Shown: piece after piece, positions 1 through 64,000 of the stretch
How positions within the stretch are numbered: the first letter of the stretch is position 1
How the letters are laid out: the number at the start of each line of letters is the position of its first letter
Assembly (NCBI GenBank): GCA_903813345.2
Contig: CAIIXF020000002.1
Coordinates: 7,957,555 to 8,021,554 of the forward strand
From: Owenia fusiformis
Lineage: Eukaryota; Annelida; Polychaeta; Sabellida; Oweniidae
Length of the DNA stretch: 64,000 bases
Direction: 5' to 3'
The notes under the pieces: model-generated
Databases searched by the model: none
Told to the model about the DNA's origin: nothing
The model's input: the letters and a program-made list of their open reading frames with translations, nothing else
Made by a program: the position numbers and the translations under genes

Positions 1-177
1 CGGGTATATTGAGAAAACCTACAACTTGGGCCGACCTGATATTCTCGGAAGACAAGAGCTTCACTCGACCGTAAAGGTGAGTTGAGTAAGGTCATATTGT
101 ACTATACTCAGGTTGTATTGACGTTACGAGAGCGATGATGATTGATAAGGCAAGTGTGACCCACGGTTAGATATATT

Positions 178-3100
178 ATGGAGCGGACTTTACGATTGTT
201 GTTGGTGATTTTGTTGGTGATGCCGTCGTCTCATGTTGTCGACGCCACAGCCATTAACGCCAGAACCGCCTTAATACAGGGCCAAAGGTCATCAATTTTG
301 ACCAATTCTAGCCAGAACTCTGTCGTTTCTGCTGATATTCCACAAAGTCTAGATTTGACCAATGGGAATCTGCTTGGCTTATCAAATGGTATTGGCCCAT
401 ATAATACTCTCGGGCTGCATCTTGGAGATGGAGAGTCTAGAAGGACATATGGTAAGGGAATTATTGGACTTTCTTTGAGAGTCTGGGAGAACATAAACGT
501 AAAGTAGTAATGCCTTAGTCTATATCCAATAGTCCGAATATCTTAAAAATTCGGTCTATTGATCATAATGTCCCTCCTGTGTGAAAAAACAAGAATTTCT
601 TTGCACAAAATTATCAATTTTAGGAACTTTCACTTTCCAAAAATAAACATTTAGGTCAGGGTGCATGATGGGAAATTTTCTGCATTCCTCAATTGAGTCA
701 CATGTTATTTTTCAAACAAGAATCACTCCTTCCCCATATTGTCTATATCTTCCAGTTTTGCACAAAGAGTGCTCTTATGTACCTAGAAAAGACTTGTGAG
801 AAGAATGTTTTGATAAAGTGTATAAAAACAAGAATATTCAGTGAAAAAAATCAGAAAATTTTCAGAATTTTTTTTCACTGAATTTTTTCGTTTTTTATAC
901 ATTTTACAAAACAAATCTTCTCACAAGGCTTTTCTAGGCACATGTGTGCACTCTTTGTGCAAACCTGGAAGATGTAGACAATGTGAGGATGGAGTTATTC
1001 TTCTTTGAAAAATAACATGTGACTCAGTTGAGGAATGCAGAAAATTTCCCAACATGCACCCTGTCCTTAAAACAATTCAATTAAGTAGTAAGGTACTTAA
1101 ATGCTATAAAAAGTAATATTGTCAAATGGAAATAAAGCTAGGGGATGTAACAAATATGCAAATTAAATTACATCATCGACCATTTTGAATGGCACTTCCT
1201 TAGTTAACAAATATTTTTCAATCCCAAATCATTACATATGTTGTCTGAAAATATTTTCATTCCAAATTTCAAATAAATTTCAGACTAGAGGATAAAGTCT
1301 AACATGTCCTCAAAAGAAATGACCAAATTGCGGAACTACCTTACGTGAACAGATTAAGCAATGTTTTCTAGTAAGACTGGCATGTTGCCTTCCATTTTTC
1401 CTTTATTATAGATTCTGTGGAGGCAAGATTGTTTCGAAACTTCAAACAGGCAAACGGCGAAATGCGATACGTTAGACCAATCAGTCAGAACAGCACTGGT
1501 GAAACACGCATCAACGTCTCGTTGTCGCTTCTGAAGATAAACGATATGGTAAGACTAACATAGATGTCATTGATGTGCTTTGATAACTCATCTTCATAGA
1601 AACAAGAATTCCAGTAGACGAGTATTGGGATTTTGATAGGTTATCGGCTCAGATGACTTAAAACCTAAAGGACTATCTTTAGACAAAGTCAGAATCGTTT
1701 GATTTTTTATAAAATAGTTTAACGTGAAATGAAAATTGCAAATAAACATATTTCAAAATTTGGTATTTTTCGAAACCCTACTAGGCTGCATAATATATCG
1801 ACGAAACCTTGATTGTTGTACCAAGTTAAATGGACGTATAAAGTGGAGTACATTTTGATCTGCAAAAATACACTACTTATTTTAATATCTTTTAGGTTGC
1901 TAAAGATGAAAAGTTGACAACAACTGTTCGACTCAAAGTTGTAAGTATACAGAAAAGTAATACTTTGTTTTGTGCTCTCCTACACATTTTTTGATGACGT
2001 CACACAAAGTCGTGGGTTCTCCACAGTTAAATTTTGTAGTAAATAGAAAACTGGAAGCTTTACTTTGATCATACTCCAACTCAATGATCCAGACATCAAG
2101 AAAAAAGAGGGAACATTGTGAATGATGTCTGGACCCGTGCGTTTGTAGGTTGGACGTTGAACTTATTAACTAACTAGAAATCCAAACTAGTTGAAATATT
2201 TAGTAATCTTAATTTCAATTTCAATTTATTAAATATATATGCATACAACAATACAAAGATGATGAAGGGAGCGAGACACCACTGGAATGTGTATGGTGCC
2301 CCTGTAACAATAAACGATTCATATGAGTTAGCAATTGAATATGACAAATAGGTATATGAAAGGACAAAATCCTGGGAACTATTCAATTTAGGTAATAAAG
2401 GTTTTGTTCCTGCAATTTCAGCTATGATACAAAGCTGTTTTGGCCTCCTTCCAATGTCCCCGTGTCCTGATAGAGTTGGTTTTCACGCTAAAGATAAAAA
2501 TCAAAGATAAGAATTGTTGAGATCAAAAGTGCCAGAAAATTCCCAATGGAATGGTGCGTCGGGAATTTTATTTTCATTGAACCAAAAAAACGAAAAATTA
2601 GAATACCTCACTAAAACCGTTTTGAATAAAAATGCCATCAACGTTACAACTTACTCTTACTGTTTGGTACATGTATAAAGACATAATGCTGATGCTTACT
2701 TTGATGTATGTATGAAATATATTAAAGAGTTTGAGAAATATTATTGCCGAAATGCTTCAAGGAACTAATCAAGTGACTTGACGCATCTTCGGTAATCTTC
2801 GGCAGTGGTACAAGCATATTCGGCCATCTTCGTGGCTCGTCTGTAATTCCAGGAATGGGATGACTATCGGCTAAGTTGGAACAAGACAAACTATGGAAAC
2901 TTAGACGTCATTCACCTTCCTCTAAACATGCTTTGGATGCCTGAACTTGAGATTATGAATGGGTAATAACATATCTTTGTATTTATAATGGACAATACCC
3001 GTTACCTTCAATTCACCCCCATTGTTTGTAAGACACAACGATCAGTATACACTCTAAATTTCTAATGATATCCAACTACTTATTGAACGTATCATAAATG

Positions 3101-4657
3101 AAATGTTGTCATATTGCCACTGTTTTACAACCTCAACTATGGACTTATAAAAAAGTGAAATGTATCGCTAGAGGAATAGTGCTATATTTTTGGTATTTTA
3201 CCAGTTCTACAAACAAGTCTGTATTTTTGCATCACCAAGATATGGCGCCAAACTCTGTGTGGGGCCTTCAATTTTCTGACCGGCTTTTGGCGTTGGTGAT
3301 GGATGCCTGTAACAAATTGGTTCCATTTTGTCATATTATTGCATTCTCTAGTTTGGCATTGTTCTTTGCTCATACATGCGTTTATAATCAAGTTGCATCG
3401 GTAATCGAATCATGTAGTTTACCATAACATAACCTTTATTTTCTCCTTTTCAGGTACAGGTTCACTCACATAGACATATCTGAGCACAAGGCCAAAGTTT
3501 CATCAAACGGGACCGTTTCTATCAGCCGCGTGATGCATCTAGCCACAAGCTGCACTCTTAACCTCACGTTATATCCTTACGATGACCAAACTTGCGACAT
3601 CAATATCGGAAGTTGGAACTGGAACGCTGAAGAACTACTATTCGTTAATGACGGATTGTCCGTTGACAATTTTGAGTTGAGTACGCTGTGGGCTTTGATT
3701 GGAACTTGGAACAAATCGCATATTCTCCGCAATAAAGCAGAGAGTGATGGCTACAGTTACGTGGTGTTCACGCTATTTTTGGAGCGTCAGTCCTTGTCGT
3801 ATAGCGTTCACTTGATATGGCCAACGATCCTTATTGCTAGCCTGACCCCTCTCGTTTTCTTCATGCCAGGCGAATCCGGTGAAACTATACAATTAGCTAT
3901 AACCCTTCTACTAACGTTTACAGTTTATTTATTTTATGCTGCTAGTAAGATGCCTGAGAATTCTAGTAGTGTGCCCATTTTTGGCTATGTTCTCATATAT
4001 CTTCTTATGTTATCGGCGTTCTCCGTCCTGCTATGTGTTATATTATTGATCTGGCATTACCTTGGTGACCATGAGAAAAAATTGCCCTGTTGTATAGAGG
4101 GATTTATATTTGATTGGATACGGTACATTGTTTGTACAGATCCACGCACTTTAGAGAGCCCCAAAGAGTTACAAAAAACGACGAGAGCTATGTCTAATCC
4201 ATCATCGCCTAACTTCCGCTCTATACCCTCTTCAAGCAGACCAAAGTCAAGAAACTGCAATACGAGTTCGTATCCTATTCGCATTCCGGCTAGATTACCA
4301 GAAGATATTAATATGAATGATTGTGATCCAGGGCCTTCTTCGCTCAAAATTGGTGGGAACGCGCAAATTACTTCAACACAAGGAATCAATGACAACAACA
4401 ACGTTGTAGATGATGTAATTGACGATGCACCAGTCAGTATTCGCACGTACAAGAACGCTGCCAAGATTTGCGGACGGTTTATTGGTGGCTTGTATGTTGC
4501 GGTGATTGTAATATGTACCATTTTAGGCCTTATTATAATTCGAAACCTGCCTTCGGAATGTTGGAAGAATAAGGATGAATGTACGCCTGTACCGGACAAT
4601 ACGATCAATTATTGGCAGGCAATTCTCAGACAATTTCATGAAATAAATCTGACCTAA
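178..4657 (+). CDS. nicotinic acetylcholine receptor-like subunit (Cys-loop ligand-gated cation channel), 5 exons
   Basis: Exons read as 178-451, 1412-1548, 1896-1940, 2853-2962 and 3454-4657. All junctions are GT/AG and phases agree, giving 1770 nt and 589 aa. Residues 1-23 look like a signal peptide and are followed by a ~65-residue low-complexity leader. The ligand-binding domain holds the Cys-loop (C222 to C236, 13 residues between, with YPYDDQ) and a loop-B GSW tryptophan (W243). M1 is about 306-324, M2 333-352, M3 363-388 and M4 about 530-555. M2 has E at -1', T6', L9' and V13', as expected for a cation-selective pore, but Q at 2' and S at 20'. Loop C lacks the vicinal cysteine pair, so this is a non-alpha type subunit. 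The usual loop-A tyrosine appears to be Met. The M3-M4 loop is Ser/Pro-rich. Such proteins form pentameric plasma-membrane channels; the ligand cannot be read from sequence. Confidence 0.9.
651..1070. mobile_element. foldback (MITE-like) element in intron 1 of the receptor gene
   Basis: The two ~200-bp arms are inverted copies of each other. The left end has GTCAGGGTGCAT and the right end has ATGCACCCTGTCC, and arm similarity continues inward to a Phe/Lys-rich AT hairpin near 845-885. There is no coding capacity. Target-site duplication is not clear, so superfamily is unassigned. Confidence 0.7.
2195..2300 (-). repeat. probable 3' end of a non-LTR retroelement, intron 3
   Basis: Read on the minus strand, the segment ends in AATAAATTGAAATTGAAATT, a tail style seen in invertebrate LINE/SINE families. 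The 34626-34800 segment has the same tail type. No reverse-transcriptase coding sequence is visible here. It lies in the 1941-2852 intron. Confidence 0.4.
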
Positions 4658-5435
4658 TATATAAACTTTTTTTTGTAATTCAGACATTGCCAGTTAAAGA
4701 CTAGCCCGAGCACCGATCCGGATCAAACATCTATTTGAAGGAATCAGTCCCCATAACATGGACTTGCAAATTGACGATTTTACTGCGTTATCATATTTAC
4801 AAGACCTCCTGTGGGTATATATTTACAGAGCAGATGATATCGCTATGTATCCTAGAATATCTAGATGGTCTGCAATTAGTATGTTTTAATAATTTCCTAT
4901 CTCTGGGTAAGAGATAGGATGATAAGTTAAATCTTTACTTATGTAAATATGTTCGTGTTTCAAGTTTGTGTTTGTTAAAAAAGCAATGATATGCACATTT
5001 ATTAAATATAACACTATTTTGTCCTGTTTAATATTTAGGATCGTATATAAGGAATATACTTGATTTCAAAACAATCGGACCATCTCACTGTAAGAGCATG
5101 TAGAAAAGGTAGGCAAATAATGTTACAAGAAGGAGACACGTCAGCCCCCCCCCCAATCTTGCCGTTAAAATGTAACCCATTCTATAGGAAACTAAAAACA
5201 GAGCCAACAAAAGGTCTACACTGTTGCTCATACATCTTGTATATAAAATATTTTACGTCAATGCCGCCATTTTGGTTATTGTCCAGAAGAGGTGAGTAGC
5301 TGCCATAATTACTAGACATTTTTTGTAACTGTAAATCACATTCAAAATAGCGGATAACAGAAAGTTCGGCTTCGACAAATTTTTCACTTTTCTCGCTCAA
5401 AATTTATTTTTAATTTATGAATAGTTGCGACTAAC
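4658..5435. other. intergenic, nothing recognised
   Basis: This is the downstream flank of the receptor gene. It is AT-rich with short chance reading frames only. It contains a C-run near 5145-5153. Confidence 0.5.
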
Positions 5436-5441
5436 TCTACT

Positions 5442-5947
5442 CAATGGTGATCCACTTGATTACGCTAGTTACCAAAACGGTCCGTTTTGGTAACAAAATG
5501 TTGGAGCATCGAAGGTACGATTTTTCTTTTTTCAGAATTCCCACATTTTTAACACAAACGTGTATTAGTATCATATGCTTAAGAAAATGTACATATTTGC
5601 GAACAAATAGTTCAGAAGACAACAGAATCATCAATTTAATTACTCAAGTTACATAAACGGTTTTTCGAAAAATGGTTAAGATCTGCACTTTTAACCCAAA
5701 CCGTTTATGTAACTTAAGTGACGAATTAAATCGACGATTCTGTTGTCTTCTGAGCTATTTTTTGCAAACATGTACATTTTCTATAACATATGATACTGAT
5801 ATACGTTTGTGAGAAAAAACGTCGTGAGGATTCTGCCTACAACGCGTGAAATAAGGAAAAAAGAAAAATCATACCTTCGTCGTTCCGACATTTTGTTACC
5901 AAAACGGTTCGTTTTGGTAACCAGCGTAATCGAGTGGATCACCAGTG
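5442..5947. mobile_element. 506-bp palindromic DNA-transposon derivative with CACTG-type ends
   Basis: Termini are CAATGGTGATCCAC and the inverted GTGGATCACCAGTG, i.e. CACTGGTGATCC with one mismatch on the left. The sequence TCTACT flanks both ends (5436-5441 and 5948-5953), a likely 5-6 bp target duplication. The arms stay complementary nearly to the centre and include a self-complementary AAACGGTCCGTTTT motif. There is no transposase. A partial relative lies at 45302-45470. Confidence 0.8.
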
Positions 5948-6229
5948 TCTACTGATGAACCTTTTGCTAATATTAAAGTGAAATTAATCCAAATGGTTTC
6001 TATTCTATCAAATGATATTATATATAAGAAATGAAAGAAAAACTGACACAACTATTTTACATAGCTCGATCGAGTGACCTGCCTAGTCTACCACGCACTC
6101 GATGGCAAGTTTGAACGTGGGGAATTCTCTCTGAATCTGTGAATTCTGTCAACACATTTCCAGGATGATGTTGAAATAGTACTTTCTCAATTTTATGACA
6201 TTTGTACGAACTACCCTTATGCCTTGTTT

Positions 6230-6430
6230 CACCTGACCTCTTGTTTCCCCTGGCCAAATTATCTTGTTTCACTTGACATCTTGTTTCACCTGGGATACTG
6301 AAATTATTTAGCTTGACCTGTATCCTGTTTCACTTAACATAATTATCTTGTTTCACTTGACATAGTCATCTGTTTCACCTGACATAATAAACTTGTTTAA
6401 TTTGGCATATTCATCTTGTTCTACCTGACC
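6230..6430. repeat. degenerate short tandem repeat (TTGTTTCACCTGAC-like)
   Basis: The motif CTTGTTTCAC(C/T)TGAC recurs about eight times at irregular 22-30 bp spacing. The copies are diverged and the stretch has no coding meaning. Confidence 0.55.
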
Positions 6431-6436
6431 TAATTA

Positions 6437-7647
6437 CGAGGGGTGATCCAAAAGTCTTGGACGCCCCGCTCTAACTTTGCTATTTTCTAATATGATTACA
6501 TGAAACTTTCAGATAATAAAGATCAACATTTTAACAACTTTGTGTATAAGTTTCAACAGAGAATATTATATTTTAGCTACTTTTCATACAGGTGTAAAAG
6601 GGTAGGTGGTCCTATCAAATTTTGGTCCTACTTTCCATTGATTTATATGGTGACCTAAATACAACTCTTTCCCTTATCATCGTATCCACAATCAGGGCCA
6701 GTAAGGGCCTTTAAGAAAGGGGACCATAATCCCCAGGGGACCATAATTTCTTTTACACCTGGTCCCTGCCACCCGGAACGGTGTTTAAATATAGTAAATC
6801 ACGTCACAACTGTTATAATCTGGAAAACACTTTAGGTGCAGGTGTACAACCTAACACCATTCATGATATGATATGAGAGAATCATCTTCACATATTAAGA
6901 CCTACTTTTCAACACATTTTCCACGAATTTGAACCGCTCTACCAATGAATGGAAGACATTTATGAAACCGCCATTTCTTATGTGATACAAATGCTACTGG
7001 AGTGCCACTCTAAACCTCATCCATTGAGTAAAAAAACATTTACCTTCAACCCTCCTTTCAACTTGGAGAAAAGGAAGAACATCACACGGAGTCATATCTA
7101 GAATGTATCATGCATATGGTAGGTACACATGGTCAAAAGTAGGGAGAATATCTTGAAGTATTTTTTGTTTTTTTCACTTTGATTTCTTTCATGTTCTGCA
7201 TTTCAGCAGCCATCTTGCAGCGAAAATGATACCAGAATGAGGGTTGCTTGTTTGATGTCATTTTCTTAGAATTTGACATATACGGTCACTGTCACGAGTG
7301 ACATTATAATTAAAACACAATTAATTGGTTGCCTTGTAACAAAGGAAGTAAACTAATATGGTTTAACATTCAAAATTCAAAGAAAGATAGCGGTCAAGAC
7401 TTGCGAAGCAAGTGAAATGGCGGCAACATTTAAGGCTGAAAGTTGCCATGTGTGAATACCGTCCCGGGTGGCAAGGTCCCTATATTAAAAACTATCTAGA
7501 AAACTACATAAAATATATAATTTCTCCATGAAATTAATATACAAAGTAGTTAGGTCGTTGGTCTTTATTATTGGAAAATTTAAAGTAACTATATCAAAAA
7601 CCAAGAAAATTAGAGCAGGGCGTCCAAGACTTTTGGATCACCCCTCG
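6437..7647. mobile_element. mariner/Tc1-type non-autonomous element, TA target site
   Basis: It is bounded by TA dinucleotides (6435-6436 and 7648-7649). The inverted termini CGAGGGGTGATCCAAAAGTC match over more than 25 bp. This end style and a TA duplication are typical of mariner-like elements. The interior has no transposase. It contains a second, imperfect inverted pair around CCACCCGG (about 6770) and CCGGGTGG (about 7465), suggesting a nested older element. Confidence 0.8.
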
Positions 7648-7912
7648 TACTAGTATGACACTGAAAACTACACAATAGTTTGTTTGACCAAATATAATGT
7701 ACAGTAGTACTCGTATACTGGTATATTTGGACTAAGATTTTAATAAATTGATAAACATGAGATAATCACCTGCATTATTATTTTTGTACAGTATATTTCA
7801 GTATTCTCGTGTATTTACTCAAATATCTGTACGATTTAATTCAATAATCCAAAATGCATACTGCTGGTACCAGCTGAAAAAACCTCCTCTCCGGATGTTT
7901 GGAAACTTGTTA

Positions 7913-8008
7913 CTTTTGGACCACGTGATGAGGCCATTTTATGTTTTGGACCACGTGATGAGGCCATTTTATGTTTTGGACCACGTGATGAGGCAATTTT
8001 ATGTTTGG
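7913..8008. repeat. 30-bp tandem repeat, 3 copies
   Basis: GGACCACGTGATGAGGC units repeat at a period of 30 bp. Two copies are identical and the third has one change. They contain the E-box-like palindrome CACGTG, though no regulatory role is shown. Confidence 0.75.
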
Positions 8009-8072
8009 CAATTTTTACAAAACCATTTTCTGACCTGTATTGTAATTGAAGAACAAATTATGTACGATTCAG

Positions 8073-8701
8073 TCATAAGCAGGCTTAAAATGGTATCTAA
8101 TGGGGAGTTTCAATGATAAACAGGCTTGACATGTTATCCAATGGGGAGTTTCAATCATAAGCAGGCTTGACATGTTATCCAATGGTGAGTCTCAATCATA
8201 AGCAGGCTAAACATATTAGCCAATGGGGAGTTTCAATCATAAGCAGGCTTGACATGTTATCCAATGGGGAGTTTCAATCATAAGCAGGCCTTGACATGTT
8301 ATCTAATGGGGAGTTTCAATCATAAGCAGGCTTAACATGTTATCCAATGGGGAGTTTCAATCATAAGTAGGCTTGACATGTTATCCAATGGGGAGTTTCA
8401 ATCATAAGCAGGCTTAACATGTTATCCAATGGGGAGTTTCAATCATAAGCAGGCTTAACATGTTATCCAATGGGGAGTTTCAATCATAAGCAGGCTTAAC
8501 ATGTTATCCAATGGGGAGTTTCAATCATAAGCAGGCTTAACATGTTATCCGATGGGGAGTTTCAATCATAAGCAGGCTTAACATGTTATCCAATGGGGAG
8601 TTTCAATCATAAGCAGGCTTAACATGTTATCCAATGGGGAGTTTCAATCATAAGCAGGCTTAACATGTTATCCAATGGGGAGTTTCAATCATAAGCAGGC
8701 T
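8073..8701. repeat. 41-bp minisatellite, about 15 copies
   Basis: The unit contains CATAAGCAGGCTTAACATGT followed by TATCCAATGGGGAGTTTCAAT, at a period of 41 bp. Central copies are near identical and edge copies are more diverged. A stray copy sits at about 9150-9206, separated by ~450 bp of unrelated DNA. Confidence 0.9.
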
Positions 8702-9255
8702 ACTAGGGACAAACATTTTAATTGCCAGGTTTTATTAATAGGAAAATCAATCAGACAAAATGAAAGCAATATTCAGAATCACAGATTTCCCTCTGGAGAA
8801 TTTTTTAATTGACTTCACATGTGGAACGCTATTAAAACGGTTTTAAAATGATTTATAATGTGAATTTCATCTCTCATGATACAATACAACTGTATTCATC
8901 TATACATTTTTCCAAATACCATCTGCCATCAGTATGAAACGTGAAACGTTTTAAAAATAGATATTCTCAGTGTTTGGATATTTTTGTCAGTTTTTTGTTA
9001 TATTTAAGCACAAAAGCAATATGGAAATCAATATGTTTTTTAGAGCAGAGGTAGCAAAAACGGAATATGGAATGGTTGGTACAGAACATTTGACTTCAAA
9101 ACATTACAATATCGGTTCATAACGAGAATGTGGAAGAATAATTAGCCTTATGTTATCCAATGGGGAGTTTTAATCATAAGCAGGCTTAATATTTTATCAA
9201 ATGGGGAGAATGGGAGAATGTCCCAGCAAAACTATTTAAAAGTTCAGTGACTTTT

Positions 9256-9510
9256 CAAGGAGGATTGGGTCCCAGGGACGCAACTCGATATTTTACCAAA
9301 TAGGGGTAAAAATCAAGAATATCGGCCATTCTTCTTGCAGCCATAGAAATATACAAGCACTAAGAGCAATATCGCATCGTTGGAGATTAAAGAATGGGGA
9401 GTTTAAGCGTGCATAAAAATCGAAACGCCAACCTATATGTATGAACAATCGCCCATACAATTGCACCGCTTTAATATTTTCCGTTCACGTTTAGCTTCCA
9501 ATCCTCCTTG
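9256..9510. mobile_element. MITE, 255 bp, with perfect 9-bp target duplication
   Basis: The ends are CAAGGAGGATTGG and its inverse CCAATCCTCCTTG. GTGACTTTT is present on both sides (9247-9255 and 9511-9519). It is the same family as 63705-63892. A 9-bp duplication is typical of Mutator-like transposons. No coding sequence is present. Confidence 0.8.
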
Positions 9511-9661
9511 GTGACTTTTCAATGTTCAACGCACTTCTCAGGGAATATCCAGATAGACGGATGGACAGACATAAGATTAATCTTGTCTTAAACTCATAAA
9601 GGATATCACTATGCAACTCAAATTATGTTTTGCAAAATTAACTTTCTAAGATGATATCATA

Positions 9662-10723
9662 CAGGGTGTCCGGAAAGTAAAGATACAAATGCTCTTATTT
9701 TAATAAATTTGGGTTTTTTGAAATGAAATTGCTACAAATTGTAGAGGAAAGATATTACAATATATCTACCAACTTTCATCACATATAGTCTTAATGTGTT
9801 ATAGTTACGGTTGTTATGGTTACGGATGTGAGGGGTATGCGGAGCAGTTCCAGAACAACGCTAAACAGTGAAAAATTGCTAAAAGACAACCATTTGAAAC
9901 AGTGTTTTTGTTGTATTTTCTATCTTTGTTTTTTTTGTTCATCATTGTATTATTGCTGCCATAGTGTTTTCTATTATATAATGATGTCATTGCTACATAT
10001 CAGAACTATGTTATGTCACTTACCAGTATAATGAAAGAAATATTATACAAGTGCCTAGAAGAATGGTCCCTGGCCATTAGTAGGAAATTCAATATTGCAT
10101 CTCCACAATGCACCAATTCACAAAGCAAAAAACAAATCTTACAATGGAGTGTCTTGGCATTAAACCTTTCTATACAATGCCCCATATTCACCTGATAAAG
10201 CCTATTTAGACTTAATGACCATTTGAAAGCAATATTTGTAAAAAGGTCAACATACAAATTAGACTCAGCTGGAAGCCAACGTTATCAGCAATCTGAGAGA
10301 TGGACAGCAGCGGTTTTGTCAGGTCTTTGAACCGCTGGTCAAGATGCACCAAGAATGTATAGATAATGGGGAAAATACTGAATATTCAATGATAGCAGTA
10401 ATATGAAATGATCAAATAATGTTACATTACTAATCCCTATGCTGTTGTGGTACATAATTTGATATAATATAGGAATAGATGGTGGAGTGCCAAGATCATA
10501 TGAGTAGGAAAGAGATTTGTAGAACATAGTTGTGACGTTGCTCCACTTACCCTCGACTCCCGTTACCATAACAACCATAACTTTTTCATTTTGAAACTGA
10601 AAGTCATGACAATTGCAGGATATATTGTTATAATGTCATTTTACATTCTGGATCAATTTCATCTCATAACAGGTAAATCTCTTGAAATTAGAGCATTTGT
10701 ATCTTTACTTTCCGGACACCCTG
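9662..10723. mobile_element. long foldback mariner-type element, TA target site
   Basis: The termini CAGGGTGTCCGGAAAGTAAA are inverted copies flanked by TA (9660-9661 and 10724-10725). The arms remain alike far inward: CGGTTGTTATGGTTACGG near 9806 has its inverse near 10560. There is no transposase; it looks like a non-autonomous palindromic derivative. Confidence 0.8.
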
Positions 10724-10725
10724 TA

Positions 10726-13700
10726 TATTGCCATTGATAAAAAATGGCAAATCTATTTGATTAGAATTCTTTACTTTGGGTATGACATGGGTGTAGTCAC
10801 CGGGGTTCGTGGTGTTCCTGCGAACCCCCGGTCGCGATCGGAAATTCCCGAAAATTCATTAATTAAATTACATGTCTTGTGACGCACTAAGTACATGTAT
10901 CAGTGTATCTTCTGAAATCAATATTTTATAATGAAGTCATTTGGAAGTGTATTTTTAAAATTTAAATCTCAAATAAAATAAGATTTGTGAAGAAAGTGAA
11001 AATCAGTTGATACTTTATTTTTGTTTGAAATGTATGTATGTACTTTTAATGGGATAATGTTTTTTTTGATATTCAAATGTTGCATTTTATACTTTACAGT
11101 ATCAACACATCGCGATCAGAAGAGTATCGTACAAGTCTATCGTTTAAAGATCACATCCTTTCGATGATTTTCACTTTCAGCTAGGCTAGGCTGGTTAAAT
11201 CCAGAATAAACTACATATGTTAATCCAGGAATTGATGACGGTATTTGAATGCCTATATTTTTAGTCTTGTATGACATTAACTCGTTTCTCTGAATTATAA
11301 ATGTCGTATAATGACGGTATAATGTTAACCTCTGAGTCAATTTGATAAATGGTTTTCCTTATACTTTTTCGGTTGCTATGACACCAATAGCGAGGCTGAT
11401 CGCCATAAAGAGGAACGTATTGATTTTTTGAATTTACAACAAAATACGAACGAAGAATTATTTGATGATATCGTATCCCTATGTCGATCCCAATACACAT
11501 TCCGATATACACTATGGTTTTGATGGGGATAAGAGGGGAGGGGGGGGGGGGGTTACCGAGGAACTTGAAATTTATTTAACCCATTATACCTATTTGGAGT
11601 TAATGCTTTAATAATTCCTACATGTACATCTTGCGTCGTTAAACCCAATTAATTATCATTTTGGACACCATGATCATTAGCTTTAAAATGATATATAAAT
11701 CGTGACGTCACTCTGGGGGTGCTGCGAAAATTAAAAAAAATGTACTCCTTGGCCCCCGTAGTAAATGTTTGTGTAAAAGTCATCATGAATTATTATGCAT
11801 TACAAAAATATGAGTTCCACTATCAAAATCCATATGCCTGATGTTTTGGAATCCTATACCTTTTTTTCAATAAACCCCAATTCTGTTCTTTTGTATTTTA
11901 ATAGATTTTCGATTTCCATGTTTACAAATAGACCTAAGAGGAGAAGGTACCATATAGTGAACTCTTAATTTATCTTTGGGGGCCTATTCCCTTTTCAAAC
12001 GACTCTTCACAAATTCTATTTTTAATATATTTCAATCGAAAGCATACAAATGAACATTTTATATAAAAGGGATTGTAATAGGCCACCCGAATTTTTTATT
12101 GATGCTTCACGTCGAAAAGTTGCAGTCCACATCATGATTTGCAATTTAACCCATCCCCCTCCCTTCCTAACCGTCCTCCAATCCCCCACCTTAAATCACA
12201 CAAAAATATTAGCTCATGACAATGTCACGAAAGGGCAATATATTCTGTCAAAGAAACGCTAGAAATTATGATACTAAAGCGGCGCAATATCGACCACATT
12301 TTGGAACGAGATTACTTAGACAACAGTAATTTCAATTATTGACTTCGGGGAGCCGAACCTTCTGTTAGGATCTTCTACCTAACACCGTCTACTGAAAGAT
12401 AGCGACGTTTCTAGAGCTTATTGACATTAGTTTAGAATTGAGGAAAGTAGGTATAGAATAAAATAAAAATTATTATACACTAAAGAAGATTAATTATGGA
12501 ATACAGAAGACATTATAGGATAAAGAGACAATATGGTAAAATGGAAACACTACAAAATAATAAGGTAAAACTTACTGTGGAATAAAGGACATTAACTATA
12601 AAGGAGACAATATAGAATAAGGAAGATTAAGGCTGTGCAATAAAAGAAATTAACTGGACCCTATAGAATAAAGGAGACGTGCTGTAGAATAAAGGATACA
12701 GTATAGAATAAAGGAGAAGGTATAGAATAAGGGAGATAAGTGTAGAATAAAAAAGATTGAATATAGAATAAGATTAAGATAGACGCTGTAGAATAAAGGT
12801 GACACTACGGAATAAAAACAAGTAACAAAAAGAATGGAAAATTATTTCAGTATGGGACTAAAATATAACTGGTATGTATTTTGATTTCATTGTTTCAAAA
12901 TCAAAATCATGTCAACCAATCTTCACAACAATTGGATGCTTGGGGTAGGCCTATTTACAGGTGTATTGAATTGTGCAAAATATTTGAAGATAAAACCATT
13001 TAAAACACGATCCAACAATTTCCCACCACACTTAAATATTTATTGGTATTAAAGAAATAAACCTATGTTTTCCTAGAATTTACTGATTTACCATCTCAAA
13101 TTCATAACAAGGCATTAAGATCACGCAAAATGTCACCCCCTGCCATTTGTTGCAGACGCCGAACGTCGACCGCCGTCCACAAAAAAAGTTGGAGAAATCT
13201 GTCCCTAATTGACTCATTTGAGAGCTAACGTAATACTCGTTCTGTGATACTCTCCCCTGAATCGGAATATAACACCATATTACCATCCAATTCCACAGGA
13301 TAATAGAAATGTGATATTTGCATTATCCCCACGAGGGTTGTTTCCATTATAGATAAGTGTATAATACTGTAACAAGCGAAGTGGCTTCTACTAAAGTTAA
13401 GATGATATTATGTTACTATAGGGATTAAAGCTATTGCCTAGCAAAAAGAGGAGTAAATAACCCAGAATTCCCTGATAAGCCTCCGTGCATACTGTACATC
13501 TCCATGCATACATGCATGAAGATTAGCCTAAAAACCTTTAGTCTAGCTGCAGGACTCGGTAACCCCCCTCTCTGTAACCCCCCCCCCTCTACTTGTTGTA
13601 GTGGTGAGTGTCGTAAGGGCTTGTAGCTAATCCGCTAAAGAACCGCGGAGAGGTTCACATATGAATTCTGGGTTATCCCCCTCTTGCTTTGCATACTTCT

Positions 13701-14080
13701 TAATCTGTTAATGAGGCGTCTCTCCTAGAACACGGGTTGTCCCGAGATCTTCATTTTTGATGCTGGGTGAACCTTCTTGGAGAAAAATCTCAGCAAAATT
13801 GAATTTATATTAAATGTTCGTGTAACGTTTGATATACCAATTTAAAGCAATAGATTCAACGTTGGTCTCATATTGACATTGAGGCCTGGAAAACACTATA
13901 AATCTGACAGAGTGATACATGTTCCGAACCGCGATTAAATGTTATATATAAACTCGTTGATTCGCACACTCGCAGTTCTATCATATACTCACTCGAGTAT
14001 AACGTATAAACGATGAACAGAATGCCCCATTACAATATCATGTTATAATGTAATTTAATATAACATAATATAATATGCTA
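10726..14080. other. intergenic, no gene recognised
   Basis: The stretch is AT-rich with a short GC hairpin at about 10799-10835 (ACCGGGGGTTCG type), a G-run at 11536-11553 and C-runs near 13560-13590. From 12440 to 12830 an irregular GAATAAAGGAGA motif recurs about fifteen times. No frame shows protein-like sequence. Confidence 0.5.
12440..12830. repeat. degenerate short-motif repeat (TAGAATAAAGGAGA)
   Basis: The motif is repeated at irregular 20-40 bp spacing with frequent substitutions. It is probably an old minisatellite. Confidence 0.55.
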
Positions 14081-14084
14081 AGGG

Positions 14085-14190
14085 TTGATGTGGAAAGGCA
14101 CTCCACCTCGATGGGAATCGAACCCACAACCTCCCGATTACATATAGTTCCCTGATACTATATATCATCAAAGGTTTCGTTGTTGTTTAT
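14085..14190 (-). repeat. tRNA-derived SINE fragment
   Basis: On the minus strand the segment carries GGTTGTGGGTTCGATTCCC, a good RNA polymerase III box B, in the context usual for tRNA-derived SINE heads. The acceptor and anticodon stems do not close, so I do not call it a tRNA gene. Confidence 0.5.
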
Positions 14191-14199
14191 GCTTGCTCT

Positions 14200-16015
14200 T
14201 CTTGTAAATGATGTCCCTTGTGTCAGATTTCTATATCATATTGGGAGACGAAAATCTAAAATGACATCTTCAACCGTCAATGGACAACCGTATTGATTTA
14301 GTGCTATATCCAATAAACGTAATTACATTGAGTACGACGGGCCTTTGTGGCACTCTCCTAATCAAATCCCAGTTTCGTTAATCAAATTTGATAGATTTTT
14401 GAACACCGTTCATCAAGGGAAATTTTTCTATCTTGCTTAAAGTTGCTTATATATTGACATATCGAAGGCAATAAGAGGTTTACACGACGCGCATGTTATT
14501 CCCTGGAGACAAAGTCAATAGATATTACTATACGTAAAATTGTTACGTTCGGTGTTGAACTGCATTCTCAGGGGATCAGCAATTCACAATCTTTAGGCCA
14601 TTGGAAGTTAATCCTCTGTTAAACGATGTCTGCCTGCCTATAGGCCAAACCTTTTTCTTTATCTCATTTTAAGAATTTTTACTTTTTCCTTTCCTTTTCA
14701 AGATGCTTCCCGCAGGCAATGTATTTAGCAAAATTAAAAAAATCATTTATACACCTGGACATGTACAGTGCATGGTGATCATAAAGAATATCTGCAATTT
14801 TCGAGTAAAAAGAAATGTACAGTCCTGCTAAATAGAGAATTAGTCGATAAACCTGAAGTTGAGTTAATTGGGTTGGTTTTTTAAAAACGTTTATTTTTGT
14901 TTTCGCTATTTAGTGTTACTTAAAAATGAATACAACTACAACAAAATGTAATAAAATACATATTATTATGACCCCATGCAGTAACGTTTTATCAAATGCT
15001 GAAGGCTTGCTCGGAACTCGGCTGTTCTCATTTGTTTCTCAATAATATTGATAAGATGTCTATAACTAAGGCTGCAAACGTGTCCGTTTCATTATCATAT
15101 ATCACATGTTATTTACATATTATCAAGCATTGTCAAAAAAATATTCATACAACAGTATTGTTGGACATGATAATGCGATTTCTAAATTGTTACGTTTTTA
15201 TTAAAAAGTAACGATATAATTTCAAGAAAGACGAGTGCATCCACTCTATCATCCTCCGGTCACAGGGCTTCAAAATCCAGAAAATATTCTAGGTACGGAT
15301 TCTGGACACCTACTTAGGAGGATGCCAGTATATTAACAGTTTTCTTTTACTAAATTTTTAAGCAGTTTGAGTGTTGTTGACTTTTATTTTTAATCAGTGT
15401 AATTAAAATTCATTAATTCTCAGTTTTGAAGAAATTATTTCAAGACAACGACGGGTTTGAAGGTTACTTAAAGAAATCAACGCGACGTCCTTATTAATAT
15501 AAGGGTTTATAAGGGACATTTACAATGTCCTAAAATAAAACTGATATATTTTTACTGTTTTAATCAACTTGTGGGTTGTAAGACCACACAACGCTCGTTA
15601 AAGTGATGAGAATTCCCACGGAAGGTTTACACTTTATTGTCTCTTTGTTGCAGTCGTTCTTGATTGGAAGATTAAAACGAACATTTACAATACTTTACTG
15701 GCAGGCAATTCATTACCTTTAATTAAAGAACGTGTATTTAATCAAAGACCAAACATCCATGCTTTTATTTACTCTCGGGAATTCGAAAAAAGCGATAATC
15801 AACCAAACACGTAACATAATTCTAATTTGAAGTATTTTGATTAGAAAATTCCATTCATATTTTTATGAGACATTAATTTCCGATATCTTGGCAGGGAATC
15901 GCTATTTTACAAGTAACGTGTGTTTGATTAAGAGCGTTTACATTATTTTGCCCAGGGGTGTATATCTATAAGTAGTACCAGGTCGCAGAATCGTGTTTTA
16001 AAGGTAAACCTTGTT
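14200..16015. other. intergenic, nothing recognised
   Basis: The stretch is AT-rich with only short chance frames on both strands. I see no repeat structure beyond simple A/T runs. Confidence 0.45.
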
Positions 16016-16017
16016 TA

Positions 16018-16659
16018 CAGGGTGACCCAAAAGTTGATAATCCTATTTTAGACTGATTTTCTCAGTTTTGATTGTTTTTTCGAGAGTTGTATTGTCTATA
16101 GAGGTATTCCATGTTGAACGCGTGTAATAGTCCCCATATTTGTCAAATGACTTTGAAAAATCACGTTTTTGTGTTAGCCTGCTCTCGCACGAATCGTTCA
16201 ACAATACATATTCATAAATATGAGTTCTTTGCCATTATTTGAGTGATTTCTGGATTGCTTACATACATGTTATCAATGGTATATCCGTTTTTAATATCTT
16301 TAAATGAAAATTCCATTTGGCTTAATGACATAATTATTACTGAATAGGGACGTAGCCAGCTTTCAGTCAGGGGGGGGGGTGCGATCGCCCAAAAAATTCG
16401 GGTTTTAGTCGGGAGGGGGTGCGATTGTGTGTGTAGGGGGTGCCCATCCCCATCCCCCTGGCTACGCCTATGCTGTAACTGACAGATTTCTGAACTTAAA
16501 GTTTGGACTAATTGCCGATAGACGAAAAACTTTAATTTTTAAAATTCTAACCGTTCTTTGGAACACTATCCTATCACGAATTATGATATCCACAAAATAA
16601 GAGTAGAGAAAAATTCAATCAAAAGTGAGGAATAAGTGGATTGCTTTTCTATCACCCTG
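16018..16659. mobile_element. TA-flanked inverted-repeat element (CAGGGTGA ends)
   Basis: It is bounded by TA on each side, with CAGGGTGA ends inverted at the other terminus and weaker similarity for the next ~15 bp. It contains a nested inverted piece at 16352-16478 (GACGTAGCCAG with its inverse CTGGCTACG) rich in G and C runs; a fragment with the same motif is at 63480-63580. Confidence 0.5.
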
Positions 16660-16814
16660 TATATTATATTCACGACTATTGGTATTCACCTACAGCAACT
16701 TGCGCCCTTGATGGCTACAGTCGTTTCAGGAGAAATAGTATAATGGTACGATGGTTAAGCTACGCGTTTTATACGCCAACTTGTACGTGAACGTGTAGAA
16801 TCATGGGCGTCTCC

Positions 16815-17035
16815 ATAGGGGTAGTCGAGTTGACCGGGCGAGAGCACTGAACACGCTAAGATAGGCGCTGTCGCCGTAACCACGAGGTCGTGAGTTCAAG
16901 ACGCATATAATCCTTGCGTTCATCAATACCCTCTCATAGTAATTGTTTGCCCTCTTGGGTATCAAGGTATTATTGTCAATATGAATGTAACTCTCTTTTA
17001 TCTAAGAGGTAAATAAATTATACATACATACATTA
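16815..17035 (+). repeat. tRNA-derived SINE with TACA tail
   Basis: A box A-like stretch (TAGTCGAGTTGACCGG) is followed ~60 bp later by a box B-like stretch (GGTCGTGAGTTCAAGAC), then a tRNA-unrelated body and a terminal ATACATACATACAT simple tail. This order is that of a tRNA-derived SINE. Confidence 0.6.
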
Positions 17036-18058
17036 GACCACTTTGGCTTATCTCGAAGTCTTACCCAATGCTATAAATGTAATAAGTGAAACTTTTTTAT
17101 TAATCTCAAAAAATGTTTTCGAAGGTCGTTTTGTTCCTAATATCGTTAATTTTAAATATCTTTTAACAAGCGGCACTTCACATCAATGCATAGCATTCAT
17201 CATCTTGTGTTTTAAAGAAATAGGAAATAAGCGAGAAAACAAACGAGAAATGAAAAATTGTAGTTCTCATAGAAACCAATGGTACCGGTACAGTAATATT
17301 TGAAACATAATATATTCTTCTTTTCAAGCTAGTTAGAAATCAACGTTGGTTTATTTTTGAAGTTTTGCATATTTAGAAATAATAAAAAATTCAAAAATTC
17401 AAGAATTTCAACTTTTTTCAAAAAACAGTTTCTTCAAAAATCTCTAAATTAGTTTTTTTAAAGTCACAAAAATAGTAAATTGATGATAAAAACGTGTTTT
17501 CAAACTCTGTATGGGGCCTTTAAAAACTTGACGCTTAACCTCCATAACATTGATCCATCATCTAGAATTCGTCGTACTGTGAGCTTCCCGGTAGTATAAT
17601 ATCAATAGGAGCCTCGTCGAGTCAATGATAGGACGTGTAAAAATGTATAAGCTTGGGTCAGGAGATTACCCGCGTACACAGTAACAGTGGATTGGTATTT
17701 CTATGAGTACGGATGGAATTTCAAAAACGATACAAAAAAATCAAGTGATGAATCACAAAAGCCATTTCTCATAACAATCAGTATTAGCTCTTCATTCGCT
17801 TCGCTCGCACGTTTTTCGCTAGTTCCGTCTTGATAAAAGTGAAGTCGCTCAAAATCCTACATAAAACACACACGTACTTTAATTGCCTTCATCATTTTAA
17901 TACTGATTTTTATTTCCTTTTTTCAGGTCAACCTTGTCGTTAAGGCCAACCTACAAAAGTGTGACGGTCTAAACACAAAAGAACTGGACAAACATGAATT
18001 TATCTATAGTGTTCATCTATCATAAACCACAAATATTGTCACAAACACAGACCAACAG

Positions 18059-18583
18059 CACTGTTCCACAACTAATTACTTTGACGGAACGTCAATGTAA
18101 CAAAATGGATGAACTTCCTGGTTACGAGTTTTTTGTTTTCTTGATTTAAACCTACATGTACTACCTACTCAAGTTGCAGATTATAATTTGGCACACAGCT
18201 AGACAATATAGTCTAGTTTTAATAAGTTTCTTCGATTTGGAATTTATTTTGTAAATGAAGTTGCAATTCATATATTTAGCCCCTCGCTTTTGTTACATTG
18301 ACGAAATTCCGTTATTTTACCATGTATATTACTTTGACTACTTACGTCAATGTAACAAACGCGATGGTCTACATACATGCATTACAGCTTTATTTACAAA
18401 TCAAATTCCAAATCGAGAGTATTTCTAAAAGCTAGACGATATTGTCTTACTGTGTGCCAAATGATAATCCGCAACATGACGTTTACGTAAGTTTAGATCG
18501 AAAAAACAAAAAACTCATATTCAGGAAGTTCATCCATTTTGTTACATTGACTTTCCGTCAAAGTAACTTGTTGTGGAACAGTG
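18059..18583. mobile_element. 525-bp palindromic element, CACTG ends, 5-bp target duplication
   Basis: The termini are CACTGTTCCACAA and its inverse, flanked by AACAG on both sides (18054-18058 and 18584-18588). The interior is a large inverted repeat with a central CGCTTTTGTTACATTGACG motif. The element at 58769-59295 has the same architecture and core. The matching position in duplication copy 2 (about 25140) is an empty site. There is no coding capacity. Confidence 0.85.
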
Positions 18584-19298
18584 AACAGCTTCACTGAACA
18601 CAATATTGTATTTAGGAGGAATACGATGGATGCATTTCATACATAAAAACAGCCATTCGATTAATTAATAAGACACTCAATAATTCAAATATGTCCGAGA
18701 GGTTTCAATATATTAACCTGGCATAAAATGACCTGACGCTGCAGATGTATTTGACCACGTAGATGTACACAGGACTGTAGGAATATGATATTGCATACAG
18801 TCTGATTGACTACAAGATACTTTTTTCTAATACCTTTCAACCAGCGGATAAAAAAGCAAAGAGGCTGAAATGCGTACTCTATCTAGTAACTATTGAACGA
18901 TAAATCGCCACTCTGAAGAAATATACGATAGTCAATTACTCAAGTCTTTCGACCAGCCGACTGATGAAAAATCAAAGAAACTAAATTTGAGGAATTGAAC
19001 CCTTATTGAGGCGCACAGAATAAAATATTGCCTTGGCGTTTAACTAAATGGATTGTAAAGTAATGCTATGGGACATGCCTTTATGGAGCAATCACGCATA
19101 CATATTATTTTCATGGAGTCGGAGGCTTATAAGATAGTGTGAGCCAGATCGGACAAAAATTGTAAATTATGATTAAATGGTTTGAAGGATGACACACTGT
19201 CCCAACGGTGTGTTCTACTGTTCCGTAGGATTGGGATTCTAAAATAAATCGCTTGGATTAACTGATATACTAAATACAGCATCCGTATTTCTTACCTA

Positions 19299-21350
19299 AT
19301 GCTCATGATGCTTCGTTGCAAATGTCACCCCGCTTCATCTAAAGCGCAAATATTGATCGCCGCCATTTTCATAATGTCTGTATTTACGTTCTGGACATCA
19401 CTATTACCGTATGAAGCAGCATCATGCGATCTTAACAACCCTCGAGTCGTTCACGTAAAAGCCGGGTGCTTGTGTAATAACGAAAAACGGGGACAACCCC
19501 CTACAGTAAAAGAACCACCTTATCAGTTCATGGAAGATACTCGCAGGCTCCAAGACACTTTAACTGATACATTAGAATTTACCAAGAGACTTGAAGCAGA
19601 ATTAAATAAGATAAAAAGCTCACTTGGGACGTTCATAAAGAGAAGTCGTAGCGGTGAAGTTATAATGGGAATACAGAATTCGATGGGCAAATTACAAGGG
19701 CTCCAGGATTTAATGAAAGAAAAATATCAGATAATACAACAATCAAATTCATACAAACACAGACTAGGTGGAAAAGAATTGGTGCCATCTGAAAAAGAGT
19801 TGGTACAGCCTGAAAAAGAATTGGTACCGACAGAAAAAGAGTTGGTACAACCTGGAAAAAGGTACCTTGTGTGTCCAGAAATGTTTAATGGAACGACATT
19901 CGGGTATCCATTTTTCTATGAAGGTTTTGTAGACCTGCCTTGTTACCACCCACCACTTTCAAGCTTGATCACTATCCTAATAAACATGGCAGATTACTCC
20001 CATCAAAATCATAAATCAATATCTGCAATTTTCAGAGGAGTATCAAAACATTTCAATGAAGTCCAATTGATAATTGGTCACCGTGCTGGACAAAATATAA
20101 AAAATGTCAAAATACATCATGGAGTCAATGTTAGTTTTTCAGAATTTTCTACAGAGGCAAATCCTGGCTTTATTTGGAATGAGCTCATTGGCCAAGTGAA
20201 GACACAATTTGTTTTGATTGGTCGTGATTTGCAAATGCTTACATGGGACATACGCCTTGATAGGCTGATTCGAGAGTCGGAACTTATGGACACGCCTATT
20301 GTGGGAGGAGCTATAAGGACAAACGATGGCCATTGGTCAATAGGATGTCAGCAATTTCGTTTTAGAAATTACACATTGGTTTATAAAAGCGGATATGATC
20401 TCTCAAATCACGAATGTGTCTTTTGCGATCACCTACAGGGGCCATTCTTAGCCAAAACCAGATTCATGACGTTATATCCGTTTAGTACAAGTTTGCCAAG
20501 AGAGGTTTTATTTGAGTCATTTTTTCTAAATGTCAATCAACATTTAAAAAAACAATTCCCTTTGTGTCCAGACAGTATGTTTCACGTTGAAACCACGCCT
20601 ATTCCTGAGAGAGATATTTGGATCCCTTTTGCCAAACGTTGGAATGTATATCGTTTGCGTTTGTCATCCGGCCAACTGTATGAGTTTGATTGCAAGGAGA
20701 GTAAAACTGGATTTGACAGAGGAGATGGTATGGCCCAATCTCCATGCAGACTACAAGAGCTAGCTGATCTCATTAAAGCAGTTATGAGTTTGTGTGAAAA
20801 AAATAACATTTTATGCGAACTTCAGGAAGGCACTGCCTTAGGCGCCGTGAAGTTCAACAAAGTCTTACCATGGGAATTAGACGCTGATGTCACATTCCAT
20901 TCCTCAAACTTTTCGAAATTTGAAGCTCTTGCGAGTTCATTTCAGAAACTCGGGTATGGCTTGTCAGTTATTAAGAAACCTTGGTGTTGTGTCGACGGTG
21001 TCATAGCCGGAGGAATATTTAACGTTTACTCACAAAACTGGAATGTTGAAATGTACGGTCAACATTTAATGGATTCCGAAAAAATGATCCTTAAAGGGTT
21101 ATCCCCAACACAAGTGCACTTTGATGGTCAATGGGTTAATGTACCAACAAACCCCGGATTATTTGTAAGGAACCGTTATGGAAAGGAGGTGTACCAACAT
21201 GCCCAACATTGGATGACCTTAGGGCACTCAACAGGATGGACCCCATATATACCTTCCAAGTTTAAAACCTGCTCAAAACCAGGAGACATGGCCTGCTTAG
21301 ATCAGTTCTTAGCAGACGGCAATCTACAATTTGAGGAACCACTCATTTAG
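19299..21350 (+). CDS. fukutin-related (LicD/FKRP-like) transferase, copy 1
   Basis: One uninterrupted exon of 683 codons. A type II membrane anchor lies at about residues 16-33, followed by a probable coiled coil (about 75-140). Residues 164-188 hold four EKELVQP-like units. A stem/GT-like domain spans about 190-460 and a C-terminal LicD nucleotidyltransferase-type domain about 484-650. The LicD core reads GTALGAVK, then PWELDADV at 524-531; the family acidic cluster is WDxDxD, so the first Asp is Glu here while D528 and D530 remain. A WCCVDG motif follows at 562-567. Family members transfer phospho-linked groups such as ribitol phosphate onto glycans in the Golgi. The substrate here is unknown. 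Start ATG chosen because the upstream frame closes and the anchor follows at once; ATGs at 19305 and 19308 are alternatives. Confidence 0.85.
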   Translation: MLMMLRCKCHPASSKAQILIAAIFIMSVFTFWTSLLPYEAASCDLNNPRVVHVKAGCLCNNEKRGQPPTVKEPPYQFMEDTRRLQDTLTDTLEFTKRLEAELNKIKSSLGTFIKRSRSGEVIMGIQNSMGKLQGLQDLMKEKYQIIQQSNSYKHRLGGKELVPSEKELVQPEKELVPTEKELVQPGKRYLVCPEMFNGTTFGYPFFYEGFVDLPCYHPPLSSLITILINMADYSHQNHKSISAIFRGVSKHFNEVQLIIGHRAGQNIKNVKIHHGVNVSFSEFSTEANPGFIWNELIGQVKTQFVLIGRDLQMLTWDIRLDRLIRESELMDTPIVGGAIRTNDGHWSIGCQQFRFRNYTLVYKSGYDLSNHECVFCDHLQGPFLAKTRFMTLYPFSTSLPREVLFESFFLNVNQHLKKQFPLCPDSMFHVETTPIPERDIWIPFAKRWNVYRLRLSSGQLYEFDCKESKTGFDRGDGMAQSPCRLQELADLIKAVMSLCEKNNILCELQEGTALGAVKFNKVLPWELDADVTFHSSNFSKFEALASSFQKLGYGLSVIKKPWCCVDGVIAGGIFNVYSQNWNVEMYGQHLMDSEKMILKGLSPTQVHFDGQWVNVPTNPGLFVRNRYGKEVYQHAQHWMTLGHSTGWTPYIPSKFKTCSKPGDMACLDQFLADGNLQFEEPLI

Positions 21351-23015
21351 AGTCGTTCTTGGTGACTCCCTATCCTGTACAGTCCCCTCTATAAGTTTCA
21401 TTTGTAATTTAGTCCCTCGGGTAGGGATTAATACAGATGAAATTTTAAACATGTTTCTATATTTTTGAGGGGAGGGTACACAGGTACATAAAGCATCACT
21501 CACTGCCATGACCAATTTTAATTGTATATGACGTGCAAGGACCTGGGGACAATTCGGGAAATGCGGGCTGATCTCAGCATTGAGCGTTAATCTCTACCTC
21601 ATTTAAAAAGCTAACTATGTGTTTTATATACCTTTTTGAAGTATTTTTTATTTGCATTTCAGTGAAATTATTTTTCCTTCAAAATTTTGATGGGATCCTA
21701 CATATTTTTAAAGTTAAATATACCCCGACATCGTCAAATACGCTGTAAGACGTAACACTATGCGCTTACGGGGCTCGTTGAAATTGGGATAACTTTTGAA
21801 ATAATGATCAAAATCGCACTAAAATTTCACATTTTATTCAATCGAACATGTGCATTTATGACGTCACAATTGCTTGACGGCTACAGTTCAAATTATCTTA
21901 AAACGAACGCTTTTAAAAATCTAAAAATTGTGTAAGGTTTTGAAGGCGAATGGGACGAGCAATAAGTTTACCTTCATTTAACCTTCTAATTTAGGTCTGA
22001 TTTGAAAGAAAAATTAACTGCACAATATTGTCATGGCGAAATTAACAAAACAATAACCAGTTTGTCTATTTTTCAAATAATATTAAAATAAGAGCTGGTT
22101 TTCGAGACTTGAAAAAAATGTGACGCATCGATTTTGTACCACAAATTCCATACATATCAATATTTACTAACGCCCCAAATGGATTTAGAAATATTGTCCT
22201 CGAGATCTTGCTACCCTGTGAATTTTGTAAAGATTAGATAACGATAAAGTATTTTATTTTTAGGTTGAGTAAACTTGTAAAAAATGTGACGCTTGTCGTT
22301 TTTGACGTTGTAAGGCTGTTTGCGCCCTATACTGCTCATTGTTTTGTTTTGTTTTTTTGACGCCATAATGTTACGCTAATTGTCCCCAGTTTCGTGCGAC
22401 GTGTAGTAGCCATTTTGAGTTTTTGATTTGAACTATATCGAGCCTCGTTCGATTGATAACTGAAACGTATCAGTACATACTCTGTAAAGATCACAATTCT
22501 AATCTCAAGCTGCTCATTTTTAATCCATAGTGATATTTTTTATTTATTAATAATTTTATTGTTTTTTGATCTAAGTCATTACGACATTGTAGCTGATTTA
22601 TTTTGAAGTTTTGTTACCATGTTGATACAGTAACTTTTCATTCAATATGATCAATACAAAGATTTTTATGTAACTATCAGCTAGAAAAAAAACAATTATT
22701 TAAATGAGAATCGGAGACAGAAGCAACTCTGTCAAAACAGTGTCTTAATTTCTATCATCTCAAAATCCAAAAGGTTCATATATTTTAATAAATTTAGAAT
22801 TCAATCAGGAGTGAACAATATTGACACAGTAAGATTTTCTATCTCCGATTCTCGCTATATAAATTGGCTTTTTGAGTAGGTTTGCTCTCAAGTATAGAGA
22901 CAGACTGATGTCACTTCTCTTGAATCAGCTGATTATACATTTTATATATTTCTTTTACTAATATTTTACAAATAAATGATACATAATAGGAAACACGTAA
23001 ATGACTACAAGTAGA
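21351..23015. other. 3' flank of FKRP-like copy 1; weak inverted repeats only
   Basis: There is no gene-like frame. Two low-confidence inverted repeats are visible. One has ACCTGGGGACAATT at 21541 with its inverse ending at 22391. The other is a ~150-bp hairpin at 22705-22857 (GAGAATCGGAGA with its inverse). Either could be an old MITE. Confidence 0.4.
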
Positions 23016-23019
23016 ATGA

Positions 23020-23608
23020 TTGTTGAAAATGGAAATGTATAACTTTGGGAAAAAATGTACTCATGTTTAAAAGCGGAACAATAATGAAAAGACGAATATA
23101 TAATTGGGGGAAGACATGTATATGTTTAAAACCAGAATAATTGTTGAAAGAGGAAATGTAGAATAGGGGAAAAATATGTAAATGTTTAAAAACAGAATAA
23201 TGGTTGAAATGGAAATGTATGATATTGGGAAAAACATTTAAACGTTTAAAAGCAGAATAATGGTTGAAAGGGGAAATGTATGATATTGGGAAAGATATGT
23301 AAATGTCTAAAAACAGAATAATGGTTGAAAGGGGAATGCATGATATTGGGAAAAAAACATTTAAATGTTTAAAAGCAGAATAATGGTTGAAAGGGGAAAT
23401 GTATAATATTGGGAAAAAAACATTTAAATGTTTAAAAGCAGAATAATGGTTGAGAGGGGAAATGTATGATATTGGGAAAAAAACATTTAAATGTTTAAAA
23501 GCAGAATAATGGTTGAAAGGGGAAATGTATAATATTGGGAAAAAAACATTTAAATGTTTAAAAGCAGAATAATGGTTGAAAGGGGAAATGTATAATATTG
23601 GGAAAAAC
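23020..23608. repeat. 59-63 bp minisatellite, about 10 copies
   Basis: The unit contains AAAGCAGAATAATGGTTGAA and GGGAAATGTATAATATTGGG. The copies at the 3' side are nearly identical and those at the 5' side are diverged. It lies between FKRP-like copy 1 and the homologous 3' flank, and has no counterpart in copy 2. Confidence 0.85.
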
Positions 23609-24180
23609 TATACACAAGGTTGTCTGTGATATCTTCTAACTTATAAACTGTACAAATATGACAATAGCATAAAATGGTTTAATATTGGTTTGTAAATTAT
23701 TATTGCAAGTCATATTATTAATGTTGTAGTTTCATCAGTTTATTTGAATGCATTGAGGTATAGATAGGGGCTTAACATTTTTAATAATTTTCCCAATTTT
23801 ATTATTGCTATTGACCCCTATTGCTTTACTATTGATTTTCTAACTGTAAAACGAGAACTTTTTGTATGAGAGCTTTATTCAATGTAAGTGCAAATTTTCA
23901 TATTAAATCGTCTGGAAATTAAATGAACCCTAAATGAATAGCAATAAATTAGCATTTGTTAAAAGTCGGGAAATATAGAGTAAGATTATATCTTTACATC
24001 TTTTCTCCACGATTTATTTATCACATTCCCCTTCAAAAAATAAAATCATCTACGAAAATCGCAAAAATTTGTTCAAACAAAAAATTCTTCTCTTACAGTA
24101 ATCCTATAATATAATATAATATAATATAATATGATATAATATAATGTAATATAATACATACTTGGTATTTGTAAAATAAA

Positions 24181-25004
24181 TATTTTCATTTCCTATACAC
24201 AGGGGGTAAAAATGCGTAGAGTATTTTATTGAGTAAAACGACAGGAAATACAATTACTATAAAACGGACACTTTATTTAGAAAATGGACTGGTGTACTTT
24301 TAATTTGAAAACGTTTTTAGTACTTCCGCATTTGCCAAGTGCTGCTCATCATGTTTCCAATACATCGGTGAAGCATTCAATTTTTACAAATTGACAACCT
24401 GATCTTAAGTCTTTTAATAATGTAGGGCTACAACCACAGATTCACATTCTAGAAAAACTAGAAGGATGGTTGTCAATTTATTGCAACTGAATGGCCTGAT
24501 CCCCTGGGGGACTGGGGACGCCATGGGTAAGGAAACACTACAAAACGTTCATAGACTACCCAATAAAACTACACCTACCTGTTTTTCAAACCAAAAAAGA
24601 TTTAAACTTTAGCGAAACTTTTATCATTTTTTTTTATAAAACCTTCCATTGACATTACATTGGAGTTGGCACTAAAATAAGTAAATAAAAATGTCCGGAC
24701 CAAGCTCAAATATTTGCAAATAGACCCCTGCAAAAAACAAATGAGGGGTTAAAATTGACATATAGCCATGTTTATAGAAGACATCCAAGCCAATACCTGG
24801 TGAGATACCCGTTTGAGATGTTTAAGTTGTCCAATAAAAGATAAACTTCTCATCAATCCATTGAAAATACGAAGTTCTAAAATTAGTCTTTATTTTGTCA
24901 CAGAATGCTAAAACTACGTATAAGGTCCCTTTAAACAAATATAAGCGCAGAGGTTTTAAATTTGATTTAGCTTTCGTAATTCTTAAGACAGATTATAAAT
25001 TTTT
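24181..25004. other. spacer between the two duplication copies
   Basis: No gene or repeat family is recognised. It is preceded by an (ATAAT)n simple repeat at 24108-24155. Confidence 0.5.
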
Positions 25005-25826
25005 CAGGACAACCTTGTAATTAGAGCCAACTCAGTGGAGTGTGACATTGTATAATAACTGGACACATGTAAGTGTATTTTTTATAATAATTATCATTTA
25101 TAAGCAACAAATAATGCCAGAAACCCGGGGCATACAATTGACTTCATTGAACACAGTATGCCTATTGTAATTAGATAAGATGCGTTTCATGCATAAACGC
25201 AGCCTTTCAATTAATAAGAGACTCGACATTTCAAATGTATCCGAAAGGTTTCAATATATTAACTTGACACAAAATAACCTGACGCTGTTCATTGATGTAT
25301 TTGACCACGTACTATGTGCGTACAGGGCTGTAGAATATGGTCTTGCATACAGTCTGATTTGCTGCATTATATGGAGCATTATTTTCTTTAATATCTTCAA
25401 CCAGCAGAAACAGGAACTAATCTTTCGACCAGCTAAATCAGAAGCAAGGGAGCTAAAATGTGTTCCATATCTAGGAACTGTTTAACAATAAATCGTTAAT
25501 TTGAAAAAATATATGATAGACTATTATTTAATTCTTTCGACCAGCCGTGTGACTAAAAAAGTCAGGGAACTATTGTATAACTTTAATTACAACAACCGAA
25601 GGAAAATTCAAAGAAAAATTGCACTGGCGTTAACTAAATGGATGGGAAGCAATAGGAGCGATCGTGCATTCATGGGATTGGAGACTCGTACATGTACGAC
25701 ATCGTACAAGGATTGAAGATAATGATCAACTTGTTTCAAGGATGTCAGCGGACCCTATTTTGTTCTACCGCTTGGATTAACTGATATCGTAAATACAGAA
25801 TCCGTATTTCCTTCTTGATCCTCGCG

Positions 25827-27791
25827 ATGCTCCGTGGCAAAATCCATCGCGCCTCATCTATTGAAATATTGATCGTCGTCATCTTCATAATGCCTGTATT
25901 TATGTTCTGGACATCTCTGATGCAGTATGAAGCAAAATCGTGCGACCTTTACAACCCTCAAGTTATTCATGTGAAAGAGTACCCGCGTACAGTTAAAAAA
26001 ACATATTCCAAGCTCGTAGATGATGCTCGCAGACTCCAAGACACGTTAACTAGTACATTAGAATTTACCGAGAAAATTGAAGCAGAATTGAATAAGATAA
26101 GAAGCTCATTAGGGACACTTGTAAAGAGAAGCCGTAGCGGCGAAGTTATAATGGGAATACAGAGTTCGATAGGCAAATTACAAGAGCTACAGAATTTAAT
26201 GAAAGAAAAATATCAGATCGCACAACCGTCCAATTCATACGAACACATACTGGGTCGAAAAGAATTCGTGCCAACTGATAAAGAGTTGGTGCAATCTGGA
26301 AGAAAGTACCTCGTGTGTCCAGAAAAGTTTAATGGATCGAAATTCGGGTATCCATTCTTCTACAAAGGTTTTGTAGATCTACCTTGTGACCACCCTCCTC
26401 TCTCTAGTTTGATCACCATCCTGATTAATATGGCAGATTACTCCCATAAAAATCATAAATCAATATCTGCAATTTTCAGAGGAGTATCAAAACATTTTAA
26501 TGAAGTCCAATTGATAATTGGTTACCGTATTGGACAATATATTAGAACTATCAAAACACATGGAGTCAATGTCCGTTTTTCAGAATTTTCCACAAAGGCA
26601 AATCCTGGATTTATTTGGAATAAGCTCATTGGTCAAGTGATGACACAATTTGTTTTAATTGGTCGTAATTTGCAAATGCTTACATGGGACATACGCATTG
26701 ATAGGCTAATTCGAGAGTCAGAACTCATGGACACGCCTATTGTGGGAGGAGCTATACGGACAAACGATGGCCATTGGTCAATGGGATGTCAGCAATTTCG
26801 TTTAAGAAACTACACATTGGTTTATAAAAGTGGGTATGATCTCTCAAATCATGAATGTGTGTTTTGCGATCACCTACAGGGGCCATTCTTAGCCAAAACC
26901 AGATTCATGACGTCATATCCGTTTAGTAGAACTTTACCAAAAGAGGTGTTATTTGAGTCATTTTTTCTAAATCTCAATCAACATTTGAAAAAACAATTCC
27001 CTTTGTGTCCAGACAGTATGTTTCACGTTGAAACCACGCCTATTCCTGAAAGAGATATTTGGATTCCTCTTGCGAAACGTTGGAATTTATATCGTCTGCG
27101 TTTGTCATCCGGGCAACTGTATGGGTTTGATTGCAAGAAGAGCAAAACTAGGTTTAACAGAGAAGCTGGTATGGCCCAACCTCCATGCAGACTACAAGAG
27201 CTAACTGATTTCATTAAAGCAGTTATGAGTTTGTGTGAAAAAAATAACATTTTATGCGAACTTCAGGAAGGCACTGCCTTAGGCGCCGTGAAGTTCAACA
27301 AAGTCTTACCATGGGAATTAGACGCTGATATCACATTCCATTCCTCAAACTTTTCTAAATTTGAATCTCTGGCGAGTTCATTCCGGCAACTTGGGTACAA
27401 GTTAGTAGTGAAGAGCCGACCTTGGTGTTGTGTCGACGGCGTTATAGCCGGTGGAATATTTAATGTTTTCTCACAAAACTGGAAAGTTGAAATGTACGGT
27501 CAACATTTAATGGATTCCGAAAAAATGATCCACAGAGGGTTAACCCCAACACAAGTGCACTTTGATGGTCAATGGGTTAATGTACCAACAAACCCCGGAT
27601 TATTTGTAAGGAACCGTTATGGAAAGGAGGTGTACCAACATGCCCAACATTGGATGACCTTAGGGCACTCAACAGGATGGACCCCTTATGTACCTTCCAA
27701 GTTTAAAACCTGCTCAAAACCAGGAGATATGGCCTGCTTAGATCAGTACTTAGCAGACGGAAATCTACAATTTGAAGAACCACTTATTTAG
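25827..27791 (+). CDS. fukutin-related (LicD/FKRP-like) transferase, copy 2
   Basis: One uninterrupted exon of 654 codons from the ATG that aligns with the internal start of copy 1; an upstream in-frame TTG at 25815 is not needed. Anchor, coiled coil, stem domain and LicD domain are in the same order as in copy 1. The acidic core reads PWELDADI from residue 495 (D499 and D501), followed by the same WCCVDG motif. The last ~100 residues are almost identical to copy 1, while the N-terminal third is more diverged. It lacks the GCLCNNEKRGQP insert and the expanded EKELVQP units of copy 1. Both copies are intact, which suggests both are or were recently functional. Shared upstream AG acceptor sites (about 17935 and 25006) hint at a spliced 5' UTR exon. 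Confidence 0.85.
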   Translation: MLRGKIHRASSIEILIVVIFIMPVFMFWTSLMQYEAKSCDLYNPQVIHVKEYPRTVKKTYSKLVDDARRLQDTLTSTLEFTEKIEAELNKIRSSLGTLVKRSRSGEVIMGIQSSIGKLQELQNLMKEKYQIAQPSNSYEHILGRKEFVPTDKELVQSGRKYLVCPEKFNGSKFGYPFFYKGFVDLPCDHPPLSSLITILINMADYSHKNHKSISAIFRGVSKHFNEVQLIIGYRIGQYIRTIKTHGVNVRFSEFSTKANPGFIWNKLIGQVMTQFVLIGRNLQMLTWDIRIDRLIRESELMDTPIVGGAIRTNDGHWSMGCQQFRLRNYTLVYKSGYDLSNHECVFCDHLQGPFLAKTRFMTSYPFSRTLPKEVLFESFFLNLNQHLKKQFPLCPDSMFHVETTPIPERDIWIPLAKRWNLYRLRLSSGQLYGFDCKKSKTRFNREAGMAQPPCRLQELTDFIKAVMSLCEKNNILCELQEGTALGAVKFNKVLPWELDADITFHSSNFSKFESLASSFRQLGYKLVVKSRPWCCVDGVIAGGIFNVFSQNWKVEMYGQHLMDSEKMIHRGLTPTQVHFDGQWVNVPTNPGLFVRNRYGKEVYQHAQHWMTLGHSTGWTPYVPSKFKTCSKPGDMACLDQYLADGNLQFEEPLI

Positions 27792-28770
27792 AGAGTCGTG
27801 CTTGTCTCTAAAAGCAAAAGATACGTGTGTTTATGACTCCCTATTCTATACGCTCCCCTCTATAAGTGTGTTAACAGGAAAGCTTGTTAAAGCCTATTTA
27901 TATTTCATTTGTTTTAGTTCCTCATGTGGGGAAATCAATACAAAGATGAAATTTTAAGACATGTATTCGACTTTGTCTCGTGCAGAATACAGAATTTCTC
28001 CAGCACAATGTTTTCTGTATTTCACTTCAAATCATTCAATAACTTAGTGTAGAAGGCTTTTATGTTCGTATTTCGGGTATCCCAAAAATGAGACGCATAT
28101 TTTCTCGGTAACTGATTAGCCAAATTCATTGAAAATTCGTACAAAGTAGCCTAAGAGTATCAGTAAAAAGTTGTAAAAGTATAAAAAAGATCAAATAAAT
28201 ATTCTCTGAGAACTAAGAAATTCAAAATAGCATGTCAAAAATTCCCATACCAGAGCTCTGCGATGAGACCTCTATAGTGTTTTAACAACTATCAGGTGAT
28301 AACATCTGTCAGTCAGTCAAAATAGCTTGTCTGTGTGTCCTGTCTAATTAATCTGTTTAATTGTTACCAAATAGCCAAAATTCATTCATTCTCAAAATTA
28401 ATTGGAGGTGATATTTCAAGAATAGATACTGAAAAGTATTTTTGCTTGGAAATGGATTAAAAAGTGACTCTTTCATTGATATTATGGTTATTTTGAAATA
28501 ATTTAATTAAAGTCTTTAATTCAAAAATACACACATGACATGAAACTAATCTCTTACCATATTCATAGCACTGGCAGAAAATACCCCTGTGCCTCAAGTA
28601 AAGTTTTCAAAGAATTTGCCTTATCTATTGCTCAGATATTACTTGTCAATTTGCTTCCAACTTTTCGGTACAAACGTTATTAAGTTCTCATTGCGTTGCT
28701 CCGGTATGGTATATTTTGACATGCCAACTTGAATTTCTTAGTAGTCACATAACATTTATCTGATCTTTTT
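27792..28770. other. 3' flank of FKRP-like copy 2, nothing else recognised
   Basis: The stretch is AT-rich. A candidate 3' UTR resembles that of copy 1 (a GATGAAATTTTAA motif at 27945 and about 21436). Confidence 0.45.
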
Positions 28771-29790
28771 CCTATTTTTATCGCACCCTCAGGTGCTATA
28801 TTGTAATCAGTTTGCCGGGCGGGCGGGCGGGTGGTTGGGCGGGCGTCCCGAATAATCAGCCAAACCGTTATTTGAGGGATTCATTTGAAATTCTCAGGGA
28901 TGTTTCTACTTATGAAAGTTTAGAACTGATTAGTTTTTCATGAAATTCTCAGGGATGTTTCTACCTATGAAAGTTTAGAACTGATTAGTTTTTCGGCATT
29001 CTGGGTAAATGTTAAGGCGGCCATTTTGGATTTTCCGTCCCAAAATCTTGTCTGTCAAGGCTTGTCTACAGGTTTCTAGCCAAACCGTTTGAGGGATTCA
29101 TTTGAAATTGTCAGGGATGTTTCTACCTATGAAAGTTTAGAACTGATTAGTTTTTCGACATTCTGGATAAATGTTAAGACGGCCATTTTGGATTTTCCGT
29201 CCTAAAATCTTGTCTGTCACGGCTTGTCTACAGGTTTCCAGCCAAACCGTTTGAGGGATTCATTTGAAATTCTCAGGGATGTTTCTACCTATAAAAGTTT
29301 AGAACTGATTAGTTTTTCGGCATTCTTGGTAAATGTTAAGGCGGCCATTTTGGATTTTTCGTCCTAAAATCGTGTCTGTGAAGGCTTGCTTTTAAAAAAT
29401 AAAAAAGAATTTCCCATTGAGAGCAATGTTGAATTAAAACATTTTTTAGAAATAACTAAACGGTCAATCTTTCCAATTTTCACATATTTTGTAATACATC
29501 AGTATATCTTTTACCATGATTTTTTCAGGAAAATCTGAATTGTAGAAAAAAAGCTGATACACTGTGAAGTAATACCTTAAAACGTGTCTCTTGAGGGTTG
29601 TTTACAGGTTTCATGGATTCATCCTAAAATTTTAGAGATGTTTCTATGGAAAGTTTAGAACTGATTAGTTTTAGGCAGTCTGGGTAAATGTTAAGGTGGC
29701 CATTTTGAATTTTCCATCCAGAAAAGTGTATTCTGTTCAAGGGTGCGATTCTGTTCACCGTGTGGCTTATTATACCTTGCTAACGATACT
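28771..29790. repeat. block of ~162-bp tandem units with GGTGCGA-type borders
   Basis: About three full units repeat CTGATTAGTTTTTCG, GGCCATTTTGGATTTTCCGTCC and GCCAAACCGTTTGAGGG at a period near 162 bp, followed by a more diverged copy. A TCGCACCCTCAGG motif is at the start and GGGTGCGATTCTG near the end. A related block in reverse orientation is at 35463-36130. Confidence 0.75.
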
Positions 29791-30260
29791 CTTGGGCTAA
29801 TTTGTATGACTTTTCCGTAAATTATCGGTTGCCGAGAGAAAACTTGCCAAAAAGTGTCTCATTTTTTGGGAAACCCGTTATGTACACAATATTTAAGTTG
29901 TTATTGACCACTTTTGCTTAACTATTGATTTTACTAATGTAAAACGAGAATTATTTGTATCAGAGATAAATTCACGTAAGCATAAACGTTCATATTAAAT
30001 CGGCAAGAAATCAAATGCACCTTAAATGAAAAACAACAAACAAGTGAAAATAAGCGTCTGTGAAGTGGGTTGATATACATGTAGAGCAAGATTCTATTTT
30101 TACATCTGCTACCCACGATTTATCGCAATGAAAATCTGTTCACACAAAAATCCTTGTTTTACAGTTATTCTCTACTAAACATATATAGGAAAATAAAAAT
30201 ATAATATAAATATAAATAAATGAGTTTATTTGTAAAATAAATATAATATATACACTAATA

Positions 30261-30685
30261 CAGATCAATTGATTTTTCATGCAATTATAATGGAATTCAT
30301 AAAGTTTACAATATATAATAAAATAAAAAAAGTAAAAATAAAATAAAAAGGATGACTGGATTTATTTTGGGAAATGGGTCTCTATATGGTATCACAAACT
30401 GATGTAATAAGAAAGTCCACGAGTACCATAATTGATGCGAGGTATAAGCAAAAATATAAGAATGTCATCATAACATAAAGGAAGGTTAGGAATTTTTGGA
30501 GAAGTTTACAGGCAAGCCTGTTTGGCTATTGGAATTCCAATGTGCATAAAATGAACATATATTTAACTAAAATGAGCATTTATTTCACTAAATATAAACA
30601 TTTTGAGGCCAAAAAGTCACAGATTGAATGCATTCGATATTGTTTTAAAATTTAAAATTTTATGATCGATTCTAACATTACACAT
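30261..30685. other. AT-rich spacer
   Basis: Only (ATAAA)n-like simple sequence and no gene. It is bounded by the segmental duplication and the 47-bp array. Confidence 0.45.
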
Positions 30686-30689
30686 TATC

Positions 30690-31420
30690 ATTATAAGTCA
30701 TACTTCACATTAGTGTTTTAAGAAACATTAAACAAACATTATCCAAAGTCATACTTCATATTTGTGTTTTTGGAAATATTACACATAATCAAAGTCATAT
30801 TTTACATTTGTACTCTAGAAAATATTACACATTATCCGAAGTCATACGTACTTCACATTTGCACTCTAGAAAATATTTCACATTATCCGAAGTCATACTT
30901 CACAATTGTGTTTCAGAAAGTATTATACATTATTTAAAGTTCTACTTCACATTTGTGTTTCAGAAAGTATTACACATTATTTAAAGTTATACTTCACATT
31001 TGTGTTTTAGAAAGTACAAAACATTATGCAAAGTTATACGTCACATTTGCGTTTGAGAAAATATTACACATTATCCAAAATCATACTTCACATTTGTGTT
31101 TTAGAAAATATTACACATTATCCAAAATCATACTTCACATTTGTGTTTTAGAAAATATTACACATTAGGCCTTTCTAAAGTCATAATTCACATTTGCGTT
31201 TGAGAAAATATTACACATTATTCAAACTCATACATCACAATTGTGTGCCTAATTGAAAAATATTACACACTATCAAAAACCAAACTTCACATTTGTGAGA
31301 TTTCATTGAAATATTACACATGATCAACTATTACACTTCACACAGATTTGAGTGTTATAATAGAACCTGTTACACATTATGCAGTCATACTTTTGTGTTT
31401 TCTATAAAAAATAACAAACA
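30690..31420. repeat. 47-bp minisatellite immediately 3' of the MITD1 stop codon, about 15 copies
   Basis: The unit contains ACATTATCCAAAATCATACT, then TCACATTTGTGTTTTAGAAAAT, at a period of 47 bp. The terminal coding segment of the MITD1-like gene (31421-31470) reads as a divergent first unit: TTATCCACAGTCGTATTTTG, then the same T/G-rich run and GAAAAATAT. Confidence 0.85.
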
Positions 31421-34400
31421 TTATCCACAGTCGTATTTTGTGTTTGTGTGCTTTTTATGAAAAATATCAACAGTTGTTTCATGACACTTTCTCAGGTCAA
31501 AATCACAGAAGCCTATTACAAACTTTCCATTGGTAGCTTTAAAGTAGTCCAATCCACGCCCTACCTTTATAATCCAGCCATTGTCAAACCTGAAATAGTT
31601 TCACAGCTTTTGTAATGCTACACTTAAAACGTTAAAGAAATACTCGAATTCGAAGTAACCTTTGGAATGAAAAATACTTTTTGCACCTTTTAGACATTTC
31701 TGAAAATGTTTCAGAAACTTATTCTTGTTGACATTTGAAACACAAAATAAAAACTTATGACAGTGTTGTACATCAGCTTATTTTTCAATCATACTTATCT
31801 AAATATGTAAGCGCAAATGCCAACGGGGAATTACAAAAAATGGTTAGAGAACAAAGCAAGAAAAAGAAAACGTCCAAGAGTACACAAGTCATAAGAAAAA
31901 AAACCAACTATCCTGTATCATACTCCAATGTGAGAAGAAACAGATGTGTTCAGAATGATAATAAACCCCCACTATCCTGAATCCATCCCCCACCATTCTA
32001 GTACTGTACTCCCGGAATTTCCGTGTGCGATTTAGTTTCGTGCTTTTCGCGATTGTGGTAAAATCACGAAAATGAATTCACGAAATTGCCAATTTAATCC
32101 CTGGGGATTTGTGAATTTTTTATGACCTGGGACTCCATTGCATTTCATGTTTTGTAAAATGTTTGGAGGCGATAAATGGAATAGTAAGTGACAATGTCTG
32201 TGACAGTGGCTTATTAGATCAAATAAACCAAAAAATAGTGAAATTTAATAGCCGTAAAATCGCATTTTCTCAAAACTGTGTTCAACAACTTACCTTATCT
32301 CCCTATCATGCAGATTGTCCTTGTATTGTACTTGTAGCTGAACTTGATATGTTAGGAGATTAGCAGCTAATTCATCCAATTTTCTTTTTTGATCATTATG
32401 GGCTTGAGTGCTATTTGGATTCTGGAATGTTACGATGAGATGAATTAACGGTACCTGTTACTTTGATGCATTCAATGGCTTCCTTACAAAGCATTTTAAC
32501 AAAAAAAAAACAGCTTTGTAATGAATATAATGATGGTAATAAATTAATGGTTCCTGTTACTTTGATGCATTCAATCGCTTCCTTACAAGTGTTTATGCCT
32601 GTGAGTGTGCAACACCTTAAAAATGCATATGTTACGAAGCTATTTTTCTCAAAATGCTTTGTAACATCTGATAAAACCTGCTATGTAATTCTGACTAATG
32701 ACATTACAGAAGGATCAAAAGGTCACAGTGACATTGGTTAGGGAGAACTGGATCAAATTAGCAAATGACGAAATCCACTTGAATTGTAAAAATGTGTACC
32801 TCAGAGAACCATGGGATTGAATGTACATTGTAAAAATGTGTACCTCAAGAATCATGGGATTAAATGTACCTACATTGCCATCTTTCCCAGTTGTTAAGAT
32901 GATCCTCTGTAAGTTGTGATTGTGCTTTGCCTTAATGAGGACCTCACAGAACCTAAGGAAATTGTAAATCTGAAAAATACACAAAATAAAATTTGAAAAT
33001 GGTAAGTTCATGCTCACTTAATTACAAAGGACGATTCTTGGTTTGGAGAACAGTCTCCTGGGCTAATCATTTTTTTCATGAAAAATATGGAAATATTACC
33101 CAAATTAAACTATGAATATTCAAAAGAGGACATTTAAATCTACAAGATGTAAAAATAACAAGTTGGTCTGAAGCAGGGATAACGCTCAATTAGACCGATT
33201 CAATAAAATACAAGTCTCGATTTGGGGAAAGAAGTTCATCAGTGTACTGCGCTAATATTTTTTGCGAAAAATCTAGAAATATTACCCAAATTAAATTATG
33301 ACTATTCAAAAGAAGACATTCAAACCTATATTATGTAAAAAAATCAAATTTGTCCGAAGCAGGGTTAATGCTCATTTAGATTGATGAACTTCGTTCTCCA
33401 AACCGAGAATTGTCCTTTTGAAAAAATTTTAAAAAGTGGTATAAAAATGAAAATGTAATTCATGAAATCGACTTTTAGTTAAATCCAATCTATTACTTTT
33501 TATTTGGAATAGCAATCAGTAGTCGATTAGAAAAATGAAAGTTTTCTTTTCAATTAAAAGATGTCACCCATGTAAAACAAATACCTGGTGGTTGCTCCTG
33601 ATGTATGGATCTTCAACTTCAACCAGGGTGAGATCGCCATCTATAAACCGAGATATGAGTCTTTCGTAGCTATGGCCTGTTGAGTCATTCTTTATAAGGA
33701 TCTGCTCATGATATCTACCAGCTGCAAGGTACGTCATCGTAAAGGCATTAAATAGATGCAGAATAGAGATCTGAATATTTGATATTACAAGTGAAAATAT
33801 AGTGCTAAAATGATGATGTACGCATGACCAGTTTAGGGAAATACTTATTTATGTGCTCGCAAATGGAACCCAAAAAGTTATTTCAACATGTCGTTCTTCA
33901 ATATCATCATTTGAATAACAACAGTATTCAATTACAGTTTATACAGAAAATTACCATTTGCAAAATTATATTACTATTTAGTGTATGAGGTCTTACATTG
34001 TTTTTCTTCTTCAATGTGTGTTTTAAGCTTCTCTGCCCTGACCATGTATTCTTCCACTTTCTGACGCATGGCTTGTCTCTTGCTCTCCTCTTGTGTTACT
34101 ATGGAAACAGAATAACATAATATAAGCAACTGTTTATTCACACTTTCTGACACATAGCTTGTCTTTTGCCCTCCTCTTGTGTTACTATGGAAACAGAATA
34201 ACATAATATAAGCAACTGTTTATTCACACTTTCTGACACATAGCTTGTCTTTTGCCCTCCTCTTGTGTTACTATGGAAACAGGATAACATTGTATAAGCA
34301 ACTGTATTCTTCAACCTTCTGATACATAGCTTGTCTCTTACCCTCTTCTTTTGTAACTATGGAAACAAAATACCATATAATGATGTATAGCCTGTCTCTC

Positions 34401-35412
34401 CCCATAATACTATGGAAACAAAAACAAACAGAACAAGATCAGTAAACTGAATTTCTGATTATAGTTTGTTTATGGAAAAAGGATGATAACAATGAACAAC
34501 TGTATTCCTCTACAATCCATTGTAAAGTTTGCCCTTTCCTATATTTATATGGAAACAGAACAACATCATATAAACAACTGTACTCCTTTTCCTTCTTATG
34601 TATAGCCTCTCCTTATGTTACTATTTCAATTCAATTTCAATTTGTTTATTTCATAAACACACATACAATATAGTATACAATGAGTGGGTGACACAAGGGT
34701 TTGTGTATATTCCCAAGATGGAGTAAATTAAATACAAAGTATGTTGAAATGGCGGGGATCTGCCATTGCATGCCCTCAATAAAAAAATACAAATTGTGCC
34801 ATCAAATTGCCCCTAAAAAAATTAAAGTTGTAGCAAATATTTTTTAATCTGTTTTTTTCATGAGGATGATGCTTCTATGGAAACAAACCAACATCTTATA
34901 AACAGTGCCAATTTGAACCAATTTACTATATACCATATATTTTTCTTTTATGAGCAAACAGTTCAAATGAGTGCCCATGCAACTTTTATGATGAATATGC
35001 TAACGAGAAAACAAATTTAGTTTAATGAAACAATTTTGATTATTTACCCTACAACATATCTATTGATGATTATATTAAATGCAGAGAAAGAAATACAGGA
35101 GCTGTAGAGTGTAGAGCATGTAAACCTTCGTGATGACAACTAAAAATATTATCAGCGATTGGAATGTCTCAACACACCCTTTTGTAATTTCAATTTGGAA
35201 ACCACACTGTGCGAACATTAAAGAGAATATGGTATATACAGACTACAGTACATATATCATGATATCTTACCTTTCATGACATCTAACAAGAGTTGAATAC
35301 CCTCCTGGTAGCAGACAATAGCCTCTGTAAACCGCTTGGCAGTGTCCAGCTGCACAGCACGGCTGAGGAGCCCGATGGCGGCAGACTCCTGGCCTGGAAC
35401 TTTGCTAGTCAT
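31421..35412 (-). CDS. MITD1: MIT domain-containing protein 1 orthologue, 6 exons
   Basis: Exons on the minus strand are 35271-35412, 33997-34098, 33585-33721, 32874-32969, 32294-32421 and 31421-31589. All introns are GT/AG and phases match throughout. The total of 774 nt encodes 257 aa, close to the ~249 aa of vertebrate MITD1. The N-terminal ~80 residues form an MIT three-helix bundle ([12 protein letters not shown], then [14 protein letters not shown]). The C-terminal two-thirds is the phospholipase-D-like membrane-binding fold ([57 protein letters not shown]). The family binds ESCRT-III tails at the midbody and membranes through the C-terminal domain during abscission. Start codon chosen because the upstream extension to 35508 is not family-like. 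Introns hold minisatellite and retroelement pieces. Confidence 0.93.
34040..34625. repeat. ~86-bp tandem repeat seeded from MITD1 exon 2
   Basis: The unit TTGTGTTACTATGGAAACAG plus ~65 bp recurs at about 34091, 34178, 34263, 34350 and 34410, with worn copies beyond. Each unit carries ~40 nt of exon 2 plus the exon's splice acceptor and adjoining intron. Only the copy nearest 33997 is read as the true exon. Confidence 0.75.
34626..34865 (-). mobile_element. probable non-LTR retroelement 3' fragment
   Basis: On the minus strand it ends in AATAAACAAATTGAAATTGA. It interrupts the last worn copy of the 86-bp repeat: GTTACTAT before it and CTTCTATGGAAACAAACC after it. Confidence 0.5.
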
Positions 35413-36752
35413 GTTTTCTAAAAGTATCAAACAAAACCTAAGAAGATACAGAGTGAATGGTATCGCACCCTTGAACAGAACAAACAGCTTTTGAGACATA
35501 AAGTCCAAAATGGCTGCCTAAACATTTACCCATAATGCCCTAAAACTAATCAGTTGTTGACTATCATACCAAGAAACATCTCAACAGACAACATTTTAGG
35601 ATGGAAACTCCAAAATGGTTACCATCACATTTACCCAGAATGCCCAAAAACGAATCAGTTCTAAACTTTCAAATGTAGAAACATTCATGAAAATTTTGGA
35701 CGTATCCCTGAAACAGTTTTGGTGGAAACCTGTAAACAAGCCTTGAGAGACAAGATTTTAGGACGGAAAATTCAAAACAGCTGCCTTTACATTTACCCAG
35801 AATGCCCAAAAACTAATCAGTTATAAACATTCATACATAGTAACATTTCTGACAATTTCAGATGAATCCTTGAAACTGACTGGAACCTATAGACAAACAT
35901 CAACAGACATGATTTTAAGACGAAAAATCTAAAATTGCCACCATAAAATTTACCAAGAATGCCCAAAAATTCTAAACTTTTATACTTAAACACATCCCTC
36001 AAAATTTCAGATGCATCCGTCAAACAGTTTGGCTGGAAACCTGTTGACAAGTCTCGACAGACAAGACTTCAGGATGGAAAATTTTAAATGGCCACCTTTA
36101 CATTTACCAAGAGTGCCCAACTAGCAACATTGTGGTAATAATCATTTTTAGTAAATGTTTAGAGGTAGATCTCAAGGGTTACACTCTCCCCAGATTTAAT
36201 GAGAGGCAGATTGCTTGACAATGCTGCAATCCTTTTGTGGTATGTTTTCATTGTTTACGAAAGCCTTGAACCCTGTTATCGTAAAGCTGTACGTCTCAAA
36301 AGTTTTATGATGTAATTTCTGCCATCATTGATGAACTGAAATCATGAATAGACTATATAGGAAAATGTATCAAGTCCTTTTTGACACTCATAATTATACG
36401 GGGATCAAAAAAAGGCGTTCTCCATAAAACAAAAATAAAAAATGTGGAGAAAAATGGATCCGTTCTCAAATGGTGGATGTGGGGCCCCTGGTTGCCACAT
36501 GCACCCCTTCCCCTATTTTTGGGTAAAACATATCTCTGTGAAGAGTAAACAAAGAAAGTAAACAGGCTTCAAATAACAATACATTGACAGAAAACGAGAA
36601 AAAGTTTCAAAACTTACTTTCTTTAACTCTTCCAATTAGAGATTTTCATGACACACCCCAAATAACTTCCGGCAAAATAAAAAAATTGTCACAGACAGGG
36701 CTCATTTAAAACACTGTTTTTATTTAGAATCTATCCAAGTCATTCATACAAA
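35413..36752. other. head-to-head intergenic region between MITD1 and ANKRD39
   Basis: The 1.34-kb spacer separates the two divergent start codons. Most of 35463-36130 is four worn copies of the 162-bp repeat family in reverse orientation to 28771-29790, so any shared promoter is probably in 36130-36752. No core promoter motif could be assigned with confidence. Confidence 0.5.
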
Positions 36753-39700
36753 ATGTACGAACATGCAGATAAAACACAGGGACACATATGCGGACATTCA
36801 GTTGCAGTTTTATCTACACATCAAACGCTAAAAGAGATGGAATTTGAGAGAGGAATTTGGAGTTTTGTTTTGGATGGGGAAATTGACAAAATCAAAGATT
36901 ACTTCTTTAAAGGTGGGGATCCCAACCTCAAAGATAGCTCTGGCTATGCCCCATTGGTATGTCGTCATTTATTTTATTTCATGAATTCAAATATGTGACT
37001 TTGTGGTTTAGTTCTTGCAGTCTTACTCCATGCCACCCCAACCCCATGTAAATTTGTTGAGTAAGTGTATAGTAAAGTAGCTTTTTTATTCCACAGATAG
37101 CAGATTTTAAGGGAAAATACATGTAAAATGTCTGTCTCTTTCTCTCTTGCAGTCCGTGCCTTATTTGTGGAAATAGGCCCCACATTTGAAGTAGCAATAG
37201 GAATAACAAGAACTGTATTTCTGGAAGACATTGTTGATCCTTTTATAAATATAGGTATAAGGTAGCTCTATAAAGGACTCTCGATTTGTCGTTATTAGAT
37301 TTCAAATCAAAAAATAACAAGCAGAGACTCCTTTATAGGGCTAATGTATAAGCTGACCAATTTTGCCGCTAGGCCCTTGTATAAATTATAATGTATCCTG
37401 TCTGTTCTCTGTTTAAGCACTACTCGTGCCGCAGTGGAAACGCTGACATCACACAATTGCTTCTTGAGAATGGGGCTGATGTGAATTGTAGAACCAGATC
37501 TGGTGGCGTCACTCCTCTACATAGGGCATGTATGAGAGGGCATGTAGATGTTGCAAAAATCCTCATGAAGTATAATGCCAACATCAGTGTCCAAGACAAT
37601 GATGGAAAAACATGTCTTAATAAAGTAAGTACATAAAACAGTAGTGAAATAATACAGTTAATAACACCCTCGGCATTTAATCCACAACATAGGGCATGTA
37701 TGAGAGGGCATGTAGATTAAAAAATTATGAAGCATACTGTCAACATCAATGTTAAAGATAGCAAGGTATTAACATGCCTTCATAAACTAACTAATCTTTA
37801 TCACTCCAAATACAAACGCACCAGTCCTTTTCCCGCGTTCCAGGAAGATTCCGGACCCTCACGATCGGCTGGTCAATGATGGATATCTACAACTAGGGAG
37901 GCGATGAAGGCCATGTGAAAGTCTAACCTTGAAAGCAGAGCTGCATTGTTTTCATTAGAAATTTTATTAGCATTGAGCAACATTCTCTGTATGATGTACA
38001 CTTTCACTTTCTTCATGCTGGATATCTAGGGAGGCGATGACGGCCAGGTGAAAGTCTAACCTTACAAGCGGGGCTGGTTTTTCCTTATAACTTTAAAAAT
38101 AATCAATACTGCACTAATCCATTTTTATTTTCTGTTGAAAGTATACTGTGTGATATCTCAAACGTACTCAGACAACCAATTTTACTTTGGATAAACAATA
38201 TTCCAAATCAGCCTATAGCATTAAGTGATTTAAATGACTGATATCTCAAACGTACTCAGTCAACCAATTATACTTTTGATAAATTATTTAAATGACTGAT
38301 TTGTTAATTACGAAAATAGATCGAACATAGTCTGATTCCATGCATCACCTGGTATGAATGAAAAAGTCATTTTTATATCGTCCATGCTTCAACGTAGTGT
38401 AATACTTAAAATGATCAACACTGCTTTGCGCTAAACGCCGATCTCAAACGTACTCAGACAACCAATTTTACTTTGGGTAAACAATATTCAAAATTAGCCC
38501 ATAGCATTAAATGATTTAAATGACTGATTGTTTTAATTATGACAATAGGCCGAACATAATCTGATTCCATCGTTTATCAAGAAGATGTATCAATTATTAG
38601 TCAGTTAGTATGGCCAAAAGCATTGTCAACTATATTTCGAGATAATGTTTGCGATATGAAATCTGTGAAAGATTCAGTTAAAACAAAAGATTTTTCCTTG
38701 GGGGAGATAAGGGTAGTTACGGAAAATAGTAGAATGTTTGTCATTATCCACAAAAAAAACTTTAATAGTATCGTCCTAAAAATGTTTTCTGCAATGAGGT
38801 ACATGAAGGCATGCAAGTATTATAGAACCAAATACATGAAATAAAGTTTTCTTTGCGTGCAACTGCAACAGAGGTTTCAAGAATTTCTTGATAATATGAG
38901 TTTATTTCTCCATGTATTTGAATGAAGTTTGTTTGAAGTACAAATCTTTCCTCGCCCAATGTTGAAGTACATTTGTACATTTTCAGATGGAAAAAGAATA
39001 TCCCCGCTATTCTATAATACGAATTAAGGTGTAATAAATAGAAATGAACAAATATGTCAGCATTTTTCAATCTACGTGGATTCTGTAAAAGAACACGTAA
39101 GGTACGGTTTCAAAGTATACTGAAAAGGATATCTGCTTATACATTGATACATGCGCGGCCTTGACAGAACAAACCTACTAACCCATATACGTGGGCTACT
39201 AACCTAGATACGTCTAGCTAATTTGCATAAAGTTGTAGCAGTCTGAATCCACTTTTTTGCTCGAAACTCGCTGTATAAAAAATGGAATTTATTAGTCTTT
39301 AACTCTGCCGTTGATTGACAGACTTCGAAAAAATAATACCATGGCTTTGCTCGGAAGTATAGCTTTCCGATGGTTCCACTTTTGTAATGACCAAATTGCG
39401 AGAAAATGGAGGAAATGGAGAGTAAAGGTGATTTCTCGAATGCCAAGTTTCACTTAAGAAATGCTGCGTTCTGATTGGCCGACTTTCTTGCAGTCCCAAT
39501 CCACTTAAATAGCTCTCCAAACTCACGTTTTACAGAAATGACACTTATCGGTCTTTTCTCCGCCATTTTTCGATCGATTTCTAAAAGCATAATGTCATAG
39601 TGAAGCTTACATTGCCAGTTTCCAGATGGCATCACTTTTGAAGCGATCCACGTGCGAAAAGAAGGTAAAATTTGAGTGGGAAAAAGTTTCTCGATAATCG

Positions 39701-42580
39701 AAGATTCACTTTAGAAATACTGAGGAATCTGGCATTCTGATTGGTCAGTTTTCCTGCATTCTCAAGCCACTTTTCCGACTCCAAACTGAGTTGTTAGAAA
39801 TGGCACTTACATCTCTCGATTTTGTTTCACAAAATGACTAATATCTGAAACTGATATACCTGAAACGTCAGTGTAAAGGATGAATCAAATCCGAAATTAT
39901 TCAAGAAGACGAGGTTATATATAAAAACGATGAAATAAAACTAAAAACCTCTCTGGTTTTATGTAATTCTCGTCTCTGGAATGTCTGAAGAATACCTAAA
40001 CCCCAAAGACTTTTGCCAAAAATAAATGAAACTAAAAATATTATTAGTAACTAGAACCCACGGGAGTAATTGTATAGGTTCTAAATAGCTGACTAACGCT
40101 GATATAATAGTTATCACTTTTGTTTGTTTTTGACTTTACTTGGGCCAGACCTCCATTCACTTCAATGCTAGAAACGTGCAATAGTCACTTAATTTCATGA
40201 TTTATCAAAAAGTGTTGGTTGAATCTGTCTGAAACTCGAATGACATACTATTGGATGACCCCGTCAATGTACATATTGTGATTAAACATGAAATGTTGGT
40301 TGTCATACAAATTAGCCAAGGTTTGAATGAATTTTAGCATTGCTCCAATGGGGATTTGGCCCAAGTTTTTTCAAATGTCATGGAAAATGATTTAAATGAC
40401 ACAACTGTGTAAATCAAAGCTATATTGGAGAAAATTTGTCACTGAATTCAAATATGCTATCAAAAATAGAGATAATAGAGATAAAAAGTGCAAATCTCTT
40501 AAAATCTCGACATGAAAAAACGAGAGTTAGCGAGATTTCAAAGCTAGATTTTCTATTGCACACGGTAGAATTAAAATGCACGCGAGTAAATTGTTATTTT
40601 ATATATGTTCTTCTAATATGAATAAAAAAAATTGATGCCATCTCTATATTTATCATTGCCGAAATTATGTACAAGGGAGGTACTGTATATTGTTGCAATT
40701 CACAATTTCAGGGAAAATAGGCTGTAATCGGCCCTTGTGCCCTGGAGAAGAAATAAGCGATATCTAGGACAAAATATTTCGTATCATTAAATTTAAACCC
40801 CTTATTTATGTAAAATTCTTTAAAATTGTACTTACTGCAATATGATACTGCGAGCCCATCGTCTTCACTGGTAGGGTAAAACAGGTTAATTGTATTAAAT
40901 AAACACAAAACTAAATAGTGGATTCTTTATATTTATGATCATTCAAACACTTTTTATTACTAGTGCATTTAATCATCTCAGCGTTTGCATATTCTTTGAC
41001 AATATTGTCTGTAAATCCAGATCCCCTAAACGTATACGTATATTGCTTGCTATACTCACGAATGAACAAATTATTTACCCAAAGAAATATACATAATGTA
41101 TCGCCTTTTTTAATGTTCACGGACGTTAAAAAATCAGATAAACTAAGGAAATGGTTAACTCATTTTATGTTTGATTTGTTTGATAAGGCATAATGTAGGC
41201 CTACTTGGCTACCGCAGCGTCCATCGTACAAACGCGAAAACGGACGCTCTTAATCAATGATCAGTTCACATTTCCACATCCAAAAGTATTTCATTTTTAT
41301 TTTCAGTTTATACATAATGTGTAATGTCATTTCTGTATATTCACATGGATTATAATGATGATAAATACATGTTTTACATTCTTACAGTTAATTTCATGTT
41401 TCAAAAATGTTAATAGTACGCAACAATTTCAAGACAACAGTAAGCGTTCTAAAATGCTGAAAATCATATGCGTTCAAAGTATAATAAATAATACACTCAT
41501 TTACAAATAAGTGACTTTGGTATATTTGCAACGAGTTACTTACAAATCAACGTTTATAGGGACAACATTTTGGGCCAATATTAACGAAATCCTTGAATGC
41601 CAAGCTTGTTAATAAGCATTAATTTTTCGATATTGTAAGATGCCCAGCGTTCGTAAAATATAACTACATTGTATACTGTATATGAGGCATAGATCAGGTC
41701 GAATTATTTATAATGAAAAAAACAAACATTACGTTTCATTCATATTCATGCATATCTTATTTCCAATACACGAATTTCAAGTATTTACTTCATTTGCACA
41801 CTAAATTACGTTAACAGATACAATCTAACAAACATCAGCGTTTGCAAAAATACGAAAATCACGTGCGTTCATAGCATAATAAAAAGTTACCTCAGTTAGT
41901 TTGCAATACAATTTCTTTAATTACTTGACCAGTAACGTATTATTCACCATTCATAGGGACATTATTCAATCTACTATATTCGGGCCGATATGCAATTAAA
42001 CCTTGTCAACTTTGTTGAAACGCGTTTACTATACGATGTTGTAAGATACCCAGCGTCTGTTAAATCAACTTAAATCAAACTGAGACCGGGTCGATTTATT
42101 AAGACCGACCTAAACAAACATAAATAAATAAGAATAGATTATTCATTCTCAGTTGATGACATATTTCCCTGTGTATATAAACGCGTTATTTTGGGCCGAT
42201 TTTGGGCCGATCTTGGCACTTTAGCGACATACATTTTCCCATCGGCCGAATCGGCCCAATGGCACTCAAAGGGTTAAACAGTGGTTTTACTGTCATTTTT
42301 CATTCATTATTGTCATTTTTCATGTTTTTGTATTTGTAATGGCAGTTTGTTTCCTTTCCAATCCAGAATCTCTTCATAATTTCACATTTAATTCCAGACT
42401 GTTGAAAATGGACACTTAGACGTTATAAAGATATTCCTATCCCACCCACAATTTAAGGACATTATACAGTATAAAGACAATAAAGGGAGAACTTTGAAAG
42501 ACTATGGAGAAAATTTGGATGATTCTAAAAAGCAAAAACTTTTAGAACTTTTGTATATTAGTGTTGATACTGGGAGTTAA
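36753..42580 (+). CDS. ANKRD39: ankyrin repeat domain-containing protein 39 orthologue, 3 exons
   Basis: Exons 36753-36956, 37418-37624 and 42398-42580 are all phase 0 with GT/AG introns, giving 594 nt and 197 aa (vertebrate ANKRD39 is ~183 aa). The N-terminal motif QTLKEMEFERGIWSFVLDGE is characteristic of this family. Ankyrin repeats follow: GDPNLKDSSGYAPLHYSCRS, then ADITQLLLENGADVN, then GVTPLHRACMRGHVDVAKIL, then a last repeat in exon 3 (VENGHLDVIKIFL). In exon 2 the usual SLHKA of the following repeat reads CLNK before the junction. The protein is expected to be a small soluble ankyrin scaffold; its biochemical role is poorly known. Intron 2 is 4.8 kb and packed with worn repeats. Confidence 0.9.
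37670..37795 (+). pseudogene. decayed duplicate of the 3' half of ANKRD39 exon 2
   Basis: It repeats CATAGGGCATGTATGAGAGG and GCATGTAGAT, then a worn match to the rest of exon 2. In-frame stops and indels prevent use. It lies in intron 2, just after the parent exon. Confidence 0.75.
37880..38570. repeat. worn repeats inside ANKRD39 intron 2
   Basis: A ~50-bp segment with GGGAGGCGATGA and GTGAAAGTCTAACCTT occurs at about 37895 and 38030. A segment with ATCTCAAACGTACTCAG and AACCAATT occurs at about 38154, 38243 and 38442. Confidence 0.65.
39200..39825. repeat. about three diverged ~270-bp units in ANKRD39 intron 2
   Basis: ATTCTGATTGG followed by CAATCCACTT/CAAGCCACTT and a TCCAAACT motif recurs near 39468 and 39733, with an older relative near 39238. 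The units encode no protein. Confidence 0.5.
39826..42397. other. rest of ANKRD39 intron 2, nothing recognised
   Basis: The stretch is AT-rich, with chance frames only. Two segments (about 41390-41660 and 41830-42060) share wording such as GATGCCCAGCGT/GATACCCAGCGT and may be a very old duplication. Confidence 0.4.
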
Positions 42581-42854
42581 GAGAGCTTGGTACTCTGGCA
42601 TCAATTTCCAAAGGAGTGCAGCCTGACCTTGAAATAGGAAAGATTTAAATCAGTGAGGCAAATTAAAATAGACGAGACAAATTTGAGTGAAGACAATTCA
42701 ACTTCACTTTCACAGGAAGGAAATCTGTATTGGTTCTTAGAGATCAATGGCCCTCTCAAGGTCGGGCCATAAATCAATGAAAACCTCGGGCATATATGCC
42801 ACGATAGTGACATAACGTAAATACAGGACTACACTACTTGTTATATGTCTATAT

Positions 42855-43315
42855 GATTTGTGATACAGGGCTACATGATTTAGTATAAAGGAATAATTTG
42901 TGATACATGGCTATATGATTTCTTATGCAGGGCTACATGATTTATCATAAAGGGCTACAGACTTTGTTAAACAGGGCTACATGATTTGTTATTCAGGGCT
43001 ATATGATTTATCATACAGGGCTACTTCATTCGTTACACAGGGCTACATAATTTATTATACAGGGCTACATCATTTGTAATACAGGGCTAAATTATTTGTT
43101 ATACAGGGCTACAGCATTCGTTCCACAGGGCCTCACAATTTATTATACAGGGCTACATCACTTGTTATACAGGGCTCCATGATTTGTTATTCAGGGCTAC
43201 ATGATTTATCATACAGGGAAACACCACTTGTTATACAGGGCTCCTTGATGTATTATACAGGGAAACATCATTTGTTATACAGGGCTACATCATGCCTTAT
43301 GATACAGGGCAAAAT
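42855..43315. repeat. ~21-bp minisatellite (ACAGGGCTACATGATTTGTTAT)
   Basis: About 20 variable copies of ACAGGGCTACATGATT with a changing TTGTTAT/TTATCAT spacer. It lies between ANKRD39 and the serpin. Confidence 0.85.
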
Positions 43316-43943
43316 AGCTATATCATCATTTCATATGGCTATTTTCATCTAGAATTGAGAGTGTGAAATAACATGTTCATCCATCCTGTTGTATCGTAAG
43401 CTACATGTACAGTAGCACATATAGTAATTTCGTATGTGAAGTAGTCATGCTGATCTAGCAAATATGAATATGATGAATGCGTGGGTATTTCTTTGAACCA
43501 TACACCCCTATCCAAAAGTTTTCCAGCCCTGACTGCCCTATGTGTAGCTTATGCACGTTTAAGCTTGTTGAATTTTGAAATTAAGTTTTAATTCCAATCA
43601 GGAGGAGATCTAGAATCTATGAGAAGGGTATTTTTTAAAATCAGAAAATACACATAGACTTTATAACAGTGCTGGTTTTGATGAAACAGTTGGGGTTTCC
43701 AAACATCAGGAGAGGGGTGTACAATGAATGTTAATAAATTTAGTACTAATTTGATAAAAATGAAATACCAAATGAAACGTGACTTTTGATATGTCATTAA
43801 TTTATCTCTGTCATGAATCGCTATAAAACAATGCTGTGTGTTAGATGCTTCTACAGAACTGAAGGGCCCTCGCAGCAAGCAATTATTGTTTACAGACGTA
43901 CTGAACCAAAAGGCGTGATTTCAACAGGCAATTTATTACAAAG

Positions 43944-44983
43944 ATGTTGAGGGTGCTTGTAGTATTGGTTTACATGGTGACATATGGAGGGACAACTGGT
44001 GACAGAACACCCCTCGGGAACTCAATAAATGCGTTTGCGCTTGATTTGTACAATGAGCTATTGGGTTGTATGAATGATTCGGTAAATGACAGCATGGTTA
44101 TAAGCCCGTTTAGTATCTCGACTGCATTTGGAATGGCGTATCTCGGAGCTGCTGGAGACACAGCGACTCAAATCGCCCGCGTTCTGAAGTATCCAACAAA
44201 TGTACATGAACAGTTTGAGGCTCTTCTGACAAACATAGCTTTCTCAGATGAGAACTACAAACTGAACGCTGCAAATAATGTATTCCCGCTAACTGGTTTG
44301 GAGATTCGGCCCCAGTATGTGAGTGATGTCCTTCAGTTTTACTTAGCAGCAATAAAAGAACTTGACTTTCAGAAATATCCTGAGGAATCCAGACAGTATA
44401 TTAACGAATGGGTGTCCAACAAAACAATGGAGAAAATTCCCGAATTGCTGCATAGAGGTGATGTCAATAGTGGCACTGTCCTTGTGCTGGTGAACGCCAT
44501 CTACTTCAAGGGAGATTGGCTGACCCAATTCAACCCAAACGTCACATCAATTGTAGATTTTTACGTGTCTCCTCTGCAACGGATCTCTGTTGATATGATG
44601 CATAGCCAGGACATATACAGATATATCGAAGACCCAGTACTAGATGCTCAAGTACTGCAACTTCCATACACAGGGGAGGAAGTTAGTATGATTGTCATAT
44701 TACCAAAAAATCAAAATGGCCTTCCTGACCTTGAGGCATCGTTAACTACAAGCAACTTGGACGAAGCCATCGCAAAACTCTACGCTCCTTACTCGTCTAT
44801 TCTAGTAGATGTACATTTGCCTTAAATTCAAAATGGAGTGGAGGGGTGACCTAGTTGGATATCTCCAAAAACTGGGAATGTTGGATGCATTTTCGTCCAG
44901 AGCCGACTTCTCACCTCTCTCTCCGCATGTCCCGTTTATCACAAAAGTCATCCATAAGGCTATTGTAGAGGTAAACGAGAAGG
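43944..44983 (+). pseudogene. serpin (serine protease inhibitor family), frameshifted and lacking its C-terminal end
   Basis: The frame opens with a hydrophobic signal peptide, then a serpin body: SMVISPFSISTAFGMAYLGA (breach/shutter region), VNAIYFKGDW, and LPYTGEEVSMIVILP. At 44820-44824 a TTGCCTTAAA reads as a stop. Dropping one T would continue as LPKFK, the normal serpin strand, so there is a 1-nt insertion or a sequencing error. The second frame runs DLVGYLQKLGMLDAFS to the hinge start EVNEKG, where a good donor (GG/GTAAG) ends the exon at 44983. I could not find the exon for the reactive-centre loop and the final strands in the ~1.5 kb downstream. Without it the protein cannot inhibit. 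Serpin exon borders near the loop are common, so a distant exon remains possible. Confidence 0.8.
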
Positions 44984-45007
44984 GTAAGAAAATCGTTGAA
45001 TTTATTA

Positions 45008-45189
45008 GGGAGGTTAAGCTACACTTTTTAAAGAGAACGTGTACATGAATTTGGTTCTCTGGGGATAAGTTCTTCCCTTAGTAGGATTTTCTTGGCCGAT
45101 TAGTGAGAAGGGGGGGGGGTAATTTCTGAGGGTCAAGTTATTACACGTTCACGTACAGGTTATCTTTGAAACGTGTAGCTTAACCTCCC
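45008..45189. mobile_element. 182-bp MITE just after the serpin exon
   Basis: The ends GGGAGGTTAAGCTACAC and inverse GTGTAGCTTAACCTCCC are flanked by TATTA on both sides (45003-45007 and 45190-45194). It sits 25 bp into the intron after the last recognised serpin exon. A GTGTAACTTAACTTCT fragment near 45895 may be a relative. Confidence 0.75.
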
Positions 45190-45301
45190 TATTAACATCA
45201 CTGACACCAGAGAACGTTGCACTTTTTTCCAAAAAACGCGCGAGGGATGCAAAAATTACGATGCGCGAAAAAAGAACAAAAAGTTGCTCTAAAGGTATGT
45301 A

Positions 45302-45470
45302 CACTGGTGATCTACTCCGGATTACGCTGTCGTTTCGGTAACAAAATTTCGGAACCTCGAAGGTATACGATTTCTCTTTTTTCACGCGTTTAGGCAGAAT
45401 TCCCTCGACATTTTTATCACAAACGTGTGTCAGTATCGTATGTTTAAGAAAATGTACAGAATTGATGTCC
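45302..45470. mobile_element. partial copy of the 5442-5947 element family
   Basis: It starts CACTGGTGATC and follows that element's arm (GATTACGCT, GGTAACAAAAT, CCTCGAAGGTA, CACAAACGTGTG, AGAAAATGTACA). The second half is missing. Confidence 0.65.
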
Positions 45471-46009
45471 GCGGTTGTGGAAGTCGAATATGGTTTTAAA
45501 AATTGTTTGTCAACTTTGAATTTTTTTTGAGTGTGACTTCTAGTTGGGGGAGATTCTCTGCGTAGGAATTTTTGTTACAAAATCAAAAAAGTGAAATTAC
45601 TTTTCTTGTACTGGACAGATGGTATTTCTTTTACTGAATACATTTAATGATACATAGGGGTGATATGAAAATTGAACCACTAAAATCGATGAACATTCAA
45701 GTTAACGCGCACTTTCTACTATGCCCGCCATGCTATCTGACCCGAATGAGCCACCTGGTGGTGAAACTCTACTCGCATCGGAGTTTTTTAATCGATTTTC
45801 CTTTGGTATTCAATCGGGCTGGCAAATGCTATGGGTCAATAATTAAGGACCAATACACGTTTACGTTGTCTATGGTTCGTGTTTTAATATAAAACGTGTA
45901 ACTTAACTTCTCCAGTGTAGGTCATCAGGTACCTGAAGTTTTGATTGGATATCTATCATTTTCATTGATCTCGTCTTCCTGTATTTATCAAAATTGATTG
46001 ATGACAGTG

Positions 46010-46250
46010 TAGCTTGACATATGTTCACATTTTGTTTATTTAATTATTTCTCTCAAGACTTCAAAGTTTCTGTATTGTATCTATTAATTGTATCTGTATT
46101 GTTATATGTTATATTATATGTAATTTTGGTTGCTCTGCAACACATTTTGAAATAAGCACTGATACGCCCAATTACTAAGGGTGTCGAGTGCACACGTTTT
46201 GTACTTTACATTGTTATATTATGAAATAAACTATAACTATAACTAAATCT
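46010..46250 (+). repeat. probable 3' end of a non-LTR retroelement
   Basis: It ends with ATGAAATAAACTATAACTATAACT, a poly-A-signal-like motif followed by a short tandem tail. It lacks coding sequence. Confidence 0.45.
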
Positions 46251-46551
46251 TGTCTCAAAATGTGTCCTAAATCGCTCTAATGTTTTAACATGTTTATAAA
46301 AATATTTTCTCTTATCTACATATTTTAGGAAAAGTGAAGATTTCGCAAATAATAATTTGTTTGGGTATAACTCTAGAAATAGATCTGTACGTTGACAAGG
46401 TGTCTGAACTTTTAAAGAAGACCACTTGGTCGACATATACTGTAGTTACGTTGTCAACGTACAGTATATGATAAGTGTAAAATAACGTTTTAAATTAAAA
46501 ACAGTTTGCATGTAAATGAATTCTACATATGTATTATACTTAATTTTAATG

Positions 46552-49500
46552 TTATTTACACCGTTTTGCTTTTCTTTCTGCGATTGATTTAATTACAGAA
46601 CCAGTGTCTCTGAGCAAAGAGTCAAATATCGCATCAGCAATTCGCGTTTTTACAGAAAATTCATCAGCGTCAAAATTCACAAATTCCTTTTCTTCAGTTC
46701 GTAATTCCTGCTCTAATATCCTATCTATGCGATCTTTCTTCTTTTTACCCACCCATTTGGTTCTGCTTTCCGTTTTCGTTTTTTGAACTAAACCAAGAGA
46801 TTGTAAAATCTCATTCTCCACAAGAGGACGCAATTCACAAAGTTTTGTGGGAGCTGACCTCCCTTTGAAATACTGTTTTTTGATTGGCTTAGGTTTCATC
46901 CATGTGGCATATTCATCTTCCTCATCCTCGTCCTGATAAATATCAACCATTAGCTCGCCAACCAAATCAAACACTAGGTGTTTATATGCTCGTTTGCTGT
47001 TCGCTTTCATGTCAGTGCCTCTCTCGGGTTTCAGGAAATATGGCGGAGCTTGAACGCCTTTCAGAGACTGCCTAGATATCCTTTGAGCCCAGTATACATC
47101 CAGAGCATAAGAGATAACCTTTTTCACTTCTGAGTGTTCTTCCGATACTTTCTGTAAGTTGAGTTTGTTTGACTCTTGCCTGGCCACGGAAGCTCCTTTA
47201 ACATCTGTGATTAACTCCTTTACTTCTGGTTGTTTTTCTGGTAATTTCTGTAAGTCGAGGTGGTTGGAATCTTGCCCGGAGGCCGCGGAGGCTCCTCTTC
47301 CATCACTGAGAGGGCCAGAGTAGAGAGGGGGAGACTTCCTGAGGATCCTACGTTTCCCAACTCCAAGATCACCATAAAAAAATTTTCCTGTTCATTAACT
47401 AACACAAATGAGTCCTTAAGGTCATCTTTTTGTGTTATAAAAGCATCATCAATTAGTCCCACATTTTCTTCATAATCGCACAGTAAATCTAATCTTCGAC
47501 TTAAAGAAGTGTTCGATACTTTCTGTAAGAGTTTGTTTGATTCTTCCTTGGTCTCGGGAACTCCTTTTGCATCCGAGATTAACTCATTCACTTCTGGTTG
47601 TTCTTCTGCTAATTTCTGTAAGTTGAGTTTGCTTGATTCTTCCTTGGTCACGGAATCTCCTTTTGCATCCGAGATTAACTCATTCACTTCTGGTTGTTCT
47701 TCTTGTGATTTCTGTAAGTTGAGTTTGTTTGATTCTTCCTTGGTCACGGAAACTCCTTTTGCATCCGAGATTAACTCATTCACTTCTGGTTGTCCTTCTG
47801 GTAATTTCTGTAAGTTGAGTTTGCTTGATTCTTCCTTGGTCACGGAAGCACCTTTCTCATCCGAGATTAACTCTTTCACTTCTGGTTGTCCCTCTGGTAA
47901 TTTCTGTAAGTTGAGTTTGCTTGATTCTTCCTTGGTCACGGAAATTCCTTTTGCATCCGAGATTAACTCATTCACTTCTGGTTGTTCTTCTGGTAGGCCT
48001 AATTTCTGTAAGTTGAGTTTGTTTGATTCTTCCTTGGTCACGGAAACTCCTTTTGCATCCGAGATTAACTCATTCACTTCTGGTTGTTCTTCTGGTAGGC
48101 CTAATTTCTGTAAGTTGAGTTTGTTTGATTCTTCCTTGGTCTCGGGAACTCCTTTCTCATCCGAGATTAACTCTTTCACTTCTGGTTGTCCCTCTGGTAA
48201 TTTCTGTAAGTTGAGTTTGTTTGATTCTTCCTTGGTCACGGAGACTCCTTTTGCATCCGAGATTAACTCATTCACTTCTGGTTGTTCTTCTGCTAATTTC
48301 TGTAAGTTGAGTTTGCTTGATTCTTCCTTGGTCACGGAATCTCCTTTTGCATCCGAGATTAACTCATTCACTTCTGGTTGTTCTTCTGGTGATTTCTGTA
48401 AGTTGAGTTTGTTTGATTCTTCCTTGGTCACGGAAACTCCTTTTGCATCCGAGATTAACTCATTCACTTCTGGTTGTCCTTCCGGTAATTTCTGTAAGTT
48501 GAGTTTGTTTGATTCTTCCTTGGTCACGGAAACTCCTTTTGCATCCGAGATTAACTCATTCACTTCTGGTTGTTCTTCTGGTAATTTCTGTAAGTTGAGT
48601 TTGTTTGATTCTTCCTTGGTCTCGGGAACTCCTTTCTCATCCGAGATTAACTCTTTCACTTCTGGTTGTCCCTCTGGTAATTTCTGTAAGTTGAGTTTGT
48701 TTGATTCTTCCTTGGTCACGGAAACTCCTTTTGCATCCGAGATTAACTCATTCACTTCTGGTTGTTCTTCTGGTAATTTCTGTAAGTTGAGTTTGTTTGA
48801 TTCTTCCTTGGTCTCGGGAACTCCTTTCTCATCCGAGATTAACTCTTTCACTTCTGGTTGTCCCTCTGGTAATTTCTGTAAGTTGAGTTTGTTTGATTCT
48901 TCCTTGGTCACGGAAACTCCTTTTGCATCCGAGATTAACTCATTCACTTCTGGTTGTTCTTCTGGTAATTTCTGTAAGTTGAGTTTGTTTGATTCTTCCT
49001 TGGTCTCGGGAACTCCTTTCTCATCCGAGATTAACTCTTTCACTTCTGGTTGTCCCTCTGGTAATTTCTGTAAGTTGAGTTTGTTTGATTCTTCCTTGGT
49101 CACGGAAACTCCTTTCTCATCCGAGATTAACTCTTTCACTTCTGGTTGTTCTTCTGGTAATTTCTGTAAGTTGAGTTTGTTTGATTCTTCCTTAGTCACG
49201 GGAACTCCTTTTGCATCCGAGATTAACTCATTCACTTCTGGTTGTCCTTCCGGTAATTTCTGTAAGTTGAGTTTGTTTGATTCTTCCTTGGTCACGGAGA
49301 CTCCTTGTGCATCCGAGATTAACTCATTCACTTCTGGTTGTTCTTCTGGTAATTTCTGTAAGTTGAGTTTGTTTGATTCTTCCTTGGTCACGGAATCTCC
49401 TTTTGCATCCGAGATTAACTCATTCACTTCTTGTTGTTCTTCTGGTAATTTATTGAAGTTGAGTTTGTTTGATACTTCCTTGGTCTCGGAAACTCCTTTT

Positions 49501-52500
49501 GCATCCGAGATTAACTCATTCACTTCTGGTTGTTCTTCTGGTAATTTCTGTAAGTTGAGTTCGTTTGATTCTTCCTTGGTCACGGAGACTCCTTGTGCAT
49601 CCGAGATTAACTCATTCACTTCTGGTTGTTCTTCTGGTAATTTCTGTAAGTTGACTTTGTTTGATTCTTCCTTAGTCACGGAAACTCCTTTTGCATCCGA
49701 GATTAACTCATTCACTTCTGGTTGTTCTTCTGGTAATTTCTGTAAGTTGACTTTGTTTGATTCTTCCTTGGTCACGGAAACTCCTTTTGCATCCGAGATT
49801 AACTCATTCACTTCTGGTTGTTCTTCTGGTAATTTCTGTAAGTTGACTTTGTTTGATTCTTCCTTAGTCACGGAAACTCCTTTTGCATCCGAGATTAACT
49901 CACTCACTTCTGGTTGTTCTTCTGGTAATTTCTGTAAGTTGACTTTGTTTGATTCTTCCTTGGTCACGGAAACTCCTTTTGCATCCGAGATTAACTCATT
50001 CACTTTTGGTTGTTCTTCTGGTAATCTCTGTAAGTTGAGTTTGTTTGATTCTTCCTTGGTCACGGAAACTCCTTTTGCATCCGAGATTAACTCATTCACT
50101 TTTGGTTGTTCTTCTGGTAATTTCTGTAAGTTGACTTTGTTTGATTCTTCCTTAGTCACGGAAACTCCTTTTGCATCCGAGATTAACTCATTCACTTCTG
50201 GTTGTTCTTCTGGTAATTTCTGTAAGTTGACTTTGTTTGATTCTTCCTTGGTCACGGAAACTCCTTTTGCATCCGAGATTAACTCATTCACTTTTGGTTG
50301 TTCTTCTGGTAATCTCTGTAAGTTGAGTTTGTTTGATTCTTCCTTGGTCACGGAAACTCCTTTTGCATCCGAGATTAACTCATTCACTTTTGGTTGTTCT
50401 TCTGGTAATCTCTGTAAGTTGAGTTTGTTTGATTCTTCCTTGGTCTCGGAAACTCCTTTTGCATCCGAGATTAACTCATTCACTTCTGGTTGTTCTTCTG
50501 GTAATTTCTGTAAGTTGAGTTTGCTTGATTCTTCCTTGGTCACGGAAACTCCTTTTGCATCCGAGATTAACTCATTCACTTCTGGTTGTTCTTCTGGTAA
50601 TTTATGTAAGTTGAGTTTGTTTGATTCGTCCTTGGTCACGGAAGCACCTTTCTCATCCGAGATTAACTCATTCACTTCTGGTTGTTCTTCTGGTAATTTC
50701 TGTAAGTTGAGTTTGCTTGATTCTTCCTTGGTCACGGAAACTCCTTTTGCATCCGAGATTAACTCATTCACTTCTGGTTGTTCTTCTGGTAATTTCTGTA
50801 AGTTGAGTTTGCTTGATTCTTCCTTGGTCACGGAAACTCCTTTTGCATCCGAGATTAACTCATTCACTTCTGGTTGTTCTTCTGGTAATTTATGTAAGTT
50901 GAGTTTGTTTGATTCGTCCTTGGTCACGGAAGCACCTTTCTCATCCGAGATTAACTCTTTCACTTCTGGTTGTCCCTCTGGTAATTTCTGTAAGTTGAGT
51001 TTGTTTGATTCTTCCTTGGTCACGGAGACTCCTTTTGCATCCGAGATTAACTCATTCACTTCTGGTTGTTCTTCTGGTAATTTCTGTAAGTTGAGTTTGT
51101 TTGATTCTTCCTTGGTCTCGGGAACTCCTTTCTCATCCGAGATTAACTATTTCACTTCTGGTTGTCCCTCTGGTAATTTCTGTAAGTTGAGTTTGTTTGA
51201 TTCTTCCTTGGTCACGGAAACTCCTTTTGCATCCGAGATTAACTCATTCACTTCTGGTTGTTCTTCTGGTAATTTCTGTAAGTTGAGTTTGCTTGATTCT
51301 TCCTTGGTCACGGAAACTCCTTTTGCATCCGAGATTAACTCTTTCACTTCTGGTTGTTCTTCTGGTAATTTCTGTAAGTTGAGTTTGTTTGATCCTTCCT
51401 TGGTCACGGAGACTCCTTGTGCATCCGAGATTAACTCATTCACTTCTGGTTGTTCTTCTGGTAATTTCTGTAAGTTGAGTTTGTTTGATTCTTCCTTGGT
51501 CTCGGGAACTCCTTTCTCATCCGAGATTAACTCTTTCACTTCTGGTTGTCCCTCTGGTAATTTCTGTAAGTTGAGTTTGTTTGATTCTTCCTTGGTCACG
51601 GAAACTCCTTTTGCATCCGAGATTAACTCATTCACTTCTGGTTGTTCTTCTGGTAATTTCTGTAAGTTGAGTTTGCTTGATTCTTCCTTGGTCACGGAAA
51701 CTCCTTTTGCATCCGAGATTAACTCATTCACTTCTGGTTGTTCTTCTGGTAATTTCTGTAAGTTGAGTTTGTTTGATTCTTCCTTGGTCACGGAGACTCC
51801 TTGTGCATCTGAGATTAACTCTTTCACTTCTGGTTGTTCCTCTGGTAATTTCTGTAAGTTGAGTTTGTTTGATTCTTCCTTGGTCACGGAGACTCCTTGT
51901 GCATCCGAGATTAACTCTTTCACTTCTGGTTGTTCCTCTGGTAATTTCTGTAAGTTGAGTTTGTTTGATTCTTCCTTGGTCACGGAGACTCCTTTTGCAT
52001 CCGAGATTAACTCATTCACTTCTGGTTGTTCTTCTGGTAATTTCTGTAAGTTGAGTTTGTTTGATTCTTCCTTGGTCACGGAGACTCCTTGTGCATCCGA
52101 GATTAATTCTTTCACTTCTGGTAGTTCTCCTGGTAATGTATGGAAGTTGAGTTTGTTTGATTCTTCCTTGGTCACGGAAACTCCTTTTGCATCCGAGATT
52201 AACTCATTCACTTCTGGTTGTTCCTCTGGTAATTTCTGTAAGTTGAGTTTGTTTGATTCTTCCTTGGTCACGGAGACTCCTTTTGCATCCGAGATTAACT
52301 CTTTCACTTCTGGTTGTTCCTCTGGTAATTTCTGTAAGTTGAGTTCGTTTGATTCTTCCTTGGTCACGGAAACTCCTTTTGCATCCGAGATTAACTCATT
52401 CACTTCTGGTTGTTCCTCTGGTAATTTCTGTAAGTTGAGTTTGTTTGATTCTTCCTTGGTCACGGAAACTCCTTTTGCATCCGAGATTAACTCATTCACT

Positions 52501-55500
52501 TCTGGTTGTTCTCCTGGTAATGTATGGAAGTTGAGTTTGTTTGATTCTTCCTTGGTCACGGAAACTCCTTTTGCATCCGAGATTAACTCATTCACTTCTG
52601 GTTGTTCCTCTGGTAATTTCTGTAAGTTGAGTTTGTTTGATTCTTCCTTGGTCACGGAGACTCCTTTTGCATCCGAGATTAACTCTTTCATTTCTGGTTG
52701 TTCCTCTGGTAATTTCTGTAAGTTGAGTTCGTTTGATTCTTCCTTGGTCACGAAAACTCCTTTTGCATCCGAGATTAACTCTTTCACTTCTGGTTGTCCC
52801 TCTGGTAATTTCTGTAAGTTGAGTTCGTTTGATTCTTCCTTGGTCACGGAAGCTCCTTTTGCATCCGAGATTAACTCATTCACTTCTGGTTGTTCCTCTG
52901 GTAATTTCTGTAAGTTGAGTTTGTTTGATTCTTCCTTGGTCACGGAGACTCCTTTTGCATCCGAGATTAACTCTTTCATTTCTGGTTGTTCCTCTGGTAA
53001 TTTCTGTAAGTTGAGTTCGTTTGATTCTTCCTTGGTCACGAAAACTCCTTTTGCATCCGAGATTAACTCTTTAACTTCTGGTTGTCCCTCTGGTAATTTC
53101 TGTAAGTTGAGTTCGTTTGATTCTTCCTTGGTCACGGAAGCTCCTTTTGCATCCGAGATTAACTCATTCACTTCTGGTTGTTCCTCTGGTAATTTCTGTA
53201 AGTTGAGTTTGTTTGATCCTTCCTTGGTCACGGAAGCTCCTTTTGCATCCGAGATTAACTCATTCACTTCTGGTTGTCCTTCCGGTAATTTCTGTAAGTT
53301 GAGTTCGTTTGATTCTTCCTTGGTCACGGAAGCTCCTTTTGCATCCGAGATTAACTCATTCACTTCTGGTTGTCCCTCTGGTAATTTCTGTAAGTTGAGT
53401 TCGTTTGATTCTTCCTTGGTCACGGAAGCTCCTTTTGCATCCGAGATTAACTCATTCACTTCTGGTTGTTCCTCTGGTAATTTCTGTAAGTTGAGTTTGT
53501 TTGATCCTTCCTTGGTCACGGAAACTCCTTTTGCATCCGAGATTAACTCATTCACTTCTGGTTGTCCCTCTGGTAATTTATGTAAGTTGAGTTTGTTTGA
53601 TCCTTCCTTGGTCACGGAGACTCCTTTTGCATCCGAGATTAACTCATTCACTTCTGGTTGTCCTTCCGGTAATTTCTGTAAGTTGAGTTTGTTTGATTCT
53701 TCCTTGGTCACGGAGACTCCTTTTGCATCCGAGATTAACTCATTCACTTCTGGTTGACCTTCTGGTAATTTCTGTAAGTTGAGTTTGTTTGATTCTTCCT
53801 TGGTCTCGGGAACTCCTTTCTCATCCGAGATTAACTCTTTCACTTCTGGTTGTCCCTCTGGTAATTTCTGTAAGTTGAGTTTGTTTGATTCTTCCTTGGT
53901 CACGGAAACTCCTTTTGCATCCGAGATTAACTCATTCACTTCTGGTTGTTCTTCTGGTAATTTCTGTAAGTTGAGTTTGCTTGATTCTTCCTTGGTCACG
54001 GAAACTCCTTTTGCATCCGAGATTAACTCATTCACTTCTGGTTGTTCTTCTGGTAATTTCTGTAAGTTGAGTTTGTTTGATTCTTCCTTGGTCACGGAGA
54101 CTCCTTGTGCATCTGAGATTAACTCTTTCACTTCTGGTTGTTCCTCTGGTAATTTCTGTAAGTTGAGTTTGTTTGATTCTTCCTTGGTCACGGAGACTCC
54201 TTGTGCATCCGAGATTAACTCTTTCACTTCTGGTTGTTCCTCTGGTAATTTCTGTAAGTTGAGTTTGTTTGATTCTTCCTTGGTCACGGAGACTCCTTTT
54301 GCATCCGAGATTAACTCATTCACTTCTGGTTGTTCTTCTGGTAATTTCTGTAAGTTGAGTTTGTTTGATTCTTCCTTGGTCACGGAGACTCCTTGTGCAT
54401 CCGAGATTAATTCTTTCACTTCTGGTAGTTCTCCTGGTAATGTATGGAAGTTGAGTTTGTTTGATTCTTCCTTGGTCACGGAAACTCCTTTTGCATCCGA
54501 GATTAACTCATTCACTTCTGGTTGTTCCTCTGGTAATTTCTGTAAGTTGAGTTTGTTTGATTCTTCCTTGGTCACGGAGACTCCTTTTGCATCCGAGATT
54601 AACTCTTTCACTTCTGGTTGTTCCTCTGGTAATTTCTGTAAGTTGAGTTCGTTTGATTCTTCCTTGGTCACGGAAACTCCTTTTGCATCCGAGATTAACT
54701 CATTCACTTCTGGTTGTTCCTCTGGTAATTTCTGTAAGTTGAGTTTGTTTGATTCTTCCTTGGTCACGGAAACTCCTTTTGCATCCGAGATTAACTCATT
54801 CACTTCTGGTTGTTCTCCTGGTAATGTATGGAAGTTGAGTTTGTTTGATTCTTCCTTGGTCACGGAAACTCCTTTTGCATCCGAGATTAACTCATTCACT
54901 TCTGGTTGTTCCTCTGGTAATTTCTGTAAGTTGAGTTTGTTTGATTCTTCCTTGGTCACGGAGACTCCTTTTGCATCCGAGATTAACTCTTTCATTTCTG
55001 GTTGTTCCTCTGGTAATTTCTGTAAGTTGAGTTCGTTTGATTCTTCCTTGGTCACGAAAACTCCTTTTGCATCCGAGATTAACTCTTTCACTTCTGGTTG
55101 TCCCTCTGGTAATTTCTGTAAGTTGAGTTCGTTTGATTCTTCCTTGGTCACGGAAGCTCCTTTTGCATCCGAGATTAACTCATTCACTTCTGGTTGTTCC
55201 TCTGGTAATTTCTGTAAGTTGAGTTTGTTTGATTCTTCCTTGGTCACGGAGACTCCTTTTGCATCCGAGATTAACTCTTTCATTTCTGGTTGTTCCTCTG
55301 GTAATTTCTGTAAGTTGAGTTCGTTTGATTCTTCCTTGGTCACGAAAACTCCTTTTGCATCCGAGATTAACTCTTTAACTTCTGGTTGTCCCTCTGGTAA
55401 TTTCTGTAAGTTGAGTTCGTTTGATTCTTCCTTGGTCACGGAAGCTCCTTTTGCATCCGAGATTAACTCATTCACTTCTGGTTGTTCCTCTGGTAATTTC

Positions 55501-56935
55501 TGTAAGTTGAGTTTGTTTGATCCTTCCTTGGTCACGGAAGCTCCTTTTGCATCCGAGATTAACTCATTCACTTCTGGTTGTCCTTCCGGTAATTTCTGTA
55601 AGTTGAGTTCGTTTGATTCTTCCTTGGTCACGGAAGCTCCTTTTGCATCCGAGATTAACTCATTCACTTCTGGTTGTCCCTCTGGTAATTTCTGTAAGTT
55701 GAGTTCGTTTGATTCTTCCTTGGTCACGGAAGCTCCTTTTGCATCCGAGATTAACTCATTCACTTCTGGTTGTTCCTCTGGTAATTTCTGTAAGTTGAGT
55801 TTGTTTGATCCTTCCTTGGTCACGGAAACTCCTTTTGCATCCGAGATTAACTCATTCACTTCTGGTTGTCCCTCTGGTAATTTATGTAAGTTGAGTTTGT
55901 TTGATCCTTCCTTGGTCACGGAGACTCCTTTTGCATCCGAGATTAACTCATTCACTTCTGGTTGTCCTTCCGGTAATTTCTGTAAGTTGAGTTTGTTTGA
56001 TTCTTCCTTGGTCACGGAGACTCCTTTTGCATCCGAGATTAACTCATTCACTTCTGGTTGACCTTCTGGTAATTTCTGTAAGTTGAGTTTGTTTGATTCT
56101 TCCTTGGTCACGGAAGCTCCTTTTGCATCCGAGATTAACTCATTCACTTCTGGTTGTTCTTCTGATAATTTCTGTAAGTTGAGTTTGTTTGATTCTTCCT
56201 TGGTCACGGAAGCTCCTTTTGCATCCGAGATTAACTCATTCACTTCTGGTTGTTCTTCTGATAATTTCTGTAAGTTGAGTTTGTTTGATCCTTCCTTGGT
56301 CACGGAAGCTCCTTTTGCATCCGAGATTAACTCATTCACTTCTGGTTGTTCTTCTGATAATTTCTGTAAGTTGAGTTTGTTTGATCCTTCCTTGGTCACG
56401 GAAGCTCCTTTTGCATCCGAGATTAACTCATTCACTTCTGGTTGTCCTTCCGGTAATTTCTTTAAGTTGAGTTTGTTTGATTCTTCCTTGGTCACGGAGA
56501 CTCCTTTTGCATCCGAGATTAACTCATTCACTTCTGGTTGACCTTCTGGTAATTTCTGTAAGTTGAGTTTGTTTGATTCTTCCTTGGTCACGAAAACTCC
56601 TTTTGCATCTGTGATTAACTCCTTTACTTCTGGTTGTTTTTCTGGTAATTTTTGTAAGTCAAGGTGGTTGGAATCTTGCTTGGAGGCGGAAGCTCCACTA
56701 TCATCACTGAGAGGGCCAGAGTAGAGAGGGGGAGGCTTCCTGAGGATCCTACGTTTCCCAACTCCAAGATCACCATAAAATCTTTCTTCCTGTTCATTTT
56801 CGAACACTATGCTGTCAGTAACGCCATCATTTTGTGTTTTGGAGCCATCGACAATCAGTCCGACATTTTCTTCATAATCGCACAGTAAACCTAATCTCCG
56901 ACTCGAAGAAGTACTGGTTTCTTGCTTCAAAGAAA
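46552..56935 (-). CDS. CEP350-like C-terminal tail protein with a ~95-unit 32-residue repeat array; interrupted by one stop and one frameshift
   Basis: The exon opens at a strong acceptor (TATTTTCAG, 56936-56944). It encodes a unique segment with LLCDYEENVGLI and GVGKRRILRK, then ~95 repeats of about 32 residues (consensus LPEEQPEVNELISDAKG plus VSVTKEESNKLNLQK). A second copy of the unique segment follows, then a ~210-residue tail. The tail (VFDLVGEL, WMKP, KKKKDRIDRILEQELRTEE, FVNFDADE, IADAIFDSLL) matches the C-terminus of the centrosomal protein CEP350 as I know the family. CEP350 itself is ~3100 aa with a CAP-Gly domain, not seen here. Two breaks are visible: TAG at 51147-51149 in place of GAG in one repeat, and a 1-nt loss in an A/T run at about 47377-47384. 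Beyond that run the correct frame continues without stops to 46552. The repeat unit is acidic (net about -3), with no Cys or Trp. Confidence 0.7.
47220..47515 (-). repeat. 3' copy of the unique segment flanking the repeat array (frameshifted)
   Basis: It matches 56640-56935 in order: LCDYEENVGLI, a variable ~25-residue stretch, EQE, VGKRRILRK, PPLYSGPLSD, QDSNHLDLQKLPEKQPEVKE. A single-base loss after GAACAGGAAA puts the last part out of frame with the array. Confidence 0.8.
51457..56064. repeat. 2304-bp (24-unit) tandem duplication inside the array
   Basis: 51457-53760 and 53761-56064 read the same at every point I compared, including rare variants (GCATCTGAG, GGTAATGTATGG, CTCTTTAACTTC) in the same order. 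The deduced proteins also look identical. The join is seen at 53750-53765 (GGTTGACCTTC). Confidence 0.85.
56640..56935 (-). repeat. 5' copy of the unique segment flanking the repeat array (in frame)
   Basis: This copy lies directly after the exon's acceptor and reads in frame into the first repeat unit. Its ERFYGDLGVGKRRILRK stretch shows what the frameshifted 3' copy should encode. Confidence 0.8.
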
Positions 56936-57043
56936 CTGAAAATACAGTTAAAGTATATCTTAGTAAATGGTGGTCCAAAAAGTGAAGCCTTGCATTAAGC
57001 CATATCTCAGTTATTATCCACATTAATGGGATAAGGTTCTCAC

Positions 57044-57132
57044 GTGTTCAGAGGAAGATCTAATTTTCTGTAGACACCATAAAGGTCTCTTTGTCTGAAA
57101 TCTTGAAGAAGTTCCATGACATCGACAGACAT
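57044..57132 (-). CDS. tentative first coding exon of the CEP350-like gene
   Basis: On the minus strand an ATG with an in-frame stop just upstream opens 29 codons (MSVDVMELLQDFRQRDLYGV, then YRKLDLPLN) ending at a GTGAGA donor. The phase does not fit the strong acceptor at 56936, but it fits the weaker in-exon AG before TACTTCTTC, and a donor after TTATG would fit the strong one. It is offered as a candidate only. Confidence 0.35.
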
Positions 57133-58405
57133 GCCTGATTAACCCTAATGTCTGCAACCTTTTTTAACACTGTACTAAGTCGCTCTTCGATTCTTATTAC
57201 TTGTCAGATTTCATTATTCTGGGTATTGTTGTAACCCTTATCAGAGACATACTAGTATAAACATTTTATATGTCTCTACCCTTATTCAATAACCTCTTCG
57301 TTTAAAAAAAATGGGAAAGCATAGGTCAAAACGAGGTCAACTGACCTAGGGGTGTATATTTTGACATTTTGTGATAAATTGTCTATTTTCTTTCACAATG
57401 ATTTTTTGTTGCCAAAAAATGCTTCGCTGCCTTTAAGATAATCTATTATATTTCGAATAAAACTAAAACCATGGTAAATGCTTTTCTAGGAACAGAAGTT
57501 ACACACTTTTAAAGATAGTAGGTATCGCGAAATCCCATTGAAATCAATGTAACGTGAAATTGAATAGTCAGTATTTTCAAGTTCAGCTTATTTTTGTCTT
57601 TCGTAATCATATTTCAGGATGTACAACAAATGCCAATAAGTAATGCAGATGTATGAATGTTTCACTCGGTATTGTTCCAATATAATTTCGGTCCACGATG
57701 TTGCCTAGCAACCACCTAGCAACAGCACAAACAACGAAATAGTGAAATTGAAAAATTTTGGGTAGGGGAGAATAAAAAATATATATCTAAAATTTGGAAG
57801 AAGGTAACATCATAATTCTGGTACTACAGCGTGCATGAACATTTGGGAATATGCAAAAAGTCGAAGGTATTCATCAAGTAGTTTTTTAAATAATCCACTT
57901 TTCTCTCAAATCCGTGAAGAGAACGCGTTTCTCGACTACATGGCGATTGACTGTTTTTTACGTTTAAAAATTCATAACACAGTCAATTAGTGGCTCGATT
58001 TTCATTAAAAGAAGCACTTTGGAAAGATAATTCAATATGCTAAATTATCATTTATCGAACAGAGCAAGAATCATCTTTTTTATTTTCTAGAGCATTAGAA
58101 ACAAAGTAACAATGAAAATTTTGTGAATTTCAATTTTATTGGCATCAAGTTCCAACTATCATAACTTTGCCTCTCTACCCCCAATCACCTTGGTTTTTAC
58201 GCCAAAAAGTGTCTCATATCTGTGGCTCAAGTTAAAAAAAGATAACGGAGGCGCAAACAAGTGCAAAAAGTACTCTAGAAAAAAATCGAGAGGGGGTCGA
58301 ATTGAACCCCCCCCCCCCAAGCCCCTGCAGACATTTATGTTTAATGGTTGATGTGCCCCATCCATGCCCCAGCTCGGGTTTAATGCCAATATTTATCTTC
58401 TGGGG
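57133..58405. other. intergenic, no gene recognised
   Basis: The stretch is AT-rich with a C-run at 58307-58318. No frame on either strand has protein-like sequence. Upstream exons of the CEP350-like gene would be expected here on the minus strand, but none is visible. Confidence 0.45.
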
Positions 58406-58407
58406 CC

Positions 58408-58643
58408 GTGAATTCGTACGATCCCCAATCCAATCCGTATAAATTTTATCTTTTGGGATAAATCTTGGTTTACTGAATTCGATTATATATGTGGTGAATT
58501 CGGACGATCCGAGGATTATAAGGGGGAATCAGCAAGATTTATCCAATTTGCATTGGAATTCGGATAAATTTTCTTCAAAAAGTAATCCACCTCTCTCGAT
58601 TGATATTGATCCTGAGATTAATCCGAGGATCGTACGAATTCAC
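58408..58643. mobile_element. short inverted-repeat element (GTGAATTCGTACGATCC ends)
   Basis: GTGAATTCGTACGATCC at the left end has its exact inverse at the right end. A variant of the same motif (GTGAATTCGGACGATCCGAG) lies inside at about 58494. Confidence 0.6.
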
Positions 58644-58768
58644 CGATTACATGCATGGCAATTGCGCACATGTCAACTCATCTTAATTCTACTGTATACC
58701 TGGCTGTATACATAGTGTGACACTGTAAACTATGAATGCTTTAAATAAAGTAAAAATATTGCCGTTAT

Positions 58769-59295
58769 CACTGGTACTCACCTAGTTACCCTGACGATAC
58801 GTCAGTGTAACATGGCGGAACTACATCCGGGACTCGGTTTCGGTAAGATAATTTTATTTCTCGATTTACACCTACTTATAAGTCACGTATTGGATAATAA
58901 TTTGGCAAGAAGTTAATGAAGATAATCTAGTTTGAGAATGTGCTGGTGGTCTTAGGTTTGGTATTCTAACGTAGACGTAATTCACATATTTAGTTCCTCG
59001 CTTTTGTTACACTGACGATCGGTATGAATATTGCCAATATTGGTCGTTCGTCAGTGTAACAAAAGCGAGGGACTAAATATGTGAATTGCGTCTTCGTTAA
59101 CATACCAGACCTAAAAACATCGATACATTCTCAACTAGACTATCTTCCTTAACTTTGAGCCAAATTATTATCCACAGCGTGACTTATAAGTAGGTGTAAA
59201 TCGAGAAATTAAAATATCGTACCGAAACTTGGTCCCGGGAGTTGATCCGCCATGTTACACTGACGTATCGTCAGGGTAACAGGTGAGTACCAGTG
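58769..59295. mobile_element. 527-bp palindromic element, CACTG ends, 5-bp target duplication
   Basis: The ends CACTGGTACTCACC and inverse are flanked by GTTAT on both sides (58764-58768 and 59296-59300). Near-complete inverted arms meet at a centre with CGCTTTTGTTACACTGACG. It is the same family as 18059-18583. No coding sequence is present. Confidence 0.85.
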
Positions 59296-59814
59296 GTTAT
59301 ATTTTGTAAGATTCCAGATATCATAGAACACTGCCAGGCTGTGAAACATCTCCTTTGGTAAACATTTTCATCAATTTGTCAATAATTTTATACTTTTAAA
59401 GTAGAAAATAAAACGAAAGGCCGCGAAGAAAAAAAGAAAACAAATCATTTTGAGGTTTACGTTACGTCTAAAGCTCAGCTTAAAGCACTTTTGTTCAAAG
59501 TACGAAAATGGGAACGTAAAGGTTTACGTAAGATCTTTCGGCCTTTTAATGATTTAATTTTCGGGATATTGTGCTAAAATCCACCATTGGCCGCCTTTAT
59601 AAACTTGAAAAAACTCAAATCCTCATCATTTCATATCATTCATTGAGTGATCAAAACAACTGAAATCGCTTAGGATTCAACGGATACCAAGAGATCAAAG
59701 CTAATACAATATGTGGATCCGAGATTCATTGTCCGGGGATTCATGACGCTTTTTCCATTATTCTACGCCATGCTATTTGAATAGCAGAATTTGAATACTA
59801 GTAAATCAAATATA

Positions 59815-60418
59815 CACGGTGTCAAATAAGTCCCGTCCTCCTGCTACAGCTAAAACCCTAATATGTGCTATCTAGTGTGATATACCATTGGAAAGATCAT
59901 CCAAAGTTATGTTAGTTAACTCACCAACTCTCAAGTATTTTAGATGAAATTCACCTATATTTTCATGATGTCCTTTATAGTGAGCGCACCATCCTTAAGC
60001 AGCTTTTTTGCGTCGAAATGAGAAGGATATGACCTCAGAAATACGTCAAAAAGTTAATCTTTTTCCCATTCCACTTGTTACAAAAAAGGTGTTCACCACT
60101 TTCATTGCCCCTCTATTTTTTACACATCCAACCCAATCTAGAAATTGGTTTAATTCATTGCCAACTGCATGTGAAGTCATCTTTAGGTCCTTTAACTTTT
60201 CATATACCCAATTCTTAAAATCCTGCAAAATATGCCAAATTGCCATATTTCTAGGCCTATGGTCACCTCAATTGATAAAATGTAAAAGTTTGTGAGATTG
60301 ATTGACAAGAGTCAGATATAAGCCAATGTAACTTTGAAAGACCTTTCCTATGATATATCACACTTGGTACCATATATCTTGATTTTGGCTTTAGAGGGGG
60401 GATTTATTTGACACCCTG
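59815..60418. mobile_element. TA-flanked MITE (CA(C/G)GGTGTCAAATAA ends)
   Basis: It is bounded by TA (59813-59814 and 60419-60420). The left end CACGGTGTCAAATAA matches the inverse of the right end, TTATTTGACACCCTG, with one change. This is mariner-type end chemistry. The small reading frame at 60008-60295 inside it is not protein-like. Confidence 0.65.
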
Positions 60419-60462
60419 TATAGAGCAATATTGAAAGCGATTATTGTAGAGACTTGGAAATC

Positions 60463-60572
60463 TCTAGGATGAAGAATTTTCTTCATCCTAGGAAAACTTA
60501 ATTATAATTAAGCAAAAAAATGACAATTATGAACACAAATAAATTATTCGTGTTCATAATTGTCAATTTTTT
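60463..60572. repeat. two adjacent hairpins
   Basis: CTAGGATGAAGAA/TTCTTCATCCTAG at 60466-60493, then TTGACAATTATGAACAC with its inverse at about 60519-60570. They have short loops. A role as a terminator or structured RNA is not supported. Confidence 0.6.
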
Positions 60573-61340
60573 TGAAATAATCATAAATAATATGAAGGAC
60601 GTTATATTCTTTGTCTGGTGATGTTTCGCCAAAAGCGGGTTGATTATTTTTGTTTCTATTTTATTAGGCTACTTACTCCTGTCGTCGTCTATATCAGGAA
60701 CGATCCCATTGAAAGTACCGGTTGAGTTAACAACTTTTTTTTTCTTAAAAACTTTTTTCATACGTTTCCATATGCTCTTTGGCAGGCACATATTTGCTCT
60801 TTTAGTATTTTGCTATCACCGTCGTCGAAAAATACTTTGAGAATGTTAGGAAAGTAAACATTCATTTGTTCTCGTTGCTATGACATTTTCTTGGAATTTA
60901 CAGTCTGGCTCATTGTCTGACGTCAATTTCTGAGCAAGATGAGGTGACGTCATAGTCCGTTTCAATATTCATAGTATATGACGTCACATTTTTGTCATGG
61001 TAGTATTAAGCCTATCTGTTGTCGGTGGATTAAAATTCCTTTCACGATGGCCAATAAGAATAGAATAGAGCTTGCCCGTAGCCGGCTTTTACCAGGAGGG
61101 GGAGCTTTTTTCCAGGGGGGAGCTTTTTCACATTTCTGGCTAAAAATCATGCGAAAATTTCTCAGAATGGTGAAAAACTGCATGATTTTGAAAGAATTTC
61201 TGGCCAGGGGGGGGGGGGCTTCCGCTCCCCCAGCTCCCCTTTTATTCAAAACAGTTCTGACTTCATTTCAGAAAAATACTCCATTTTTTCTAGCAAAAAG
61301 TAAAAAAGACTGCAACAATTTGCAAAAATGAGGAAAAGTT
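60573..61340. other. intergenic; G-run-rich repeat fragment at 61085-61250
   Basis: Segments such as CCAGGGGGGAGC and CTGGCCAGGGGGGG with C-run inverses resemble the G-run MITE-like fragments at 16352-16478 and 63480-63580. No gene is visible. Confidence 0.4.
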
Positions 61341-61344
61341 CTTA

Positions 61345-61500
61345 AAGGGTGACGCATATCGTTTAGCAAATCGAACGCTCGTTTCTGGTGTTGCTCACCG
61401 TTTAGTATAAAAGGCCCGATCCCGGAATAATACTCAAGGGTTCACAGGTTCGAGGTCGTTGTGTCAACACCTCTAACTGTTATATAGCATAAGTATATTA
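61345..61500 (+). repeat. possible tRNA-derived SINE fragment
   Basis: A box B-like CAGGTTCGAGGTC follows a weak box A-like stretch by ~85 bp. No tail or borders are seen. Confidence 0.3.
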
Positions 61501-63100
61501 TAGATCGTCACACATTTATAATAGGGTGATTTTTATTTTGACAAATCGATTCCACATTTATGGGTGAAGTTTCAGGATCTTCTATTTGTGTATAATAAGG
61601 AAAAATTGGCATCTAAATTTCCCCCATAACGTAATAGCACACAGCTTGGCATATGAAATATCCTACAAATGAAACAAAGCAAGACAAACCGGTTTCTAAT
61701 ACAAGGATTTATATTGGCTGTTGTACATGTATTCTTTGAACGCAATCACTCTTTGGATAGCGTTTTCAAAATCATTATAAATGGATTACTTTATCTCAAA
61801 GACAATTTCAATAAACTGGATTTTACAGAACTCCCCTTATTTCTTAAAAATGGACTGATCCAGTTGATTCGCCTGGAGCCGCCATATTGTTTTTATACGG
61901 GATGCTAATCGGAACCCTTTAAAGAGTCGCAGCAGTGTTTTGTAGGTTACTTACCATGGTTACTGATTTCTAGTTTTTTTCAATGTTCCATATATTTTAT
62001 CCAAATTTTACACATCTTTGGTACATATGGGCATCAAACCCTGAAAGTATGAAATTGTATGGTTTCAATTATCAAAAGTTATGAGCATTGCATGACGACG
62101 ACGCACAAATTTATTTGGACCAGAGGGTATGATGGGTATTTATGCGCATTTTTTACCTTTTCAGGAAAAGTATGATCCTTGATCATGATTTGGGTAAGAT
62201 CAATGCCAACTGTTCTAGGGAAAACACATTCTTGTTTGACAGACCCCGTCGAAAAATTTAGCAAAAATAACCACCAGGATATGACACAATAATTGTCAGC
62301 CCTCTGAAGTTCTAGATATTTAAAATGTGGGTGTTAATCCGTGGTTAATCCTTAAAACGTTAAAAATCCTTAAAAATGAGACAATTATTTTTGGGTTTCA
62401 TTGAGTTTAGTGATGATTTTTATTAAGCACAAGATGAGCAAAATGCATGAAAAATTCCCGAAATTCATTTTATAATTCATACACAACTCGAGCTCCTTTA
62501 CATTGAAAAGCACGAACCATATTATTTGAAAAAACACTACAATAACCACAGGTATGGAATGACGCGTTATTGTGAAGATTTGTCAATCCAGCAATTACTG
62601 TATTTTAAAGGCAGAATCTATAGGGGGGGGGGGGGGGACAAAATTACAAGCAAAATGTATAATTGACCTACCAGTCTATTCCTTACAATATCAAATACAG
62701 TATCTCCCAAAAGTTTCACAATATGTTATAAATTGGTTAAGTTATTAATTGATTCAAAGTGCAAAAATGAGTGAAAAATGTTTAAATTTTCCCAAATAAT
62801 AAGAATGGTAACCATTCTTATAGAAAAATAATACATTATTGTAAAAATCTTTAATTTTCCTGGAATAAAGTATGCACTTTTGTGATTTTTAGAAAATAGA
62901 CCTGAAAAGGAATGACATGAGCCAAAAATATTCTAAAATTGAAACAATTTTTTGTTTAGCCTGCTCGCTATATCTGATTCTCTCTTTAAATAAGCTTTAA
63001 ATTATGCGTTGTCCAAAAAGGTCCAAAACCTCCGGTTTGAGGCTATCGAACGTTGATTCCATTGTTACAAAAATAGAGGCCGGGCATCGACGTTGATAAG
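61501..63100. other. intergenic, nothing recognised
   Basis: The stretch is AT-rich with a G-run at 62622-62637 and no protein-like frame. Confidence 0.45.
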
Positions 63101-63104
63101 TTGG

Positions 63105-63250
63105 AGGGCATATGCCCGGGAACATTTATAAAACGATCGTGTCGAATGAATACACCAAGTAAAGAGATCTCTTTTTATACTTTTTCAGAGATCTCTTTAC
63201 TTGGTTTATTCGACTCGATCATTTTTATACATGTTCCCGGGCCTATGTTG
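63105..63250. repeat. foldback sequence
   Basis: CCCGGGAACAT ... CAAGTAAAGAGATCTCT on the left is mirrored by AGAGATCTCTTTACTTG ... ATGTTCCCGGGC on the right, around a ~10-bp loop near 63180. It is probably a small MITE. Confidence 0.65.
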
Positions 63251-63704
63251 GAGGGAAAATAGACAACAATTATTTTAATAGGTACGGAGGCAGCAGCGGC
63301 AACAGCCATCATTTTTGGTAAAGGTCCCTCACCTACTATTCCTCGATTTAAAGCCAACCATCCGTTTCTATTTCTGATTCGTCATAAAAAATCTGGGTCC
63401 ATTTTGTTTTTGGGACGTATGATGGCACCCACAATTGCAAGTAAGTGTTGTTTTCTTATTTCATGTTGAAGGTACAAAAATTAGTGCTGTGTATTAGCCC
63501 CCCAGTCAAAAAATCTAAAGTGAACCCCCCTGGATTTTTTAAAAAGTGAACCCCCCCTTGACAAATCCTGGCTACGTTGCCTGCGTATTCAGTTGCCAAA
63601 GTACATGATGGATTCATGATGATATTTTATCATATTATTCTAGTAATTCAAAGGTCATTTGAAAGATGGTTCTGTGGTACATCTGGATTTATTTAGATAA
63701 GATA

Positions 63705-63892
63705 CAAGGAGGATTGGCTCCCAGAATGCAACACCGATATTCTGCAAAACAATCACCTAGCGATAGCTTTGTTGGAGAGTATCGGGTCATTCTCCATGCA
63801 GTCGTACAAATTATACAGACACGAATAGCAAATGACGCATGCGTGGAGATTAAAGAATATCGAGTTGGAACCCTGGCTTCCAATCCTCCTTG
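63705..63892. mobile_element. MITE, 188 bp, with perfect 9-bp target duplication
   Basis: The ends CAAGGAGGATTGG and inverse are flanked by GATAAGATA on both sides (63696-63704 and 63893-63901). It shares the internal GTGGAGATTAAAGAAT wording with 9256-9510. Confidence 0.85.
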
Positions 63893-64000
63893 GATAAGAT
63901 ACAAATAGATGAAGACAGACCACAGTGCCATCTTTCTATGGAACGATTACCTATCTAATGATTACCTCTGTTTTTATGTGAAGACAACACGAGTTGTTTG

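Follow-up and report, generated by a model that had tools for sequence, protein, structure and literature searches.

We found that a locus on the minus strand of contig C2 is, by sequence homology, a partial duplicate of the centrosomal gene CEP350, and that it is most probably a dispersed copy of the 3' end of that gene, in which a short unit would have been expanded as a minisatellite and which, as assembled, appears to be disabled. The window, i.e., the whole stretch of DNA that was analysed, comprises 64,000 nucleotides (C2:7957555-8021554), and genome searches covered the 498-Mb assembly of 525 contigs. The locus may be compared to minisatellites that arise within coding exons, and to pseudogenes or partial copies of genes, all known as general kinds. 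The locus resembles them in its tandem 96-bp unit, a recent block duplication, variation of the unconstrained type, a stop and a frameshift, whereas the length of the array (9.1 kb) and a tail with past purifying selection set it apart; a minisatellite in a partial CEP350 duplicate is ordinary in kind and long in extent. Literature searches found nothing on a CEP350 retrocopy, those combining CEP350 with tandem repeats gave type 1 diabetes only, and those on CAP350 paralogs, duplication or invertebrates gave no title on a CEP350 duplicate among the matches listed. On the minus strand the order is U1, 95 units of 96 bp, an 18-nt remnant with U1' (a second copy of U1), a last unit with a stub, and the CEP350 tail; these features, and one related fragment on contig C4, are as follows:

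56935-56661, minus strand: U1, an exon-like segment, with an acceptor-like TTTTCAG just upstream
56660-47529, minus strand: 96-bp array, 95 units of 32 codons, consensus NLQKLPEEQPEVNELISDAKGVSVTKEESNKL
56084-51477, minus strand: two consecutive 24-unit blocks of 2,304 bp
51149-51147, minus strand: in-frame TAG in unit 58 (consensus GAG)
47528-47257, minus strand: 18-nt unit remnant, then U1' from about 47510
47256-47107, minus strand: final complete unit (47256-47161) with stub, sharing the frame of the tail
47106-46552, minus strand: CEP350 C-terminal tail, 184 aa and stop
47007-46609, minus strand: DUF4378 match inside the tail
C4:28344400-28344546, minus strand: decayed U1 fragment, with TAG and TGA in frame

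The array consists of 95 contiguous units arranged head to tail (TRF score 15956, far beyond chance), and the sense strand of its unit is the minus strand, as the first-pass annotation had proposed. Head-to-tail units of tens of base pairs, with a change of copy number by duplication of a 24-unit block, characterize it as a minisatellite. The two 24-unit blocks do not differ at any of their 2,304 bases, the exact match reaching 2,351 bp, and have arisen either by duplication in the very recent past or in the course of assembly. The number 95 should be read as the assembled value of one haplotype. Over the whole 9.1 kb there is a single stop, and the insertions are of a single kind, the same in-frame 6-bp insertion being present in units 90 and 91. 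A protein database search with residues 40-300 of the array frame gave no match at E <= 0.001 among 7,999 scored candidates. Pfam matches of the array frames (DNA_pol3_finger, DUF5926, RabGap-TBC_2, DUF1869) were rejected as repeat artefacts, no single stretch passing alone, and an AlphaFold2 model of five units, made without an alignment, has a mean pLDDT of 39.5 and supports no structural claim.

The tail had been recognized as a CEP350 C-terminus, and the similarity on which that identification depended was found. In a tblastn search of the window and 60 kb upstream with four CEP350 proteins, the tail was matched at E 2e-41 to 2e-28, with no N-terminal or middle region of CEP350 detected in the same interval, and a Pfam DUF4378 match over the family cut-off (E 2.1e-7) places it among CEP350 C-terminal tails of the DUF4378 type. 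A genome search with the tail found two places, the window and contig C175 (2 matches, 60 candidates scored), which are 78% identical. With the last exon of C175 as the search region of a longer query, 32 proteins were found at E <= 0.001 among 1,211 candidates; 26 of these 32 are named, 25 as CEP350, CEP350-like or CE350-like and one as hypothetical. The 211-aa tail alone gave nothing at E <= 0.001 among 93 candidates, all proteins of similar length, and the tail frame had no relative in the PDB at E <= 1. For alignment, we picked 13 CEP350 proteins from the 32 found, from a nemertean, a brachiopod, molluscs, hemichordates, sea stars and vertebrates, and the 184-aa tail is alignable with all of them; those of Tubulanus (nemertean) and Lingula (brachiopod) are closest to this animal's CEP350 among the proteins found, so that the animal is probably a lophotrochozoan. 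Compared to CEP350, the locus is without the CAP-Gly, N-terminal and middle regions, has AVPH deleted and 95 units placed before the tail, and carries seven changes near the C-terminus at columns kept by 12 or 13 of the 13 proteins. Two papers on human CAP350 describe motifs M3, M4 and M2 as common to plant TRM proteins, and FOP as recruited by the C-terminal M2 (PMC4357431, PMC6300067).

It had also been proposed that the gene lacks the rest of CEP350, which holds at the locus, where there is no CAP-Gly domain or N-terminal part, but not genome-wide. A CAP-Gly search of the genome scored 27 candidates and gave 17 places, of which one is on C175, whereas the window locus has none. The CAP-Gly domain of C175 falls within an open frame of 919 aa, at 1.9 kb upstream from the exon with the second tail; used as a query, the CAP-Gly exon (917 aa) found itself and, on C12 and C1, three weak places. 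The CEP350 proteins of Lingula and Tubulanus align collinearly with C175 to the C-terminus, that of Lingula from about residue 1046. Exons on contig C9 at about 962.2-963.7 kb match residues 491-645 of Lingula CEP350, and Tubulanus CEP350 has an additional match at 960.5-960.7 kb (CEP350 region C9:960486-963943). C9 is chromosome-sized, and C175 is exactly 25,000 bp long, which suggests a fragment cut out in scaffolding; by these matches, the ordinary CEP350 is probably split by scaffolding between C9, with the N-terminal exons, and C175.

The comparison with C175 also shows where the repeated unit came from. The last exon of C175 holds one unit only, GASVARQELNKLNLQKLSEE-LFYAVPHK-QPEVKELISDA, followed by LDVYW, and the array unit equals this segment minus LFYAVPHK (24 nt). 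The AVPH motif is near-invariant in CEP350, P and H being present in 13 of the 13 proteins compared, and A and V in 12, and it is found neither in any of the 95 units nor in the last unit or stub. Since the unit is the native segment minus this highly conserved motif, the array is an expansion of a CEP350 segment and not a foreign fusion; the suggestion of a novel fusion is thereby withdrawn. The segment of the last full unit and stub keeps GASVARQE, like the single native unit of C175.

U1 and U1' are two copies of the preceding exon, on either side of the array. From about 56831 on, U1 is homologous to the penultimate exon of CEP350, which here runs straight into the beginning of the last exon with no intron in between; the 104 nt that precede this part (56935-56832) were not found in C175. 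Aligned to C175, U1 has a local score of 107.5 with the last intron removed and of 72 with the intron, and U1' has scores of 102 and 63; for the intron before the penultimate exon, U1 scores 107.5 with or without it, and U1' 102 versus 99.5. Thus, the loss of a parental intron, which is a criterion for retrocopies, is seen for the last intron, i.e., for one of two introns. The 5' parts of U1 and U1' had no significant match to the end of the upstream exon of C175 (shuffle fractions 0.19 and 0.37). Searches of the genome gave 78 matches for U1 as protein (96 candidates scored) and 4 for U1 as DNA, which comprise U1, U1', array units of the window (protein only), the penultimate exon of C175 and the C4 fragment. 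This fragment has the 5' extension of U1 and the same acceptor-like TATTTTCAG boundary, which argues that an older dispersed duplicate with that 5' part existed.

The array frame consists of two open stretches, 57047-51147 (1,966 aa, spanning U1 and 57 units) and 51146-47220 (1,308 aa), divided by the in-frame TAG. All 95 array units are in frame 0, and the last unit and the stub are in frame 2, which they share with the tail (47391-46552). Array and tail are out of frame because U1', compared to U1, carries a net 1-bp shift at a T7 run (47382-47376). The TAG and the 1-bp shift are, as assembled, disabling changes of the kind found in pseudogenes, and since the stop lies in the array and the tail is out of frame with it, the assembled sequence could not encode array and tail as one protein, unless by unproven splicing. 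About 3,000 residues of repeat had been placed directly ahead of the tail: the 95 units are there, but they are not in one frame directly before the tail; the TAG interrupts the array itself, and U1', which holds the frameshift, lies between array and tail. Likewise, the continuation of the repeat frame into the tail (ESNKLNLQKVSEEHSEVKK) is correct solely for the last unit and stub, and does not extend to the 95-unit array. It should be noted that the plus strand is also open across much of the array (2,093 aa), and that the openness of the array is weak evidence because 96 is a multiple of three. More generally, long open frames over a repeat whose length is a multiple of three do not by themselves show a protein.

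We compared the variation among units to the expectation for unconstrained sequence. There are 48 distinct single-base variants among the 95 units, 36 missense, 11 silent and one stop, distributed over codon positions as 14/17/17; the expected proportions are 68.4% missense, 25.7% silent and 5.9% stop. Silent changes are not in excess (P(silent >= 11) = 0.78), and one stop is not below chance (P = 0.22). The five other frames, which served as a control, gave 10, 14, 12, 13 and 15 silent of 48, so that the coding frame has no enrichment for silent change. This spectrum fits neutral drift, or a spacer of indifferent sequence, and is compatible with both.

The tail has a different history. Over 184 codons it has 90 base differences from C175, 48 of them in third positions; dN is 0.11-0.12, dS is 0.35-0.50, and dN/dS is 0.24-0.31 by four methods. 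The 48 amino-acid substitutions in the last exon are unevenly divided, with 29 on the window branch, 4 on that of C175 and 15 undecided. Where 11 or more of the 13 other proteins share a residue, the window has changed in 15 of 52 columns and C175 in 3 of 52, the 52 being 56 columns minus four penultimate-exon columns left out of both rows (unadjusted, 19 and 7). Branch simulations (300 per setting, assuming equal branch times, C175 as the ancestor and an omega of 0.06 for C175) agree with an omega of about 0.4-0.6 on the window branch; values of 0.8 and 1 do not fit, as at each of them 0 of 300 runs had as few as the observed 41 amino-acid differences. Only 2 of 300 tails remained stop-free in neutral branch simulations; a simpler simulation left 11% of tails stop-free with 45 neutral substitutions and 1.7% with 90, and given the former value an open tail alone is not decisive. 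The tail was under relaxed but real constraint for much of its history, far less than C175, and the omega of about 0.4-0.6 indicates that the duplicate probably worked for part of its life.

We infer the following order of events. The last two CEP350 exons, without the intervening intron, would have been copied to C2, and the copy would have lost the 24 nt for LFYAVPHK; amplification of the flanking 32-codon segment, presumably through slippage or unequal exchange, would then have produced the 95 head-to-tail units that lie between U1 and U1'. With selection relaxed, the tail would have kept its frame open during part of its history, and the locus presumably lacks function at present. How the copy was made may be read in two ways, both compatible with a disabled partial duplicate. 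It is possible, though tentative, that it is an mRNA-derived, 5'-truncated retrocopy and not a DNA-level duplication with intron loss. The missing intron between the last two exons points to a retrocopy, as do the restriction to the 3' end of the gene and the position on a different contig. However, the 3'UTR is not alignable (score 16 versus a shuffle mean of 15.5), no poly(A) is evident by eye in the 152 bases past the stop, the first 104 nt of U1 are not those of C175, and the acceptor-like TTTTCAG at the start of U1 is common to the decayed C4 copy, whose U1-like 5' part points to DNA-level duplication.

Against a disabled duplicate stand the evolution of the tail, which was not that of dead sequence throughout, the small number of disruptions in the 9.1-kb array (a single stop, and insertions of a single kind, in frame), and the unit spectrum, which a disordered coding spacer free of constraint would show as well; moreover, the stop and the shift could be assembly errors. 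If the latter were the case, the true allele would have one long frame, with an uncertain copy number. The position of the shift at a T7 run agrees with this, exactly identical 24-unit blocks could be assembler-made, and the exact 25,000 bp of C175 suggest a scaffolding fragment; yet in the TAG a T has replaced a G, which is not a homopolymer length error, and U1 and U1' differ beyond the T-run in that stretch, and we regard such errors as an unlikely explanation. It is very unlikely that the locus would be a working lineage-specific gene for a protein of acidic repeats, whether or not the CEP350 tail is included, serving as a length-variable spacer at the centrosome or cilium. The 1,966-aa open frame over U1 and 57 units, the acceptor-like boundary at 56936 and the past constraint on the tail would agree with such a gene, but the TAG in unit 58, the frameshift before the tail, the neutral-like variation of units, the missing AVPH, the replacement of near-invariant residues in the tail, and the lack of database matches to residues 40-300 of the array frame among the 7,999 scored candidates do not. 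The proposed length-variable centrosomal spacer appears unsupported, in view of the stop, the frame mismatch and the neutral-like unit variation. It is highly improbable that the CEP350 C-terminal duplicate would be a new lineage-specific repeat protein (from the 1,966-aa frame, or from a spliced array and tail), expressed as a spacer tunable by repeat number; were the locus expressed, it would offer a natural experiment on repeats of varying length ahead of a centrosomal tail. As a disabled partial duplicate, the locus shows how one exon segment of a conserved centrosomal gene can become, in a duplicated copy, an array of 9 kb.

Several other features were observed in the window. A serpin open frame (43905-44822, plus strand, E 7.5e-73) follows the CEP350-like tail at a distance of about 1.7 kb, on the opposite strand, and a Cys-loop ligand-gated ion channel is located at 3428-4654 on the plus strand (Neur_chan_LBD and Neur_chan_memb). 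Two similar long open frames on the plus strand, at 19266-21347 (694 aa) and 25785-27788 (668 aa), are likely a tandem pair; their LicD matches are weak (22.5 and 25.2 bits, with a cut-off of 22.6), and they may be fukutin-like. Rfam gave nothing at the gathering threshold in the window, and a tRNA-Cys predicted by ARAGORN at 19873-19963 on the minus strand, within a LicD-like open frame, is probably spurious. Further minisatellites have units of 41 bp (15.4 copies, 94% matches, 8068-8701) and 63 bp (10 copies, 83%, 22991-23607). Tandem arrays of a 162-bp unit are located at 28941-29388 and 35581-35969, and their consensuses look mutually reverse-complementary by eye. At about 58770-59295, a stretch of about 45 bp (GGTACTCACCTGTTACCCTGACG...) recurs as its complement some 0.45 kb away, and by eye the pair resembles a fold-back element.
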